Of a stretch of 64,000 nucleotides of DNA, positions 1 to 64,000 are shown piece by piece. A program made the position numbers and the translations under genes. The stretch comes from Sinohyriopsis cumingii (taxonomy: Eukaryota > Mollusca > Bivalvia > Unionida > Unionidae): assembly GCA_028554795.2 (NCBI GenBank), contig CM068832.1, forward strand, positions 81,921,180 through 81,985,179, read 5' to 3'. Below the pieces are notes generated by a model. It did not search any database and was not told the origin of the DNA. It saw nothing but the letters and a program-made list of their open reading frames with translations. Position 1 is the first letter of the stretch. Every line of letters begins with the position of its first letter.

Positions 1-1
1 G

Positions 2-1602
<1,601 letters not shown>

Positions 1603-1685
<83 letters not shown>
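1603..1685. repeat. (TA)n microsatellite
   Basis: About 80 bp of TA repeat followed by a TATGCATG-rich edge. Confidence 0.97.
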
Positions 1686-1688
<3 letters not shown>

Positions 1689-2640
1689 TGTATATAGATT
1701 CAGATATGCATTCATGGCTACATCTAACGGACATATCCGACAGGCAGACATACAGAGAGACATAAATGCATGCACACTTATATAGCAGCTGTCTTTAATA
1801 GGAATATTTGTTAAAGTTAATTCTTTATTGTACAAATCAAAATCTTTATCCTACAATCATTACTGCTTCAAAATCCAACCCAAATGAAAGACACATTTAA
1901 CTTCGATCATATCGAAATCTAACTCTCTGCCCATAAAGTCCTTTCAAATTGCTGTTGTGAAGGTAGAAGTTTGGGGCCATCCTGCTTACAGCCCAATAAT
2001 TTTTCTTCAGTGTGATCTTCTGCAATCGAATCTGAGCTGTCAGTCACTGATGAAGCAGGAGCTCCCAACACTGTTTTTGGAAACCTGACCGGATGCCTCC
2101 ACAGTCTTACCAGATAAATATGTGCGCCTCTTATATCTACCATATAAAACGGATTCTGTCTTCTTACAGATGGATTCTCTCCCATATAGTAATCTTACAC
2201 ATTTCCTCACAATGTCACTTTATTTCCGCCTATATTTCCGCCTTAAGACACTCAATATCGCTGCTACTAATAGTTTCGCAGTCGTTTTGTGCGTCGTCTT
2301 CCCACCCCTGGGATAACCCTCGGGGATTTATGCTCAGTTACCACTGGTAGCATTGCTCTGTTTATATTATTCCAATCACGTCAATACGAGAAGCCAACGC
2401 ATCTTGCACCAACTACAAGTCTTTTATAGAAGTTACCTGTCTCTCACTGAGCCACCAATCTCATTTTGTTGCCATCCACCCTTTGTTGGAAGACACTGGT
2501 AATCCAGATAAAAAAGGGTACAGATATTAGTATTTATCTGATTATCTGCAAGTACGCCCTCTCAAGCCAGATTCGATCTTGACAGAATAACCCATGGTCC
2601 CCTAACATAAAGTGCTTGAACCAAGTACCCCTCCCGCACA
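1686..2640. other. Host DNA, no gene supported
   Basis: Several overlapping open frames of 60-90 codons lie on both strands, but none shows a recognisable motif or a homologue elsewhere in the window. I treat the stretch as non-coding, with a host exon not excluded. Confidence 0.4.
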
Positions 2641-2689
2641 TATTAGTTGATGTTAATCTGGAATTGATTGATCGTAACCGTGTGACTTA

Positions 2690-4240
2690 AAAGGAGTTTA
2701 GCGATGATAATGCAACGAATATCTGGTCAATATTCAGAGTAAAACACGACAATATTTTCAGCAGTGCTACCATGAATGACGAAGGAGCAATGATAATCAT
2801 TAATTATTTGGATCCTGATTGAACACATACTTTTTTCAGAATAAAATGTATTGTTTCCGCTATCCACGCTAACATAGACATTGACGTAACCTGGATTATC
2901 CGTGATGAACGCGACCCTGGTAGTGAATCACGAAAACACACAAAAATGAGCACCGGGGTTGTTGCCGTGTTAAATAAAAATTCTAGAGAAGGAATGTCAT
3001 CTGGCATTGAAAAACCAAACTATGAGACATCATGTCTTCTTACTCCAGTTGTTTATGGGATTTATCCGTTAAATAAGCCTAAAGTCAATAAACTATTGCC
3101 GATGCGACATGGGACTTCCACAGACGAAGTTATCCCGAATTGAGTCGTCCATAGAATTACATAATACTTTACAAATGAGTTACGTGGAAAAGGTATCACA
3201 AGTCTGCGACGCGAACAAATAAACTCGTGGGAAAATAACATTCAATTTATTGGAGCCACGATCAGCCACATCGCAAAACTGGAAACATGATTAAAATTTC
3301 CGATCGAGATGAGAACAATAACCTGAGATATCTTGTACACAGCTAAATGTGTAAGAAACGGAGCTCCTATAGTAATGATTGATCTTAACGCTCACGCATG
3401 GACGCCAAGTATAATGATATTTCCACGAGATAAACGAGTGATGACGATGACCACTGACATGTTTCAGTTCATCCATACGATCAGTTAAACCGAGTCAGTT
3501 TCCGTGTGGTTGTTCCAGTAAGATGAAAATAGTAGATTCGACCAGTTCATACTGCCATGGTGCGATCTTTATCGAGCGGAATCTCTTCATATCAAATGAC
3601 AAAGACTGCGCTGAGATACACGGAAGAAAACGACAATATAGAACGATGACTGAGAAATTGTTTTACTGTTCCGTCTTTTGTTGCTTATTTTCCTCAGAAG
3701 AACAAAATATTGAGACCGATATGTGGATAATTTCTTGAATACATTCAACGATCATGTGTGTAATACGGGCATGGAGGGTTGTGGAATACCAAATATGATT
3801 TCAAAGAAGTTAGCTCAGCTGACATAGTTGCATATTATCCTGGAAGTTATCTTGTTATGGGTGAATGTAAGGAATATTTTAAACGATTTGGACATGATAC
3901 ACATGAGATGACTAGGTTATCGATATATGGCCCCCTACCCTGTGGGGTAGATCCATATTTCGATGTATCTGGATTTGCCGAAATTGAATCGTTTGAGTTT
4001 GCAGCGCATATTCATCCATTTATTGTTGTTTGGTTTGGCCGGCATTTTCATATACCTAATCCAGATATAAATATGATGGCTTGTCGTGCTAAAAGTGAAC
4101 GTGGCTGGGCTCCAATAGTGCTGCAGCGATATATGCTTGATAAGAATATACTAACATCGCTAACCGTAAGAGAGACAATCATTTCATATTGCCCACAATA
4201 AACAGGTTTGGATGGCAAAACCCGCTTGTCGAATTCCTCA
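2690..4240 (+). pseudogene. Element A: decayed replicase (N-terminal region through polymerase motif A)
   Basis: Translated pieces in all three forward frames line up in order with the element replicase at 43,724-46,708. They include an N-terminal WSIF segment near 2.72 kb, a MNDEGAMIIINYL stretch near 2.77 kb, the YGIYPLN segment near 3.06 kb, the HAWT segment near 3.40 kb, and from 3,779 a 140-codon open piece with WNTKYDF, a motif A-like ADIVAYYPGS and the FGRHF block. Frameshifts and stops break it many times, and similarity fades just after 4.2 kb. It is an old dead copy of the same family. Orientation is forward, as in D. Confidence 0.8.
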
Positions 4241-6149
4241 ACATCGAAAATGATTGTCTGTTCAAAATCTAGCTTGTGTATAAATAAATAAATGTTAAAG
4301 ATGCTTAAGTACACACCCAGCTTGTTGCTGAGTCCTTCGAGTTGAATTTCCTCAGGTCTAATCATATCGATGATGCGTATGTAAAAGGGTTCTGGAACAT
4401 TGACAACACTGAGGCACCAGTTAGTGATGGAATAATTTATTGGTGATCATTTATCGATAATGTATAGTGTACCCTATCAGCCACTATATTCGATTTAGAT
4501 GCCTAAATACGACATAGATTCGCTTACCTTTAAGAGGTGTGGTATAGGTTGATCAAAACGATCCCAGACGGCAAAAAAAATAAGTGTGTCATTTGTTTTG
4601 CCGGATTTTAAGTTTCATCTCCCTCCCTGTTTACCATTTATATAATTAAGATCCATAAATATACTTTCCGTAATAGTGAGAGTAGGTCCTATATAACCTG
4701 GCTGACTTCTACATCTATATATTATATTGTCATATCAGAACTTGACGAAGAAAACAAGCACATTTGATTTGATTCCTTTCTATCTACTGAATTCGGTCAG
4801 GTTTCTCGCAGTGGGTCCTCGTGAAAAACAATAATGTTGATATCTAAGTTGGACAACTGCAGTTGTCTAGTTGGATTTTTAAAAATCACACGCTCCATTG
4901 ATTTATTGTTAAAAGTCAACAGCGAAACAATTGCTCCTCTTAGTCTTATCTTCTTTGCTAAATCCATAAATATCGCCTCCCGCGCCTGCCACTGCTGTTG
5001 CTCCTCTGTACATATCAACTCTCACGTCTTGTTTACTTTTAAGTCTAACTTCTAAGGGGCGTTGTCTTTGGCAAAACAAAATACATTATCAGCATATACA
5101 AATGTCCTTTCGATCTTCAAGAGAACAATTATATTGACGTGTCCTACTCTTCTAATTTTATTCGTCCAGATTCGTTGTGAACACTATATAATAATGATAA
5201 TCTCGGAGGTTTCGATCAAGCAACAGAGAGGCGCCCACGAAAAACGAGTATTGAACACGTTTTTAATCGAGTCGTCATCCAGATAATTTCTAAGACATGG
5301 AATCTGCCATCTCAGCAAAACGTTTTAGCGACTTTAGTCATGATTTTACTAAAATAACTGCCAGTGTTCATGTAATCGGAAGTTTCGCTTTCCGGAGTGA
5401 GATCATGGCTGCTAGTGGTACTTTCATCCCTAATCGACGCAGTCAATCTTTAACTGATTGAAGCACCCGCCATTCCATATCAGCGCCTCTGATGCTATAA
5501 ACGACTCGTATTGCAGCTTGTTTAGCAATGGGTGCAGATCACGAGACCAGGCCAGTGAAAACCGCATGCACAAAGGTGAACAATAACAAGAAGGTTGTTT
5601 TATGCTCACCAAGCGTATCTCCATCACATCTCCGTTCTGTTTCCCGAGGAGAAATAGGAAACGTTTGACATCCTTGAAGCATTTAGCTGTCTTGACAACT
5701 AGACCATATTGTGTTTATTTCCCATTATCGTTTCATACGCGGGCTTGACTAGAGACGCCAACCTTTGTTTGAAGCGCCGGTAAGGTCTTCGAAATTGAAA
5801 GCATTTTGTTTCCGCGATTTCTCGGACAGTCATTAATCACAGAGATGCTTCATTTGTTTGCGGTTATCTTTGTCTTATTGGTTAGCACATTCTACTATAA
5901 TATCACTGGCGCCACATCCTATTCATACATCGCGGTCTTGAAGTTCGCTAAAGAAGCAGTTGTATCAAAACCCGCAAAAAACATGTATGCCTATTGTCGT
6001 AATGTCATTGGAAGGTTTAGTCATGTCGAACGTGTGAAACATACGTTTTTCCCGGGAGCAGGTCACACGTTCAACACAAACATGTCTCTAAACGCATCAA
6101 CCGTACAAAAAAGCCAATTAAGTTTTGTAAGGTCATGTATGTAAACAGC
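4241..6149. other. Unassigned sequence between two element A remnants
   Basis: Short open frames exist on both strands, for example 4,797-5,018 reverse and 5,806-6,144 forward. I could not match them to any gene of the family or to any other protein. Since replicase debris precedes it and a possible ATPase fragment follows, some of this may be decayed element DNA. That is inference. Confidence 0.3.
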
Positions 6150-6440
6150 ATATCATAAATTTGTTGCAGTTGCCCTCGATCACTTTGGGCACATGTGCGT
6201 GCGTAACGTTGGGTCATATAGATCACGTCTTCGTCGACCCCGTAAAATATTCCTATCTGGTTGACTTGATCGTAAACGTCGAATCGTCATGCATGACATG
6301 ATTAGGGTTTTCTGGATACATATCTCAAGGGTAGGGGACTCATCAATCATGATAAGTAACTGGGTGGCTGAAGATTGAGTCGTGTTAGCTTTAATGTTGG
6401 AACCGAGAAGAGGCGAAACCAATAAGTACGTTAAAACACA
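6150..6440 (-). pseudogene. Element A: possible packaging-ATPase fragment
   Basis: On the reverse strand a short run reads RIF...DVIYMTQRYA..., matching the ARIFSRGRH..TDVIYVTQRYT region of the ATPases at 29.3 and 48.2 kb. Nucleotide similarity to 29.49-29.60 kb is clear over about 100 bp. The Walker A region is not recognisable. Its strand is opposite to that of the element A replicase, whereas in C and D the ATPase and replicase share a strand. So this remnant is either rearranged or from a separate insertion. Confidence 0.55.
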
Positions 6441-9390
6441 TCTGATCGTCTACTCATGGTTAAAAACTTACAACGAATTCCAATTTAGCCTACGCGTAAT
6501 CAAATCCATAAGCAGTTGCATTTTCCATTTTCCAGGATCTGACAAAATATTAAAGAGCGACCTTCTTCGATCGGAACTATGCTTGGATGGTCTGCTCATC
6601 CCCGGAAACTCAGTAAAGGAAAACTAGAACTTTGGACGCTTCTAATTTTAACTTTCACGGCGATGATATGTTAAATGTCAAATGTTGTGTACAAGATCTA
6701 TATGCTGTCTTTGTGTCTGCAGTACGACATTATACCTCATATAACAACTCTAACTCAGAAACAGCAGTAGCAACCGCATGAACCTGCATGTGAAGCAAAG
6801 CAGTTTACCTTCTTTATTTAAGAAAATATAGCCTTTTTGTCGCTGTTGCATTAATGAAACTACCGGGATTATGGTGGAATAAATATAATGGTGACAAATA
6901 TCCGTGGACACAGGTACTGCGGGCCAAGAACTCGATAAATAAATAGCACCTGATTCCAACGCTGATGTTGCATGTTACCGATATGATCTTGCTCAACATC
7001 AGGGATCTAATTCTTTACTAGGCCGCAATTGTAGTACCAGGTATGGGAACAAGATTCGCTGGATTGATTGTCAAAGGACCTTTGAAGGCCAAGAAAGCAA
7101 TTGGCGAATCTGAAGTTCTTCTCAGGGTCTCCAGCTCGTCATTTGAAGGTATAGCCTCTGTATAATAAACGGAGACGAGCAACTGGCCACACTATACTAT
7201 AGTCCTTGCGTTTATTAGAAGCTTTCGTCTTTCAATTTTTCCATGACATTCCTGTTGACATTGCAGAATAGTCCACGGGTATAAGCTGCTGTCATATTCA
7301 CGCTAAAGCGACGTCAGACTCATAACTGTGTAGATCTTCATGGTAATGCGCATCATCAGCAACATAATGATGTCTGTATCATGGCATCATCGAGTTTACC
7401 AGAACTCTTCAATGTTCAACTAGGACAGATTCAGGACAGACGCACAAACGTAGATTTGTATCGTCAGTTTCAGTTTGAATTTCTTATTATGAACTGCATT
7501 CAATCAGCCATCAAATATAATGCGGAATTTGAACGCATTCCCATCAATCAACGGTTTGTATTTAACAAAGTCCCAGACAAGGTCTACACCAATGCATTTT
7601 TCCATGTTTTTCTAGTAATATAGCAGTATTCTGATAGAAGATAGCCTTTGTAAATTAGTTTGTTGCGGCCGTCTGCAGATTGTTTTTCGTCGGAATATAG
7701 GGGTATCTAGGGGCGATGACAAAATCTCATCACCGGTGATTCGAAACGCATTCCAAGATGTAAGTACAGAGTTCATACGTAGACGACATATTGGAGCTTA
7801 GTAAACTGTTTAGACGAACTTGGAGAACTTGATAAACTTCCCACTGGAATCCTCCACGAGCATACAATTTAACCGCGACAACCATTTGCTGGCTAACAAA
7901 ATCTCGCCTGGAGCCAGTGTGTACTCCGTGTGGTCTAGTCTTCGCGTAAGTCATTGTGCATACCGACGTGTGCATTGCGTCTAGATTTACCAGTTAAACG
8001 TAGCCTACAGGTATTGGCTGCAGCACAGTCCATCGTACAGACTGTTCGTGTAAAGATTCGTTTTGTTACTGCTTGGTTTATCCAGGTTGTTTCGGTCCAC
8101 TCATGGTTTGTTCACGCCGGATCACCAATACAACCTCAGAAATCCCGTTAGCCACTCTGTAGTTCTCAAGGGAACAATCGGAGAACCAACAATGAGTGGC
8201 CGCAAAATATAGCGTATTTCATCTTGGGTAAAAAAAAATTATGAGTGCGGAAGATAAAAGCTCTTGTCCAATTCATTTTGCTCTAACCTCAATCTATTTA
8301 ATATAACCTCAACCAAGTCCTTGTATCGATATCATATCCTCCGACCAGTTTGTTTTTCGGACCGGACAACTTCTTAGCAAGACCTTTATGGGACTTTTTC
8401 CGCATTTAAATTCGAGAAAATAACATATGAGACTGAATATTCTTGCCTTAGTATGACATAATTGACGCTGCAGATTTTATTGACTCGTCCGCAGTTATAA
8501 TCATGGTCAGATGACAACACTTCGGCATAATATATATGCAGGCGGCGTATAAATGCAAACCTGTAATTTTCTTGGCGATAAGAGTCATTGAAATCCGGGC
8601 TTGGACCCGGATGTATCTACTTGCTGCATTGTTGACATTATTCATGTATGCAGGGCGTAAAAAGTTTTTTCATTGCGCCCGCTCGACAATAGTAGTTTCG
8701 ATACGATGGAGGCGGTTATCCTCATCAGCGACCACAGCAGTGACTCCAGCCCACCAAGACTGCGACACAATCTTAATATGTAACTGTAATACTGTTGTAC
8801 AAACTTGCCTCCTGGTATCCTAATTTATCTGTAGCGCACGATTTTGTTTGAGTTGATTCACAGTAGGCATGACCATATATAAGAGACACATTATATAAGC
8901 TCCTATGAGATAATGCAAATCTTCTAGCATCATTGTATAGTATCAGGATCAGAATCAGACGTCTTTTTAAGATAGATATCTCTATTCTTGCAATCCTATA
9001 TATTAGTTTAGTCATTGACGTCATCATCGGCCTTTCGACATTAGTGTTTTACCTTATCGCCGCCACCCACGATAAAGCTCAGCTACGGATCCTCATGGTC
9101 TGCATATATGATCATTTGTCTTGACCCATACATTACCTTAAAGGTACGATCAATCACGATTCCAGCATGTATTGGAATCAAAAATGGGATCTCAATATTT
9201 AAAATGTCATGTTTCATTGCAAAGTTATGCTTTTTCAAGCCATCAGTCATTGTATATATTGCCCCTCAATGGCAATGAACTTCCTATATAAATGAGGACT
9301 GTATTTTTTAACAGACAAACTAGTCAGTTGCCTCCCAATGAATGATGTATAAAACCTGATGCGATTCGATGCTTGCTCGTTTCATATTTA
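6441..9390. other. Non-coding or unrecognised region
   Basis: Open frames reach about 95 codons (7,381-7,623 and 8,536-8,823 forward; 7,730-7,975 reverse), with no motif I recognise and no match to the intact elements. Probably host DNA, possibly with ancient element debris. Confidence 0.35.
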
Positions 9391-9391
9391 T

Positions 9392-10620
9392 TTATTTGGA
9401 TATTTGTGGGATTAGAATGAAAAAGCTGATGTTATATAGATGGATGTTGGCTATGGATTGTAATGAAACAGTTGCTGGATTGTATGATATGTAAAGGAAA
9501 GTAATAATACAAACCTTGGAACTGGACAGTAGAGGCATATCTTGGATTTCAGTAAAACGTGGGCTCTGTATGATAAGATATCCATGGGATTTCAAGCGAA
9601 ACCCAGTTGCTGGATAGTATAGATATTTGTAAAAATTTGATGAAACCAAATGTTCGATAGTAGAATAGGCGTGGGAAGGGAATCAAAACTAATTCATAGC
9701 AGTGGGGTGTTTTGATTATTATGCAAAGTTTGATGGTAGATATTATAATATGTGTCTGGTTGTAATATAAAAGCGTGTGCTGGATAGTAGTTGTGTGTGT
9801 TTTGATTATAATCAAGAGGTGACTGATGGATATGTAGGATTGTAATCATAAAAGCGAGTGCAGGATGGTATGGATGTGTGTTTGGATTGTAATTACAAAG
9901 TGGGTGCTAGAAGGTAGGATACGTATGTGTGCGTGCGTTTAATTAAAAGGAGCTTTAGTCAATGTAGGAGCATGTGTTGTATTGCAATCAAAAAGTGGAT
10001 TCTAGATAATAGGGTATGTTTTGGGATTGCAATACAAAAGTTATGTGTTGGATAGCAGGATATGTGTGGGATTATAATTAAAAGGAAGTTGATAGAAAGT
10101 AGAGACATGTGTTTGTATTGCAATAACAAAATTGGCTGCTGGGTAATAGAGGACCGTGAATGGAATGCAATAAAACAGTCGGTATTGGTAAGCAAAATAT
10201 ATGTGGAATTGTAATTAAAACGGCGCGTAATGGATATTAGAGATAAGTGCTTGGATTGCAAACAAAATGAGTCTGTTAAAAAGGGTCTGTGTTTTTGGAG
10301 TATAATCAAAACGTGGATGCTGAATAAGTAGGATATATGTTTGATTGTAACTAAACAAATAGAACTGAATATTAACTCTATATGTGGGCTGGTATTATAA
10401 AAGTGTGCGCTGGAAAGGTAGTGCGTGTTGGGATTGTAATAGAAAACTGTGCTGGTAAGTAGGATTATGTTTGAATTTGCAATCAAAATGCGAGTGCTGA
10501 ATGTAATGCGGGTGATATATAGTATTATATATGATGGATTATAATCAAAATCTACGTCCTGAATAACAGTTACATGTGTCAGATTGTAAATAAAAGATTG
10601 GTGCAGGCAGTATTTTGAAT
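9392..10620 (-). repeat. Degenerate minisatellite, period about 55-60 bp
   Basis: A loosely conserved unit recurs about twenty times: TGGATTGTAATNAAAA, a short G-rich piece such as GTGGGTGCTGGATAGTA, then GGATATGTGTTTG. Units differ by substitutions and small indels. The 175-codon reverse frame at 9,959-10,486 is a by-product of this repeat (stop-poor complement) and not a gene. Confidence 0.8.
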
Positions 10621-12650
10621 TTTACATTATACTTAACGTTACAAGTGAAGACATTCCGATTTTCACAGTAACATTAAAGATGCAACTGGGAAAAGATATG
10701 TATTAAAAATGTACATTATTGTTAACCCTTAAGTTATAGGTATTCCAAAATATTCGTGTCCCTATAAACCTTCGACCCTTTATCGCTCATAATTTATAAG
10801 GTTAAATTTTCCGATTTTAAACTCCTCTCATCCCTGAAAGTTTTCGAACCTGTTTATAATGAGAATCCCGTAAAGCGACCGAACGTTATACATTACTACT
10901 CATATATGAAAATAAACATACATGAACAGCGCATACATCATGCATTCCATGCAGCAAAGCCAATAAAAGAGGGAGGTATATAAAACTGTTCCCTCACTCA
11001 GAACCTGTACGAAAGGCATTCAATATTTCGGTAAAGAGAGAGAAAGTGATTTATTCATAGTTCTCGGTTTATATTTAATAACACCCACATTTAAATGACT
11101 ATATTACTTCGATGCAAATGTTGTTAAGTGCTCTGTCAATTGATATAACAGGGCAGCCGACTCGTCATTGTACGCCAGGATGTGAAACTTCGCAACCATT
11201 CAGTGGAATTACACATCGGTCTCAAATCGCCTACCTAAGTGTTTTTAACTGGAAGCTATAATACATATTTACAATCTTTTAAATTCTCCACATCAACGAA
11301 TTATAGGTAAAATGTGAGTGTTATAAATTGGTAAACATCATGTGAAATAATATAAGGATAAACATTATCTACTCTAAAGGAAATCAAGCGAAGAAATAAA
11401 GTCAGATTTGTTGCCTACTGAAAATCTAATAGCAATGGGCATTCACATTGCAGTCAAACATGTCAATAGCATATAAACAAACATATTGTATTATTACGAA
11501 TCTATGGTCTCAAGGTAAGAAAACACGTTCCTTTCTAGAAACTTTAAATTCATAACAGAGGCTACATCTTGTACTCCGATTCAAGGAAAGGTTTGTGTAT
11601 ACCTTACAAACAAGAGATAAATCAGGTACGCACTTAAACTATATCCTCAATCATGGGGAAATGTCAGGAACACAATAGAACTTAAATATACATATAATTG
11701 TATGTTTATAATATCAGTATTTCTAAATTAAATCACTGTTCAACATCTGTATCTAAGTAAAATGTATCCATTCGCCATATAGTTCAAGCAGTCGATAATT
11801 AGTTCTGAAGTAAGTGTTGACACGTAAGACCAACGAAAACGATATCGATATCTAGTAGATAATGATACATCGAATGTTTTATAGTAGTATGTTTTGAAGC
11901 ATATCAATGTGCATTCTTTTAAGTCGTGCGTATGTTCTGCTTTGTTTGTGTGGATTGTATTGCACTAAGTCTAATGAATGGGTTTGTCATGACCAACGTA
12001 TACTCAGATAACACGCTATCCTTGAGTCCTTGACAACAGCTCCACAATTGAAATAATTCTTCGTAATAGTCAGGGAATAGGAACATAAATAATGGTACCA
12101 AGTTCTTTATTGTGTGGTGTGGAACACAACACACACCTTTGCCTATATGCTGGGCGAAAAGAAACACAACATCGAATAATTACAGAAACACTCTTTCTCA
12201 CAAGCATACCCTATCTCGTCATATATTATTGTTAGAGTGGCACTGTTTTATCCATCAGTTAACTCTCTGTTTAATGTTGTTGTTCTGGGGTTTCTCTTCT
12301 CAAGATAATCTATATATGACAGCCAGTATCAAAGATCGAGGAAGAATCTGGGAAAACCCTGGCAAGAATCACCGATCCACTGGATAATATTGGCTAACTT
12401 TCTCACATGTCCACATTGGCTGAGCCTGAGACTGGAACCCACACGGAGAGAACAGATGTGAAATGGCAGTAAGTGGTACAGACAAATGCTTTAGACCGAC
12501 TGCTACCTGGTGATTTATGGTGATATATCCATACGTATTTAAATGCATACTTAAATTCATGCATACTTTTTCTAACCTAATATATTTATACCAATGAAAC
12601 GGTCCTCCTGAAATTGGTCTATATCAACTGCTTAGGTACAAATGGCGAGT
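10621..12650. other. Host AT-rich DNA, no gene seen
   Basis: No repeats, RNA genes or coding features could be supported. The frames at 11,919-12,387 on both strands show no motifs. Confidence 0.5.
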
Positions 12651-12661
12651 TGTATCTTTTT

Positions 12662-12745
12662 AAACATACATACATACATACGTACATGCATACATACATG
12701 CATGCATACATACATACATACATACATACATACATACATACATAC
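12662..12745. repeat. (ACAT)n microsatellite
   Basis: ACAT tetranucleotide tract with GCAT and CGTA variants. The sequence just downstream (a TATATTCAAAGGCAAC-like stretch and AAAGCTGAAA) resembles 28.49-28.55 kb, so it belongs to a dispersed host repeat. Confidence 0.9.
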
Positions 12746-13631
12746 CGATACAGTATTTATATTCAAAGGCAACTTTTAGAGCAAAGATAACACTGGGACA
12801 AAAGCTGAAAACATAATACCTTTATATTTTCCTTTGCATTTATTAGTTCTTAAAGATAGGGATCCTCTTTAAACAATCACATACCAATCTCTAATTATAT
12901 CATAGCGTTTCAATAAATCAGGGACGTTTACTTTACAAGATAAACAGATGCAATTCAATTCATATAGCATGAATATAAATATGGAGAAAATATGTTAATA
13001 TAGCTTACAAAAGCATACAATAGACTGATAATAAGGTAACACGGATAATCACATATAAGAAGAAAGATTTACTTACAATTCCCACCTCCTTCTTAAATAA
13101 ATACAAATTTGCAAAGGTTTCGGAAACGCATTCATTGGTAAACAAAACGCATTATATTCCTCCAGATATGTCCTCAGCAATAGAAACTTCACAGTTTATC
13201 CCGCAAAAATTATTCAATACACTGCTGCCGAGACAAGAATTTAGCTGGCTTCGTTTTATCTCACTTTGCATTGTCTGTGACTGTACACTTTACATGTTAA
13301 TACGCAATTATGATTAGTTAAACCAATACTTATGCTGATAAATTATAACAATATGTTATACAATGTTGCATAATTGGTATATAACCTGACTATAGCGTTT
13401 CTGATCATATCAGTAGAATATAAAGACTAAATTATAATTATTTATAAATATGAATGTGTACTTGAGTGTACGTGGATATATTAGCTATTTACGCAATGCA
13501 TCGATGCATTTGATTAAAGAAAGTTTTAATTTGATCCTTAATACTATTATTTTTTTAATGGTTCGAGAGGATAGTCTTGACATATTCTTTAGTAGTGTTA
13601 TGTATAGCTTTGAACTGTGCTTAACCTTTGG

Positions 13632-13885
13632 AGGCTCCGAGTGGCCGAGTGGTCTAAAGCGCTCTCCGTTACGGATCACTGCCATCTCACCTCTGTCTGC
13701 GTGGGTTCGAGTCTCGGATTCGGCTAATGTTGGTATGTGAGAAAGGTTGCCAGTAACTTCTCGTGGGTCGGTGGTTCTTTCCTGTGTTTTCCCGGGTTCT
13801 TCCTCCAACGTTAATACTGGCCGCCATGCATAGCCTATCGTCTGCTGAAAAATGGCGTTAAACCCCATAGCAACAACAAACAACC
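13632..13885 (+). mobile_element. tRNA-derived SINE
   Basis: The 5' part is tRNA-like with Pol III box A (TGGCCGAGTGG at about 13,642) and box B (GGTTCGAGTC at about 13,704), spaced as in a class II (Leu/Ser-type) tRNA. It is followed by a non-tRNA body with CCCGGGTTCTTCCTCC and a tail reading ATGGCGTTAAACCCC then CAACAACAAACAA. This head-body-tail plan and the GGCGTTAAAC tail are typical of mollusc and other lophotrochozoan SINEs. It is not a functional tRNA: the anticodon arm is not convincing and the body is fused on. Confidence 0.75.
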
Positions 13886-16640
13886 TTTGTCCATAGATGT
13901 AGGTTGTACATTAAGACAATGTCTCTCGTGAATAAAATGTTTTAATAGATAACCTATGTCCATGACTGTAAGTTGTAAATCAGATGTTTGCATAGCATTT
14001 AGAACAATCAAGGCTAAATATTGTTTTCAATTAGACTGACATATTTCCAGTGGAATGATTCACGTGGATTAAAGTGCTCATTCAATGTTGGGTTAACACA
14101 TTACTTTGGGACCATTGTGAACTCATGCACCGACATTCCAGAATGAATCATTGTCATATCAGGACATTGAAAAATATTGAGATGGGACTAATAATAGGAC
14201 TTTTGTGATTATTTCGAAATTAATTCCCAATATGGTAAGTGTAATTGAATTCCTACTTTATCTTGCAGAGGAAATCATAACTTAAATTGTTATTTTCATT
14301 TTTGTTTCTATTACATATTTTAAGACCTTGAGTCGTGACACTTGTTGAAGTGCATCTTTATAATGTAACCGATTTGATGGTCTAAATCTATATTGTAACT
14401 ATGGAGATTTGTAAAATGCATATCTAAATGCTCTCACTTTTGAAATATAGAATGAATGTTGCCACACACGTAATACGTTACTAAAATGCAAAACTCTCTG
14501 AATACAGATGTAAACATTAGGCTCCTGCAAAACTACAGACGACTGGTTGCAAATGACCAAAACGTGTACTTACCGCATATGTGTAAAGGGCATGTTACAA
14601 ATGCAATCAGGTGAACACTGTCCATGTAGATCTTTTAGCTCATGCGTTACCAAATATGTGAAACTAATCAGGTAACATGTATCAACGACTAATGTAACTG
14701 TTTCTTATTAGAGATGTAAAAATTATCGTTGGCATAATCTTTCACCGGGTGATTTGCCGAGACAAGAAACATTGTATGATGCATGAACACTAACCCACTA
14801 TTAACCAGGACAGTATCTCAGGATTATTCATAACCCCAAGTACACGCTTTCCAGAAGGTTGGTTAACTGTATATGGTGAACAACTTGAGTTTTAGTACAG
14901 AAACTAAACGGATTAGTGGTAGACGCACGGACTTTTTATACAACTTCATAATATAATATGGTGAGCTTATAGACATTTACTATTATGCAAGTTTTGCGCC
15001 ATAAGTATCTAGCTGGTAATGAATATTTACTCTCACTTTGGCATTCAATTTTCACTTATAATAGAGCAAATAGACATCGTGGCGTGATTATACGTTTATG
15101 ATTGTTCTTGAATCAATAGCCATGTGGTATCCAATATATCATAGAAAGGGTTTCATTGTCCTTTGAGTCAGAGTCCATTTTAAAGTTCCGAAATATGGTA
15201 GAAAGGTAACACCGTTTCACAAGGATGCACATTAAAATTGGGTGTCTATCGGTTCGTATGAACATGAACTCTGTGGGGGCAAACATAACGAAATTTTAAA
15301 TTTATTTTATAAAAATAGAGGCTCAAGTATATCCCTTTTCCCTCCTTCTTTGCCATGTGCACCAAATAGCAGATTCTGCAAAATTTTGTAACTAAATGCA
15401 CGAGGTATGAACGGGTCAAACTGAGAACTCGTATAGCGTAATAACAGTTTGTCTGTTTTAAAATATCCACTTCATTAAAAAATATGTTTCAAGATCATAA
15501 CTTGAATAACTCAAGGGAACTGTCCAAACTAATTCTGGAAACGTGTCAAGGTCATAAAACAAATATTTCTAGCCTTGATGAAGGAATCAATTACATATAT
15601 TTGTCATTGATGATCGATGGTAATACCTTAACGTTAAAGTCGTGAACATTTCGTTCAATGGGTTTCTTTGACTTACACACTAATTGTTTTTAGTAATTAT
15701 AGCAGTAACGTCACCTGCAGGCGAATTTATATGTTAGGGGACATTAATCAACTCTTATTAATTTTGAAAGTCTGCTAATTTTATCGATCTATCAAATGGG
15801 CTGTGTTCAATGGTTGTGGTTTATTATAAGCTTCTGTACAGCAGTGGGTCATCAAACGTGTAACATTTGTAGACCCAAGCGTACTTTCACAAATTGTTCC
15901 GGTACCGGTAATGTTTTTAATTTATGTACTTATTTTGGAATTATTTTATTTAAGATGCGAATTTATTTTTTCAGGTTTTATGTGGATAGTTTTAGGTACC
16001 ATGGTGGTTCTTATTCAATAGACAAAAAATATATCTAGTTTTAGAGATAAATGAGTTAGATATAACATGGATACCATTTGAAATTCGAGATTCGCCAGAT
16101 TTGGAGATCATTAATGCATCCTTAATTCTGCATTCCAAGTAATATCCCTTACATAGAACAAATACAATTTTACAGTTATATGTACTTATTTGCACTCCAC
16201 AGCAAGGCAAGAGCAGAAGTTATGGTCCTGTTTTATCTTTTAAACTTAGTGACAGACATTACCAAAATTATTTTCAGGTTTAAATTAGTTTCCACGTGTT
16301 CAGGCTAACGTGGCTCGAATATCACTTATCGCCAAACCTGGTGACCAGTAAAGGTTTTGGTTTTGCACAAATACTGAAATGTAAGAAGCAATATTAGATT
16401 CGTGGTAGCTATATGATAGTTAACATTATGCCGTAGGTTTATAGCAGCATTGCTATTAGTGGTTACCCTAAAATGTGCTTATGAAGCTGCATTGCTAGAA
16501 TTGACTTCGCTAAGCACTAAACTTTTATTCTGTGTTAAGGTTGTTCATATGTTTAAGTCTGACACTCCCTGGACGTCGTACGGTAAAGACTATATAAAAT
16601 GTTTTAGTTATATATTATCCAACATCACATGATTATACCA
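13886..16640. other. Host DNA, no gene supported
   Basis: AT-rich single-copy-looking sequence. The frames at 15,246-15,470, 15,796-16,038 and 15,992-16,210 have no recognisable content. Confidence 0.5.
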
Positions 16641-17020
16641 CTAACACGTCGAATGCAGTAACCAATACCCCACATGTACAATCCTCGACGTCATGTGTAA
16701 TAACCGAATCCAGTTAAATACTATCCAACACCAAGTAAGAATTTATGATACTATCAATAAACCATGATACCACATAGTATCCAACTCTGCGTCTTTAATG
16801 AAAAATACCCAACACATGTTATTCACCATGCCGTATGTAGAGAACAATATCCTACATATACTATCCACTAAACCATTTATAGTGACTAAAATACAAACAA
16901 TACTATGTCATGGTAGATGTATTGTGACCAAAACCAAGTAATATACTAGTGAACACTCCAAATTATTACATCAATACGCCTTGTGTAGTGACCAACACAC
17001 GGGTATCTCCTATCAATCAC
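16640..17020 (+). repeat. Weak degenerate repeat resembling the 9.4-10.6 kb minisatellite in reverse
   Basis: Phrases such as TACTATCCAACACC, AGTATCCAACTC, ATACCCAACACATG and TACTATCCACTAAACC recur at intervals of about 45-60 bp. The reverse complement of the 9.4 kb unit has the same TACTATCCAGCAC core, so this may be the same satellite family inverted. Alignment by eye is loose. Confidence 0.4.
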
Positions 17021-17385
17021 CCTAAATAAAACTATCAATACACTGCTTGCTGTGATCTGCTTCCTTAATATGCGTATCCCTAGCGATCGGTTTATAAAAC
17101 TGTACTTATGCTTTATATCGAAGAGTCTGGAAATTTGCATGTAATATGAATATATTACGCTGATGCTATAAATCAATATAAACAAAGGAGCCAAACTAAC
17201 AGCATCAAAATGGGCACTAACAGATGTATTACAAAATGTCTAAACCGTTTAAGAAGACACCGATCTATATCTAAAGCGTTCTAACATATCGCACATTCAG
17301 TTCCATAGCTGATTGTGAAGCTCCAACATTTGTAACATAAATACACATAGAATATGTCGATAGTTATGAATGTAGTAAGGGTAGT

Positions 17386-19502
17386 TCAAGCAACTTTAAA
17401 GTGTGACCTATAATAATAGATTTTTATACTGATGAAGACAAGCTCCATAGTAAGCAACCAGTAGTATAATTTTTTTTCGATACAAAACGAATCCGTTGCA
17501 ATTATGATTGCAGTGTCAGGGAATCTATTTATCATCGATAGCAACTTTATAGAAACATAAACAAGCACTGAATATCTTAAATGAGTATACTGAGGTGACT
17601 TTTCATCAGTATAACCAACAACTGTATCTAGCCTTATTCCGTCAGATAAATAAGCGTTTTCTCGACTTGCAAATATCTCTCTCAAAGCTGTATCAGCGAT
17701 TATAAAATCGTACTCAGCATCGTCCATAATTAATCGTGCATAATGCCGTCGGTGATCATATGTCCCACCTTGAGTGAATTTACCAATAATTCTTCTACGA
17801 GATCTTTGCGGTTTTATCATTGGTTTTGAGTTTAATTTTAAGAATTTTAGGAGCTTCTTTGATAATATCATCCTCGGAAGTATCAGGGCATTTTTACTTA
17901 AATTTCTTAATGACTTCATCGAGACTGATATAATCAGGTGTTGGTAACAAAACTTCGGTCTGCTTCCGATATAATATAATTACCTCGCTTACAATCAACG
18001 ATATTAATATTTTACAATCAAGCATATATCGTAACAGCACTGTTGGTGCCAAGCGTTTTTCTGAAAAATGTCTACAAAACCAAATATAACAAATAGGATG
18101 AAGACTCTTAGCAAACGCGAATCCGGTTAGATCAAAATCGGGTAATGGTCCATTTATGGATACTCGCGTCATCTCGTTTGTCGGATGTCCAAATCATTTA
18201 AAGTATCCAGAACACTCACTCGCTCCAAGAAAACTTCCCGGATAACATGCGACCATATCAACCCGTATAACGTCACTGCAATTATACTTGGTATTCCACA
18301 AGTCCCCGTGTCCGTATTCAAAACAACTTACCTGTACGTCTTCGAGAAACCCAAAGCGTGTTGGCGCCCACGAATTGTTTTCTCGGGCAAAGTGAGCTGC
18401 AACTGACGGAACGGTGAAACAGTTGCTTAGCAACTCGTCAATGATTTTTGTTGAGAATTTCTGTGCAAGAATTTTCATAGTTTCATGAAGAGATTCTCGA
18501 CGATATATTTCGCCGTTAGGTCGTACAGATTGATCATATGTTTGATCATCTGAACTTTTAAATAACGACACTGACACAGGATCGTTTTTACTTATTTTGT
18601 GAATAAAATCAAACATATTTCTCCCCCCCCCCAAGATTAATCTGGGGAGTAAAATCTTACAGTTCGATCTCGTGGAAACACTGTTACTGCGATTGTCCAC
18701 GCGTGAGCGTTATGTTCAACGATATTTATAGGAGCTCCTTTCGATTTATATTTCGATTCGTTCAATACTTTTCCTGTTATTGTTTTTACGGTTATTGGGA
18801 ATTTTAATATTTTTTTCTAACTCAACAACATCGTTTATTGTAGCTTCTTTATCCTTGACTGAATGAGCCCATTTATTTATTTTTTCACGTAGGAGATCCG
18901 TCAGGCCGTTTCCACGCATCGCATTTGTAAAGTGTTCTGTTACTTGTTCGCCTACGCAATTTAGCTTTGCAAATTTCATTGGTTTTAGGTTATCAGCGCT
19001 GGGTTTTTCATTTATCGGATAGATTCCATAAATAACTGCTGTTACAGGATACGCTCGCTCATAATACGGTTTGTCATTACCAGTCGACATTCCTGGTTTT
19101 GAATTTTTACTCAGTATGGAAAATTTTCCGTTATGATAGACAGGATCATATTTATCATGGATAATCCAATTATCTGTTTCTGTTAACACAACAAATTTTA
19201 TTCTGAAAAAAATATTTTCGATTGTCAAGGTAGTTAATGATAATTGCCGCTCGTTTATCGTTCATGGTAGCATCGGCGATGCCCTTGACATCTTTGTCAT
19301 TGCGTATAATTTTGAACGTTGACCATACGTGAGATGCTCCATCGCCGCTAAATTCCTTCTTGGCGTCGTGAATACTATTGATTAAACTTTTGTTCTTCGG
19401 ATCAACCAGATCTTTTATTGGCATGTCAGGAGATAATCTGTCGAGATTAAATTTATTTGTTTCCCAAAGTTTAATTCTGGATAATCTCTCGAATTCGTTC
19501 AT
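17386..19502 (-). pseudogene. Element B replicase, truncated and frameshifted
   Basis: Five reverse-strand pieces in different frames (19,502-19,170; 19,228-18,746; 18,700-18,194; 18,172-17,894; 17,919-17,386) rebuild the first ~610 residues of the family replicase. The start is MNEFERLS, shared with C. The N-terminal domain, the VDMVACYPGS motif A and the ATDS motif C are all recognisable. Breaks fall near an A-run at about 19.21 kb and a C10 run at about 18.63 kb. Similarity stops just after motif C, so the SF1 helicase is absent. Not functional. Confidence 0.85.
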
Positions 19503-19548
19503 ATTATATTCAAGACAAACATTTAAATTAAAATATATTATAAATACA

Positions 19549-19845
19549 ATGTCTCAAGCAAGAGGCAAATGCAAATGGTTTAAGATAGGTTCATTGACTC
19601 CTTATAATAAATCCTGCGTAAAAGAATCTGCGGAATTCATTTGCAGAGCGTTCGTAATGGAAACCTAGGACCAATACCGTGTCTGCTTTGTGGTGTCGGA
19701 GTTAGAGGGAAAACACAGTTGTGTGCACAATGTGGTGGTAAAAGATATATGGAACTCAAGAGATATTATGATAAAAAAATAATGACAGTGACAGGATTAT
19801 AAAATGTGTAGAGGATTATCTAACTAAGTTCTCAGACAAATCATG
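19549..19845 (+). pseudogene. Element B zinc-binding protein, frameshifted
   Basis: Opens MSQ...CKWFKIGS and matches the C protein at 33,534. The frame is lost near 19.66 kb and resumes as GPIPCLLCGVGVRGKTQLC with the second Cys cluster and a KRYMELKRYYDKK stretch. It diverges from the replicase across a ~46-bp AT-rich spacer, as in C and D. Confidence 0.8.
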
Positions 19846-19874
19846 ATTTAAACAAATGATATATTATATATAAA

Positions 19875-20381
19875 ATGGAGAACATAACAGACCAAGAATT
19901 TGTGAAACATCCTATAATAACAAAATACGAAGCAAATGGTGATGGAGTAATCAGAAATTGTAGGTTGAAAAGACCAGTTGGTTTTGTTAATTATCATGGT
20001 TATCTCATATTCACATACGAAAGAAAGAAAAATTATCTCCGTCATCGATTCGTACACGAGTGTTTCTTCGGGGTGATCAAAGATGGTTTTATGATTGATT
20101 ATATTGACGCAGACCCTCAGAACAATTCTTTATCCAATCTGAGAGCTGTCACGCAAAGTCAGAATTGTAGATTTGGAAACACTAGCTGTAATGATAGGAG
20201 CGCCAAAGCAGTTGTATCCATAAATTTATATACTGGCGAAGAGAGAATTTTTCAATCAATGAATGCTGCTATCAAATATTTTGATATTAAAAGGTTTTCA
20301 ATATATTCTGTCGCGGAAAATATAACCAAATTAGTTTTCTCTAACAAATATAAACAAAAAATCATTTTCCACTATCGTTAG
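19875..20381 (+). CDS. HNH homing-type endonuclease, open frame but catalytic His replaced
   Basis: 168 residues, related to the proteins at 33,844 and 42,826. The N-terminus has HPIITKYEANGDG; the centre has RHRFVHECF then MIDYIDADPQNNSLSNLRAV, followed by a C-terminal helix-turn-helix-like AAIKYFDI segment. This is the NUMOD/HNH layout of free-standing homing endonucleases. In C and D the core reads VIDHIDG with 7-8 further residues to NN; here the His is Tyr and the Gly is Ala (DHIDG to DYIDA). The frame is open although its neighbours are broken, but the enzyme is predicted to be inactive. The ATG at 19,875 follows a TATATTATATATAAA sequence. Confidence 0.75.
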   Translation: MENITDQEFVKHPIITKYEANGDGVIRNCRLKRPVGFVNYHGYLIFTYERKKNYLRHRFVHECFFGVIKDGFMIDYIDADPQNNSLSNLRAVTQSQNCRFGNTSCNDRSAKAVVSINLYTGEERIFQSMNAAIKYFDIKRFSIYSVAENITKLVFSNKYKQKIIFHYR

Positions 20382-20840
20382 AGGTTATAAGTAAGTAGCT
20401 GTTATATTCATAAACCATTTATTTAAGGGAGATAACTTCGTTGAGGATACGCCATGCGATTAGCTACCTCCGTTTGCCCATGTCAGAAATAATAATACAA
20501 ACTTGTAATTATTTACATGATACAGACTTTGTAAATATTTTTTGTGGTTAATTCTTTCATGTTATGTATTTCTAAAATCAGTTGAGAAACCGTAATATTG
20601 TGGCGTTAATTCGACAAAAACCGTACTTATTTGTCGATATTGCCTTAGGGGAAGAGTATCGGTTTTTTGATATTAAGAAATGTCATTACGGCACGTGTAA
20701 GGGTAAATATGAAAACAATATCTTTGTTTTATTAAATTCGTTCGGTTTCTTGGTTCATCTGTATTTTGCGATCCAACTGTTAACTCTATAATGTAATATC
20801 AACGGTTAGCTATATAATAATTTCTAAAACATATATCTGT
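20382..20840. other. Spacer after HNH in element B
   Basis: About 450 bp without a supportable gene. A 69-codon frame at 20,582-20,791 has no motif and no counterpart in C. Confidence 0.45.
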
Positions 20841-20852
20841 CAGACGATTCCG

Positions 20853-20950
20853 TAGCTCATTGCTAACCCGTAGAACTATAATTCTTTAGGTCTGGCGATC
20901 GAGTCCCATGACTGGCAACTGTCGGTGGTTTTCGCGTATTTGCGATTTTT
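20853..20950 (+). ncRNA. tRNA-like Pol III unit (element B copy)
   Basis: Box A-like GTAGCTCATTGCTAA at about 20,852, box B-like GCGATCGAGTCCC at 20,895-20,907, then GTCGGTGG and a T5 run at 20,946-20,950. The C element has the same order at 49,788-49,885 with nearly the same box B-to-T5 distance (about 50 bp) and the same GTCGGTGG and TTGCGATTTTTAT context. Conservation of promoter boxes and stop in two diverged copies supports a real short Pol III transcript. Confidence 0.6.
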
Positions 20951-20979
20951 ATCGTATATAATTGGGGCTATGTCCAGCC

Positions 20980-21085
20980 TCGTAGCTCAACAGAAAAAAA
21001 ACACTCTCCCACACTCACCACGTGGTGGGTGCACGTTTTGCATCACCCACGGGTTGATTATAGGGGTGTGTGAGTGAAGAGAATG
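20980..21085 (+). ncRNA. Long imperfect hairpin after the tRNA-like unit (B copy)
   Basis: GTAGCTCAAC, then CACTCTCCCACACTCACC on the 5' side and GGGGTGTGTGAGTG on the 3' side, flanking CACGTGGTGGGTG..CATCACCCACG. The B copy is less perfect than the C copy at 49,918-50,013, but occupies the same place and keeps the CATCACCCACGGGTTGATTA-type loop region. Confidence 0.5.
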
Positions 21086-21228
21086 GCCCCGTTCTGTCCT
21101 TACTGTAAACATTGTAAATACTATATGTTGTGCTGTCCTTAGAATTACGTTTGTATATACTGTAAACAGTGTAAATACTATACGTTGTGCTGTCCTTTGA
21201 ATTAAGATTTATATATATATGTAATATG

Positions 21229-21523
21229 CCCTCTGAACTTGCTCGAATGCGGCGGCAAGTTCACATGGGGATTGTACTATCCTTATGTAAGATTTATGTG
21301 TTGTGAAGTCATTCACCAAACACGCCCTCTTGGGCCTGCTAGAATGCGGTGGCAAGCTAGGAGCTCACATAGATGGTTGTGTTTCGTGTGCCCCTGAGCC
21401 TGGTAGGATGTCATGTGGCACCCTAGAAGCTCATATGGGGATGTGTCGTCTTCATTGTGAGCAAAAACACCATTCTGGACTTGCTAGGATGTCATATGGG
21501 CAACCTAGAAGTTCACATAATGG
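21229..21523 (+). ncRNA. Stem-loop array, element B (at least four hairpins)
   Basis: Hairpins at about 21,229-21,270 (GAACTTGC pairing with GCAAGTTC), 21,330-21,368 (GGGC/GCTC and CTAG/CTAG), 21,391-21,440 (CCCCTGAGC with GCTCATATGGGG) and 21,470-21,523 (CCATT with AATGG, GGACTTG-type arm). Arm sequences vary while pairing is kept, and the loop region AATGCGGTGGCAAG recurs. Linkers contain TGTGCTGTCCTT, as in C. The 140-codon open frame over this stretch reads through the hairpins and is probably not a gene. Confidence 0.65.
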
Positions 21524-21576
21524 TGTAAAATATTTTTCTTTTAAATATATATTCGGTATATATTATATACTGTATA

Positions 21577-21985
21577 ATGAATTACGAAAATATCAACAGC
21601 ATAATTTCTGTTTTAAAAAATTAGAGCGCGACGGCATAAATTTATCTGATGAACTAAATCCTGAAAAAATTATTTCTGATTTTGCGACACTGCAGGAAAA
21701 TAAAAAAAAGGAAGACGGAGCATAAACGCTACCATCTGAGTACAGACTTGTAAAGAAAATTCAGACGGCTATGTTTCAATCACTAGCAGAGTAAAAGATG
21801 ATCAAGTAAACGAATTTGTCTGTCGCTCTCGGGCCATTGAAAACATCAAATCAGAATTATCTCGTGAATACGAAGCAAAAAAGACAATTAATACTCGTGT
21901 GAGGCATCTAAGAAAGATTATGTCAGAAAACGAAAACACTGCCACAAATAATGAAAGTGCCTATCAACCATGTCATTTCTAAAGA
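21577..21985 (+). pseudogene. Element B small coiled-coil protein, frameshifted
   Basis: Starts MNYENIN and matches the C gene at 50,646 (MNHENIN..., then DGINLSDELNPEKI). A frameshift occurs after about 15 codons and further stops follow at about 21.72 and 21.80 kb. The 9-residue repeats of the C copy are not present. Confidence 0.75.
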
Positions 21986-22199
21986 GGATTGGGAAAATGA
22001 AAGTTAATTTTCCTACCGAGAATCAGTAAAAAATATTATAACAGAGAATCAGTAAAAAAATATTATAACAGAATATTTTTTTACTTGTATCACTCTGATG
22101 AGCTAGATCATATTTTTTAAGCCGATCAAATTTAATGCAGGAATGTGCATATTTTAGAATCTGATCTCTGTTACACGTGATCATAGAATATGTTCTAGC

Positions 22200-22730
22200 C
22201 GCAGTTCATCTAACTGTTCCTGCGTCAATAAAATATCTTCGTTACCGTATTCATCAATAACCACGTCAACACTAAATTGTTCTGTATTGAATGAAGACTG
22301 TGTAAACACCTTTCTGATGGAGTTTTCAAGTACATCTTTGTCGTGTATGAAAACCTTATCTTATTCCTGTTCATGTTGAGTTCAATCGTCGTCGTGTCAC
22401 CGGTTTTTTTTAAAACGATTAGCAACGCTTCTTACAATTTCATCTCTGATGGTTGTAAGCGATATATTTGAGTCTCTGATTCTACCGCCGTCGCTAGACA
22501 CAGGGATGTTATCCCCGGCCACACCGAGTATTCGTCGAACTATATCATTCCATTTGATGTTGCTGGTTTTGAAAACACCGTATTTATCCTAAAAGACAGC
22601 AACGTCATCTCGGTCGATCCCAGCTAGGTTCATAAGATCAGCGAGTTCATCTTTGGTCGCGTACTTCGACAAATCAATATCTTTTTTTCTTAGCACTGGT
22701 AGAAGAAGATCTTCCGTAAATATCAACCAT
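22200..22730 (-). pseudogene. Element B fibre-like protein remnant
   Basis: From a start complement at 22,728-22,730 the reverse strand follows the N-terminus of the C fibre-like protein (MVDIYGRS equivalent reads MVDIYGR-like, then SKYATKDELADLM). It continues through the VFDDRGxI..SNIK region and the TGDT motif to about 22.39 kb, with stops. The rest is poorly matched. Confidence 0.7.
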
Positions 22731-22747
22731 TATAATTTAAGATCTGT

Positions 22748-23160
22748 TTAAAACGAAGCCGTTACTTGTATAATCATGCACGACTTTATGAGGTGCATCG
22801 GAAGATTTTGATATAGCGTTAAGTACATTAATTACTTCAAGGCCGCATATTGGCGGATCTGTCATGGTTTGCGTTGGTAGCCTTGAATACCAGATTGGTA
22901 TATTAATTTCGTTGATATACTTTAAAAACTCAACTAGTGGTGCTAGTCCGTACGAATCGAAATAAACGATTCCACATGGATCAAGTGCGTATGATACCCA
23001 ATGAGTACCGGGTCCTGAATTATCATCGAGATTAATAATACCTGTTTCAACGCTGTTTGGTCATTCCGGTAATTGATCTCCCATAAAAACACCCCTGAAG
23101 GCTTTTATTTTTAGTTGTTTAGCACTATCAAGTAAATCAAAATTTGACATCGGTGTAAAA
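22748..23160 (-). pseudogene. Element B adenain-like protease with in-frame stop
   Basis: The reverse frame keeps RGVFM, the GTHWVSYALDP block with the catalytic His, YFDSYGLAP with the acidic residue, and the PTQTMTDPPICG block with Gln and Cys. One TGA stop interrupts the sequence shortly after GDQLPE (about 23.07 kb). Apart from that the frame is nearly continuous, so decay here is recent compared with other B genes. Confidence 0.8.
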
Positions 23161-23164
23161 CCTC

Positions 23165-23628
23165 ATTGGAAGTTCAACTTAGGTAAGTTCCTGGAAGCCT
23201 CAGACCTCTTCCTAGATGAGTTCCTGGTAATCTTAGGCCGCTCCCTCTTTCTTTAAAATCCTCGCTCTGTTGCTTTCTTTAATGCCATTCCAGCAGCGGT
23301 TCCAAAGCACCTAACGCAGCTGCTTTGCAACGGCAGGTGCGGCTGCGGCAATTAATGCTGAAATAGCTGCAAGAAGTGGAGATATACCGCCTGTTTTGAC
23401 CACAGATTTAATGGCGCTTGGAGAAAGTTGAAGTTGAACTCCGGTTTTTGATTCTATCGCCTTATTGAAGTGTTTAAGTTGATTCTTGGTTAATGATAAC
23501 TTGTTTGGACCCCCTGTGATCTGATCTCGCTTTAGTGATAATTTTATTCCGCATGTATTCTCGAGTTTTGATTGCAATTTTTTCACCTGACCTTGAGTCA
23601 GAGTGACATTAACATGACTATACGACAT
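23165..23628 (-). pseudogene. Element B pX-like core protein, frameshifted
   Basis: Starts MSYSHVNVTLTQGQVKKLQS, as in C. It has ITGGPNKLSLTKNQ and the TGGISPLLAA hydrophobic segment, then loses frame near 23.31 kb, with the GLRLPG-type C-terminus visible in another frame at about 23.2 kb. Confidence 0.8.
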
Positions 23629-23659
23629 TTTTATCATTATATCCAGTAATTAATTGTCA

Positions 23660-25069
23660 CTACATGTTTTCTACTGGTGCATCAACAACTCTCATTCGCC
23701 CACCAACACCTTCAGGTAACATTGCTTTATCGCTGAGGATAACTGCGATTGCTCTGTAAGAGTCGCGAATAACAGGTACACCAGGTATATCAGGAGGAGG
23801 GTCTGTTACTTTTGCTCAAAAGTATATATCAACGACAGATTGTCTAACGAAATCAAGATGTTCCAGTGAAAAGTAATAGGTTGGATAATATGTTATAAAA
23901 TCTAATTGTGATATTTGTAAGCCAGTATCTATATTTAAATCACGTCCCATATATTTCATCAAACAATGATATACACGTGCAACATAATTAGTAATATAAT
24001 CTAACAGTATATTCTCATATGGTTATTGATGTCCGTTTATTCTTAAGGAAACTTCAGAAACACCGAGTTTATCAAATATCATATGACTTTGTGTTTGTGA
24101 GTCTAATCGTGCACAATTTTGAAAAGCAACGAAAATATGTCGTGGTGCTGAAACACCTTGTTGTGATGCTATATGCCATGTAAATAAACCATTAATACTA
24201 CTTTGAATAAAATCTGTGGTTACTGTAGACCATGATAACAACGATTTACCACCTTGATTCATAAAAGAAAGTAATCGCTCTTCTTCAGTAATTGCCGGAT
24301 TCATTGCCGGCATCCACAATGAAAGTTTTGTCAGTATTACTTTACCATTATCAGTTCCAGCAGGATGCCATAAAGAATCATTCTCATTAACTTTTCTAAC
24401 AAGCACAACTGTATGTTCTGCTCCAAAAAATATTTTTCTAACATCTCTGCAAAAGCCAAATATGTGTGACAACGGAATTGCACATGAAAATCTTCTATAA
24501 TCACCACTCAACATTAATTTACGCGTTGTAAATCCTAAATTAAATTCTGTATAAGCACCATGAACCACCGGCCATACATTAGCATCAGCGTTGTTGGCAT
24601 TGTTTTTTGGTCGTCTTATATTGTATTGATTATTGTTAGGATAATCAGAAGTGTCTTTAACAAACATCATTGATGGACCAGCTGATCTTGTATAATCACC
24701 AGAATATATTGCCAAACCTATTATTGTTGTAGCTACATCAACATCTTTTTGAATCGATTCAATATTTCTTCCGTCAATCATATATGTAACACTGTCAAAC
24801 AAGGCCATAATTCCATTATTAACAAAACCGATTTTAACCTCACCTGCAAATGGATTATCATTATCTGCTCTTATAATTTCACCTTCTGCTTCAATAAATG
24901 CTTCAGCGGGTAATACATATCTACTTGTATCCTAATCCTGTAATTCAATTCGTCCATGCTGATTTGGATTTCGTGCGTCATAAGAATAATACCGAAAATC
25001 ACGTTCTGATTCATTTTTAAGAACTGGTTCGTCTATGTCAAACGCTGGGTCGGATTCACGATTAAACAT
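23660..25069 (-). pseudogene. Element B major capsid protein with nonsense mutations
   Basis: Full-length match to the C capsid gene. At least three stop codons interrupt it: near 24.93 kb within the VHDTSRYFLP block, at about 24.02 kb after NGHQ, and at about 23.82 kb where C has an Arg codon (CGA-to-TGA type). The 261-codon piece at 24,023-24,808 keeps IPLSHIFGFC and WHIASQQGVSAPRHIF. No large indels are needed to align it. Confidence 0.85.
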
Positions 25070-25086
25070 TTTATTATAATTTGTTA

Positions 25087-25471
25087 TCTTCTAAAACGAA
25101 GATCACTTCCTGATATCAGACTTGTATTTATATTTTGTTCTACTTGTTCAGTCCCTTGATTCATCAAAGCTGCTAGTTTTTGATTTTACTGGTGGTGGTT
25201 TTCGTCGTATTAATCTTGCTAATCTATCTTTGATTGCCAAGAGTGCTTTGCCAGCAAGATTACCAATAGCACCAGGAGCTTTATCACGGATAACATCAAT
25301 AGCTTTCAACGACAATTGTTTTGCAATTGGCATTGCTTTGGGGGCTATCTTTGTGAATAAACCTTGAACAACATCACCACGTCCATTTCCGTAAGTCATC
25401 CTATATACTGGTAATCGTGAATTTACCACCCTGACCATGATCGGTGTACGATGAGAATTGTGTACGATCAT
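25087..25471 (-). pseudogene. Element B pVI-like protein, altered C-terminus
   Basis: 107 open codons starting MIVHNSHRTPIMVRVVNSRLPVY, then the TYGNGRGDV segment and a Lys/Ile-rich amphipathic stretch ending in IRRKPPPVKS. Compared with C, about 45 C-terminal residues are replaced by a frameshifted or deleted tail. The N-terminal half is in good order. Confidence 0.7.
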
Positions 25472-25509
25472 TTTTATTTAATTATTTATTTATTTAATCA
25501 CTGTGATAA

Positions 25510-26582
25510 TTAGTCACTATGATAATCATTAACGAGCTCATCAATAAGTTCTCGGTAAATATTAATATCCATGATACCACCTTGAAATAATCGTCGACAA
25601 ATATCAGCTGATTCATTAATTATTTCTGGTGAACTATTTCCAGCTCGTTTTCCTCCTATGAGAACTTCTAACCGTTGCACATCATCGACGATATTGTTAG
25701 AACAAACAAGACCATCTCCCAAACCACTACTAGTAGCACCAGGGGCATCGTGAAATTCTTCCTCATCTGGATAATACATTTCTTCTGTTTTTTGCAGAGG
25801 TGGAGGAAGTTGATAGGAAGGATCTTGCTGGTGTTGATTTTTTTTCACTGTTCTTGCTTGTTTTGTTTCTGTTTTTTTATTTTGTTTCTGTTTTCGCTTT
25901 TCTTGTTCTTTTTTGTTTCTGTTCTTTTTGTTTCTGTTGCACCTCATCATGACATACTAACTCTCCCCCCCAAAAAAGTGTTATAAATGTTGTCTTGTTT
26001 GGATATCCGACTAATACCCTGGTTTATTTTATACACCCAATCAACCCATATATCACGACTAATATTTTTAACATATTCAGGTTTTAAAAAATGATGTCTT
26101 GATAGAGAACTTGCGGCAGCAAACGAACCAAACTCCATTACATCCTTATTAGTTTTCAACGTGAATCTTTTTATTTCTTGTATACCACCATCAGTAAAAA
26201 TTTTCCTTAAAACAATTTCCCTTTCATTTTCTTCTTTACAAACATCTTTATCCACGACAGGGTCAACGACAACTTCTTGTGGTTGGGGTTGAGGCCGTGC
26301 GGCGGCTATTTTAGTTGGAAGCTCCTGTAAACAAATTTCTGTTCGTTTTAATACCGGAAGAAGACTCTCCTTCTCCTTCTCCTCAATATCCCCCACTACA
26401 ACGTTTTCAGCAACTGTCGTAACAGGTTTAAATAGCTGTTCTGTACCCGTAACAAATTCAACTTGTGCTTCTTGACGTTCTTGAAGTTTTTGTCTAACAG
26501 AATCACGAATAGGAAGAAATTTCTTAATTGCTTCTATTCGCTCTCGTGCTAGCCGGGCAGTATAAGATTCTGGATGAACCAT
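25510..26582 (-). pseudogene. Element B coiled-coil structural protein, split by frameshift
   Basis: Two reverse frames, 26,582-25,947 and 25,950-25,510, together match the C protein at 57,644. The first has MVHPESYTARLARERIEAIK; the second has a Lys/Gln-rich segment, YQLPPPLQ and the conserved VLIGGKRAGNSS C-terminal block. The break sits at a C8/A6 homopolymer at about 25.96-25.98 kb. Confidence 0.8.
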
Positions 26583-26608
26583 ATTTGATATAATAATTTT
26601 TAATTAAT

Positions 26609-26852
26609 AGCAGCAGAGAGGGCGTGACCTCAAGTTGGTTCGTTTTTGTAATACATCACGCTATTGATGAGTTTTTAGTCAGAGAAATAAAATGAACTAA
26701 CCTCCAAGAGGGACTCTTGGAGAGGGACTCTTGGGGAATCCTCAGTGTAGTTATTTTGATTTTTTAAGGTCATTAATCCTTTTCTTTTAGGAAGGCTTAT
26801 TTCGGCATTTGGAACCTTCCTTCCCTTCGTCCGATTCGCATTCTCTGCTGCT
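26609..26852 (-). repeat. Element B terminal unit, bracketed by AGCAGCAGAGAG / CTCTGCTGCT
   Basis: Starts AGCAGCAGAGAGGG beside the structural gene and ends TTCTCTGCTGCT, 244 bp in all. This is the same size and bracketing as the 250-bp terminal units of C, but the interior is not obviously similar. It marks the right end of element B. Confidence 0.65.
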
Positions 26853-26906
26853 ATATTAATATGGTTATTTGTTACAATTTCAAGAAGAACTGGACATATG
26901 ATATCC

Positions 26907-27251
26907 CAGGGGTGGGCAAACTTTCTAGTGCAAGGGTCGCATACACAAATGTACACATTGTCGCGGGCGGCATAGTTCTTTAAGTAAAATAATTAATATT
27001 TGAAATAGCAAAAACCAAAGCTTTTTCTAAACAACATCATAATTAATTTTCAGTTGTTAATATGTTGTTAATATTTGAAAGCTTCGTGTGGTTACATTTC
27101 TCTCAAAATTAGAAAGAAATTTTACACTTGAGAAAATTAAATAGCGTGAACATAGGACTTGTTCCTAGGCCGCATAGAAACACTTGGCGGGCCGCATGAA
27201 AGCCCTTGGCGGGCCGCATGCGGCCCGCGGGCCGTAGTTTGCCCACCCCTG
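26907..27251 (+). mobile_element. hAT-type MITE with 8-bp target duplication
   Basis: Terminal inverted repeats CAGGGGTGGGCAAACT and AGTTTGCCCACCCCTG enclose 345 bp without coding capacity. Immediate flanks are TGATATCC at 26,899-26,906 and at 27,252-27,259, a perfect 8-bp duplication as made by hAT transposases. The interior has GGGCCGCATGCGGCCC-type GC-rich palindromic sequence near the right end. Confidence 0.93.
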
Positions 27252-27259
27252 TGATATCC

Positions 27260-28607
27260 TATTTATGTTGGCATTACACATGTGAAAAAGTAAAAAATAA
27301 TTTAACAACAATAGATAAGCAAGTAAAGATAGATACTTGACCTAAAGAGAGACAAAACAATACATACATACATACATACATACTTACCTTGTTCGAAAAT
27401 CAAGACCACCCTCTGCATGTGTCTATAGGAATATAAACTATGTAATTCAACTTGCTTAATCTTATATACATCGACAACGAAACAAGAATGCACATGTCTG
27501 GCCGTTGATTTTATTTACGTATTATAAGCGAGGTGAGACAATACGTGTCACTACACGAATATGATATGTAGGACAATCATTTTTAAAAGAAACAGGAAGC
27601 TAATACAAATACGTAATTTATGAACCATCCGTTTATGATAAAGATGAAATATTAATGTAATCATCCTTATTACATGATTACTTGTAATGTGCAAATATTG
27701 GCATACATGCATATAAGGCAAATACTTTCTGAATCTGGTATGAACTCATTTAACCTAGTCAAAGCAATTTGGCGATTCTTTTGCAGATCTTGTAGAGGTA
27801 TGGCTTGTTTATGAATAATGTTAATTGTTGATTGATTTAGTTATTATTGTCTGCTCATGCACAACGTATAATACCCTAATATTCAGGACCGAAAGCTTGT
27901 ATTGAATATGACTCAGATTCGAGACATATTCAGTACAAGATTTCACCCTATTCAGCTCACCACTCTCCATCCCGCCTGCTAGAGGCCTCATAAGTATATA
28001 ATTAAAGCTTACCCCCATTGCAAACTCAATGCGATACTCTCACTAAGCCTGAGATCTCATTTTTATCACGACACACATCAGGGAATATAACAGACGGAAA
28101 ACAGGTTCTTTCATTGTGTGGTGCAGCGCTAAGATACAAACAGTTTGGATATCTTTATCAGAAACAATAACAATAATTGAATACATTCTTATAACCATCA
28201 AGATGATAAAAAATGTATATTTCTGATTGAGGGTTTCTATAGGATGCTAAAGTCAACAGTTTGTCTTCTGACTATAACATGATTTTCACATATGTACACG
28301 TATTTGAATACATATATCCGCTTCAAAAAGCATCCATCTCTCAATTTTCAAGACCATCATGGTGATATTATTGCAAGTGTTGCGTATGTACATAACGACT
28401 AATTGTATATTTTTCAATAAGATACATTAATGCATGCATACCGACTTGCACGCAAATATATTATTCTTTAAAGTCCAAAAAAAACGATTTATATTGAAAG
28501 GCAACATTCAATAATATACAATCTCATAAGAAAAAAGCTGAAAGCAATATACATTTGTTATTCCATTTTGTGTATTGATACCTCCAGGTAGGTGCGCACT
28601 ATCCCCT
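27260..28607. other. Host DNA related to 59.8-60.5 kb
   Basis: Contains a short (CATA)n tract at 27,360-27,385, then sequence whose parts (TTAATTGTTGATTGATTTAG, GTCTGCTCATGC, GAGGCCT) recur in order at 60.2-60.44 kb. No gene is supported. The element C left end follows at 28,608. Confidence 0.6.
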
Positions 28608-28857
28608 AGCAGCAGAGAGGGTGAACAGACCATAGAATTCCGACAAAACAAATAAAACAAACAAATAAATCATCTCGTAGAAAGGTCCAGATTTTACAAA
28701 TGAACTTTCCTTGAGATGTTTATTTTTGCAATGACCGATTGTACTAATAAAACCTCAGTTCGAAATAGTAGCTGAAAAAATAAAGTACTCTACGTGTTTA
28801 TTTATTTCTTGTTTATTTTTTTGACGACCAACGTTGGTAGGTACCCTCTCTGCTGCT
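28608..28857 (+). repeat. Element C left terminal inverted repeat (250 bp)
   Basis: Begins AGCAGCAGAGAGGGTGAAC and ends ACCCTCTCTGCTGCT, so the unit itself has 15-bp inverted ends. It is the reverse complement of 58,834-59,083 with no difference seen. The 5' AG / 3' CT ends fit Polinton termini. Confidence 0.95.
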
Positions 28858-28863
28858 ATTAAT

Positions 28864-29244
28864 TTACCACCATACCAAGTTTGATGAATATTTTTCAACG
28901 CGTTCTCGCTGTCGTTTTTCCTCATCTGTTTCATCTTCATCTGAATCTTCGGAATTTGTTCTATGTTTCAAGTAATATTCAAGTTCTGATGGTGGTTTTT
29001 CTATTTTTGGATTTATGTTCTTTCTGTGTTTATAATATATCATCAAACTTCTGTATCGATCTCCACCGCAATTTTTACAAATCTGATATAATCCTCTAAC
29101 GCCGTTGTTACATCCAACACATCTTCGTGGACCAGCATGAGGATTTTTCTTTATGAGATAATTATGTTTCTTGCAATATTCTCCACGGCACCTTTTGTTG
29201 CATTTATCTGTTGTTCCTTGACGCAGCCACGCACAGTTGTTCAT
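28864..29244 (-). CDS. Zinc-binding protein, second copy in element C
   Basis: 126 residues, paralogous to the proteins at 33,534 and 43,343. N-terminal cluster CAW...C..RCRGEYCKKH, then CVGC...CKNCGG, suggesting two small zinc modules. The C-terminal third is acidic (SEDSDEDETDEEKRQRE). The last ~12 codons overlap, in another frame, a remnant of the ATPase 3' end (NIHQTWYGG), so the gene tail was formed by recombination with a duplicated ATPase end. It lies 6 bp inside the terminal repeat. A DNA- or RNA-binding regulator is plausible, but the function is unknown. Confidence 0.7.
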   Translation of the reverse strand: MNNCAWLRQGTTDKCNKRCRGEYCKKHNYLIKKNPHAGPRRCVGCNNGVRGLYQICKNCGGDRYRSLMIYYKHRKNINPKIEKPPSELEYYLKHRTNSEDSDEDETDEEKRQRERVEKYSSNLVWW

Positions 29245-29293
29245 TATATTAATGATATCTGTTTAATTAAATTTAATTTTATCATCACCCCTG

Positions 29294-29959
29294 TTACCCA
29301 AATATTTTATCAATACCCACACGATATCTTGTTCTTGGATCATGTAAATTTATTGTTATAAATCCATGCGGAGTAGCTTGCGCTCGTGAGAAGAAATTTT
29401 TGAATTAAATTATATCCATGTCACCACCACACCAAGTTTGATGAATATTTCGCAACGTGTGTGTGTCTACGCCATTAAACACAACTAAAATGTTGCAGTT
29501 GTCTCTGATCACTTTTGGTATTTGTGTATATCGTTGAGTAACATAGATCACGTCTGTATTTTTATGTCTCCCTCGGGAAAATATTCTGGCTGGATTTGAT
29601 TGTTTATCTAGCATCACATCATCATACACAACTAAATTATTAATAAATCCATCTATGAAATCTACGGATGGTGCTTCATCAATATCGGTTATAAACTCTA
29701 TAACATCAGTATCTTCATCCAGTAATCGTGCGTTTTCATTGAAATCTTTAAGTACATCATAACATCGTTGATCATCAACGGATGGTGCTACTAAATACAA
29801 CTTATCCCATTTCAACCATCTCATTATCAGATTAAGTAATAATTGCGTCTTACCCGATCCAGATGGTCCTATGATAATCATTCTGATGGAGTTCGGTAGC
29901 GCAGGATGATGCTTAACTGGCTCTCGCTGCCGAGTTGCTGAGAAATCAATTATATCCAT
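29294..29959 (-). pseudogene. A32/FtsK-type packaging ATPase with premature stop
   Basis: Matches the intact 216-residue ATPase of D. Walker A GPSGSGKTQ is at residues 31-39, Walker B-like NNLVVYDDVM follows, and VIYVTQRYTQIPKVIRDN supplies the sensor/arginine region. These are hallmarks of the DNA-packaging ATPases of Polintons and related viruses. The open frame ends after 184 residues (stop complement at 29,405-29,407). Downstream codons stay in the same frame with clear similarity (FKNFF...HGFITINLHDPR) to a second stop at 29,294. So this is a nonsense change with no frameshift. The start is 12 bp from the divergent PLA2 gene. Confidence 0.88.
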
Positions 29960-29971
29960 ATATATTATAAC

Positions 29972-30472
29972 ATGAATTTATATTGTTTACGCTGTAGAGT
30001 TAAAACTCCAACTATTGATTTAGCTACAGTTACAACAAAAAATAAAAAAATAGCGTACGGTGGAAAATGTTCTGTATGCTGTAGAAAGAAATTTTCATTT
30101 TTACCTAATAAGCGGGGGGGTGATATTGCTAATTTGATGTCAAAGTTTCCAGGTGCTCCATGGGCTAAATACAGCGGAGAAAAACATCTACCAGGATATA
30201 ATTATTGCGGTCCTGGTACTCGACTCGATATCAGGCTCGATAATCAAGATCAACCAAAACCAGGCGAGGAACCAATAAACGCTATTGATCGAGCTTGTCA
30301 TGCTCATGATGTAGCTTATAAAAGTAAAAATCTACAAGATAGGCATATTGCAGATGTAAAATTAATTCATTCATTAAATTCTATAAAAAATAAAAATATT
30401 AGAGAATCATTAGCTAATTGGTTAGTAAGATCCTCGATGAAAGGTAAATTAGCGATTGGGGCTGGTAATTAA
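29972..30472 (+). CDS. Phospholipase A2-like protein with N-terminal zinc ribbon
   Basis: 166 residues. The N-terminus has CxxC pairs at 5/8 and 33/36 (zinc ribbon-like). The central domain has the calcium-loop motif YCGPGT (78-83) and the catalytic DRACHAHDVAY segment with His112 and Asp113, as in the secreted-type PLA2 domain of parvovirus capsids and adintoviruses. In those viruses the domain helps particles leave endosomes. No signal peptide is seen, consistent with a virion-associated role. The integrase start follows its stop by 2 bp, so the two are probably co-expressed. Confidence 0.88.
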   Translation: MNLYCLRCRVKTPTIDLATVTTKNKKIAYGGKCSVCCRKKFSFLPNKRGGDIANLMSKFPGAPWAKYSGEKHLPGYNYCGPGTRLDIRLDNQDQPKPGEEPINAIDRACHAHDVAYKSKNLQDRHIADVKLIHSLNSIKNKNIRESLANWLVRSSMKGKLAIGAGN

Positions 30473-30474
30473 TA

Positions 30475-31461
30475 ATGGAATCAATTTATTATTTACCGAG
30501 AGGATACTGGAGAGGCAAAGCAGCAATTGGTAAACTCGCTGATGCAGCATCGGTTAAACATTCTACTGCTAAAACGTGGTTATCTAAACAAGCAATATGG
30601 CAAATTTATCTACCACGTCCTAAACAAATTCAGTACTCGTATTTCGATGTCAGTGTTCCTAATGAAGTTCATCAAGCTGATATTCTGTTTTTACCGCATG
30701 ATACTGTGCGTGGAAAAACTTACAAGTACGCGCTAACCGTAGTTGATGTTGCAAGTAGATATAAAGAAGCAGAGCCGCTATCAGCGAAAACATCATCTGA
30801 AGTAGCCGATGCGTTTGAACGAATTTATCAACGAGGTGGTGGACCACAAGGTGGTCTGCGATGGCCACAGCTACTACAGGTTGATCCTGGCAAGGAATTT
30901 CTTGGTCCAGTATCATCGCTGATGAAACAACATAATACCAAAATACGACGAGGTCATACTGCAATTCACCGTGATCAAGCAATTGTTGAGCGATTTAATC
31001 GAACACTTGCTGAACGGTTATTTGGATATCAATACGCGAGGGAATTTATTCAGGATAAAAGATCTCGCGAATGGGTTGCAAGATTACCAATCGTGATAGC
31101 TGCATTAAATAATGAGATCACACGAACAACCAACATGAAACCCATTAGCGCGGTCACAAAAAAAAATATACCAACACAACGGAAAGATGCTGGAAAACAA
31201 AAAATATTAGGTGATGTCACAGTCAGATATTTATATGAGCCTGGTGAACTTGAAGGTGGTAGCGCGAGAGCAACTGATCCTATTTGGAGTGTTACCACAC
31301 ACAAAATATCTACCGTGACAAGGTCCACTGGAAGAAATGTAGGCGTTTCCAGACCTGCAATCTACAGATTAGATTCGGCCGCTCCTCAACGTGGATTTAC
31401 ACGTGAACAACTACAAATAATTCCCGCGGATACACAACTACCGCCGCGATCACTTCGGTGA
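30475..31461 (+). CDS. Retroviral-type DDE integrase (rve)
   Basis: 328 residues. The catalytic core shows D69 (HQADILFLP), D137 (LLQVDPGKEF) and E172 (AIVERFNRTLAE), the last two 35 apart, fitting the DD(35)E pattern of retroviral and Polinton integrases. The N-terminus is helical (YWRGKAAIGKLADAA) and may bind DNA. The C-terminal ~90 residues have DPIWSVTTHKISTV and QRGFTREQLQIIP, conserved in D. It would insert the element and create the short target duplications. Converges with the replicase gene, 10 bp apart. Confidence 0.93.
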   Translation: MESIYYLPRGYWRGKAAIGKLADAASVKHSTAKTWLSKQAIWQIYLPRPKQIQYSYFDVSVPNEVHQADILFLPHDTVRGKTYKYALTVVDVASRYKEAEPLSAKTSSEVADAFERIYQRGGGPQGGLRWPQLLQVDPGKEFLGPVSSLMKQHNTKIRRGHTAIHRDQAIVERFNRTLAERLFGYQYAREFIQDKRSREWVARLPIVIAALNNEITRTTNMKPISAVTKKNIPTQRKDAGKQKILGDVTVRYLYEPGELEGGSARATDPIWSVTTHKISTVTRSTGRNVGVSRPAIYRLDSAAPQRGFTREQLQIIPADTQLPPRSLR

Positions 31462-31471
31462 TTTCGATCAC

Positions 31472-33483
31472 TTAACTAGCGCCAAGGGTGCCTGCACCCC
31501 GACGTCGATTACACTCCAGACAGGTCAGCATGGTATTTTCTCGTGTATGACCGCGACTATTATCTTTTCTATCTACGGTAAATTGTCTTGAATCATTACT
31601 TGAATATCGCCATAACATTATACAATTACAACTGGTGCAGTGATTGTTCTGCTGCTGTTTTAACTTAATAATAAATTCAACATCAAGATCAAAGTCACGT
31701 TTATTTTTTTTGTCAGATTGTTTGTATCCGATTAATTTTTTTCTTATTATATTATCATCGATGATGTTAAATTTATCAACGATTTCAGGAATTATAATTC
31801 TACGTAATTGAGATATATTTCTGACCCTCGATACCGCTAAATAAACTAAATTTGACCACTCGATACGATCGTCTATAATCCAGACTCGTGTATCAGAAAT
31901 AGTTAATCCCTGTGACGAGTGGATCGTCATAGCGTATCCCAACACCCATGGAGATTTGTCAGCGCGTAATGCATCTTCGACCACACTGATATCAACGGCG
32001 ACAATATCATTTAATACGAGATTTTGATTCTCAGTCTGTCCTGGAATATCAACATTAATATTCTGTTTTCGTGTATCTGATGGTCTATAACACAACGGTA
32101 CGGGTAGTTCTGAATATTGTTCTTTATGTAGCTGAAATAACTGCTGCTGTAAAGCGTCTCTGATTATTTTTCTACTTGCTACGATCAAATCGGTGGGTCT
32201 CCATGAGTTCAAAAAATCACTCATTGATGTCTCTGAGATCACTCCACGTAATATTTCACACTGAATTTTGTTTGATTGTAATCTGATTAATTTTTTAAAC
32301 TCCTTCAAATTTGCATCAAGAGCTCAAATCGTGTTGGTTTCCATGAATTTCTTTCTCTGGCGAAATGAGCCGCAACAGATGGAACGGTAAAACAATTAGT
32401 TAGTAATTTGTCAGTATTTTCCGCGTGCTTGCACTGTAAAAACGTCGCAAGATTTTTCATCTCGTCATGGAGGGATTCTGTGCGATATATTTCACCGTTC
32501 GGTTTGACAAACTGATCAAATTCACCCTCCTCATTACTTTTGAATAACCATACCGATACAGGATCGGTTTTACTTATTTCGTTGATAAAATCAAACATGC
32601 CTCCATCAGAATTATCTGTGGGGTAAAATCTAACAGTTCGATCACGCGGAAATATTGTTACTGCGTTAGTCCATGCGTGCGCGTTATGATCGATAATATT
32701 TATTGGAGCTCCCTTCGATTTATATTTCGACTGGTACAGTACTTCTCCCGTTATTGTTGCTACGGTTATTGGAAATTTTAATATTTTTCCTAACTCAGCA
32801 ACATCTTTTATTGTAGCACCAGTATCCTTAACTGAATCAGCCCACGAGTTTATTTTTTCACGCCTTAAATCAGTTAATCCATTTCCACGCATCGCGTTTG
32901 TAAAGTGTTCTATTACTCGTTCAGCTACACAATTTAACCTTGAAAATTTCATCGGCGCTAGTTTATCAACGTTGGGTTTTTTATTTATCTCATAAATTCC
33001 ATAAATAACTGCTGTTACAGGATACGCTCGCTCATAATACGATTTATCAATACCAGTCAATAGACCCGGTCTGGAATTTTTACTTAATATGATAGTTTTA
33101 TTATTGCCAAGGACAGGATCATACTTGTCAAGGATAATCCAACTATCTGTTTCTGTTAATACAATAAATTTTACTCTGAAGAAATATTTTTGATTGCCCT
33201 CGTATTCAGCGATGTAGTTAATGATAGTTGCCGCTCGCTTGTCATTCATTGTGGCGTCCGTGACAGCGTCCTTGACGGAGTCAGGGTGTATAATCTTGAA
33301 CGTTGACCATGTATGAGATGCACCATCCGTGTAAAATTCTTTCTTAGCGTCATGAATTTTCGAGATCAAACTTTTATTTTTCGGATCAACCAGATCTCGT
33401 ACTGGCAAGTCAGAAGATAATCTGTCAAGGTTGAATTTATACTTAACAGGCCTAGTTTGGGATAATCTCTCAAACTCGTTCAT
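31472..33483 (-). pseudogene. Replicase of element C, polymerase core and helicase ATP site deleted; C-terminal HNH domain
   Basis: From MNEFERLS at 33,483 the N-terminal region runs to RNSWKPTRFELL (about 32.33 kb), then jumps into a segment matching residue ~818 of the D protein (KEFKKLIRLQ). About 460 residues are missing, including polymerase motifs A-C, Walker A and Walker B. The second part is in another frame and keeps the late helicase motifs TIHSSQGLT and VYLAVSRVRN. It then adds a C-terminal domain absent from D: CTSC...FTVDRKDNSRGHT..N..LTCLECNRRRG, a zinc-supported HNH nuclease signature. The intact ancestor was therefore a polymerase-helicase-HNH fusion. Confidence 0.88.
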
Positions 33484-33533
33484 ATAATTAAAACAAATAT
33501 TTAAATAAAGAAAATTATATATATATATATACA
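33484..33533. promoter_or_regulatory. Divergent AT-rich promoter region, replicase / zinc protein
   Basis: A 50-bp gap between divergent starts containing AAATATTTAAAT and a TATATATATATATA run ending 4 bp before the zinc-protein ATG. The equivalent gaps in B (19,503-19,548) and D (43,694-43,723) are also short and TATA-like. A bidirectional early promoter is inferred. Confidence 0.5.
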
Positions 33534-33833
33534 ATGTCCCAATGTAGATGGTTGATGATCGGCTCAGTAAATCGATGCAACAAATCCTGTAGAAAGGAAT
33601 TTTGTTGGATGCACTCACAAAACATACGACGAGGAAGTCTAGGACCAATACCATGTCTACGGTGTGGTATTGGAGTGCGAGGAAAGACAGAATTATGTGG
33701 AAAGTGTGGCGGGAAACGGTTCAGAGAGCTCAGAAGATATTATGACAAAAAAAATAATAGCGGTGAAAACGCTATAAAATCCGTGGAGGATTATATATCA
33801 AGATTTCAGACAAACAATGATTTAAACATATAA
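33534..33833 (+). CDS. Small zinc-binding protein
   Basis: 99 residues. First cluster CRWLMIGSVNRC..SCRKEFCWMH (C3, C13, C17, C22, H25); second cluster CLRCGIGVRGK..LCGKCGG. Then a basic FRELRRYYDKK stretch and an acidic-to-neutral tail ending YISRFQTNNDLNI. Homologues at 19,549, 28,864 and 43,343 keep all Cys residues. Always placed between the replicase (divergent) and the HNH gene (same strand). Probably a nucleic-acid-binding early protein; no named family recognised. Confidence 0.8.
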   Translation: MSQCRWLMIGSVNRCNKSCRKEFCWMHSQNIRRGSLGPIPCLRCGIGVRGKTELCGKCGGKRFRELRRYYDKKNNSGENAIKSVEDYISRFQTNNDLNI

Positions 33834-33843
33834 TATTATTATA

Positions 33844-34278
33844 ATGGAGCAAAATATATTTGTCCCACATCCTGTCATAACAAACTATGAATCAAATATT
33901 AATGGTATCATCAGACACTGCAAGTTGAAGAAACAAGTTGGTTATATTACTAATGCTGGTTATCTAATGTTCACATGCGGGGGGGAAAAGAAACATTATC
34001 TATGTCATAGATTTACATACGAGTGTCACAAGGGTTTGATCAATGATGGTCTTGTTATTGATCATATTGACGGGGACACTCAAAACAATAATTTATCCAA
34101 TTTACAAGCTATCTCTCACAGCGAGAATAATACACGCGGTAATACAGGAAGATGTAAGACAATCGGAAAGAGGGCGGTAATTTCCTCAAACATAGAAACT
34201 GGCAAAGAAAATATATTTCGTTCAATATCTTCTGCTGCGAAATATTTTGATATTCACCCGCAATCAGTACAAAAAGTC
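33844..34278 (+). pseudogene. HNH homing-type endonuclease, 5' part, interrupted by element D
   Basis: 145 codons up to the insertion point. Contains HPVITNYESNINGIIRH, LCHRFTYECHKG and the HNH core VIDHIDGDTQNNNLSNLQAI, plus the AAKYFDIHPQSV segment. The final catalytic residues are intact. Element D follows at 34,279, preceded by AAAAGTC. The reading frame and homology resume at 49,029 for 22 codons plus a stop. The interrupted frame reads a few codons into the D repeat and stops at 34,317. The split removes only the C-terminal DNA-binding tail, so a shortened protein might still be made. Confidence 0.92.
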
Positions 34279-34515
34279 AGCAGCAGGGAGGGTGTACAGA
34301 CCAGGTGGCTCAGATAAATTTAACCCTCCCACCAAACATTTATCCGTAGAAGCCTCAGAAAGCAGAAATAACGCCTCCTACGCAAATTAATCCGCAAAAT
34401 TTCAACCCAAAGTGCATTTTCAGACATAAAAAAAAAACAGCAATTTTTGGGGGGGGGGTATTGTAAAATTTGTTTGTGCCATAATTGAATTATGGTGCAA
34501 ATTCCGACTGCGGAT
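34279..34515 (+). repeat. Element D left terminal inverted repeat
   Basis: Matches the reverse complement of 48,806-49,021 to about the GCAAATTCCGACTGC boundary, with roughly one difference in seven and small indels (a G10 run here, G7 in the partner). A distinct sequence from the C repeat apart from the terminal ~14 bp and the ACAGACC that follows. Confidence 0.9.
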
Positions 34516-34557
34516 ACTAATTTTATTTCACAATAAAACAATATAGTTGAAAATAAG

Positions 34558-36480
34558 ATGAGTCGAAAAGTTAGCACAGTTGGAGAGCCTCATTCTGCCA
34601 GATTAGCGCGAGAGCAATTAGCGGCATTAAAGAAGTTCATTCCGACAAAACGATTATTTAAGAGAAATGTTCGTGGTTACGAAGATATGCAACATGGAAT
34701 TTCAGAAACTTCGGCAAAATGGTTGAAGCCAGTGACCGGAACAATTGAGCAGGTTGTATATGGCGACGAAAAAGATCCAGATGCCAAAAAACGTGGAATC
34801 TTTCCTATGTTGAAAGGTATTGAGGATCAATCACGAACATTACCCGAGCGATTAGCAATAGCAGCAGCGGCGCAACAACTTGCAATTGCTGATGGAGGAA
34901 AACCTGGAGATGGAAAACCGGGAGGAAGAAAAATCTCAATGATAAAAGGGAAGTTTAATATTGATAATTTAAGAGAAAATTTCACCGATGAGGGATGGGA
35001 AATAATATCGCAGCCCCTCTCGACATTGTATAATATAGATGAGATTGGCCAATTTGCGGAGGAATATTTTAGTAGTCGAACTGAATTTTTGACTGCAGTG
35101 GGAAAAAAAAGATATGCAACTCGCGATAGTTGGTACGATATGGTATATAAAATTTACACACAAACAACATCAATAAGGAAGACAGCGGATCCGCGTTACA
35201 GAAGATTTTTAGAAACAGCAAGAGATACACAAAGATATAATAAGCAAGTAGCGGACGAAAGAAAACAAGAGGAGAAAGAAAGAAAACAACAGGAAAAAGA
35301 AGAAAGAAAACAACTGGAAAAAGAAAGAAAACAACAGGAGAAGAAGGAAAAAACTAAAAAACGAGGAAGAAAAGTAATACCACAGGAAGATATTCAACCA
35401 CAGGAGCCAATATTTCAACCAGAGGAATTAGGAGCTAGACCAAAGGAAGATATTCCACCACAGAAAAAAGAAAGAAAATCAAGAAGGAAAAAAGATCAGA
35501 GTGATGAACCGATAATTGTATCTAAATATAAATCATCACCGGCTAGTAGTGTGTTTAAAATTGATCCTAGTGTAACAGCGGATATTTATTTGAATCCAAA
35601 AAGATTTTATTTACTTGGCGACTATGATTCAGTAGTTCAAATAGCTGCGGATGATTCTACGAAAAATAAAAGATTCTTTTTGCGAAAAGAATTTGATGCT
35701 GATAAAGTTAACATACTTGATTGGTATGCGATAATGTATTTTGGTAGTTTAGGAAAACCAGTAAGATATTCCGATGAAGATTTTGCGAAATTTTCATCGG
35801 ATGTTGGTAATTACAGAATAAAGTTATCAGAGGGAAAAGCAAGATTATCAACTTTAATAACACCTAAACAAGATAGTCCTGAAAAGTTTAGTCCTAAAAA
35901 AATTTATAATCCCACAGAGGAACTTATTTCTAAATTAATATACCCCAAACTCGAACCATCACCTGAAGAAATTTCTACTTTATTACAACCTCTTCCTCCT
36001 CGTCCCACTCCCCTTTCATTACCTACAGGTAAGGAAATTTTGCCACCTAAAAGTTCGCCACCTGAAAGTAGTGGTACTCCTGAAAAGGCTTATATTAGTA
36101 ATCTTCTTACTATAAGGGAAAAATATCCTAAACAAGATAGTCCTACAGGGGATTTGCCACCAAGGTCATTGTCAGGGACATCTTCAACATTGTCAGGATT
36201 ATCGTCGTCAGGGACATCTTCAACGCCGTCAGATGAAGTATTCTACGTAACGCCATTGGAATCTCCAGAAACAAAAAAAACAGGAAGTGGATATTCAGTT
36301 TGTCCCGATAGTGTTGTCAACGATGTATCTCGCCTCGAAGTATTAATCGGAGGAAAGCGAGCCGGAAATAACTCCCGTGAGATAGTCAACGAAGCATCAG
36401 ATATTTGTCAGCGATTATTCCGTGGTGGTATCATCGATTCTCACATTTATAAAGAGTTTGTCGATGAACTCATCGATTAA
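34558..36480 (+). CDS. Large disordered/coiled-coil structural protein (640 aa)
   Basis: The N-terminus HSARLAREQLAALKKFIP is shared with the C (57,644) and B copies. Residues ~225-265 form a KQQEKEERKQ-type charged helix. The middle is Pro/Ser-rich. The C-terminal ~60 residues (NDVSRLEVLIGGKRAGNNS then DICQRLFRGGI) are the best conserved part. LIGG followed by Lys fits the adenain cleavage rule (M/I/L)XGG-X, and the same site is present in all three copies. First gene inside the terminal repeat, transcribed inward. The role is probably virion assembly or scaffold; the family is unknown. Much longer here than in C (382 aa), mainly in the disordered middle. Confidence 0.75.
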   Translation: MSRKVSTVGEPHSARLAREQLAALKKFIPTKRLFKRNVRGYEDMQHGISETSAKWLKPVTGTIEQVVYGDEKDPDAKKRGIFPMLKGIEDQSRTLPERLAIAAAAQQLAIADGGKPGDGKPGGRKISMIKGKFNIDNLRENFTDEGWEIISQPLSTLYNIDEIGQFAEEYFSSRTEFLTAVGKKRYATRDSWYDMVYKIYTQTTSIRKTADPRYRRFLETARDTQRYNKQVADERKQEEKERKQQEKEERKQLEKERKQQEKKEKTKKRGRKVIPQEDIQPQEPIFQPEELGARPKEDIPPQKKERKSRRKKDQSDEPIIVSKYKSSPASSVFKIDPSVTADIYLNPKRFYLLGDYDSVVQIAADDSTKNKRFFLRKEFDADKVNILDWYAIMYFGSLGKPVRYSDEDFAKFSSDVGNYRIKLSEGKARLSTLITPKQDSPEKFSPKKIYNPTEELISKLIYPKLEPSPEEISTLLQPLPPRPTPLSLPTGKEILPPKSSPPESSGTPEKAYISNLLTIREKYPKQDSPTGDLPPRSLSGTSSTLSGLSSSGTSSTPSDEVFYVTPLESPETKKTGSGYSVCPDSVVNDVSRLEVLIGGKRAGNNSREIVNEASDICQRLFRGGIIDSHIYKEFVDELID

Positions 36481-36500
36481 ATCAACACAATTGAAATAAT

Positions 36501-36998
36501 ATGATTATTCATAAACATCAGCGCAGACCTAATCAGGTTCGCATAGTAAACTCTCGATTGCCAGTATACAAATATATTCACGGTAATGGATTCGGCGATA
36601 TCGTTGGAAGTCTTGTCACGCGAGTAATACCAAAAATTGGACCCGTGATTAAGCAATTTGGGTTGAAAGCGATAGGAAAGATAGGTGAGACTGCCATTTC
36701 TGGTATCGGTAATTTGGCCAGTAAAGGCTTCAACGCTATCAAAAATAAAATATTAAGTTTAGTACGTAAAAAGCAACCTGTTAAATTACCCATTACCAGA
36801 GAAATGCCACCCGAAGTTAGTAAGGTCATAAATGATGCGGCAAATAAAAAAATAAATGATCTAGCACAGGAAGCTGCTATAACAAATCTAGTGCAGGAAG
36901 TTGCTAATATAAATCCAGCACAGAATGTTGCTAATACAAATTTAGCAAATACAAGTTTTGTTTCAGGTAGTGGTCTTCGTTTTAGACGATATTATTAG
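36501..36998 (+). CDS. pVI-like membrane-active minor capsid protein
   Basis: 165 residues. The basic N-terminus (MIIHKHQRRPNQVRIVNSRLPVY) leads to IHGNGFGDIV. I-x-G-x-G fits the second adenain rule (M/I/L)XGX-G and occurs at about residue 30, close to where adenovirus pVI is trimmed. Directly after comes a long Gly/Ile/Lys amphipathic region, then RKKQPVK and an Asn/Ala-rich tail ending in an Arg-rich C-terminus. The arrangement (short propeptide, cleavage site, amphipathic helix) suggests an endosome-lysing protein. Homologues lie at 57,181 and 25,087. No sequence-level proof of homology to pVI. Confidence 0.6.
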   Translation: MIIHKHQRRPNQVRIVNSRLPVYKYIHGNGFGDIVGSLVTRVIPKIGPVIKQFGLKAIGKIGETAISGIGNLASKGFNAIKNKILSLVRKKQPVKLPITREMPPEVSKVINDAANKKINDLAQEAAITNLVQEVANINPAQNVANTNLANTSFVSGSGLRFRRYY

Positions 36999-37004
36999 TA
37001 ATAA

Positions 37005-38375
37005 ATGTTCGCACAAGTGTCAAATGAAGTATTTGATATGGACGAGCCAGTAGGTAGGGACACATCAGTGCGAGATTTTCAGTATTTCTCGTACGATGTA
37101 GTTGAGCCAGATTCAAGAAATCGGAAGGAAATTCAAGTCCACGATACAACAAGATATTTTCTTCCATCTGAGGCGTATATCGAATTTGTTGGAAAAATTG
37201 TAAAGGCAGCTGATGGTACCAACTACGATGCAAATTTTGGTGTTGGTTTTGTCAATAATGGTATCATGGCATTATTCAAGAATGCCACTTACATGATTGA
37301 TGGAAGAGAGATTGAATCAATTACGAACAACGTTGATATAGCAACGACTATCATAGGTCTAGCAAGATACTCGGATGATTTTACCAGATCAGCCGGTCCT
37401 AGTATGATGTTTGCCAAGGATAATTCCAACTACCCTGAACATTTACCATTTGATATTGGTAGACCGGTAGACCCCGCTGGCCAACCCGCTGATGTTCGTT
37501 CAGCGATGATTGCCCCCAATGGCAATTACAATCTTGGATTTGCCATAAGAAAAAATATGTTGAAGGGAGCTGAACGAAAATTCTCCTGTGCAATTCCATT
37601 ATCTCATATTTTTGGATTTTGCAGACATTTCAGAAAAGTTATTTACGGAGCGAAGCATACGATATCTTTCGTTCGAGATGCCAATGATGACAGAGCCATT
37701 TGGAGAGATCCTGGTGATCCTGGTAAAGTTGTCCTTGAAAAAATTACCTTGTGGATGCCAGCAATAGTTCCATCAATGATCATAGAAGAAAAATTATTAT
37801 CATTTATGAATCAAGGAGGAAAATCCATCATGTCTTGGTTGACAACAATGACTGACTCCAACGAAAATGTTAATTTGGACGGAATATTTACTTGGCGAAT
37901 TGCGTCACAGCAAGGCTCTTCCGCACCTAGACATATCTTTGTTGCTCTGCAAAGCATGATCAGAGACGATCAATTACATAGTAACATGATATTCGATCGA
38001 TTAGAGGCAACAAATGTATCGTTGAGAATAAATGGCCAACAGGAGCCATCCGAGGAAATAGCCATCGATTTTGAGAACAATTCGACGGCACGCGCGTATC
38101 ATCGCTTGCTAAGTTTTATGGGACGTGATCAAAATATTGATACCGGATTGCAAATATCACAGTTAGATTTTAATACTCTCTATCCCATCTATTACTTTTC
38201 CCTGGAACATCTCGATTTGGTAAAGCAGTCGGTTGTCGATATTCATTTCAAAGCCAGAATTAACACGGGAGGACCGGCAAGAGCAATCGCAGTTATTCTT
38301 AGTGATAGAACAATGATCCTAGAAGGTATTAGTGGTAGAATGAGAGTCATCGACGCGCCCGTAGAGAACATGTAA
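37005..38375 (+). CDS. Major capsid protein (double jelly-roll type)
   Basis: 456 residues. Conserved blocks shared with C and B: HDTTRYFLPSEAYIEF, GVGFVNNGIMALF, ATYMIDGREIES, DDFTRSAGPSMMFAKD, IPLSHIFGFC, LLSFMNQGGKS, WRIASQQG.SAPRHIF, SFMGRDQNIDTGLQIS and a C-terminal IDAPVENM. The position between pVI-like and pX-like genes and upstream of the protease, plus its length, fit the hexon-like capsid protein of Polintons/adintoviruses. The fold assignment is by context and recalled family blocks; a structure prediction would settle it. The start at 37,005 is 6 bp after the previous stop. Confidence 0.85.
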   Translation: MFAQVSNEVFDMDEPVGRDTSVRDFQYFSYDVVEPDSRNRKEIQVHDTTRYFLPSEAYIEFVGKIVKAADGTNYDANFGVGFVNNGIMALFKNATYMIDGREIESITNNVDIATTIIGLARYSDDFTRSAGPSMMFAKDNSNYPEHLPFDIGRPVDPAGQPADVRSAMIAPNGNYNLGFAIRKNMLKGAERKFSCAIPLSHIFGFCRHFRKVIYGAKHTISFVRDANDDRAIWRDPGDPGKVVLEKITLWMPAIVPSMIIEEKLLSFMNQGGKSIMSWLTTMTDSNENVNLDGIFTWRIASQQGSSAPRHIFVALQSMIRDDQLHSNMIFDRLEATNVSLRINGQQEPSEEIAIDFENNSTARAYHRLLSFMGRDQNIDTGLQISQLDFNTLYPIYYFSLEHLDLVKQSVVDIHFKARINTGGPARAIAVILSDRTMILEGISGRMRVIDAPVENM

Positions 38376-38409
38376 CAAAATTCTAAATTTAGATTAAGTG
38401 ATTATTAAT

Positions 38410-38922
38410 ATGCCATACGATCACGTCAGCGTAACTCTGACTCCCGGTCAGGTGAAAAAACTTCATGCAGCAACAACAGCACGACGAGGTTTAAGTTTAA
38501 CCTTAAAAAGTAATCAACTTCACGGTGGACCTAACAAACTATCGTTAACTAAAAATCAACACGGACATTTCACCAGAGCCAGATCAGCAAATACTGGTAT
38601 TCGCTTGAATCTCTCGATAGGTGCAATCAGAGATATGATCAAAGTAGGTGGTATTTTTCCTTTATTCGCCGCTATTCCAGGATTAATAGCTGCGGCGGCC
38701 CCCATGATTGCAAAAACAATAGGATTAGGTGCACTCGGTGGGATAAGTACCGCATTAGGAAAAAAGATCGTCGGAGGAAGATATCGTAAAAAAAAGGGAG
38801 GGTTTATCTCCCCCTTCTCTCTTCTAGCAAAATTGATGCAGCCGCAACAAGGATCAGGACTTTACCTAAGACGACCCCCATACGGATCCGGTCTAAGTCG
38901 AGTCTACCAGCCTCAAATTTAG
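38410..38922 (+). CDS. pX-like basic core protein
   Basis: I place the start at the ATG at 38,410 (MPYDHVSVTLTPGQ), matching MSYSHVNVTLTPGQ in C; an upstream GTG is less likely. About 170 residues. A basic N-terminal half with LHGGPNKLSLTKNQ, then GGIFPLFAAIPGLIAAAAP, a hydrophobic Gly/Ala-rich segment resembling the C-terminal part of adenovirus pX (mu precursor). It ends in a Lys/Arg- and Gly-rich tail (RYRKKKGGF). Probably condenses the genome. The tail overlaps the in-frame upstream extension of the protease, as in C. Confidence 0.72.
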   Translation: MPYDHVSVTLTPGQVKKLHAATTARRGLSLTLKSNQLHGGPNKLSLTKNQHGHFTRARSANTGIRLNLSIGAIRDMIKVGGIFPLFAAIPGLIAAAAPMIAKTIGLGALGGISTALGKKIVGGRYRKKKGGFISPFSLLAKLMQPQQGSGLYLRRPPYGSGLSRVYQPQI

Positions 38923-38975
38923 ATTTAATAAGTGAAGCAAAAAAAAAGAAAATAAAATTTTTCAGAGGCGTATTT

Positions 38976-39314
38976 ATGCGAGATCAACTACCAGATAAAC
39001 CAAATTCCACCGAGACAGGAATAATAAATCTCGATGAAAATTCCGGTCCTGGCACTCACTGGGTTGCGTATGCGATTAATCCTCGCGAAATCATTTACTT
39101 CGACTCATACGGATTAGCACCGCCAAATGAATTTATCAAATATGTGTCAAAATTAAAACTTCCAATTTGGTATTCAACACTTCCAACACAAACATTAGCA
39201 GATCCACCAATATGCGGTCCAGAGTCAATTAACGTCCTTGATGCAATTTCAAAATCATCCAATCCTTATCGCAAAATTTTATTTGAATATACCGTAGATA
39301 AATATCATGGTTGA
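38976..39314 (+). CDS. Adenain-like cysteine protease
   Basis: 112 residues from this ATG. The open frame continues upstream without a stop through SLPASNLDLISEAKKKK, which matches the N-terminus of the C protein (SLDVPASNFDLLDAAKKLK). So the real protein is probably longer, but I see no ATG for it. Catalytic set: His in GPGTHWVAY, Asp in IYFDSYG, Gln in PTQTLADPP and Cys in PICGPE, the adenain/Ulp1 order. Expected to mature the virion precursors that carry GG or GxG sites. Overlaps the fibre-like gene by 8 bp. Confidence 0.85.
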   Translation: MRDQLPDKPNSTETGIINLDENSGPGTHWVAYAINPREIIYFDSYGLAPPNEFIKYVSKLKLPIWYSTLPTQTLADPPICGPESINVLDAISKSSNPYRKILFEYTVDKYHG

Positions 39315-40662
39315 CATTTACGGTAGATCTCTCTTTAGGAAAGAAAAAAAAGACGCAGTCGACATCGATACATCAAAATTCGCAACCAAGAGCGATATTA
39401 ACAATCTTTTATCGCTGTCAGAGGTGGATCCTGGCGAAGTTGCTGTTTTTCAAAATACCGAAGGGCGATTACAAACTAGCAACGTCAAAATAACTGATAT
39501 AATTAAGCGAGACGAATACCGCGATCACATTAGTCAATTTACTCGCCAATCGGAGATGGTATTAAAATCTGTTGCTGATATCGCCGATATTATAGCAAAG
39601 TTACCCCTGAAGGCCGATAAAGCATTACACGACGATCTTCAGGATAGAATGACAAAAAGACTTAACAGGTTAAATAACGACCTTAAAAAACTTGACGATG
39701 TTTTAGATAAATTTAGCAAAAAATTTGACGAGAATATAAAAACATCCATTGATACTTCCTCCGCATCAGATAAGAAAGCCGATCAAGCATCACATGACGA
39801 TCTTAGCGAGAAAATAAAAAAAATCAACGAGGAAATTACTAATATTCTTGCCGAAATTAACGAAGTAAATATCTCGATGAGTCAGAAAATCGATAAAACA
39901 TCAATCGACGATCTCAACAAAAAAATAAAAAAAATCAACGAGGAAATTACTAATATTCTTGCCAAAATTAATGAAGTAAATATCTCGATGGGTCAGAAAC
40001 CATCGATCGACGATCTCAACAAAAAAATCAACGAGGAAATTACTAATATTCTTGCCAAAATTAATGAAGTAAATATCTCGATGGGTCAGAAACCATCGAT
40101 CGACGATCTCAACAAAAAAATCAACGAGGAAATTATTAAACTCGGCAATGTTGTTGTTCCTGAATTTACCAGGGGAATTAACGCGATGCAAGTACAAATA
40201 AAATCCATCAACGATGAAATTAACGTGGTACGTGAATTAGCGCGTCAAAAAGTCGATACATCAACGTACGACGAAAAAATTCAAGATTTAAAAACAAAAA
40301 TATCGTCAATGAACCTTGGAAGATTATCGCGAATTTCGATACCAACGGAGGTAGAAACAAAAAATCTTACCTGTAGTGTGCCACTTGTGGTAGAGATACG
40401 AAAAGAGGCATGGTGGACACCCGAGAATAACACATTTAAATTTAACCCGCCAATTAGTGGATATTATCGAATATTTATTCAATCTATGGCAAATTTTAAA
40501 ATAATAGCCGCAGGTGGTAAAATTTTTGGTGAAAATTTTAATTATATTATGTACACAGGTTATAATAATTTATTTGTGTTGGAACCACCAGATAGAACCA
40601 AGATGGGACCAATTGGTTATAGTATAGTTTTCGAATATTTAGCCGAACGTATTTCGGATTAA
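39307..40662 (+). CDS. Fibre-like trimeric attachment protein with coiled-coil repeats
   Basis: 451 residues. The N-terminal anchor MVDIYGRS and the EVDPGEVAVFQNTEGRLQTSNVK block are shared with C. Residues ~155-280 contain three to four copies of a ~28-36 residue heptad-like repeat (DDLNKKI..NEEI..ILAKINEVNISM), nearly identical at DNA level, so recently expanded. The C-terminal ~130 residues are beta-rich (YYRIFIQS, MYTGYNNLFVLEPP) and likely the receptor-binding head. Anchor-shaft-head is the plan of viral fibres. The shaft differs completely from that of C. Confidence 0.65.
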   Translation: MVDIYGRSLFRKEKKDAVDIDTSKFATKSDINNLLSLSEVDPGEVAVFQNTEGRLQTSNVKITDIIKRDEYRDHISQFTRQSEMVLKSVADIADIIAKLPLKADKALHDDLQDRMTKRLNRLNNDLKKLDDVLDKFSKKFDENIKTSIDTSSASDKKADQASHDDLSEKIKKINEEITNILAEINEVNISMSQKIDKTSIDDLNKKIKKINEEITNILAKINEVNISMGQKPSIDDLNKKINEEITNILAKINEVNISMGQKPSIDDLNKKINEEIIKLGNVVVPEFTRGINAMQVQIKSINDEINVVRELARQKVDTSTYDEKIQDLKTKISSMNLGRLSRISIPTEVETKNLTCSVPLVVEIRKEAWWTPENNTFKFNPPISGYYRIFIQSMANFKIIAAGGKIFGENFNYIMYTGYNNLFVLEPPDRTKMGPIGYSIVFEYLAERISD

Positions 40663-40691
40663 ATCATGCAATTGTTATCGTAGATTAATAA

Positions 40692-41222
40692 ATGACCGCA
40701 TCGGATTACCGTTACAATCAGGCACGATCATGGCAGGATTCGTTGCGAAAACAACTTGACGATTATCAAACAAAAATAAATAAATACCAGCGCAAATTAG
40801 TTATCATTGATGTTGCAGTGTACGCAGTATCTGCTGTGGTCGCTGGTGCAGGAATAATTCTATCCGCGGTAACAATGATAGCGCCAATTGCAGCAACAAT
40901 AATAATATCGTCAACAACAGCAATCGCGGGTGTTCTTAATATCATCGCGAAAAAGATATCCTCGTGCACAAGTGAAAAGTTATCTTCGTACAAAAGTAAA
41001 CTAACTAAAGTTAGTGACGCGTACTCGAAGTTATCATTGTTACTTTCTGAAAGTCTCAACGATGGTATTATATCCGATCTAGAATTTTCTACAATGATTA
41101 GTATTTACTCGGAGATTGAACAAATGAATATTAATAATGTCCGAGTTAGCCCAGATCGTGACAAACACGACACCGCCGACAACAACGTTAATATCGTTAA
41201 GTTCAACGAAACCCGAGTTTAG
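40692..41222 (+). CDS. Two-helix membrane protein
   Basis: 176 residues. The N-terminal ~40 residues are charged (YRYNQARSWQDSLRKQ), followed by two hydrophobic segments at about 34-60 and 65-85 (AVYAVSAVVAGAGIIL; IAATIIISSTTAIAGVLNII) and a soluble helical tail. The C homologue is at 53,214. Could be an internal virion membrane or viroporin-like protein; function not known. The last 86 nt overlap the next gene in another frame, conserved in C, so the two are probably translationally linked. Confidence 0.75.
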   Translation: MTASDYRYNQARSWQDSLRKQLDDYQTKINKYQRKLVIIDVAVYAVSAVVAGAGIILSAVTMIAPIAATIIISSTTAIAGVLNIIAKKISSCTSEKLSSYKSKLTKVSDAYSKLSLLLSESLNDGIISDLEFSTMISIYSEIEQMNINNVRVSPDRDKHDTADNNVNIVKFNETRV

Positions 41223-42687
41223 TATTAATTTCTCAACACCAATTAGCGTCAACGAAATTGCATTAACACAATTGCGCGTCTACAATAGCTGGCCTAATGT
41301 TAGATCGAAATCATTCGGTAATTTGATGCCAAATAATTCACTTGTTTTTGCAAATAAGAATAAACCCGATGGAACACCCGATTGGATCGTCGTTGGTATA
41401 CCAACGGGCAGTTATGAAATTGATCAGCTGAATAATGAGTTTACCACTAGAATATCAAATTTAACCGGCGATGCTACTCCAGGAATAAAGATATCTTCAC
41501 ATGATCCAACACTATCGTCAATGATAGAAGTGAAATCACCGTACGTGGTAGATATTTACCAATCATCGATCAGGAATATATTAGGTTGGCCCGAGGTCGC
41601 ACCTCTGATAAAACCAAAGAAATCGGATGTTATTATTCCAGGTTGGTATGATGAAACCCTTCCAGAACTACCGGAACCAAAAAAGGAAGATTTTACAACC
41701 GACGAAGGATGGTATGGAGATATCAAACACAAACCTTTGATCCACAGCGCCATCAATCTCATGAATAACCACAAATTTAACCTGGTAATGTTCGCTTTCA
41801 CTTTTATTAACGAAAGAATTCTCTCATGGTTGCCTCTTCCTAAAATCCCCCCAGATGTGAAAATCTTCGACGCTACCCACATTAACAGGATAATAGCCCC
41901 CATAGACGGTATCTTGGTAAGAAGAACACTAGACGAGTTTATTCAAGAACACGAATTACAATTAAATTTATTGCGAGGATCATTTCATGAATGCATCCTA
42001 AATAAATCTGGTTCATGTAGCGAAATTATAAAACATGTGAAAATTTTAAATCAACTTGCGAATGATATTGAATATTATCATGATATGTTTATTCAGGCGA
42101 TAGTCGACGATATATCAATTGCCGACTATGTTCTTCCTATTAGCAAATTCGAGTTGATCAAGAACTCGGGTGAGAAACAAAAATTCATGAGAGTATTTGA
42201 ATTAACCGAGGAAACACTGCCAAATTTCAAATTTCCTAATTCTGATTTTGATGCGATGAGAAAATCCGTCACTGATACCATCGATGATTTATTTCCGAAA
42301 TTACATGCCGCATGGACCAAAAAAATACATTCAGAATTGATTCTTAAACACAATAACGATCCTGACAAAGGTGGACGACATATATCGCCGGGTATCGTTA
42401 ATATAACGGAAGTTATCGCGATTTATCTTCACGCGGATGTTGTCGAGGGTAGCTACAATGTTGATGCGTCAGAATCAAATCAAGCTCATCAGGGTTTTAT
42501 ATTGTATTCATTTTCACCTAGCGCATCTCCTGGTTTTTTGATAATAAAAGAACCAATGAATCCGTTTTACCTGCGATGTCATAATCGATTATTGACAAGA
42601 ATAAATTTCAAACTAACGGATCAGAAAGGAAATTTACTTGATATACGAGGAGAAACTGTAAGTATCAATCTTTTGGTGAAATCGTGA
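41137..42687 (+). CDS. Penton-like / minor capsid protein candidate
   Basis: 516 residues. The N-terminal ~140 residues carry EIALTQLRVYNSWPNVRSKS, NNSLVF, VVGIPTGSYEIDQL and VDIYQSSIRNILGWP, all conserved in C (51,872). The middle (~200 residues) is helical and divergent. The C-terminus has PGIVNITEVIAIYLHADV, then YLRCHNRLLTRINFKLTD. A beta-rich N-terminus with a GSYEI motif resembles the penton/minor capsid proteins of adintovirus-like elements, but I assign this only by position and general character. Last gene of the structural block. Confidence 0.5.
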   Translation: MSELAQIVTNTTPPTTTLISLSSTKPEFSINFSTPISVNEIALTQLRVYNSWPNVRSKSFGNLMPNNSLVFANKNKPDGTPDWIVVGIPTGSYEIDQLNNEFTTRISNLTGDATPGIKISSHDPTLSSMIEVKSPYVVDIYQSSIRNILGWPEVAPLIKPKKSDVIIPGWYDETLPELPEPKKEDFTTDEGWYGDIKHKPLIHSAINLMNNHKFNLVMFAFTFINERILSWLPLPKIPPDVKIFDATHINRIIAPIDGILVRRTLDEFIQEHELQLNLLRGSFHECILNKSGSCSEIIKHVKILNQLANDIEYYHDMFIQAIVDDISIADYVLPISKFELIKNSGEKQKFMRVFELTEETLPNFKFPNSDFDAMRKSVTDTIDDLFPKLHAAWTKKIHSELILKHNNDPDKGGRHISPGIVNITEVIAIYLHADVVEGSYNVDASESNQAHQGFILYSFSPSASPGFLIIKEPMNPFYLRCHNRLLTRINFKLTDQKGNLLDIRGETVSINLLVKS

Positions 42688-42733
42688 GAATCTCTGATTT
42701 TTAAATCGCAAGTGAGATTTTCCAAATCTGTAT

Positions 42734-42751
42734 CCCAGAAATATTTCTGGG
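42734..42751. terminator. Perfect palindrome with polyadenylation-like signal
   Basis: CCCAGAAATATTTCTGGG is an 18-bp perfect palindrome, followed by AAAAAAATAAATAAAATCC with AATAAA-type signals. It sits between the convergent penton-like and HNH genes, so it may end transcription in both directions. Confidence 0.45.
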
Positions 42752-42825
42752 GGAAAAAAATAAATAAAATCCAGGAGAATTTTCAAAAAATTAATCTTTT
42801 TTTTTTGTTTTGCGGAGATATTCAA

Positions 42826-43392
42826 TTATTCTTCATCGATTTCCGAATCAAATATTATTGGGATATAAGAAAATTCGATCCAATTGCCGAGATTATATGA
42901 AAATGTAGCGTGGATTATTTTTTCTGCCGCTCGCCGCACCGATGCTGAACTAATATTATAATATTTCGCAGCTGATTTCATCGATTCGAAAGCGATCTCC
43001 TCACCTGTTTCTCGATTTATCGATTTAACCGCCTTAGCTGGTCGCCGTCCGCTACTGGTATTACCAAATCTTGCATTTTCACTCGGAGTTACCGCGCGAA
43101 GATTAGAAAGTTTGTTGTTAAGTTTATTTCCGTCAATGTGGTCGATAACCAAATTATCCTTGATGATTCCATGAAAACACTCGAATATAAATCTGTGAGA
43201 AAGATAATTTATTCTTTTATTCTCGTTGAAGTTACACGCCAAATACCCCGAATTACAAACATTACCGAGATGATACTTTGTTTTGATATTTCTGATATTA
43301 CCATCGGCAGATGCTTCGTAATTCTTAATGGTAGGATGAGATCTATACTCGTGTGAGATTTTCATTGCAGGGATCGTTGATTTGTGATTCAT
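42826..43392 (-). CDS. HNH homing-type endonuclease
   Basis: Up to 188 residues; an internal Met (start at 43,365) aligns better with the C and B proteins. RSHPTIKNYEASADGNIRN at the N-terminus, SHRFIFECFHGI, the HNH core VIDHIDGNKLNNKLSNLRAV with its catalytic His, and a C-terminal KSAAKYYNISSASVRRA helix-turn-helix (NUMOD-type). It may spread itself or cut competing genomes. Intact in D. The 5' end overlaps the 3' end of the zinc-protein gene. Confidence 0.85.
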   Translation of the reverse strand: MNHKSTIPAMKISHEYRSHPTIKNYEASADGNIRNIKTKYHLGNVCNSGYLACNFNENKRINYLSHRFIFECFHGIIKDNLVIDHIDGNKLNNKLSNLRAVTPSENARFGNTSSGRRPAKAVKSINRETGEEIAFESMKSAAKYYNISSASVRRAAEKIIHATFSYNLGNWIEFSYIPIIFDSEIDEE

Positions 43393-43693
43393 ATATGATA
43401 TTCTGTTTGTTTAAATCGTAATTTGCTTTGAATCGATTAATATAATCTTCCTCACATTTTATCACTGACGAGGATCTTTTTTCATAATATCTCCGTAACT
43501 CACGATATTTTTTCCCTCCACAAGAGAAACATAATCTTGTTTTTCCTCGAATACCAACTTGGCAAACTAAACATCGTTGTGGTCCTTTGTTGCCTCGTCG
43601 AATTTCGTATATGTGAGCGCCACAATATTCACCTCTGCAGGATTTGTCACATGATTTTGTTGATCCGACTGTTATCCACGCGCATTGCTTCAT
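43343..43693 (-). CDS. Small zinc-binding protein
   Basis: 116 residues. CAWITVGSTKSC..SCRGEYCGAH, then CLVCQVGIRGK..LCFSCGGKKYRELRRYY, as in C. The tail is longer than in C because the frame runs on into the HNH start region. Divergent from the replicase with a 30-bp TATA-like gap. Confidence 0.8.
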   Translation of the reverse strand: MKQCAWITVGSTKSCDKSCRGEYCGAHIYEIRRGNKGPQRCLVCQVGIRGKTRLCFSCGGKKYRELRRYYEKRSSSVIKCEEDYINRFKANYDLNKQNIIYESQINDPCNENLTRV

Positions 43694-43723
43694 TATATTT
43701 AGATATTTGTCTAAAATATAATA

Positions 43724-46708
43724 ATGGATTTATTTGATCTTGATGAGGCAGAATATATCATTCCTGAAGTTGATAGTGCGAAGAAGGAATTTTTCGATGA
43801 TGGAGCGATTCATGTTTGGTCGACATGGAAAACTAACTTCGTTAATGCTACGATGAATCTAGAGCGAGCGAAAAAGATAATCGAACATATACAATCTGAA
43901 CACAAGGAAGAGCGATTTATCTTTGGAATAAAATTTATTGCACAAATGCCTGATGACATTTGGATTATTCGTGATAAACGAGATCCGGTACGCGGTGGTA
44001 AGAAAAATGTTGTTCTTGATAAAAATTCAAAACCAGGATTGCTGCTGGGGATTGATGGTCCTTATTATGCTAGGGCGTATCCTTCTAGTGCTGTTGTCTA
44101 TGGAATTTATCGGCTGAATAATAATCCTGATATGAAAAATCTACCTGCGATGAGGGAATCTCCGATGATAAATTGTGTAGCTGAGCGAGTTATCGAACAT
44201 ATGAAAAATGCTCGTCGTGGATCTGGTCTAACTCAATTGAGATTGGATAAAATTAATTCATGGGCAAAGACAGTTGTTGATGGCGCATCAATCGATGATG
44301 TTGCTGCGTTAAGTAAGAAACTTAAATTTCCTATTACGGTTAAAACACTATCGGGTGAAATATTATATTCATCGCCGTATAATTCTCGAGGAACACCAAT
44401 CGAAATTGTTGATCATAATTCACATGCGTGGAGTCAGTCGGTAATGATATTCCCACGAGATCGTGTTGTTAAGTTTTATCCCGTGGAAAAATCCACGGTG
44501 GAATCCAAAGATAGTTCCGATGCAATGTTTAGGTTTATCAAACTATTAGCCAAGTCCGATCCAATATCGATTTGGTTATTTTCTAGCGAAGAAAGATACG
44601 ATCAATTTATCTTACCACGCGGAGATATTTACCGAGATGAAATATTACATGAATCGATGAAAAATATCGCGGTGAAGTATTCATCAAATCCAGATCGATT
44701 ACTGACAAATTGCTTTACCATTTCGTCTGTTGCTGCTCATGCTGCTAGAGAAAGAAATTCGTGGAAACCTACAAGAAATGAATTTCTCAATGATATTCAA
44801 CTTAGCTGTATCGAATACGGCCATGGAGGATTATGGAATACCAAATACTATTTCGAAGATATGATTTCCGTTGATATGAGCGCATGCTATCCTGGAAGTT
44901 TCCTTGGGTATGGCGATTGTGCAAATTACTTTGCTAAATTCGGTCATCCCACCAACGAGATGACTAGAGTTGCAATTAACGGACCGTTACCCGATTTTGT
45001 CATAACCGGATTCGCTCATGTTACTTCGTTTGAACTTGCTGAAAATTTGCATAAAATTTGTTATATTTGGTTTGGTCGGCATTTATCTCAGCGAAGATGG
45101 GTCCCTACGGTATTGTTGAGATATATGCTGGATTCGTCGATGTTAATATCACTGACGGTAAGTGAAGCAATTATATCGTATAGAAAGCAGACCGAGGTGT
45201 GGTTACCCACGGATTGTGAGAACGCGAAAGATATTGGAAGAAAAATAATTGGTAAATTTACTCAAGGAGGATCAGTTGATCATAAACATCGCCACGCTAG
45301 GTTATTTATCAATGATGCTGAGATGGATTTTATTATTGCCGATACAGTGTCTCGTGGAATATTTTGCAACAGAGAAAATATTATTATTGATGGAACGAAG
45401 TTAGGTACAGTGATCACTTATCTCGATGGAGAATCCGCGCAGTATACTCATTTAAGATCATCAATGCTCGCCTATGTGAGTATTAATTTGCTGTCAATGA
45501 TAAATAAATTTTCTGATATCGCGGTAAGAGTTGCAACGGATTCATTTTATATCAATAAGAAATTTCAATGTAGATTGGAAAATTTAATCACCGATGGTTC
45601 CTGGGGAACTTGGAGAATAAAAAACGAGGATATTCTAGATTATTGTGAGGACGCGGATGTAGAAGATTGCGATAAATTTCATAAAGATAAATGCGATGAA
45701 GTATCAACAGCAGTATCAGTGTTCGATCCAATTTCACGAAACAAATTCGTTTACCTAAATGGTCCTGGCGGTAGTGGTAAAACAACACGAGCGATAAATT
45801 TATTTTCAAAATCTGATATGATCGTGTTGACTCCAACTCACAGGTTAGCGCGAGAAATAAAACAACGTGGCGTTAATTCTTGTACGTATCATAGTTATTT
45901 CAAGTATAGCGGTGGATTGTGGGATTCAGCTCGAATGGGAAACAAATATATCAACAAGATTATAATATTTGATGAAATTTGCACGGTAAATTTAGTTGTG
46001 TTAAAATCATTTCTAAGTTGGTTAGAAGAAAAAAATACTGCAGTAATAATGTGCGGCGATCATGGTCAACCTGATCCTATTGATGGTGAATCTCCTCACA
46101 GGTGGCTTAGAAATTTTGTAGATTATTATGAAGAAATTGACGCTGATTATAGATCTAATGATATTTTACTGACCGAGTTTAAAAAAATGATTCGATTGCA
46201 ACCTAATAAATTTCAATGTGATGTGATGAGAAAAATAATCGACGAAACTTCGATGGATAATTTTCTAACTTTGTGGCGTCCTGATCATCTGATCGTTGCT
46301 AGCAGAAAAATTATTCGTGATAATATTCAAGAAATACTATTTAAGCTTCACTGTGATAAATTTCCAACGTTGCAGGTGCCGTTGTGCTATAGGCCCGCTG
46401 ATACTAGAAAACAAAATATTAATGTTACTTTGCCGTGCGGAGAAGAAAAAATATTAGTTTTAAATGATATTATTTTCGTTGATATTAATCTTGTCAATGA
46501 TGCGATAAACGCAGAAAAATCACCATGGAAACTCGGGTACGCAACAACGATTCACTCATCACAGGGATTGACAGTAGATGGCCAAGTTTGGATTGTCGAT
46601 GATAGAATTTCCTGGTCAAATTTAGTTTATCTAGCAGTTTCTCGAGTAAGAAAATTATCTCAGTTAGGTAGAATTAAATTTCACATTAACGACGATGGTG
46701 GTAATTGA
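43724..46708 (+). CDS. Replicase: possible OTU-like domain, compact PolB-like core, SF1 helicase
   Basis: 994 residues. Residues 1-~260: unknown domain with Cys151 (MINCVAERV), DDVAALSKKLKFPITVKT and HNSHAW (His231/234), a spacing like OTU cysteine proteases. Residues ~360-620: polymerase-like, motif A VDMSACYP (D384), a motif B candidate RKIIGKFTQGG (507-516) and motif C VATDSFY (D606; the first Asp of the usual DTDS is Thr-preceded Ala). No clear 3'-5' exonuclease motifs. Residues 672-985: SF1 helicase with GPGGSGKT (680-687), IIIFDE (747-751), GDHGQ, HSSQG and YLAVSRVR. Overlaps the convergent integrase by 28 bp and lacks the HNH tail seen in C. Confidence 0.82.
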   Translation: MDLFDLDEAEYIIPEVDSAKKEFFDDGAIHVWSTWKTNFVNATMNLERAKKIIEHIQSEHKEERFIFGIKFIAQMPDDIWIIRDKRDPVRGGKKNVVLDKNSKPGLLLGIDGPYYARAYPSSAVVYGIYRLNNNPDMKNLPAMRESPMINCVAERVIEHMKNARRGSGLTQLRLDKINSWAKTVVDGASIDDVAALSKKLKFPITVKTLSGEILYSSPYNSRGTPIEIVDHNSHAWSQSVMIFPRDRVVKFYPVEKSTVESKDSSDAMFRFIKLLAKSDPISIWLFSSEERYDQFILPRGDIYRDEILHESMKNIAVKYSSNPDRLLTNCFTISSVAAHAARERNSWKPTRNEFLNDIQLSCIEYGHGGLWNTKYYFEDMISVDMSACYPGSFLGYGDCANYFAKFGHPTNEMTRVAINGPLPDFVITGFAHVTSFELAENLHKICYIWFGRHLSQRRWVPTVLLRYMLDSSMLISLTVSEAIISYRKQTEVWLPTDCENAKDIGRKIIGKFTQGGSVDHKHRHARLFINDAEMDFIIADTVSRGIFCNRENIIIDGTKLGTVITYLDGESAQYTHLRSSMLAYVSINLLSMINKFSDIAVRVATDSFYINKKFQCRLENLITDGSWGTWRIKNEDILDYCEDADVEDCDKFHKDKCDEVSTAVSVFDPISRNKFVYLNGPGGSGKTTRAINLFSKSDMIVLTPTHRLAREIKQRGVNSCTYHSYFKYSGGLWDSARMGNKYINKIIIFDEICTVNLVVLKSFLSWLEEKNTAVIMCGDHGQPDPIDGESPHRWLRNFVDYYEEIDADYRSNDILLTEFKKMIRLQPNKFQCDVMRKIIDETSMDNFLTLWRPDHLIVASRKIIRDNIQEILFKLHCDKFPTLQVPLCYRPADTRKQNINVTLPCGEEKILVLNDIIFVDINLVNDAINAEKSPWKLGYATTIHSSQGLTVDGQVWIVDDRISWSNLVYLAVSRVRKLSQLGRIKFHINDDGGN

Positions 46709-47631
46709 GTATCCTTTGGTATTATTTGTAATTCCTCCTTGGTAAATCCGCGTTGTGGCGCTAGTGAATCTAGAAAATAAATCGCTGGCCTTCCTGATGA
46801 TCTTGTTACAGCTGATATTTTATGTGTCGTAACACTCCAGTTTGGATCAGTTGCTCTTTTTCTGCCACCCTCGGCTTCTCCCTCCTTGTATAAATATCTT
46901 ACAATAACACTACCTAGCACAGGCGGAATTGTGGAACTTCGCTTTAGTGGTATTTTTGTTTTTGTAATTGCAATTGCGGGCTTCATTGCTATTGTTCGTG
47001 TTACTTCGTTATTTAGCGCGTTAATCACGTGAGGTAATCTTGTTACCCAATCGCGAGATCGTTTATCTTGAATAAATTCTCTCGCGTACTGATATCCGAA
47101 TAATCGTTCTGCAAGAGTTTTATTGAATCTCTCAACGATAGCTTGATTGTGATGAACACCTACAATACCGCGACGGATTTTAACATTATTCTTTTTCATC
47201 AGTGAAGTAACCGCACCGAGGAATTCTCGTCCTGGATCAACCTGGAGAAGCTTCGGCCATGTTAATGGAGATCGTGAATAAATTTCGCTAAACGCCTTAG
47301 CAATATCTGTTGCTGTTTTATTCGATAACGGTTCCGCTTCCTTGTACCTACTTGCAATATCAACAACCGTCATAACATATTTGTATATAACTCCGTCAAC
47401 GGTATCGTAAGGAAGAAACATAAGATCAGCCTGATGGACTTCATTAGGGACGCTGACAGAGAAACTCGCATATGATATTTTCTTAGGCGGAGGAAGATAA
47501 ATTTGCCAAACTGCTTGCCTCGATAGCCACGATTCAGCGACAGATTGCTTTACTTTTGCTGCCTTAGCAAGTTTGTCTATTGCTGATTTTCCTCGCCAAA
47601 ATCCTCGCGGAGAATAATATATTTGCTCCAT
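46681..47631 (-). CDS. Retroviral-type DDE integrase (rve)
   Basis: 316 residues. D69 (HQADLMFLP), D132 (LLQVDPGREF) and E167 (AIVERFNKTLAE) form the catalytic triad. The C-terminus has DPNWSVTTHKISAV and QRGFTKEELQIIP. All catalytic residues are present, so this copy could be active. The start codon overlaps the PLA2 stop (TAATG), suggesting coupled expression; C keeps the same order with a 2-bp gap. Confidence 0.93.
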   Translation of the reverse strand: MEQIYYSPRGFWRGKSAIDKLAKAAKVKQSVAESWLSRQAVWQIYLPPPKKISYASFSVSVPNEVHQADLMFLPYDTVDGVIYKYVMTVVDIASRYKEAEPLSNKTATDIAKAFSEIYSRSPLTWPKLLQVDPGREFLGAVTSLMKKNNVKIRRGIVGVHHNQAIVERFNKTLAERLFGYQYAREFIQDKRSRDWVTRLPHVINALNNEVTRTIAMKPAIAITKTKIPLKRSSTIPPVLGSVIVRYLYKEGEAEGGRKRATDPNWSVTTHKISAVTRSSGRPAIYFLDSLAPQRGFTKEELQIIPKDTQLPPSSLM

Positions 47632-48139
47632 TATAAATTACCAGCACCTAGTACTAATTTACCTTTCATCGCGCCTTTTATTAACCAAGTTGCCAATTTC
47701 TCTTTGAAATTTTTATCAGGAATAGCATCTATTGCGTGAATTAATTTAATATCAGCGAGATGTCTTTGTTGTAAATCTCCGCTGCGATATGCAAGATCGT
47801 GATAGTAGCATGCGTTATCGATGGCGTTTACTGGATCCTCGCCAGGATTTGGTTGATTATTATCGTTAAGTCTTATATCTAATCTTGTACCAGGTCCGCA
47901 GTAATTATATCCTGGTAAATGTTTCTCTCCGGGATATTTCGCCCAGGGAGTTCCAGGTAGATTTGTTAAGGAGGTTGCAATATCTCCTCCGGTTCTACTT
48001 TTTTTTTTACAAATCTAAACTTAATTGTCTTGCAAACTTCACATTCTCCCTTGATTGCATTTCTGTTGTTGCGTGTAACGACTTCGATTGGATTTATCGT
48101 AGCAGTTCGAGTGCGACACTTAACACAATATGAATCCAT
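47631..48139 (-). pseudogene. Phospholipase A2-like protein, single frameshift at an A10 run
   Basis: Starts MDSYCVKCRTRT at 48,139 with a CxxC zinc-ribbon N-terminus. At about 48,000 a run of ten A (T10 on the given strand) shifts the frame by one base. From there the other frame gives GGDIATSLTNLPGTPWAKY, the calcium loop YCGPGT and the catalytic CYYHDLAY, running cleanly to the TAA at 47,631-47,633. One base at the homopolymer separates a whole gene from a broken one. It may be a sequencing error, a real mutation, or slippage on A10. Confidence 0.82.
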
Positions 48140-48153
48140 AATATTCTAATAAC

Positions 48154-48804
48154 ATGAATGTAATTGATTTTTCAGCCACAAAAAAACGCGAGCAAGTAAA
48201 ACATATCGAGGCATTACCAAATTCGATTAGAATGATAATCATTGGACCATCTGGTTCTGGAAAAACGCAATTGTTGCTAAATTTGATTATGCGATGGTTA
48301 AAATGGGACAAATTGTATTTGGTTGCGCCGTCTGTTGATGATCAGCGATGTTATCAGGTATTAAAAGAATTTAGCGATAATACTGAGGATGGCACGATAG
48401 AATTTATAACGGATATCAATGAGGCTCCATCAGTGGAGAATTTAGATGGCGATGTTAATAATCTTGTCGTATTCGATGATGTAATGCTGGATAAGCAAAC
48501 TAACCCAGCTAGGATATTCTCGCGTGGCCGACATAGGAACACCGATGTGATTTACGTGACGCAGCGATATACGCAAATTCCGAAGGTGATTAGAGATAAT
48601 TGTAACATTTTATCAGTGTTCAATGGCGTTGATACTCACACGCTAAGGAATATTCATCAAACTTGGTGCAACGGCGATATGGACATAAATAAATTCAAAA
48701 ATTTCTTCAGTCACGCTCAGGCAACACCACATGGTTTTGTCACGATTAATCTTCATGATCCACGTAGTAGGTATCGAATCGGTCTTGATCAGATTTACTC
48801 ATAA
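48154..48804 (+). CDS. A32/FtsK-type packaging ATPase
   Basis: 216 residues. Walker A GPSGSGKTQ at 31-39, Walker B-like NNLVVFDDVM, RGRHRNTDVIYVTQRYTQIPKVIRDN, and the C-terminus HGFVTINLHDPRSRYRIG. This family pumps the genome into preformed capsids in Polintons, adintoviruses and larger relatives. Only 14 bp separate it from the divergent PLA2 start. It ends 2 bp before the right repeat homology begins. Intact, unlike the C copy. Confidence 0.93.
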   Translation: MNVIDFSATKKREQVKHIEALPNSIRMIIIGPSGSGKTQLLLNLIMRWLKWDKLYLVAPSVDDQRCYQVLKEFSDNTEDGTIEFITDINEAPSVENLDGDVNNLVVFDDVMLDKQTNPARIFSRGRHRNTDVIYVTQRYTQIPKVIRDNCNILSVFNGVDTHTLRNIHQTWCNGDMDINKFKNFFSHAQATPHGFVTINLHDPRSRYRIGLDQIYS

Positions 48805-48805
48805 A

Positions 48806-49021
48806 ATTGCAGCCGGAATTTGCAATCACAAATAAATTTTACTACCCCCCCTAAATTTTGTTGTTTTTTTTTATGCCTAAAAATGCACTTTGGGTCGAAA
48901 TTTTGCGGATTAATTTGCGCAGGAAGGTTTATTTTTGCAATCTGAGGCTTCTACGGAGAAAGTTTGTGTGGGAGGCTTAATTTTATCTGTGCCACCTGGT
49001 CTGTACGCCCTCCCTGCTGCT
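48806..49021 (-). repeat. Element D right terminal inverted repeat
   Basis: Reverse complement of the left repeat with many substitutions (about 85 percent identity by eye). Ends CCCTCCCTGCTGCT. Confidence 0.9.
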
Positions 49022-49028
49022 AAAAGTC

Positions 49029-49097
49029 GCAGAAAATATATATAAAACAGCTTTATCGAAAAAATATAAGCAGAAAATTATCTTTAAGTATCAATAA
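49029..49097 (+). pseudogene. HNH endonuclease of element C, 3' remnant
   Basis: After the second copy of the 7-bp target (49,022-49,028) the codons match the C-terminus of the HNH protein at 19,875 (AENI... to KYKQKIIF) and end at a TAA at 49,095-49,097. This fixes the D insertion site within one gene. Confidence 0.9.
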
Positions 49098-49780
49098 CTA
49101 TCATCACCACATTATTAACTATCATCACCACATTATTAACTATCATCACCACATTGAATTAATTTTTTTAATTTATGTCACAGAGGTCCTCCATACACTA
49201 CTGAATTTTTGATTTAAGGGGAGATTACTTTGTAATATATAGTTTTCTTCGTAGATGGTTGGTTTTTTATGATCGTAATTAGTCAGTTTAACTAATTACA
49301 TCGTATAGTGCCGACGAACCTAACTCATTAGACTCATAAGTATTATTTATGGTTTTTAAATATTTTCCCATCATACAACACATGATAATATTATTGATCC
49401 GTAGGAAGCTGTGTGTGTAAACAGAAACCGTTACTCATTGTAATTGACCTGCAGTTGTGTGTTCACTGAACTTACAATTCTGGAAAGTTCTTTGACTGGT
49501 GCATTAATGCCACTGTTATTATTGATTTTCGGCCTGCTCTTAGGAAACCAGCTACAAATACAGAAACTGTTATAAATACAGAAACTATTATTCAGAAACT
49601 GTTATAAATACAGAAACTATTATTCAGAAACTGTTATAAATACAGAAACCGCTACAAATACAGAAACCGCTACAAATACAGAAACCGTTATTATTCAGAA
49701 ACCGCTGTTTAGTGTAAATATTGGTTCCTTAGCTATATAGCTAGCTATATATTAACTTCCGAAACATATGTTCGTAACAA
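49098..49780. repeat. AT-rich spacer with short tandem repeats (element C)
   Basis: Three tandem copies of a 21-bp unit (CATCACCACATTATTAACTAT) at about 49,101-49,155 and a run of CAGAAACTGTTATAAATA-type ~18-bp units at about 49,558-49,707. No gene seen. The B copy of the spacer (20.4-20.84 kb) lacks these repeats. Confidence 0.7.
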
Positions 49781-49783
49781 TGT

Positions 49784-49885
49784 TTGATAGCTCGATCAGT
49801 ATGGTATTGGACTGTGGCGCTCGCGGTCCAGGATCGAATCCCCATGGCTGACAATTTGTCGGTGGTGCGCATAATTGCGATTTTT
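49784..49885 (+). ncRNA. tRNA-like Pol III transcription unit (element C copy)
   Basis: Box A-like TAGCTCGATCAGTATGG at 49,788-49,804, an anticodon-arm-like GGAC...GTCC, box B GGATCGAATCC at 49,831-49,841 and a T5 run at 49,881-49,885. Order, box B-to-T5 distance and flanking words (GTCGGTGG, TTGCGATTTTTAT) are shared with B at 20,853-20,950. The acceptor stem is not convincing, so this is more likely a tRNA-derived small RNA than a tRNA. It parallels the Pol III small RNAs of adenoviruses in position-independent terms only. Inferred from sequence. Confidence 0.62.
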
Positions 49886-49917
49886 ATAATAGTGGGGGGA
49901 ACCGCAAGAACCCCTCC

Positions 49918-50013
49918 GCTCAGCAAATTCACAACCACAATATTGACTGGTTGTTGATACATATTTTCGTATCACCCACTGGATTAATTATTGTGGGTGT
50001 GATTTTGCTGAGC
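49918..50013 (+). ncRNA. 96-nt hairpin following the tRNA-like unit
   Basis: GCTCAGCAAA pairs perfectly with TTTGCTGAGC at the ends. Inside, TCAC pairs with GTGA and CCACAATA with TATTGTGG, and the apex has GATAC/GTATC. B has a weaker version at the same place. Long stem with small internal loops, like a primary microRNA or a structured regulatory RNA. Confidence 0.65.
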
Positions 50014-50060
50014 GTATATGTTTGTACTGTCCTTAGTTAGTACCGTTTCATTCATAATCT

Positions 50061-50610
50061 GAGCTCGCTAATACACTCGATAGGGGCTCTTCATTCATTG
50101 TATATAACCATTTCATTGTATATATGTTATATGTATATCCTCTAAACTTGGTAGATTGCGGTGGCAAGCTACGAGTTTAATGAGGACTGTGCTGTCCTTG
50201 TGCTGTCCTTAGTTAGTGCCGTTTCATTCATAATCTGAGCTCGCTAATACACTCGATAGGGGCTCTTCATTCATTGTATATATGTTATATGTATATCCTC
50301 TAAGCTTGGTAGATTGTGGTGGCAAGCTACGAGTTTAATGAGGACTGCTGTGCTGTCCTTAGTTAGTTATATGTTATATGTATATCCTCTAAACTTGGTA
50401 GATTGCGGTGGCAAGCTACGAGTTTATGAGGGTTGTGCCGTCCTCCCTCTTGGGCCTCTAGACCGTTGTTTGGCGGGTTAGGGGCTCTCGTAGAGGGAAT
50501 ATTTGCCTAATGAACTTGGTAGATTGCGGTGGCAAGCTATGAGTTCTTGGCTGTGCTGTCCCTGAAACATCCCGACGAACTCGCTAATACACTCGATAGG
50601 TGTTCCGGGA
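50061..50610 (+). ncRNA. Stem-loop array, element C (eight hairpins)
   Basis: Two hairpin types alternate. Short type with loop core CGCTAATACACTCGATAG at about 50,061-50,089, 50,237-50,265 and 50,570-50,610. Long type with core GGTAGATTGCGGTGGCAAG at about 50,139-50,185, 50,297-50,343, 50,386-50,432 and 50,512-50,546. A divergent one is at 50,445-50,497 (CCCTC/GAGGG ends). Outer arms co-vary: GAGC/GCTC, CGAAC/GTTC, CCTCTAAACT/AGTTTAATGAGG. Linkers repeat GTGCTGTCCTTAGTTAGT. The array ends 36 bp before the coiled-coil gene. B has a related array. Confidence 0.75.
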
Positions 50611-50645
50611 TATTTTTTTTATTTTAAAGATTTATATATTATATA

Positions 50646-51158
50646 ATGAACCATGAAAATATCAATGATGTAATTGTCGCTATTAAAAAATTAAAAAAAG
50701 ATGGAATTAATATATCTGATGAACTTAATCCTGAAAAAATAGTTTCTGACTTTGAGATTTTACAAGAACGTAAAACCATGGGGACACACACACTATCATC
50801 TGAATACAGGCTCATGAAACGGATTCAATCGGCAATGTTTCAGTCGCTAGCTACCGTAGAAGATGATCATGTGAAGGAGTTCGTTCCTCTTTCTACCGCC
50901 GTAGAAAGAATTAAGTCGTTATTATCCCACGAGTATGAGGCAAAGAAAACGATTAGTACTCGCATAAGACTATTGAGAAAAATAATGTCAGATCGTGAAA
51001 CGATCCAAGTTAACCCCGTTACTGATGAAACGATCCAAGGTAACTTCGTTGGTGAAACGATCCAAGGTAACTTCGTTGGTGAAACGATCCAAGGTAACTT
51101 CGTTACTGGTGATAATGAAAATGAAAGTTTTGGTAACTGGGGTCCAAGTCAACGCTGA
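50646..51158 (+). CDS. Small helical protein with 9-residue C-terminal repeats
   Basis: 170 residues. The N-terminal ~120 residues are helical and charged (NDVIVAIKKLKKDGINISDELNPEKI; YRLMKRIQSAMFQSL; YEAKKTISTRIRLLRKIM). Residues ~123-157 hold four tandem copies of ETIQGNFVG-type repeats from a 27-bp DNA repeat, then GNWGPSQR. A TATATATTATATAATG sequence covers the start. Decayed homologue in B at 21,577; absent from D. Always just downstream of the hairpin array, so it may bind or depend on those RNAs (inference). No family recognised. Confidence 0.68.
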   Translation: MNHENINDVIVAIKKLKKDGINISDELNPEKIVSDFEILQERKTMGTHTLSSEYRLMKRIQSAMFQSLATVEDDHVKEFVPLSTAVERIKSLLSHEYEAKKTISTRIRLLRKIMSDRETIQVNPVTDETIQGNFVGETIQGNFVGETIQGNFVTGDNENESFGNWGPSQR

Positions 51159-51171
51159 CCACGTGTATTGA

Positions 51172-51625
51172 TAGTCAAAATCAAGAAAGTTCTAACCTTG
51201 TCAAATTTGTTCCTAATAAATTTTATTTATTAATAATATTATTAATAAATAATATTATTTTTACTTAGGATTTATTTTTTTTTACTAAAATCAAGAAAAA
51301 TGCACAAATTACTTGATTTTGACGGGGTAGTTGGTAGTCAAAATCAAAGAAAAATGCACGAATTACTTGATTTCTGACGGGGTAGTTGGTAGTCAAAATC
51401 AGGAAAATTGAGCAATTTCGTTGTATTTTAGTAAAAAAAAATAAAAATCTCAGTAAAAATAATATTATTAATAAATAAAATTAATTTATAATAAATAAAA
51501 TTTGTTAGGAACAATTTGACAAGGTTAGAACTTTCTTGATTTTGACGGGGTAGTTGGTAGTCAAAATCAAGTAGTTCGTGCATTTTTATGTTTCTGAGGG
51601 GGTAGTTGGTAGTCAAAATCAAGTA
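51172..51625. repeat. Large inverted repeat with G-rich-loop hairpins: possible origin
   Basis: Outer arms of ~75-90 bp (AGTCAAAATCAAGAAAGTTC... to AATAATATTATT; and its complement at about 51,459-51,568) enclose about 215 bp. Four copies of GGGGTAGTTGGTAGTCAAAATCA occur (about 51,324, 51,379, 51,547, 51,598). In two of them TTGATTTTGAC precedes, giving perfect 11-bp stems (51,313-51,347 and 51,536-51,570) with the loop GGGGTAGTTGGTA. Very AT-rich otherwise. No counterpart seen in B or D. Confidence 0.7.
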
Positions 51626-51811
51626 ATTTGTACAATTTCAGTAAAAATCAGGAAAATTAATAAATATTATTTTTTTTGTGATAGAAATTTTAATTTTACT
51701 TTCATCGACTAGCTTTTTTAGTTGCCTGGGCCGATTAATTTGTACCAAACACAAATTTGTGCTAGTAATAATAAAATATTTTTTTAAGTTGATCGAATTT
51801 GATTCTGAAGA

Positions 51812-51872
51812 TCTACGACAAAAGTCCTTAGACAGAAATCCTTAAGACAAAAGTCTTTACGACAAAAGTCCT
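51812..51872. repeat. Short tandem repeat ACGACAAAAGTCCTTAAG
   Basis: Four imperfect 16-18 bp units (GACAAAAGTCCTTA, GACAGAAATCCTTAA, GACAAAAGTCTTTAC, GACAAAAGTCCTTAA), each with a small GAC..GTC dyad, at the 3' end of the penton-like gene. Possibly part of its 3' untranslated region. Confidence 0.6.
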
Positions 51873-53290
51873 TAAGATTTCACATACAGATTTATTACAA
51901 GCTCTTCTTCACGTATGTCAATCAAGCGATTAAGGTGGTCTGTGAGTTTAAAATTGATTCGTGTTAACATATTATTGTGACACCGCAAATACACGGGATT
52001 AGTTGGTTCTTGCACGATTAAATTTCCAGGGGGAACTTGTGGTGTGAACGTGTATAGGATGTATCCTTGTTGAGCCTGATTTGATCTTCCGAGATCTATT
52101 TGATAGCTGCCATCGATTACGTCACAAACCAGATTGACCGCGACCGTCGGTGTTATATTAACGATCCGCGGGGATACGTGTCTTCCGCCGCCGTGTGGAT
52201 CATTATCATGTCTAAGAACAATTGGAGGTGGAATTAATTTTCTCCATGCATCGAGTATTTTAGGAAAAAACTCATCAATGACATCATTGATAGATTTTCT
52301 CAACTCGGTTACACTATACCCGGGAAATTTATAATTTGGTACATCGGCTTCTGTTAATTTATATTTTTCTAACCATTTATATGCATCAGAATTTTCAGGT
52401 GATTCTAAAATAATAAGCATCTCCTGAACTATTCGGTTATTAATATATTCCATATCTGATATAAGCTGATTTAATATTTCCACACGCGTGATGATTTTTT
52501 CACGCGATGACGCTGATATGTCAAAAATATGTTCGTTAAAATATTGATTTAGTTGATCTAGTTGTTTTTTACACTCTTGATTGATTTCCTGAAAAAATCT
52601 AATAATCGTTTCTCGATAAAAACCCCAATGACGTCCTGTTTCTCCCGGATTTTTAAAAAACCATCCCTCAACTTCACCGAAGAAGACAAAATTGTGAAGC
52701 ATTGATTTATTTTTTATAATACGTAGATGTTCCCTGTATGATGGATTAATTTCATGATATGATTGTCTATCCGTGACATAATCAGACTTTTTCGGTTCTG
52801 GTGGTATCGGTGTTATCGGTGGTGATATTTCAGGCCATCCTAGCACGGATCTTATCGTGGACTGATAAATATCAACGGCATAATCAGGCGAGTTTATTTC
52901 AACCGTCGAGGACAACGTCGGCTCGTGAACGTTTATTGATATTTTTGATTCCTTTCCCGTTATTGATTTTATTCTACGCGCAAATTCCTCACCGATCTCT
53001 TCAATCTGGTAACTGCCGGTTGGTATTCCAACAACAACCCAGTCAGGTGTTCCATCGGGTTTGTTGTTGTTAGTAAATACGAGCGAATTATTTGCTGGTG
53101 TACCATTAAATGATTTTGATCTGATATTTGGCCAGCTGTAATATACTCGTAATTGTGCTAGTGCTATTTCTTTTACTGGAATTGCAATAGGAAAATTAAC
53201 ACTAAATTCAGGATTAGTTGAACTTACCGAGATCATCGTTATCTTTGGCGGAGTTGTGTTGGTCACGATCTGCTGGAGTAATTCTGTCAT
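51872..53290 (-). CDS. Penton-like / minor capsid protein candidate
   Basis: I place the start at the Met that aligns with D (MTELLQQIVTNTTPP, 53,290), not the upstream Met. About 472 residues. Shares EIALAQLRVYYSWPNIRSKS, NNSLVF, VVGIPTGSYQIEEI and VDIYQSTIRSVLGWPE with D, and YLRCHNNMLTRINFKLTD at the C-terminus. The middle is divergent and helical. Overlaps the membrane-protein gene by 77 bp, as in D. Confidence 0.5.
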   Translation of the reverse strand: MTELLQQIVTNTTPPKITMISVSSTNPEFSVNFPIAIPVKEIALAQLRVYYSWPNIRSKSFNGTPANNSLVFTNNNKPDGTPDWVVVGIPTGSYQIEEIGEEFARRIKSITGKESKISINVHEPTLSSTVEINSPDYAVDIYQSTIRSVLGWPEISPPITPIPPEPKKSDYVTDRQSYHEINPSYREHLRIIKNKSMLHNFVFFGEVEGWFFKNPGETGRHWGFYRETIIRFFQEINQECKKQLDQLNQYFNEHIFDISASSREKIITRVEILNQLISDMEYINNRIVQEMLIILESPENSDAYKWLEKYKLTEADVPNYKFPGYSVTELRKSINDVIDEFFPKILDAWRKLIPPPIVLRHDNDPHGGGRHVSPRIVNITPTVAVNLVCDVIDGSYQIDLGRSNQAQQGYILYTFTPQVPPGNLIVQEPTNPVYLRCHNNMLTRINFKLTDHLNRLIDIREEELVINLYVKS

Positions 53291-53738
53291 TATTGATACT
53301 TGTATCTTTAATACCTTCACCGTATATTTTGGTCATCATTGAAAATTCGAAATCAGATATAATTCCATCACTGAGACTCGCTGATAACAACGAGGATAAT
53401 TTCGAGTATGCTACCGTCGCTGTATGTAATTTTATTTTGTAATCGGATAATTTTTCGTTCGTACAAGTACATATTTTTTTTGTGATGATACTAAGCACAC
53501 CTGCAATAGTTGTTGCTGCTGATATACAGATAGTTACAGCTACTGGTGCCATCGTTGTCAACGCTGATAATATTACACCGGTTCCAGCAACAACAGCGGA
53601 TACTGAATAAACAATCACATCAACGATAACCAATCGTCGTCGATATTTTTTTACTTTTACTGTATATTGATCAACTTGATCTTTTAGCGCAGCCTGCCAT
53701 TCACGCGCTTGATTGTATCTGTATTGTGCACCGTCCAT
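53214..53738 (-). CDS. Two-helix membrane protein
   Basis: 174 residues. YRYNQAREWQAALKDQ N-terminus, then VIVYSVSAVVAGTGVIL and VAVTICISAATTIAGVLSII hydrophobic segments, a CTCTNEKL stretch and a soluble tail. Homologue at 40,692. Function unknown. Confidence 0.75.
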   Translation of the reverse strand: MDGAQYRYNQAREWQAALKDQVDQYTVKVKKYRRRLVIVDVIVYSVSAVVAGTGVILSALTTMAPVAVTICISAATTIAGVLSIITKKICTCTNEKLSDYKIKLHTATVAYSKLSSLLSASLSDGIISDFEFSMMTKIYGEGIKDTSINNDRITPADRDQHNSAKDNDDLGKFN

Positions 53739-53746
53739 ATATATTT

Positions 53747-54754
53747 TTATGCCGTAACCAATTGAGGTGTTTCAGCTACAAATTCCAAACACCACCAGAA
53801 GGATGTTGCGGTTAATTTCTTATCATCTGCTTCCAGAATAAATATTTCTTCGGTTCCGCTATTTAGTACAACAGATACAACCCCGGAAAACCTGTCTGTG
53901 GAATGACGCCATGGAAACGTTGTAAATATTTCAAATTTTGCAGCACTGAACACAGACAGCCTGTACACGCCAGTGACTGTTGCGGTATATTTGATAGTAT
54001 TATTTTGCTGCGACCATGTTGCAAATCCCGATGATACCGTGCATACGATGTTTGTGATATGCCCGGGAGTTATTGCAGCTGGAATTTTAATCAAATTGGT
54101 TTTACTGACAATCTCAGGAATTCCCGCTACGACGTCTTGCTGTGTTTGTTTGATCGTGTCTAGGTCAGTTTTGATATCAACGAGTTTCATGTCAATGGCG
54201 CGTGGAGTACCGAAGAATTTATCTATGGTATCATCGGTTTTTTGAAAATTTCTTCGAAATCTTCCAAAAGTTCCTGCGTGAACGTCATACTCAGCCCGTA
54301 ACGTGGATAATTTATTATCTACGGTGTCGACGTATTTTTTTGTTGCTGCGTCTTCGTCAGATGTTGGATCTCTTAAAACTACTATTTTATTTCCGTTCAT
54401 ACTGAGTTCACCCGTCATTGTGTCACCGGTGTTTCTCACGCGATTAGCAACACTTTTTGCAATTTCATCTCTGATGGTTGCTAATGATACACTTGAATCT
54501 CTGATTTTGCCGCTATCAGTAAACACGGGAATATTATCTGTAACTGCACCGAGTACTCGCCGGACTATATCATTCCATTTGATATTGCTGGTTTTTAGTT
54601 TACCATATCGATCTTGAAAAATAACAACCTCATCTGGATTAACTGCAGCAAGGTTCATAATATCAGCGAGGTCATCTTTAGTCGCATACTTTGACAGATC
54701 AACGTCGGATTTTATTTTCTTACTAGTAGAAGATCTTCCGTAAATGTCAACCAT
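53747..54754 (-). CDS. Fibre-like attachment protein
   Basis: 335 residues. N-terminal MVDIYGRSSTSKK and NPDEVVIFQDRYGKLKTSNIK match D. Next come TGDTMTGELSMNGNKIVVL and DAATKKYVDTVDNKL, a motif set common in phage tail fibres and collar-like repeats. A short coiled segment follows, then a C-terminal ~120-residue beta-rich head (VYRLSVFSAAKFEIF). The shaft and head differ from D while the anchor is conserved, as expected for a host-binding protein under change. It starts 18 bp after the protease stop. Confidence 0.68.
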   Translation of the reverse strand: MVDIYGRSSTSKKIKSDVDLSKYATKDDLADIMNLAAVNPDEVVIFQDRYGKLKTSNIKWNDIVRRVLGAVTDNIPVFTDSGKIRDSSVSLATIRDEIAKSVANRVRNTGDTMTGELSMNGNKIVVLRDPTSDEDAATKKYVDTVDNKLSTLRAEYDVHAGTFGRFRRNFQKTDDTIDKFFGTPRAIDMKLVDIKTDLDTIKQTQQDVVAGIPEIVSKTNLIKIPAAITPGHITNIVCTVSSGFATWSQQNNTIKYTATVTGVYRLSVFSAAKFEIFTTFPWRHSTDRFSGVVSVVLNSGTEEIFILEADDKKLTATSFWWCLEFVAETPQLVTA

Positions 54755-54772
54755 TATAATAAGATCCGTTGT

Positions 54773-55252
54773 TTAAAATGCTTTACGCGCAACAAATCGG
54801 TTGCTTGTATAATCGTGCACGACTTTATGTGGCGGCTTGGATGATTTTGATATTGCGTCGAGTACATTAATTACTTCACGGCCGCATATTGGCGGATCTG
54901 TCATTGTTTGTGTGGGTAGCGTTGAATACCAAACTTTGGAACCTCTGGTTGTTGCGTGGAGTGGTGCGACATACTTGATAAATTCAACAGGTGGAGCTAA
55001 CCCGTACGAATCAAAATAAACAATTCCACGCGGATCAACCGCGTATGATACCCAATGAGTACCGGGTCCGGAACGTTTGTCAAGATTAATAATACCTGTT
55101 TCTAGTTTGTTTGGTTGTTTCGGTAATTGATCTCGCATAAAAACACCTCTAAAGGCGGATATTTTTAATTTTTTAGCAGCATCAAGTAAATCAAAATTTG
55201 ATGCTGGAACGTCTAACGAAATGATCCTGGAAGCCTTAGGCCTCTCCCCCAA
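54773..55252 (-). CDS. Adenain-like cysteine protease
   Basis: 159 residues. His66 in GPGTHWVSY, Asp81 in VYFDSYG, Gln115 in PTQTMTDPP and Cys123 in PICGRE, the adenain order and spacing (adenain itself is about 200 residues). The N-terminus (MGERPKASRI) is encoded within the end of the pX-like gene in another frame (40-bp overlap). Expected to cleave GG and GxG sites in the structural proteins after assembly. Confidence 0.88.
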   Translation of the reverse strand: MGERPKASRIISLDVPASNFDLLDAAKKLKISAFRGVFMRDQLPKQPNKLETGIINLDKRSGPGTHWVSYAVDPRGIVYFDSYGLAPPVEFIKYVAPLHATTRGSKVWYSTLPTQTMTDPPICGREVINVLDAISKSSKPPHKVVHDYTSNRFVARKAF

Positions 55253-55665
55253 CGAGATCCCGGTAATCTTAGACCGCGTCCCTTTTTTTTGTACCCCTGC
55301 CCTGTTGCTTTCTTTAGTGCCATTCCAGCGGCTGTTCCAACAGCACCTAACGCGGCCGCTTTTGCTACGGCTGGAGCAGCTGCAGCTATTAATGCCGGAA
55401 TGGCCGCAAGTAGTGGAAATATACCACCCGTTTTAACCATGTCTTTGATGGCGCTCGGGGAGAGATGAAATTGAACTCCAGTTTTTGATTCTAGGGCTTT
55501 ATTGAAATGTTTAATCTGATTATTTGTCAACGATAATTTGTTTGGACCACCACTAATATGATCTCGTTTCAGTGATATTTTAGTTCCGCATTTGTTGGCG
55601 GTTTTTGATTGAAGCTTTTTTACCTGACCCGGGGTCAGAGTAACATTAACATGACTATACGACAT
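55213..55665 (-). CDS. pX-like basic core protein
   Basis: 150 residues. MSYSHVNVTLTPGQVKKLQS, ISGGPNKLSLTNNQ, the hydrophobic GGIFPLLAAIPALIAAAAP segment and a basic Gly/Arg-rich tail with two GRGLRLPGS-type repeats. Resembles adenovirus pX in the GGI-x-PLL hydrophobic segment and basic character. Likely binds the packaged genome. Confidence 0.72.
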   Translation of the reverse strand: MSYSHVNVTLTPGQVKKLQSKTANKCGTKISLKRDHISGGPNKLSLTNNQIKHFNKALESKTGVQFHLSPSAIKDMVKTGGIFPLLAAIPALIAAAAPAVAKAAALGAVGTAAGMALKKATGQGYKKKGRGLRLPGSRWGRGLRLPGSFR

Positions 55666-55699
55666 TTTTATATAAAATATATTTTTCTAAATAACACGA

Positions 55700-57148
55700 T
55701 TAAAGATTTTCCACCGGTGCATCAACGACCCACATTCGACCACTGCCACCTTCAAGTAACATGGCCTTGTCGCTAAGTATGACCGCGATCGCCTTGTAGG
55801 TGCCGCGAACAATTGGTGGACCAGCTATATCAGGAGGAGGGTTAGTAACATGAGCTCGAAAGTGTATATCAACAACAGATTGTTTGGATAAATCAAGATG
55901 TTCTAGTGAAAAATAATAAATCGGATATAGACCTGTAAAATCTAGTTGTGATATTTGCAAACCAGTATCTATATTTTGATCACGTCCCATGAATGACATT
56001 AAACGATGATATGCGCGCGCTACATGATTTTGAACAAAATTTAGTTGTATATTTTCTGTTGGTTCTTGATGTCCATTTATCCGTAAGGAAACTTCATTAA
56101 CTCCAAGGTTATCAAATATCATATGTGAACGTTGTTGATTATTCGTCCGAGCATTATCTTGTAGTGCAATAAAAATATGTCGTGGTGCAGAAACACCCTG
56201 TTGTGATGCTATATGCCATGTAAATAAACCATTAATACTGCTTTGAGCAGCATCTGTGGTTACTGTTAACCATGATAGCAATGATTTACCGCCTTGATCC
56301 ATAAAAGATAGTAATTTTTGTTCCTCAGTAATAGATGGAGTCATTACTGGCATCCACAATGAAAGTTTTGTTATATCTACTTTACCAGCATCAGCAACAC
56401 CAGCACCTCGCCAGATTGCATCATTATCATTACCTTTTCTTACGAGCACAATTGTGTGTTTAGCTCCAAAGATGACCTTTCTAACATTTCTGCAAAACCC
56501 AAAGATGTGAGATAATGGAATTGCACACGAAAAATTTCTATTATCTCCCGACAGCGCTGATCGGCGTGTTGCAAATCCTAAGTTGAAAGTCGTGGCAATA
56601 TCTTTTATGATTTCAAAATCACCTGCTGGTCTAGTTTCACGATCGGGGTTGGCACCTTCTAACTGATTAGCAACAGAAACACCCTGCGGTGAAAGTAACT
56701 TGATATACTGATTATGGTTGGCGTTGTCGGTGATATCCTTAGCAAACATCATTGTTGGACCAGCTGATCTTGTAAAGTCGTCAGAATATCTCGCCAGACC
56801 AATTATTGTTGTAGCAACATCAACATCCTTCTGAATTGATTCAATATTTTTTCCATCAATCATGTATGTGGCGCTATCAAACAGTGCCATAATTCCGTTG
56901 TTGACAAAACCAACACGCAGATTGGCACCATATGCCGTATCATCCCCCTTTACAAGTGTACCTTCTACTTCAATAAACGCTTCAGCGGGCAAGAAATATC
57001 TACTTGTATCATGAACCTGTAATTCGATTCTCCCCGGATGATTTGGTTGTCTTGCGTCATAAGAATAAAACTGATAATCACGTACTGACTCGTACTTAAG
57101 GACAGGTGCCTCCATATCAAATGCTGGGTCTGATTCGCGCCTGAACAT
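55700..57148 (-). CDS. Major capsid protein (double jelly-roll type)
   Basis: I place the start at the Met aligned with D (MFRRESDPAFDMEAPV, 57,148) and not at 57,184. About 482 residues. Same conserved blocks as D: HDTSRYFLPAEAFIEV, GVGFVNNGIMALF, ATYMIDGKNIES, IPLSHIFGFC, LLSFMDQGGKS, WHIASQQGVSAPRHIF, FMGRDQNIDTGLQIS and VDAPVENL. A ~30-residue insert after the DDFTRSAGP block is unique to C. Open throughout, in contrast to B. Confidence 0.86.
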   Translation of the reverse strand: MFRRESDPAFDMEAPVLKYESVRDYQFYSYDARQPNHPGRIELQVHDTSRYFLPAEAFIEVEGTLVKGDDTAYGANLRVGFVNNGIMALFDSATYMIDGKNIESIQKDVDVATTIIGLARYSDDFTRSAGPTMMFAKDITDNANHNQYIKLLSPQGVSVANQLEGANPDRETRPAGDFEIIKDIATTFNLGFATRRSALSGDNRNFSCAIPLSHIFGFCRNVRKVIFGAKHTIVLVRKGNDNDAIWRGAGVADAGKVDITKLSLWMPVMTPSITEEQKLLSFMDQGGKSLLSWLTVTTDAAQSSINGLFTWHIASQQGVSAPRHIFIALQDNARTNNQQRSHMIFDNLGVNEVSLRINGHQEPTENIQLNFVQNHVARAYHRLMSFMGRDQNIDTGLQISQLDFTGLYPIYYFSLEHLDLSKQSVVDIHFRAHVTNPPPDIAGPPIVRGTYKAIAVILSDKAMLLEGGSGRMWVVDAPVENL

Positions 57149-57180
57149 TTTATTATAGTTACCATTTTTCCAAATGATGA

Positions 57181-57615
57181 TCATCGTCGACGAAGACCGC
57201 CCCCTGCTATTAAATTTGCTGTTATATTTTTTTCTGCTTCTTCAGATATCGCCGCTAGTTTTTGATTTGCAGCTTGATTTATTATTTTACTGACATCTGC
57301 AGGCATCACCTCAGTACTTGCCAGTTTCACCGGTGATTGTTGTTTTCGTCGCAATAATCGTGATAATCTTTCTTTGATCGCCGAGAACGCCTTACCAGCA
57401 ACATTGACAATTGCACCAGGAGCTTTATCACGAACAATATCAATAGCCTTCATCGATAATTGTTTTGCTACAGGTGCTACTTTGGGAGCTATCCTCGTGA
57501 ATAATCCCCGAATGACATCACCAAGTCCATTTCCGTAAATTGCTTCATAGATTGGTAATCGTGAGTTTACCGCTCTAACCTGTGTGGGTTTACGATGATT
57601 ATCATGCACAATCAT
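57181..57615 (-). CDS. pVI-like membrane-active minor capsid protein
   Basis: 144 residues. HRKPTQVRAVNSRLPIYEA, then IYGNGLGDVIRG with an I-x-G-x-G adenain-type site near residue 28, an amphipathic Ala/Ile/Lys region ending LSRLLRRKQQ, and a C-terminal GGGLRRR. Homologous to the D protein; the C-terminal part PADVSKIINQAANQKL matches D well. Confidence 0.62.
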   Translation of the reverse strand: MIVHDNHRKPTQVRAVNSRLPIYEAIYGNGLGDVIRGLFTRIAPKVAPVAKQLSMKAIDIVRDKAPGAIVNVAGKAFSAIKERLSRLLRRKQQSPVKLASTEVMPADVSKIINQAANQKLAAISEEAEKNITANLIAGGGLRRR

Positions 57616-57643
57616 CTTATTTTATTTACCATTTATCTAACAA

Positions 57644-58792
57644 CTAGTCATCAACGAGCTCATCAATAAGTTCTCGGTAAACGCCAATATCCATGATACC
57701 ACCTTGAAATAGTCGCCGACAAATATCAGCTGCTTCATTGGTTATTTCTGGTGAATTATTTTCGGCACGTTTTCCTCCTATGAGAACTTCTAACCGTGAC
57801 ACGTCATTGATGATATTATCAGGACATAAACCAGATCCTGTTTTAGGTTCATCTTGAGGTGTTTTAAATACTGGTGGTTGCATTACCGGAGTAAGTACTT
57901 CAGTGGTGGCCGGGGGTGATCCAGATGGTGAACCTGTCGGTGTAAATGTTACATCCGGTGCAGAAATTTTATGTGAAGGTGAAGGAATTTTCTTATGGAA
58001 TAGTGATTTAATTAGCTCTTTAGTCTTTTTAATTTCCGACTTCAACCTTTGCTGTGGCAAAGAAGATTGCTGTTGTTCTATTTGTTGCAGAGGTGGAGGA
58101 AGCTGATACTGGGAGGACTCTCCTTGTTTTGGTTGTTCCCATCTCTCTCTATAAAGTCTTTTTACTTCTTCTTTAAGTCTTTCAAATTCTGGACCTCTAG
58201 CTTGTTTTTTGTTGTAATATACGCGATATATCCATTTAATGAAATTATCATCATTTGTTTTTTCATAACGGGGTTTTGAAATATTAGATTTATTAGATAT
58301 ACTATTTAATATTGCTTCAGGTAATCTCTCTCTTTCAGTTTTTCTAATTTCCTCAACAACTCCTTCGTTAAATTTTGCAATTAATTCTACGTTTTCTCCT
58401 GCTGGTTTGGATTTAGATGCAAGTTTTTTTCTCACATCGGCGACTTCAGTACGAAGTTCTCCAATGCCTTCAAGTATTTCCTCATCAACAGGTGGAGGTT
58501 GAGCTGCAGCTATGTCAGTTGGAAGGTCTCGTAAAATCTTCTTTGCCTGTTTAGTTCTTCTTGCTATTTTTTCTGATACCGGAAGAAGATCTTCTTTGAT
58601 GACAGTTGCAACTTTCTCAGTAGCTGCAGTGACGGGTTTAAATAGTTTTTTAGTGTCTTCTTCATACTCAACTTTTGCTTCTTGCTGCGCTTGTAAATTT
58701 TTTCTAAATGAGTCTTTGACAGGAAGAAATTTTTTAATTGCTTCTAATCGTTCTCGAGCTGTTCTTGCAGTATGAGATTCTGGATGTATCAT
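57644..58792 (-). CDS. Disordered/coiled-coil structural protein (382 aa)
   Basis: N-terminus MIHPESHTARTARERLEAIKKFLP; charged helices to ~190; Gln/Pro-rich middle (YQLPPPLQQIEQQQSSLPQQ); a Pro/Ser/Thr stretch; and the conserved C-terminus NDVSRLEVLIGGKRAENNS with the LIGG-K protease-type site, then DICRRLFQGGIMD. First gene inside the right terminal repeat. Shorter than the D homologue. Confidence 0.75.
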   Translation of the reverse strand: MIHPESHTARTARERLEAIKKFLPVKDSFRKNLQAQQEAKVEYEEDTKKLFKPVTAATEKVATVIKEDLLPVSEKIARRTKQAKKILRDLPTDIAAAQPPPVDEEILEGIGELRTEVADVRKKLASKSKPAGENVELIAKFNEGVVEEIRKTERERLPEAILNSISNKSNISKPRYEKTNDDNFIKWIYRVYYNKKQARGPEFERLKEEVKRLYRERWEQPKQGESSQYQLPPPLQQIEQQQSSLPQQRLKSEIKKTKELIKSLFHKKIPSPSHKISAPDVTFTPTGSPSGSPPATTEVLTPVMQPPVFKTPQDEPKTGSGLCPDNIINDVSRLEVLIGGKRAENNSPEITNEAADICRRLFQGGIMDIGVYRELIDELVDD

Positions 58793-58833
58793 TTATTATA
58801 ACATAATAATTTAATTAATATCAGCAGAAGAGG

Positions 58834-59083
58834 AGCAGCAGAGAGGGTACCTACCAACGTTGGTCGTCAAAAAAATAAACAAGAAATAAATAAACACGTA
58901 GAGTACTTTATTTTTTCAGCTACTATTTCGAACTGAGGTTTTATTAGTACAATCGGTCATTGCAAAAATAAACATCTCAAGGAAAGTTCATTTGTAAAAT
59001 CTGGACCTTTCTACGAGATGATTTATTTGTTTGTTTTATTTGTTTTGTCGGAATTCTATGGTCTGTTCACCCTCTCTGCTGCT
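58834..59083 (-). repeat. Element C right terminal inverted repeat (250 bp)
   Basis: Reverse complement of 28,608-28,857; no mismatch found. Bracketed by AGCAGCAGAGAGGGT inside and ACCCTCTCTGCTGCT outside, followed by the CCCCT target copy. Twelve bases inside it lies another partial AGCAGAAGAGG (58,823), a possible slipped copy of the bracket. Confidence 0.95.
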
Positions 59084-59195
59084 CCCCTTAAGCAACGATC
59101 CAGCAACACGAATGACTTCTACAACAACCTCTTTCATTAACTTAGGTGCATTTTGGAGTACACATGTAAACTGATGGAACCCAGTTCATGTAACA

Positions 59196-59359
59196 CACGG
59201 GTGTGCAAACTACGGCCCGCGGGCCGCATGCGGCCAGCCAAGGGCTTTCATGCGGCCCGCCAAGGGTTTTCATGCGGCCTAGGAATAAATCCTATGTTCA
59301 CGCGATAGTGTGTAAATTTGTGTATGCGGCCCTTGCACTAGAAAGTTTGCCCACCTCTG
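59196..59359 (+). mobile_element. hAT-type MITE, short diverged copy
   Basis: Ends CACGGGTGTGCAAACTAC and AGTTTGCCCACCTCTG match the MITE at 26,907, and the CGGCCCGCGGGCCGCATGCGG block is shared in inverted orientation. The interior is reduced to about 130 bp. No clear target duplication, so it is older or internally rearranged. Confidence 0.75.
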
Positions 59360-59402
59360 GATTAGACAAAAAAAGTAGATACATGACCTAAATAAGAACA
59401 AC

Positions 59403-59403
59403 A

Positions 59404-59434
<31 letters not shown>

Positions 59435-59459
59435 GCACACACATGCATACATGCATACC

Positions 59460-59493
<34 letters not shown>

Positions 59494-59812
59494 CATACAT
59501 ACATACATACATACATACATACGCACATACATACATATATACGTTCAAACGCACATACATACATACCTACGCACACACACATGCATGCATACATACATAC
59601 ATACACACACACACCTACGTACGTACGTACATGCATACATACATACATACATACATGCATACATACATACATACATGCATGCATGCATACATACGTACAT
59701 ACATGCATACGCAGACACATGCACACATACATGCATACATACATACATACATACATACATACATACATACATACATACATACATACATACATACATACAT
59801 ACATACATACCT
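59403..59812. repeat. (ACAT)n microsatellite, about 410 bp
   Basis: Long imperfect ACAT tract with GCAT, ACGC and ACAC variants. It yields long HTYIHTYI / VCMYVCMY reading frames on both strands that are repeat artefacts. Confidence 0.97.

Positions 59813-64000
<4,188 letters not shown>

What the first reader, a model, noticed from the sequence alone, without database searches (positions are those of the whole stretch)
50061..50610. Tandem array of eight covarying stem-loops: candidate new element-encoded RNA family
Two hairpin types repeat with fixed inner cores while the outer arms change in compensatory fashion (GAGC/GCTC versus CGAAC/GTTC; CCTC/GAGG). Linkers repeat GTGCTGTCCTTAGTTAGT. 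A related array with different arm sequences lies at the same genomic position in the decayed element B. Retained pairing with changed sequence argues for RNA (or single-stranded DNA) structure under selection. Possible roles are small-RNA precursors, protein-binding decoys against host defence, or packaging signals. The 4-nt loops and ~20-bp stems are short for Drosha substrates, so microRNA precursors are not the default reading.
Basis: partly seen in the sequence, partly recalled or inferred. Interest (0 to 1): 0.88.

Follow-up and report, generated by a model that had tools for sequence, protein, structure and literature searches.

The report
Hypervariable RNA-hairpin array in Polintons
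A virus-like mobile element, present in hundreds of copies in what looks like a mollusc genome, carries a row of short sequences that would fold into RNA hairpins; evolution kept their shape while changing their letters and kept out the stop signals of RNA polymerase III, but what the hairpins do is not known.

Summary
Eight stem-loops stand at 50061-50610, with a related array at the same place in element B. Divergent copies from the host genome show strong covariation: 8 of 16 pairs in 20 hairpins change on both sides (0 of 500 shuffles as high), and exchanging arms costs about 6 kcal/mol (0 of 20,000 permutations as good). G.U exceeds A.C on the + strand (48:16). Runs of four or more T, which stop RNA polymerase III, are missing from the arrays (3 seen, 22.7 expected in 12 stretches; A runs normal) until a terminal T run. 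So the array is probably a + strand pol III transcript. Beside it lie a covarying long hairpin, ORF170 and, in many lineages, a separate A-box/B-box/T5 unit. The hp2 core occurs 2,504 times in the genome. The array is hypervariable: of 70 elements chosen by ORF170, 37 have hp1+hp2, 18 hp1 only, and 15 only the terminal hairpin. Cis roles such as packaging or origin are therefore unlikely. That the hairpins act on host small-RNA or dsRNA-binding proteins is inference. It matches no Rfam family and my literature searches showed no such locus. New variant of a known kind (viral non-coding RNA loci).

The parts
28608..59083 (.). outer Polinton/Maverick-type element ('C') that owns the array; 250-nt perfect terminal inverted repeats 28608-28857 / 58834-59083, flanking direct repeat CCCCT
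34279..49021 (.). nested second Polinton inserted in the HNH gene of the outer element (direct repeat AAAAGTC); no ORF170, pol III-pattern or short-hairpin-model hit in it
49788..49885 (+). type-2 pol III-like unit: A-box-like TAGCTCG at 49788, B box GATCGAATC at 49832-49840, trailer hairpins, T5 at 49881-49885; candidate ~98-nt RNA
   Evidence: only two such arrangements in the 64-kb window, both syntenic and both 98 nt
49917..50014 (+). long hairpin (40 bp, TTTT in the apical loop), covarying between lineages
50015..50620 (+). stretch without a T4+ run up to the terminal T8: candidate pol III transcript that holds the array
50023..50036 (+). linker motif TGTACTGTCCTTAG (copy 1)
50061..50089 (+). 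hp1 copy 1
50138..50186 (+). hp2 copy 1
50188..50212 (+). linker motifs (two overlapping)
50237..50265 (+). hp1 copy 2
50296..50344 (+). hp2 copy 2
50349..50362 (+). linker motif TGTGCTGTCCTTAG
50384..50431 (+). hp2 copy 3
50443..50497 (+). hp2 variant ('v6'); look-alikes in other lineages (CTAGACTGTTGTTTGACAGGTTAG)
50505..50551 (+). hp2 copy 4 (distal type)
50569..50620 (+). terminal hp1-type hairpin followed by T8; kept in elements without an array
50646..51158 (+). ORF170, accessory protein of unknown function next to the array
20853..20950 (+). element B: pol III-like unit, syntenic
20999..21078 (+). element B: long hairpin
21228..21272 (+). element B: hp2-type hairpin B1 (damaged 3' arm)
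21324..21376 (+). element B: hp2-type hairpin B2 (own fold weak, z -0.5)
21391..21441 (+). element B: hp2-type hairpin B3
21466..21528 (+). element B: hp2-type hairpin B4, followed by a T run
21577..21949 (+). element B: broken ORF170 homologue

Best explanation
It is an accessory non-coding RNA locus of animal Polintons. SHOWN by sequence: (1) the short hairpins are one family whose helix is kept on the + strand while the letters change; (2) the array lies between a covarying long hairpin and ORF170, and is free of T4+ runs up to a terminal T run; (3) hairpin number and type vary widely between close copies. INFERRED: the array is transcribed as one + strand RNA, most likely by RNA polymerase III, starting after the long hairpin (whose loop holds TTTT) and ending at the terminal T run; the upstream A-box/B-box/T5 unit, where present, is a separate short pol III RNA. 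The hairpins (about 16-19 bp, ~4-nt loops) then bind or feed host dsRNA/small-RNA proteins (Dicer, Argonaute or a PKR/ADAR-like binder), as decoys or as short-hairpin small-RNA precursors; copies raise the dose, and fast turnover reflects conflict with host or rival elements.
For: Covariation: 8 of 16 pairs with changes on both sides in 20 hairpins, 0 of 500 shuffles; 22 such cells against 8.0; RNAalifold finds the helix unaided, 7 of 13 pairs with double changes. Arm exchange: native mean -19.0, swapped -12.9 kcal/mol, 0 of 20,000 permutations; long hairpins -42.8 and -32.3, 0 of 20,000, 13 of 17 predicted pairs with double changes. Strand: G.U 48, A.C 16 in the helix; 18 to 3 in C, near-copies counted, and 9 to 5 in B; linkers 45 + and 0 -. 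Pol III: T4+ runs 3 seen, 22.7 expected, 0 of 300 shuffles as low, in 12 array stretches; A4+ 21 against 19.3; just upstream T4+ 31 against 15.5; in the C family no TTTT in 87 of 88 measurable spans of 90 loci. Upstream unit: two pattern hits in the window, both syntenic, simulated mean 0.375; B box to terminator 47/54 identical B against C, fourfold sites 139/232. Covariance model: in the window it hits nine hairpins, all in the two arrays and on + (six of them were in the training set).
Against: No transcript or small-RNA data. Within the young family, paired-site substitutions keep pairing no more than chance (7 of 24 against 6.8 of 23.5; v6 3 of 7 against 3.3 of 6.2; hp1 internal 3 of 4 against 2.5 of 5.8; hp1 terminal 0 of 3 against 0.5 of 5.8). 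B2's own fold is no better than shuffles. The own 3' arm is the best partner for only 7 of 20 short and 5 of 10 long hairpins. Two arrays do hold T4+ runs (L100 one, L107 two). No promoter for the array was identified. The upstream pol III-like unit is missing from the stretches of four of nine array-bearing divergent loci (L100, L105, L106, L107) and the strict pattern is met in only 3 of 14; it is no tRNA by ARAGORN or Rfam, and the pattern was written with the two sites known. A box to B box is only 25/38 identical.
Confidence: 0.45

Rival explanations
1. DNA-level repeats: tandem imperfect palindromes that bind an element or host protein as enhancer or replication origin, like baculovirus hrs.
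For: Tandem ~48-nt imperfect palindromes, intergenic, variable number and individually dispensable, as described for hrs (passages of PMC6669502). Linker motif kept.
Against: G.U exceeds A.C on one strand and T4+ but not A4+ runs are missing; a dsDNA site has no reason for either. Arms change in compensating ways. Elements without an array exist in number.
Confidence: 0.13
2. A quasi-palindromic minisatellite with no function: replication template switching keeps copying one arm onto the other and slippage changes the copy number.
For: 46 different arrangements in 90 loci; recent near-identical tandem copies; chance-level pairing outcome of recent substitutions; elements without an array.
Against: Template switching makes perfect palindromes, but the family keeps a bulge at columns 14/15, a mismatch at 19/35 in most members, and many G.U pairs. 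v6 is found in 56 of 57 hp2-bearing arrays of the young family with look-alikes in other lineages. T4+ runs are avoided on one strand only.
Confidence: 0.15
3. Cis-acting mRNA structure: hairpins in the 5' leader of ORF170 or the 3' tail of the HNH gene, controlling translation, stability or 3' ends.
For: HNH, array and ORF170 are on the same strand; the last hairpin ends 34 nt (C) and 48 nt (B) before the ORF170 ATG.
Against: A TATA-rich block lies between array and ATG in array-bearing and array-less loci alike, so ORF170 may have its own promoter; array-less elements keep ORF170 frames; a pol II leader has no reason to avoid T4.
Confidence: 0.1
4. Packaging signal or capsid-binding RNA/ssDNA element.
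Against: Missing in cis from 15 of 70 amplified elements and not found in the nested element; central, not terminal.
Confidence: 0.03

Closest known systems
Murine gammaherpesvirus 68 TMERs (tRNA-miRNA-encoded RNAs)
   Same: A viral locus with pol III promoters and hairpins; dispensable for lytic replication and for establishing latency (passages of PMC8223928).
   Different: There the hairpins follow a tRNA-like structure in the same pol III transcript and give miRNAs. Here a T5 and the TTTT of the long hairpin separate the pol III-like unit from the array, the unit is missing beside some arrays, and no small RNA is shown.
Adenovirus VA RNAs / EBV EBERs
   Same: Short viral RNAs with type-2 pol III promoters that are not tRNAs; the upstream candidate here is ~98 nt.
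   Different: No sequence relation tested; no array of short hairpins beside VA or EBER genes (recalled).
Ago-processed short hairpins (AgoshRNA / miR-451 type)
   Same: A short stem (<19 bp) and G-U/U-G at the top of the stem favour Ago2 processing (abstract of PMC4138324); here U.G stands in 9 of 20 and 7 of 20 members at the two top pairs and loops are ~4 nt.
   Different: No processing shown; no guide sequence conserved across lineages.
Baculovirus homologous regions (hrs)
   Same: Tandem imperfect palindromes, variable number, no single one essential.
   Different: One-strand wobble excess, one-strand T-run avoidance and compensatory change point to RNA; one array per element.
Non-coding RNA genes of polinton-like viruses in protists
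   Same: PLVs/virophages can carry ncRNA genes: tRNAs, group I introns, a few Rfam miRNA and other matches (passages of PMC12220804).
   Different: Those were found with Rfam and ARAGORN; this family is found by neither, and its host looks like an animal.

Membership tests
Polinton/Maverick element (owner of the array) | terminal inverted repeats with short target-site duplication | tested here: met
   250-nt perfect IR starting AGCAGCAG, direct repeat CCCCT (5 bp; 6 bp is the recalled norm); nested element AAAAGTC
Polinton/Maverick element (owner of the array) | retrovirus-like integrase, A32-like ATPase, double-jelly-roll capsid protein | tested here: met
   PF00665, PF04665, PF21738
Polinton/Maverick element (owner of the array) | protein-primed DNA polymerase B | tested here: inconclusive
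   Pfam gives only helicase-type domains of the 994-aa protein of the nested element; polymerase motifs seen by eye (recalled); in the outer element only parts 12-358 and 813-992 of it are matched
MGHV68 TMER-type locus | internal A and B box followed by a pol III terminator | tested here: met
   for the window; B boxes of 90 of 90 young-family loci fit GWTCRANNC; among 14 divergent loci the strict pattern is met in 3 and a B-box-like match beside the trailer motif in 7
MGHV68 TMER-type locus | hairpins lie within the same pol III transcript as the tRNA-like part | tested here: not met
   T5 at 49881-49885 before the hairpins; TTTT in the long-hairpin loop
MGHV68 TMER-type locus | hairpins processed to miRNAs | not testable with these tools
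   no RNA data
tRNA gene | cloverleaf recognised by ARAGORN / Rfam RF00005 | tested here: not met
   (ARAGORN run in its bacterial setting)
Pol III transcript (array) | no T4+ run before a terminal T run on the transcribed strand | tested here: met
   10 of 12 stretches without any; 3 runs against 22.7 expected
Pol III transcript (array) | recognisable pol III promoter of its own | tested here: inconclusive
   none identified; not searched beyond the type-2 pattern
Known RNA family (Rfam 15) | match at gathering score | tested here: not met
   none in the window; only matches below gathering score; none
Animal microRNA precursor | conserved mature arm and Dicer/Drosha products | not testable with these tools
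   the long hairpin shares ATCACCCAC on its 3' arm in C, B and L109 but not in all ten sequences
Baculovirus hr | double-stranded palindrome conserved as protein-binding site | tested here: inconclusive
   strand-asymmetric wobble, compensatory change and T-run avoidance speak against it; protein binding was not testable

The most novel reading that the evidence does not exclude
Animal Polintons carry a modular RNA weapon: a recombining array of Argonaute- or Dicer-sized short hairpins, made by RNA polymerase III, beside a 40-bp hairpin, which titrates or hijacks the host small-RNA machinery (or silences rival elements) and diversifies by shuffling cassettes, as accessory genes do in phage hot spots.
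Probability: 0.22. Interest if true: 0.88.

Novelty: new variant of a known kind. Interest (0 to 1): 0.72.

Why it matters
Polintons are thought to be close to the root of several eukaryotic DNA virus groups (recalled), and little is known of their biology in animals. A structured RNA locus kept in divergent lineages, and present in hundreds of young copies of one genome, gives a direct handle on how such elements deal with host RNA defences. Copies with and without the array are natural contrasts, so the question becomes testable with ordinary RNA sequencing of the host animal.

Tried and rejected
Rfam/tRNA identity: nothing above threshold. IMG/VR relatives by ORF170, ATPase, a hairpin pattern and capsid protein: none. 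ORF170 in 5.8 billion proteins: none at E<=0.001. ORF170 structure: mean pLDDT 51.5, not interpreted. Within the young family, substitution counting gives no covariation signal (its part on the distal hp2 returned 0 copies, a fault of my script, and was not repeated); shared variants keep low energies, but that comparison ignores indels and is weak. In one search only 2 of 15 pairs had double changes, with C6v and B1 left out (C6v misaligned by one base, B1 damaged); pairs with double changes (198 of 500 shuffles as high) and pair types (468 of 500) did not exceed shuffles, the other three measures did. In 'further pair types' is not significant (44 of 500). Its 20 hairpins were picked by eye: 6 from the window and 14 from five of the 14 divergent loci (L100 4, L101 1, L105 3, L106 2, L107 4), not every hairpin there. 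The long-hairpin set (10 sequences) left out L101 (degraded), L100 and L108 (none recognised by eye), L103 (unrelated) and L112 and L099 (near-copies of C and B). with six hairpins gave 31 of 20,000 permutations as good, near the floor of 28 set by the identity order itself. Pol III reading of the array: I first dropped it because one search counted T runs in 4 of 9 divergent arrays. On rechecking, two of those (L101, L112) were terminal runs or runs beyond the array; the corrected counts support pol III, and I raised the best explanation from 0.42 to 0.45 and the novel case from 0.20 to 0.22, lowering the rivals. In one search the second group is labelled 8 but holds 9 stretches. Packaging, origin: see rivals. 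Papers: searches (listings and abstract starts); passages of PMC8223928, PMC12220804 and PMC6669502; outline and abstract of PMC4138324. I saw no paper on such an array in those listings; most subscription journals and all preprints are outside that library.

Full report
WHERE IT LIES. The window holds several Polinton/Maverick-type elements. The array belongs to the outer element C, bounded by perfect 250-nt inverted repeats at 28608-28857 and 58834-59083 with a flanking direct repeat CCCCT; a second element (34279-49021, direct repeat AAAAGTC) is inserted in its HNH gene. Integrase (PF00665), A32-like ATPase (PF04665) and double-jelly-roll capsid protein (PF21738) are recognised; the polymerase is named from motifs by recall, Pfam reporting only helicase-type domains. 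Named capsid-protein relatives include proteins of the freshwater mussels Sinanodonta woodiana and Potamilus streckersoni (67% and 50% identical over part of the protein) and a more distant Hydra protein; the host is a 2.9-Gb genome, so a unionid-like mollusc is likely but inferred. Gene order around the array is the same in element B: polymerase (-), HNH (+), array, ORF170 (+), capsid genes (-). The nested element has 138 nt between its corresponding genes (42688-42825), and no ORF170, pol III-pattern or short-hairpin-model hit.

THE PARTS. Reading + strand in C and B: (i) an A-box-like TAGCTCG, B box GATCGAATC and T5, 49788-49885. A pattern for this arrangement hits the 64-kb window exactly twice on + and never on -, at the two syntenic places, both 98 nt, against a simulated mean of 0.375 per 64 kb in 40 simulations (the pattern was written with the sites known). 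B box to terminator is 47/54 identical between B and C and A box to B box 25/38, whereas fourfold-degenerate sites of five coding stretches are 139/232 identical. Across 90 young-family loci of the host genome there are 25 distinct versions of the unit and each B box fits GWTCRANNC. In 14 divergent loci the strict pattern is met in 3 (L099, L111, L112) and a B-box-like match beside the trailer motif in 7 (those and L101, L104, L109, L110); it is missing from four array-bearing stretches (L100, L105, L106, L107), so the unit and the array are not strictly linked. (ii) A long hairpin, 49917-50014, shuffle z -9.8. (iii) The array. (iv) A terminal hairpin with T7-11 (run found in 88 of 90 loci). 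(v) ORF170, without database relatives at E<=0.001; between B and C its amino acids are kept (75 of 109) better than fourfold sites (12 of 26); dN is 0.24, dS could not be estimated.

THE ARRAY IS REAL AND ITS STRUCTURE IS KEPT. Eight hairpins are present. Four hp2 and one variant (v6) are homologous to four hairpins of B. To get further copies I searched the host genome: the 24-nt hp2 core occurs 2,504 times, its reversed control 0 times; the first 100 or so places, which are listed, fall in clusters. 20 such loci and 70 loci chosen by ORF170 (one of them the window itself) show the same order of parts, the content of the array apart. Fourteen divergent ORF170 loci were then taken. On 20 hairpins from the window and five divergent loci, aligned by sequence, 8 of 16 pairs change on both sides (shuffled 3.9; 0 of 500 as high), 22 cells against 8.0, covariation score 0.331 against 0.229; sliding the partner by one column drops pairing from 86% to 52% or less. 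RNAalifold finds the helix unaided. An alignment-free test agrees: native hairpins average -19.0 kcal/mol, arm-exchanged ones -12.9, 0 of 20,000 permutations as good; for the nine window hairpins alone 0 of 20,000 and for seven distinct ones 3 of 20,000, the floor being 4. The long hairpin behaves the same (-42.8 and -32.3, 0 of 20,000; 13 of 17 predicted pairs doubly changed). A covariance model made from the 20 finds nine hairpins in the window (six of them in its training set), all in the two arrays and on +, nothing else there at E<=1. Over 20 sources four weak matches lie on the opposite strand of stronger ones. Six matches to hp1-type hairpins of L109 and L111, not in the training set (E 7.7e-6 to 0.024), suggest that hp1 and hp2 are one family.

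RNA RATHER THAN DNA. In the aligned helix G.U pairs outnumber A.C mismatches 48 to 16; in a strand-neutral alignment 18 to 3 in element C (near-copies counted) and 9 to 5 in decayed B. Linkers (TTGTGCYGTCCTTA) are all on + (45 to 0; 12 of 16 stretches hold any). The linker also stands in L102, where the covariance model finds no hairpin.

SIGN OF POLYMERASE III. Runs of four or more T on the transcribed strand stop pol III. From first linker to terminal T run, 12 stretches (C, B and 10 divergent loci) hold 3 such runs (L100 one, L107 two) against 22.7 in dinucleotide shuffles, 0 of 300 as low; without three near-copies or hairpin-less stretches (9 left) 3 against 19.9. A4+ runs are normal (21 against 19.3) and T3+ nearly so (78 against 88.8). 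The ~259 nt before the first linker hold 31 against 15.5, so the avoidance starts with the array. In the young family 87 of 88 measurable spans lack TTTT, but these are not independent. The long-hairpin loop holds TTTT in C, B, L102, L104-L107 and L109-L111, so that a pol III start would lie after it. No promoter for the array was identified; the repeated linker is a candidate.

RESULTS AGAINST. Within the young family, distinct substitutions at paired sites keep pairing at chance level (7 of 24 against 6.8 of 23.5 for hp2; likewise v6 and both hp1 sets): most are likely damage after insertion, and the family alone would not have proved selection. B2 folds no better than shuffles. Only 7 of 20 (short) and 5 of 10 (long) 5' arms find their own 3' arm the best partner. 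Some pair-type counts do not exceed shuffles.

HYPERVARIABILITY. By motif, 90 loci show 46 different arrangements of hp1, hp2, v6 and linkers. Of the 70 loci chosen by ORF170, 37 have hp1+hp2, 18 hp1 only (in L076 just the terminal one) and 15 only the terminal hairpin without the hp1 core (the 20 loci chosen by the hp2 core taken out). On a tree of 50 ORF170 stretches the three array types need 10 changes where 2 would do (shuffled 13.4, so there is some clustering). Branch support is poor and starred branches alone force only 2 changes for the hp2-bearing and for the array-less group, but L044 (no array) and L045 (full array) have identical rows. Exchange or fast loss and gain is thus likely, not proven. 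Among the 14 divergent loci, nine carry arrays (L099, L100, L101, L105, L106, L107, L109, L111, L112), L102 has linkers only, L104, L108 and L110 hold a different stretch in its place, and L103 is unrelated upstream (by eye). The array is an accessory that copies can lack in cis; such copies may have been moved in trans, so a trans-acting benefit is not excluded.

HOW IT MAY WORK. Shown: conserved structure, strand, T-run avoidance, turnover. Inferred: transcription and function. Short stems with ~4-nt loops and wobble pairs near the loop resemble Argonaute-processed short hairpins (abstract of PMC4138324) and, as decoys, would occupy dsRNA-binding proteins; nothing here tests either. A TATA-rich block between array and ORF170 is present with and without the array, so the array is probably not the ORF170 leader.

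AGAINST WHAT IS KNOWN. It works most like the tRNA-like/hairpin loci of gammaherpesvirus 68, but fails one defining feature (hairpins in the same transcript as the tRNA-like part) and is not filed there. No Rfam family matches. Polinton-like viruses of protists carry tRNAs and group I introns (PMC12220804, passages); this kind of array is not named in the passages I saw. In eight literature searches I saw no description of such an array.

Noticed in passing
34279-49021: A second Polinton is nested in the HNH gene of the outer element, with ~85% alike inverted ends and direct repeat AAAAGTC; no RNA array was found in it.
   Followed up: partly
43724-46708: The polymerase-position protein (994 aa) carries helicase-type domains in its C-terminal third; Pfam does not recognise the polymerase part. 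Pieces of the same gene recur in the outer element.
   Followed up: no
51174-51546: A 110-nt inverted repeat (71% complementary arms) around a tandem 55-nt repeat lies just after ORF170, between the convergent ORF170 and capsid-side genes.
   Followed up: no
L104, L108, L110 (fetched stretches): In place of the hairpin array these elements hold another shared stretch (from about AAACAGTAGCGTGGATG in L104); perhaps a different exchangeable cassette.
   Followed up: no
L102, about 690-950: Linker motifs and TGTAAATA repeats without hairpins: the linker can exist without the stem-loops.
   Followed up: partly
genome G000: Large recent burst: 2,504 exact hp2 cores, and at least 167 ORF170 matches, all but three of the listed ones without a stop inside, in one 2.9-Gb genome.
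   Followed up: partly
50995-51104: The C-terminal part of ORF170 contains an in-frame 27-nt tandem repeat (GETIQGNFV); open-frame lengths differ between genome copies, perhaps through this repeat.
   Followed up: no
2691-4198: Fragment of a further polymerase gene (38-46% identical to that of the nested element), from another, old element.
   Followed up: no
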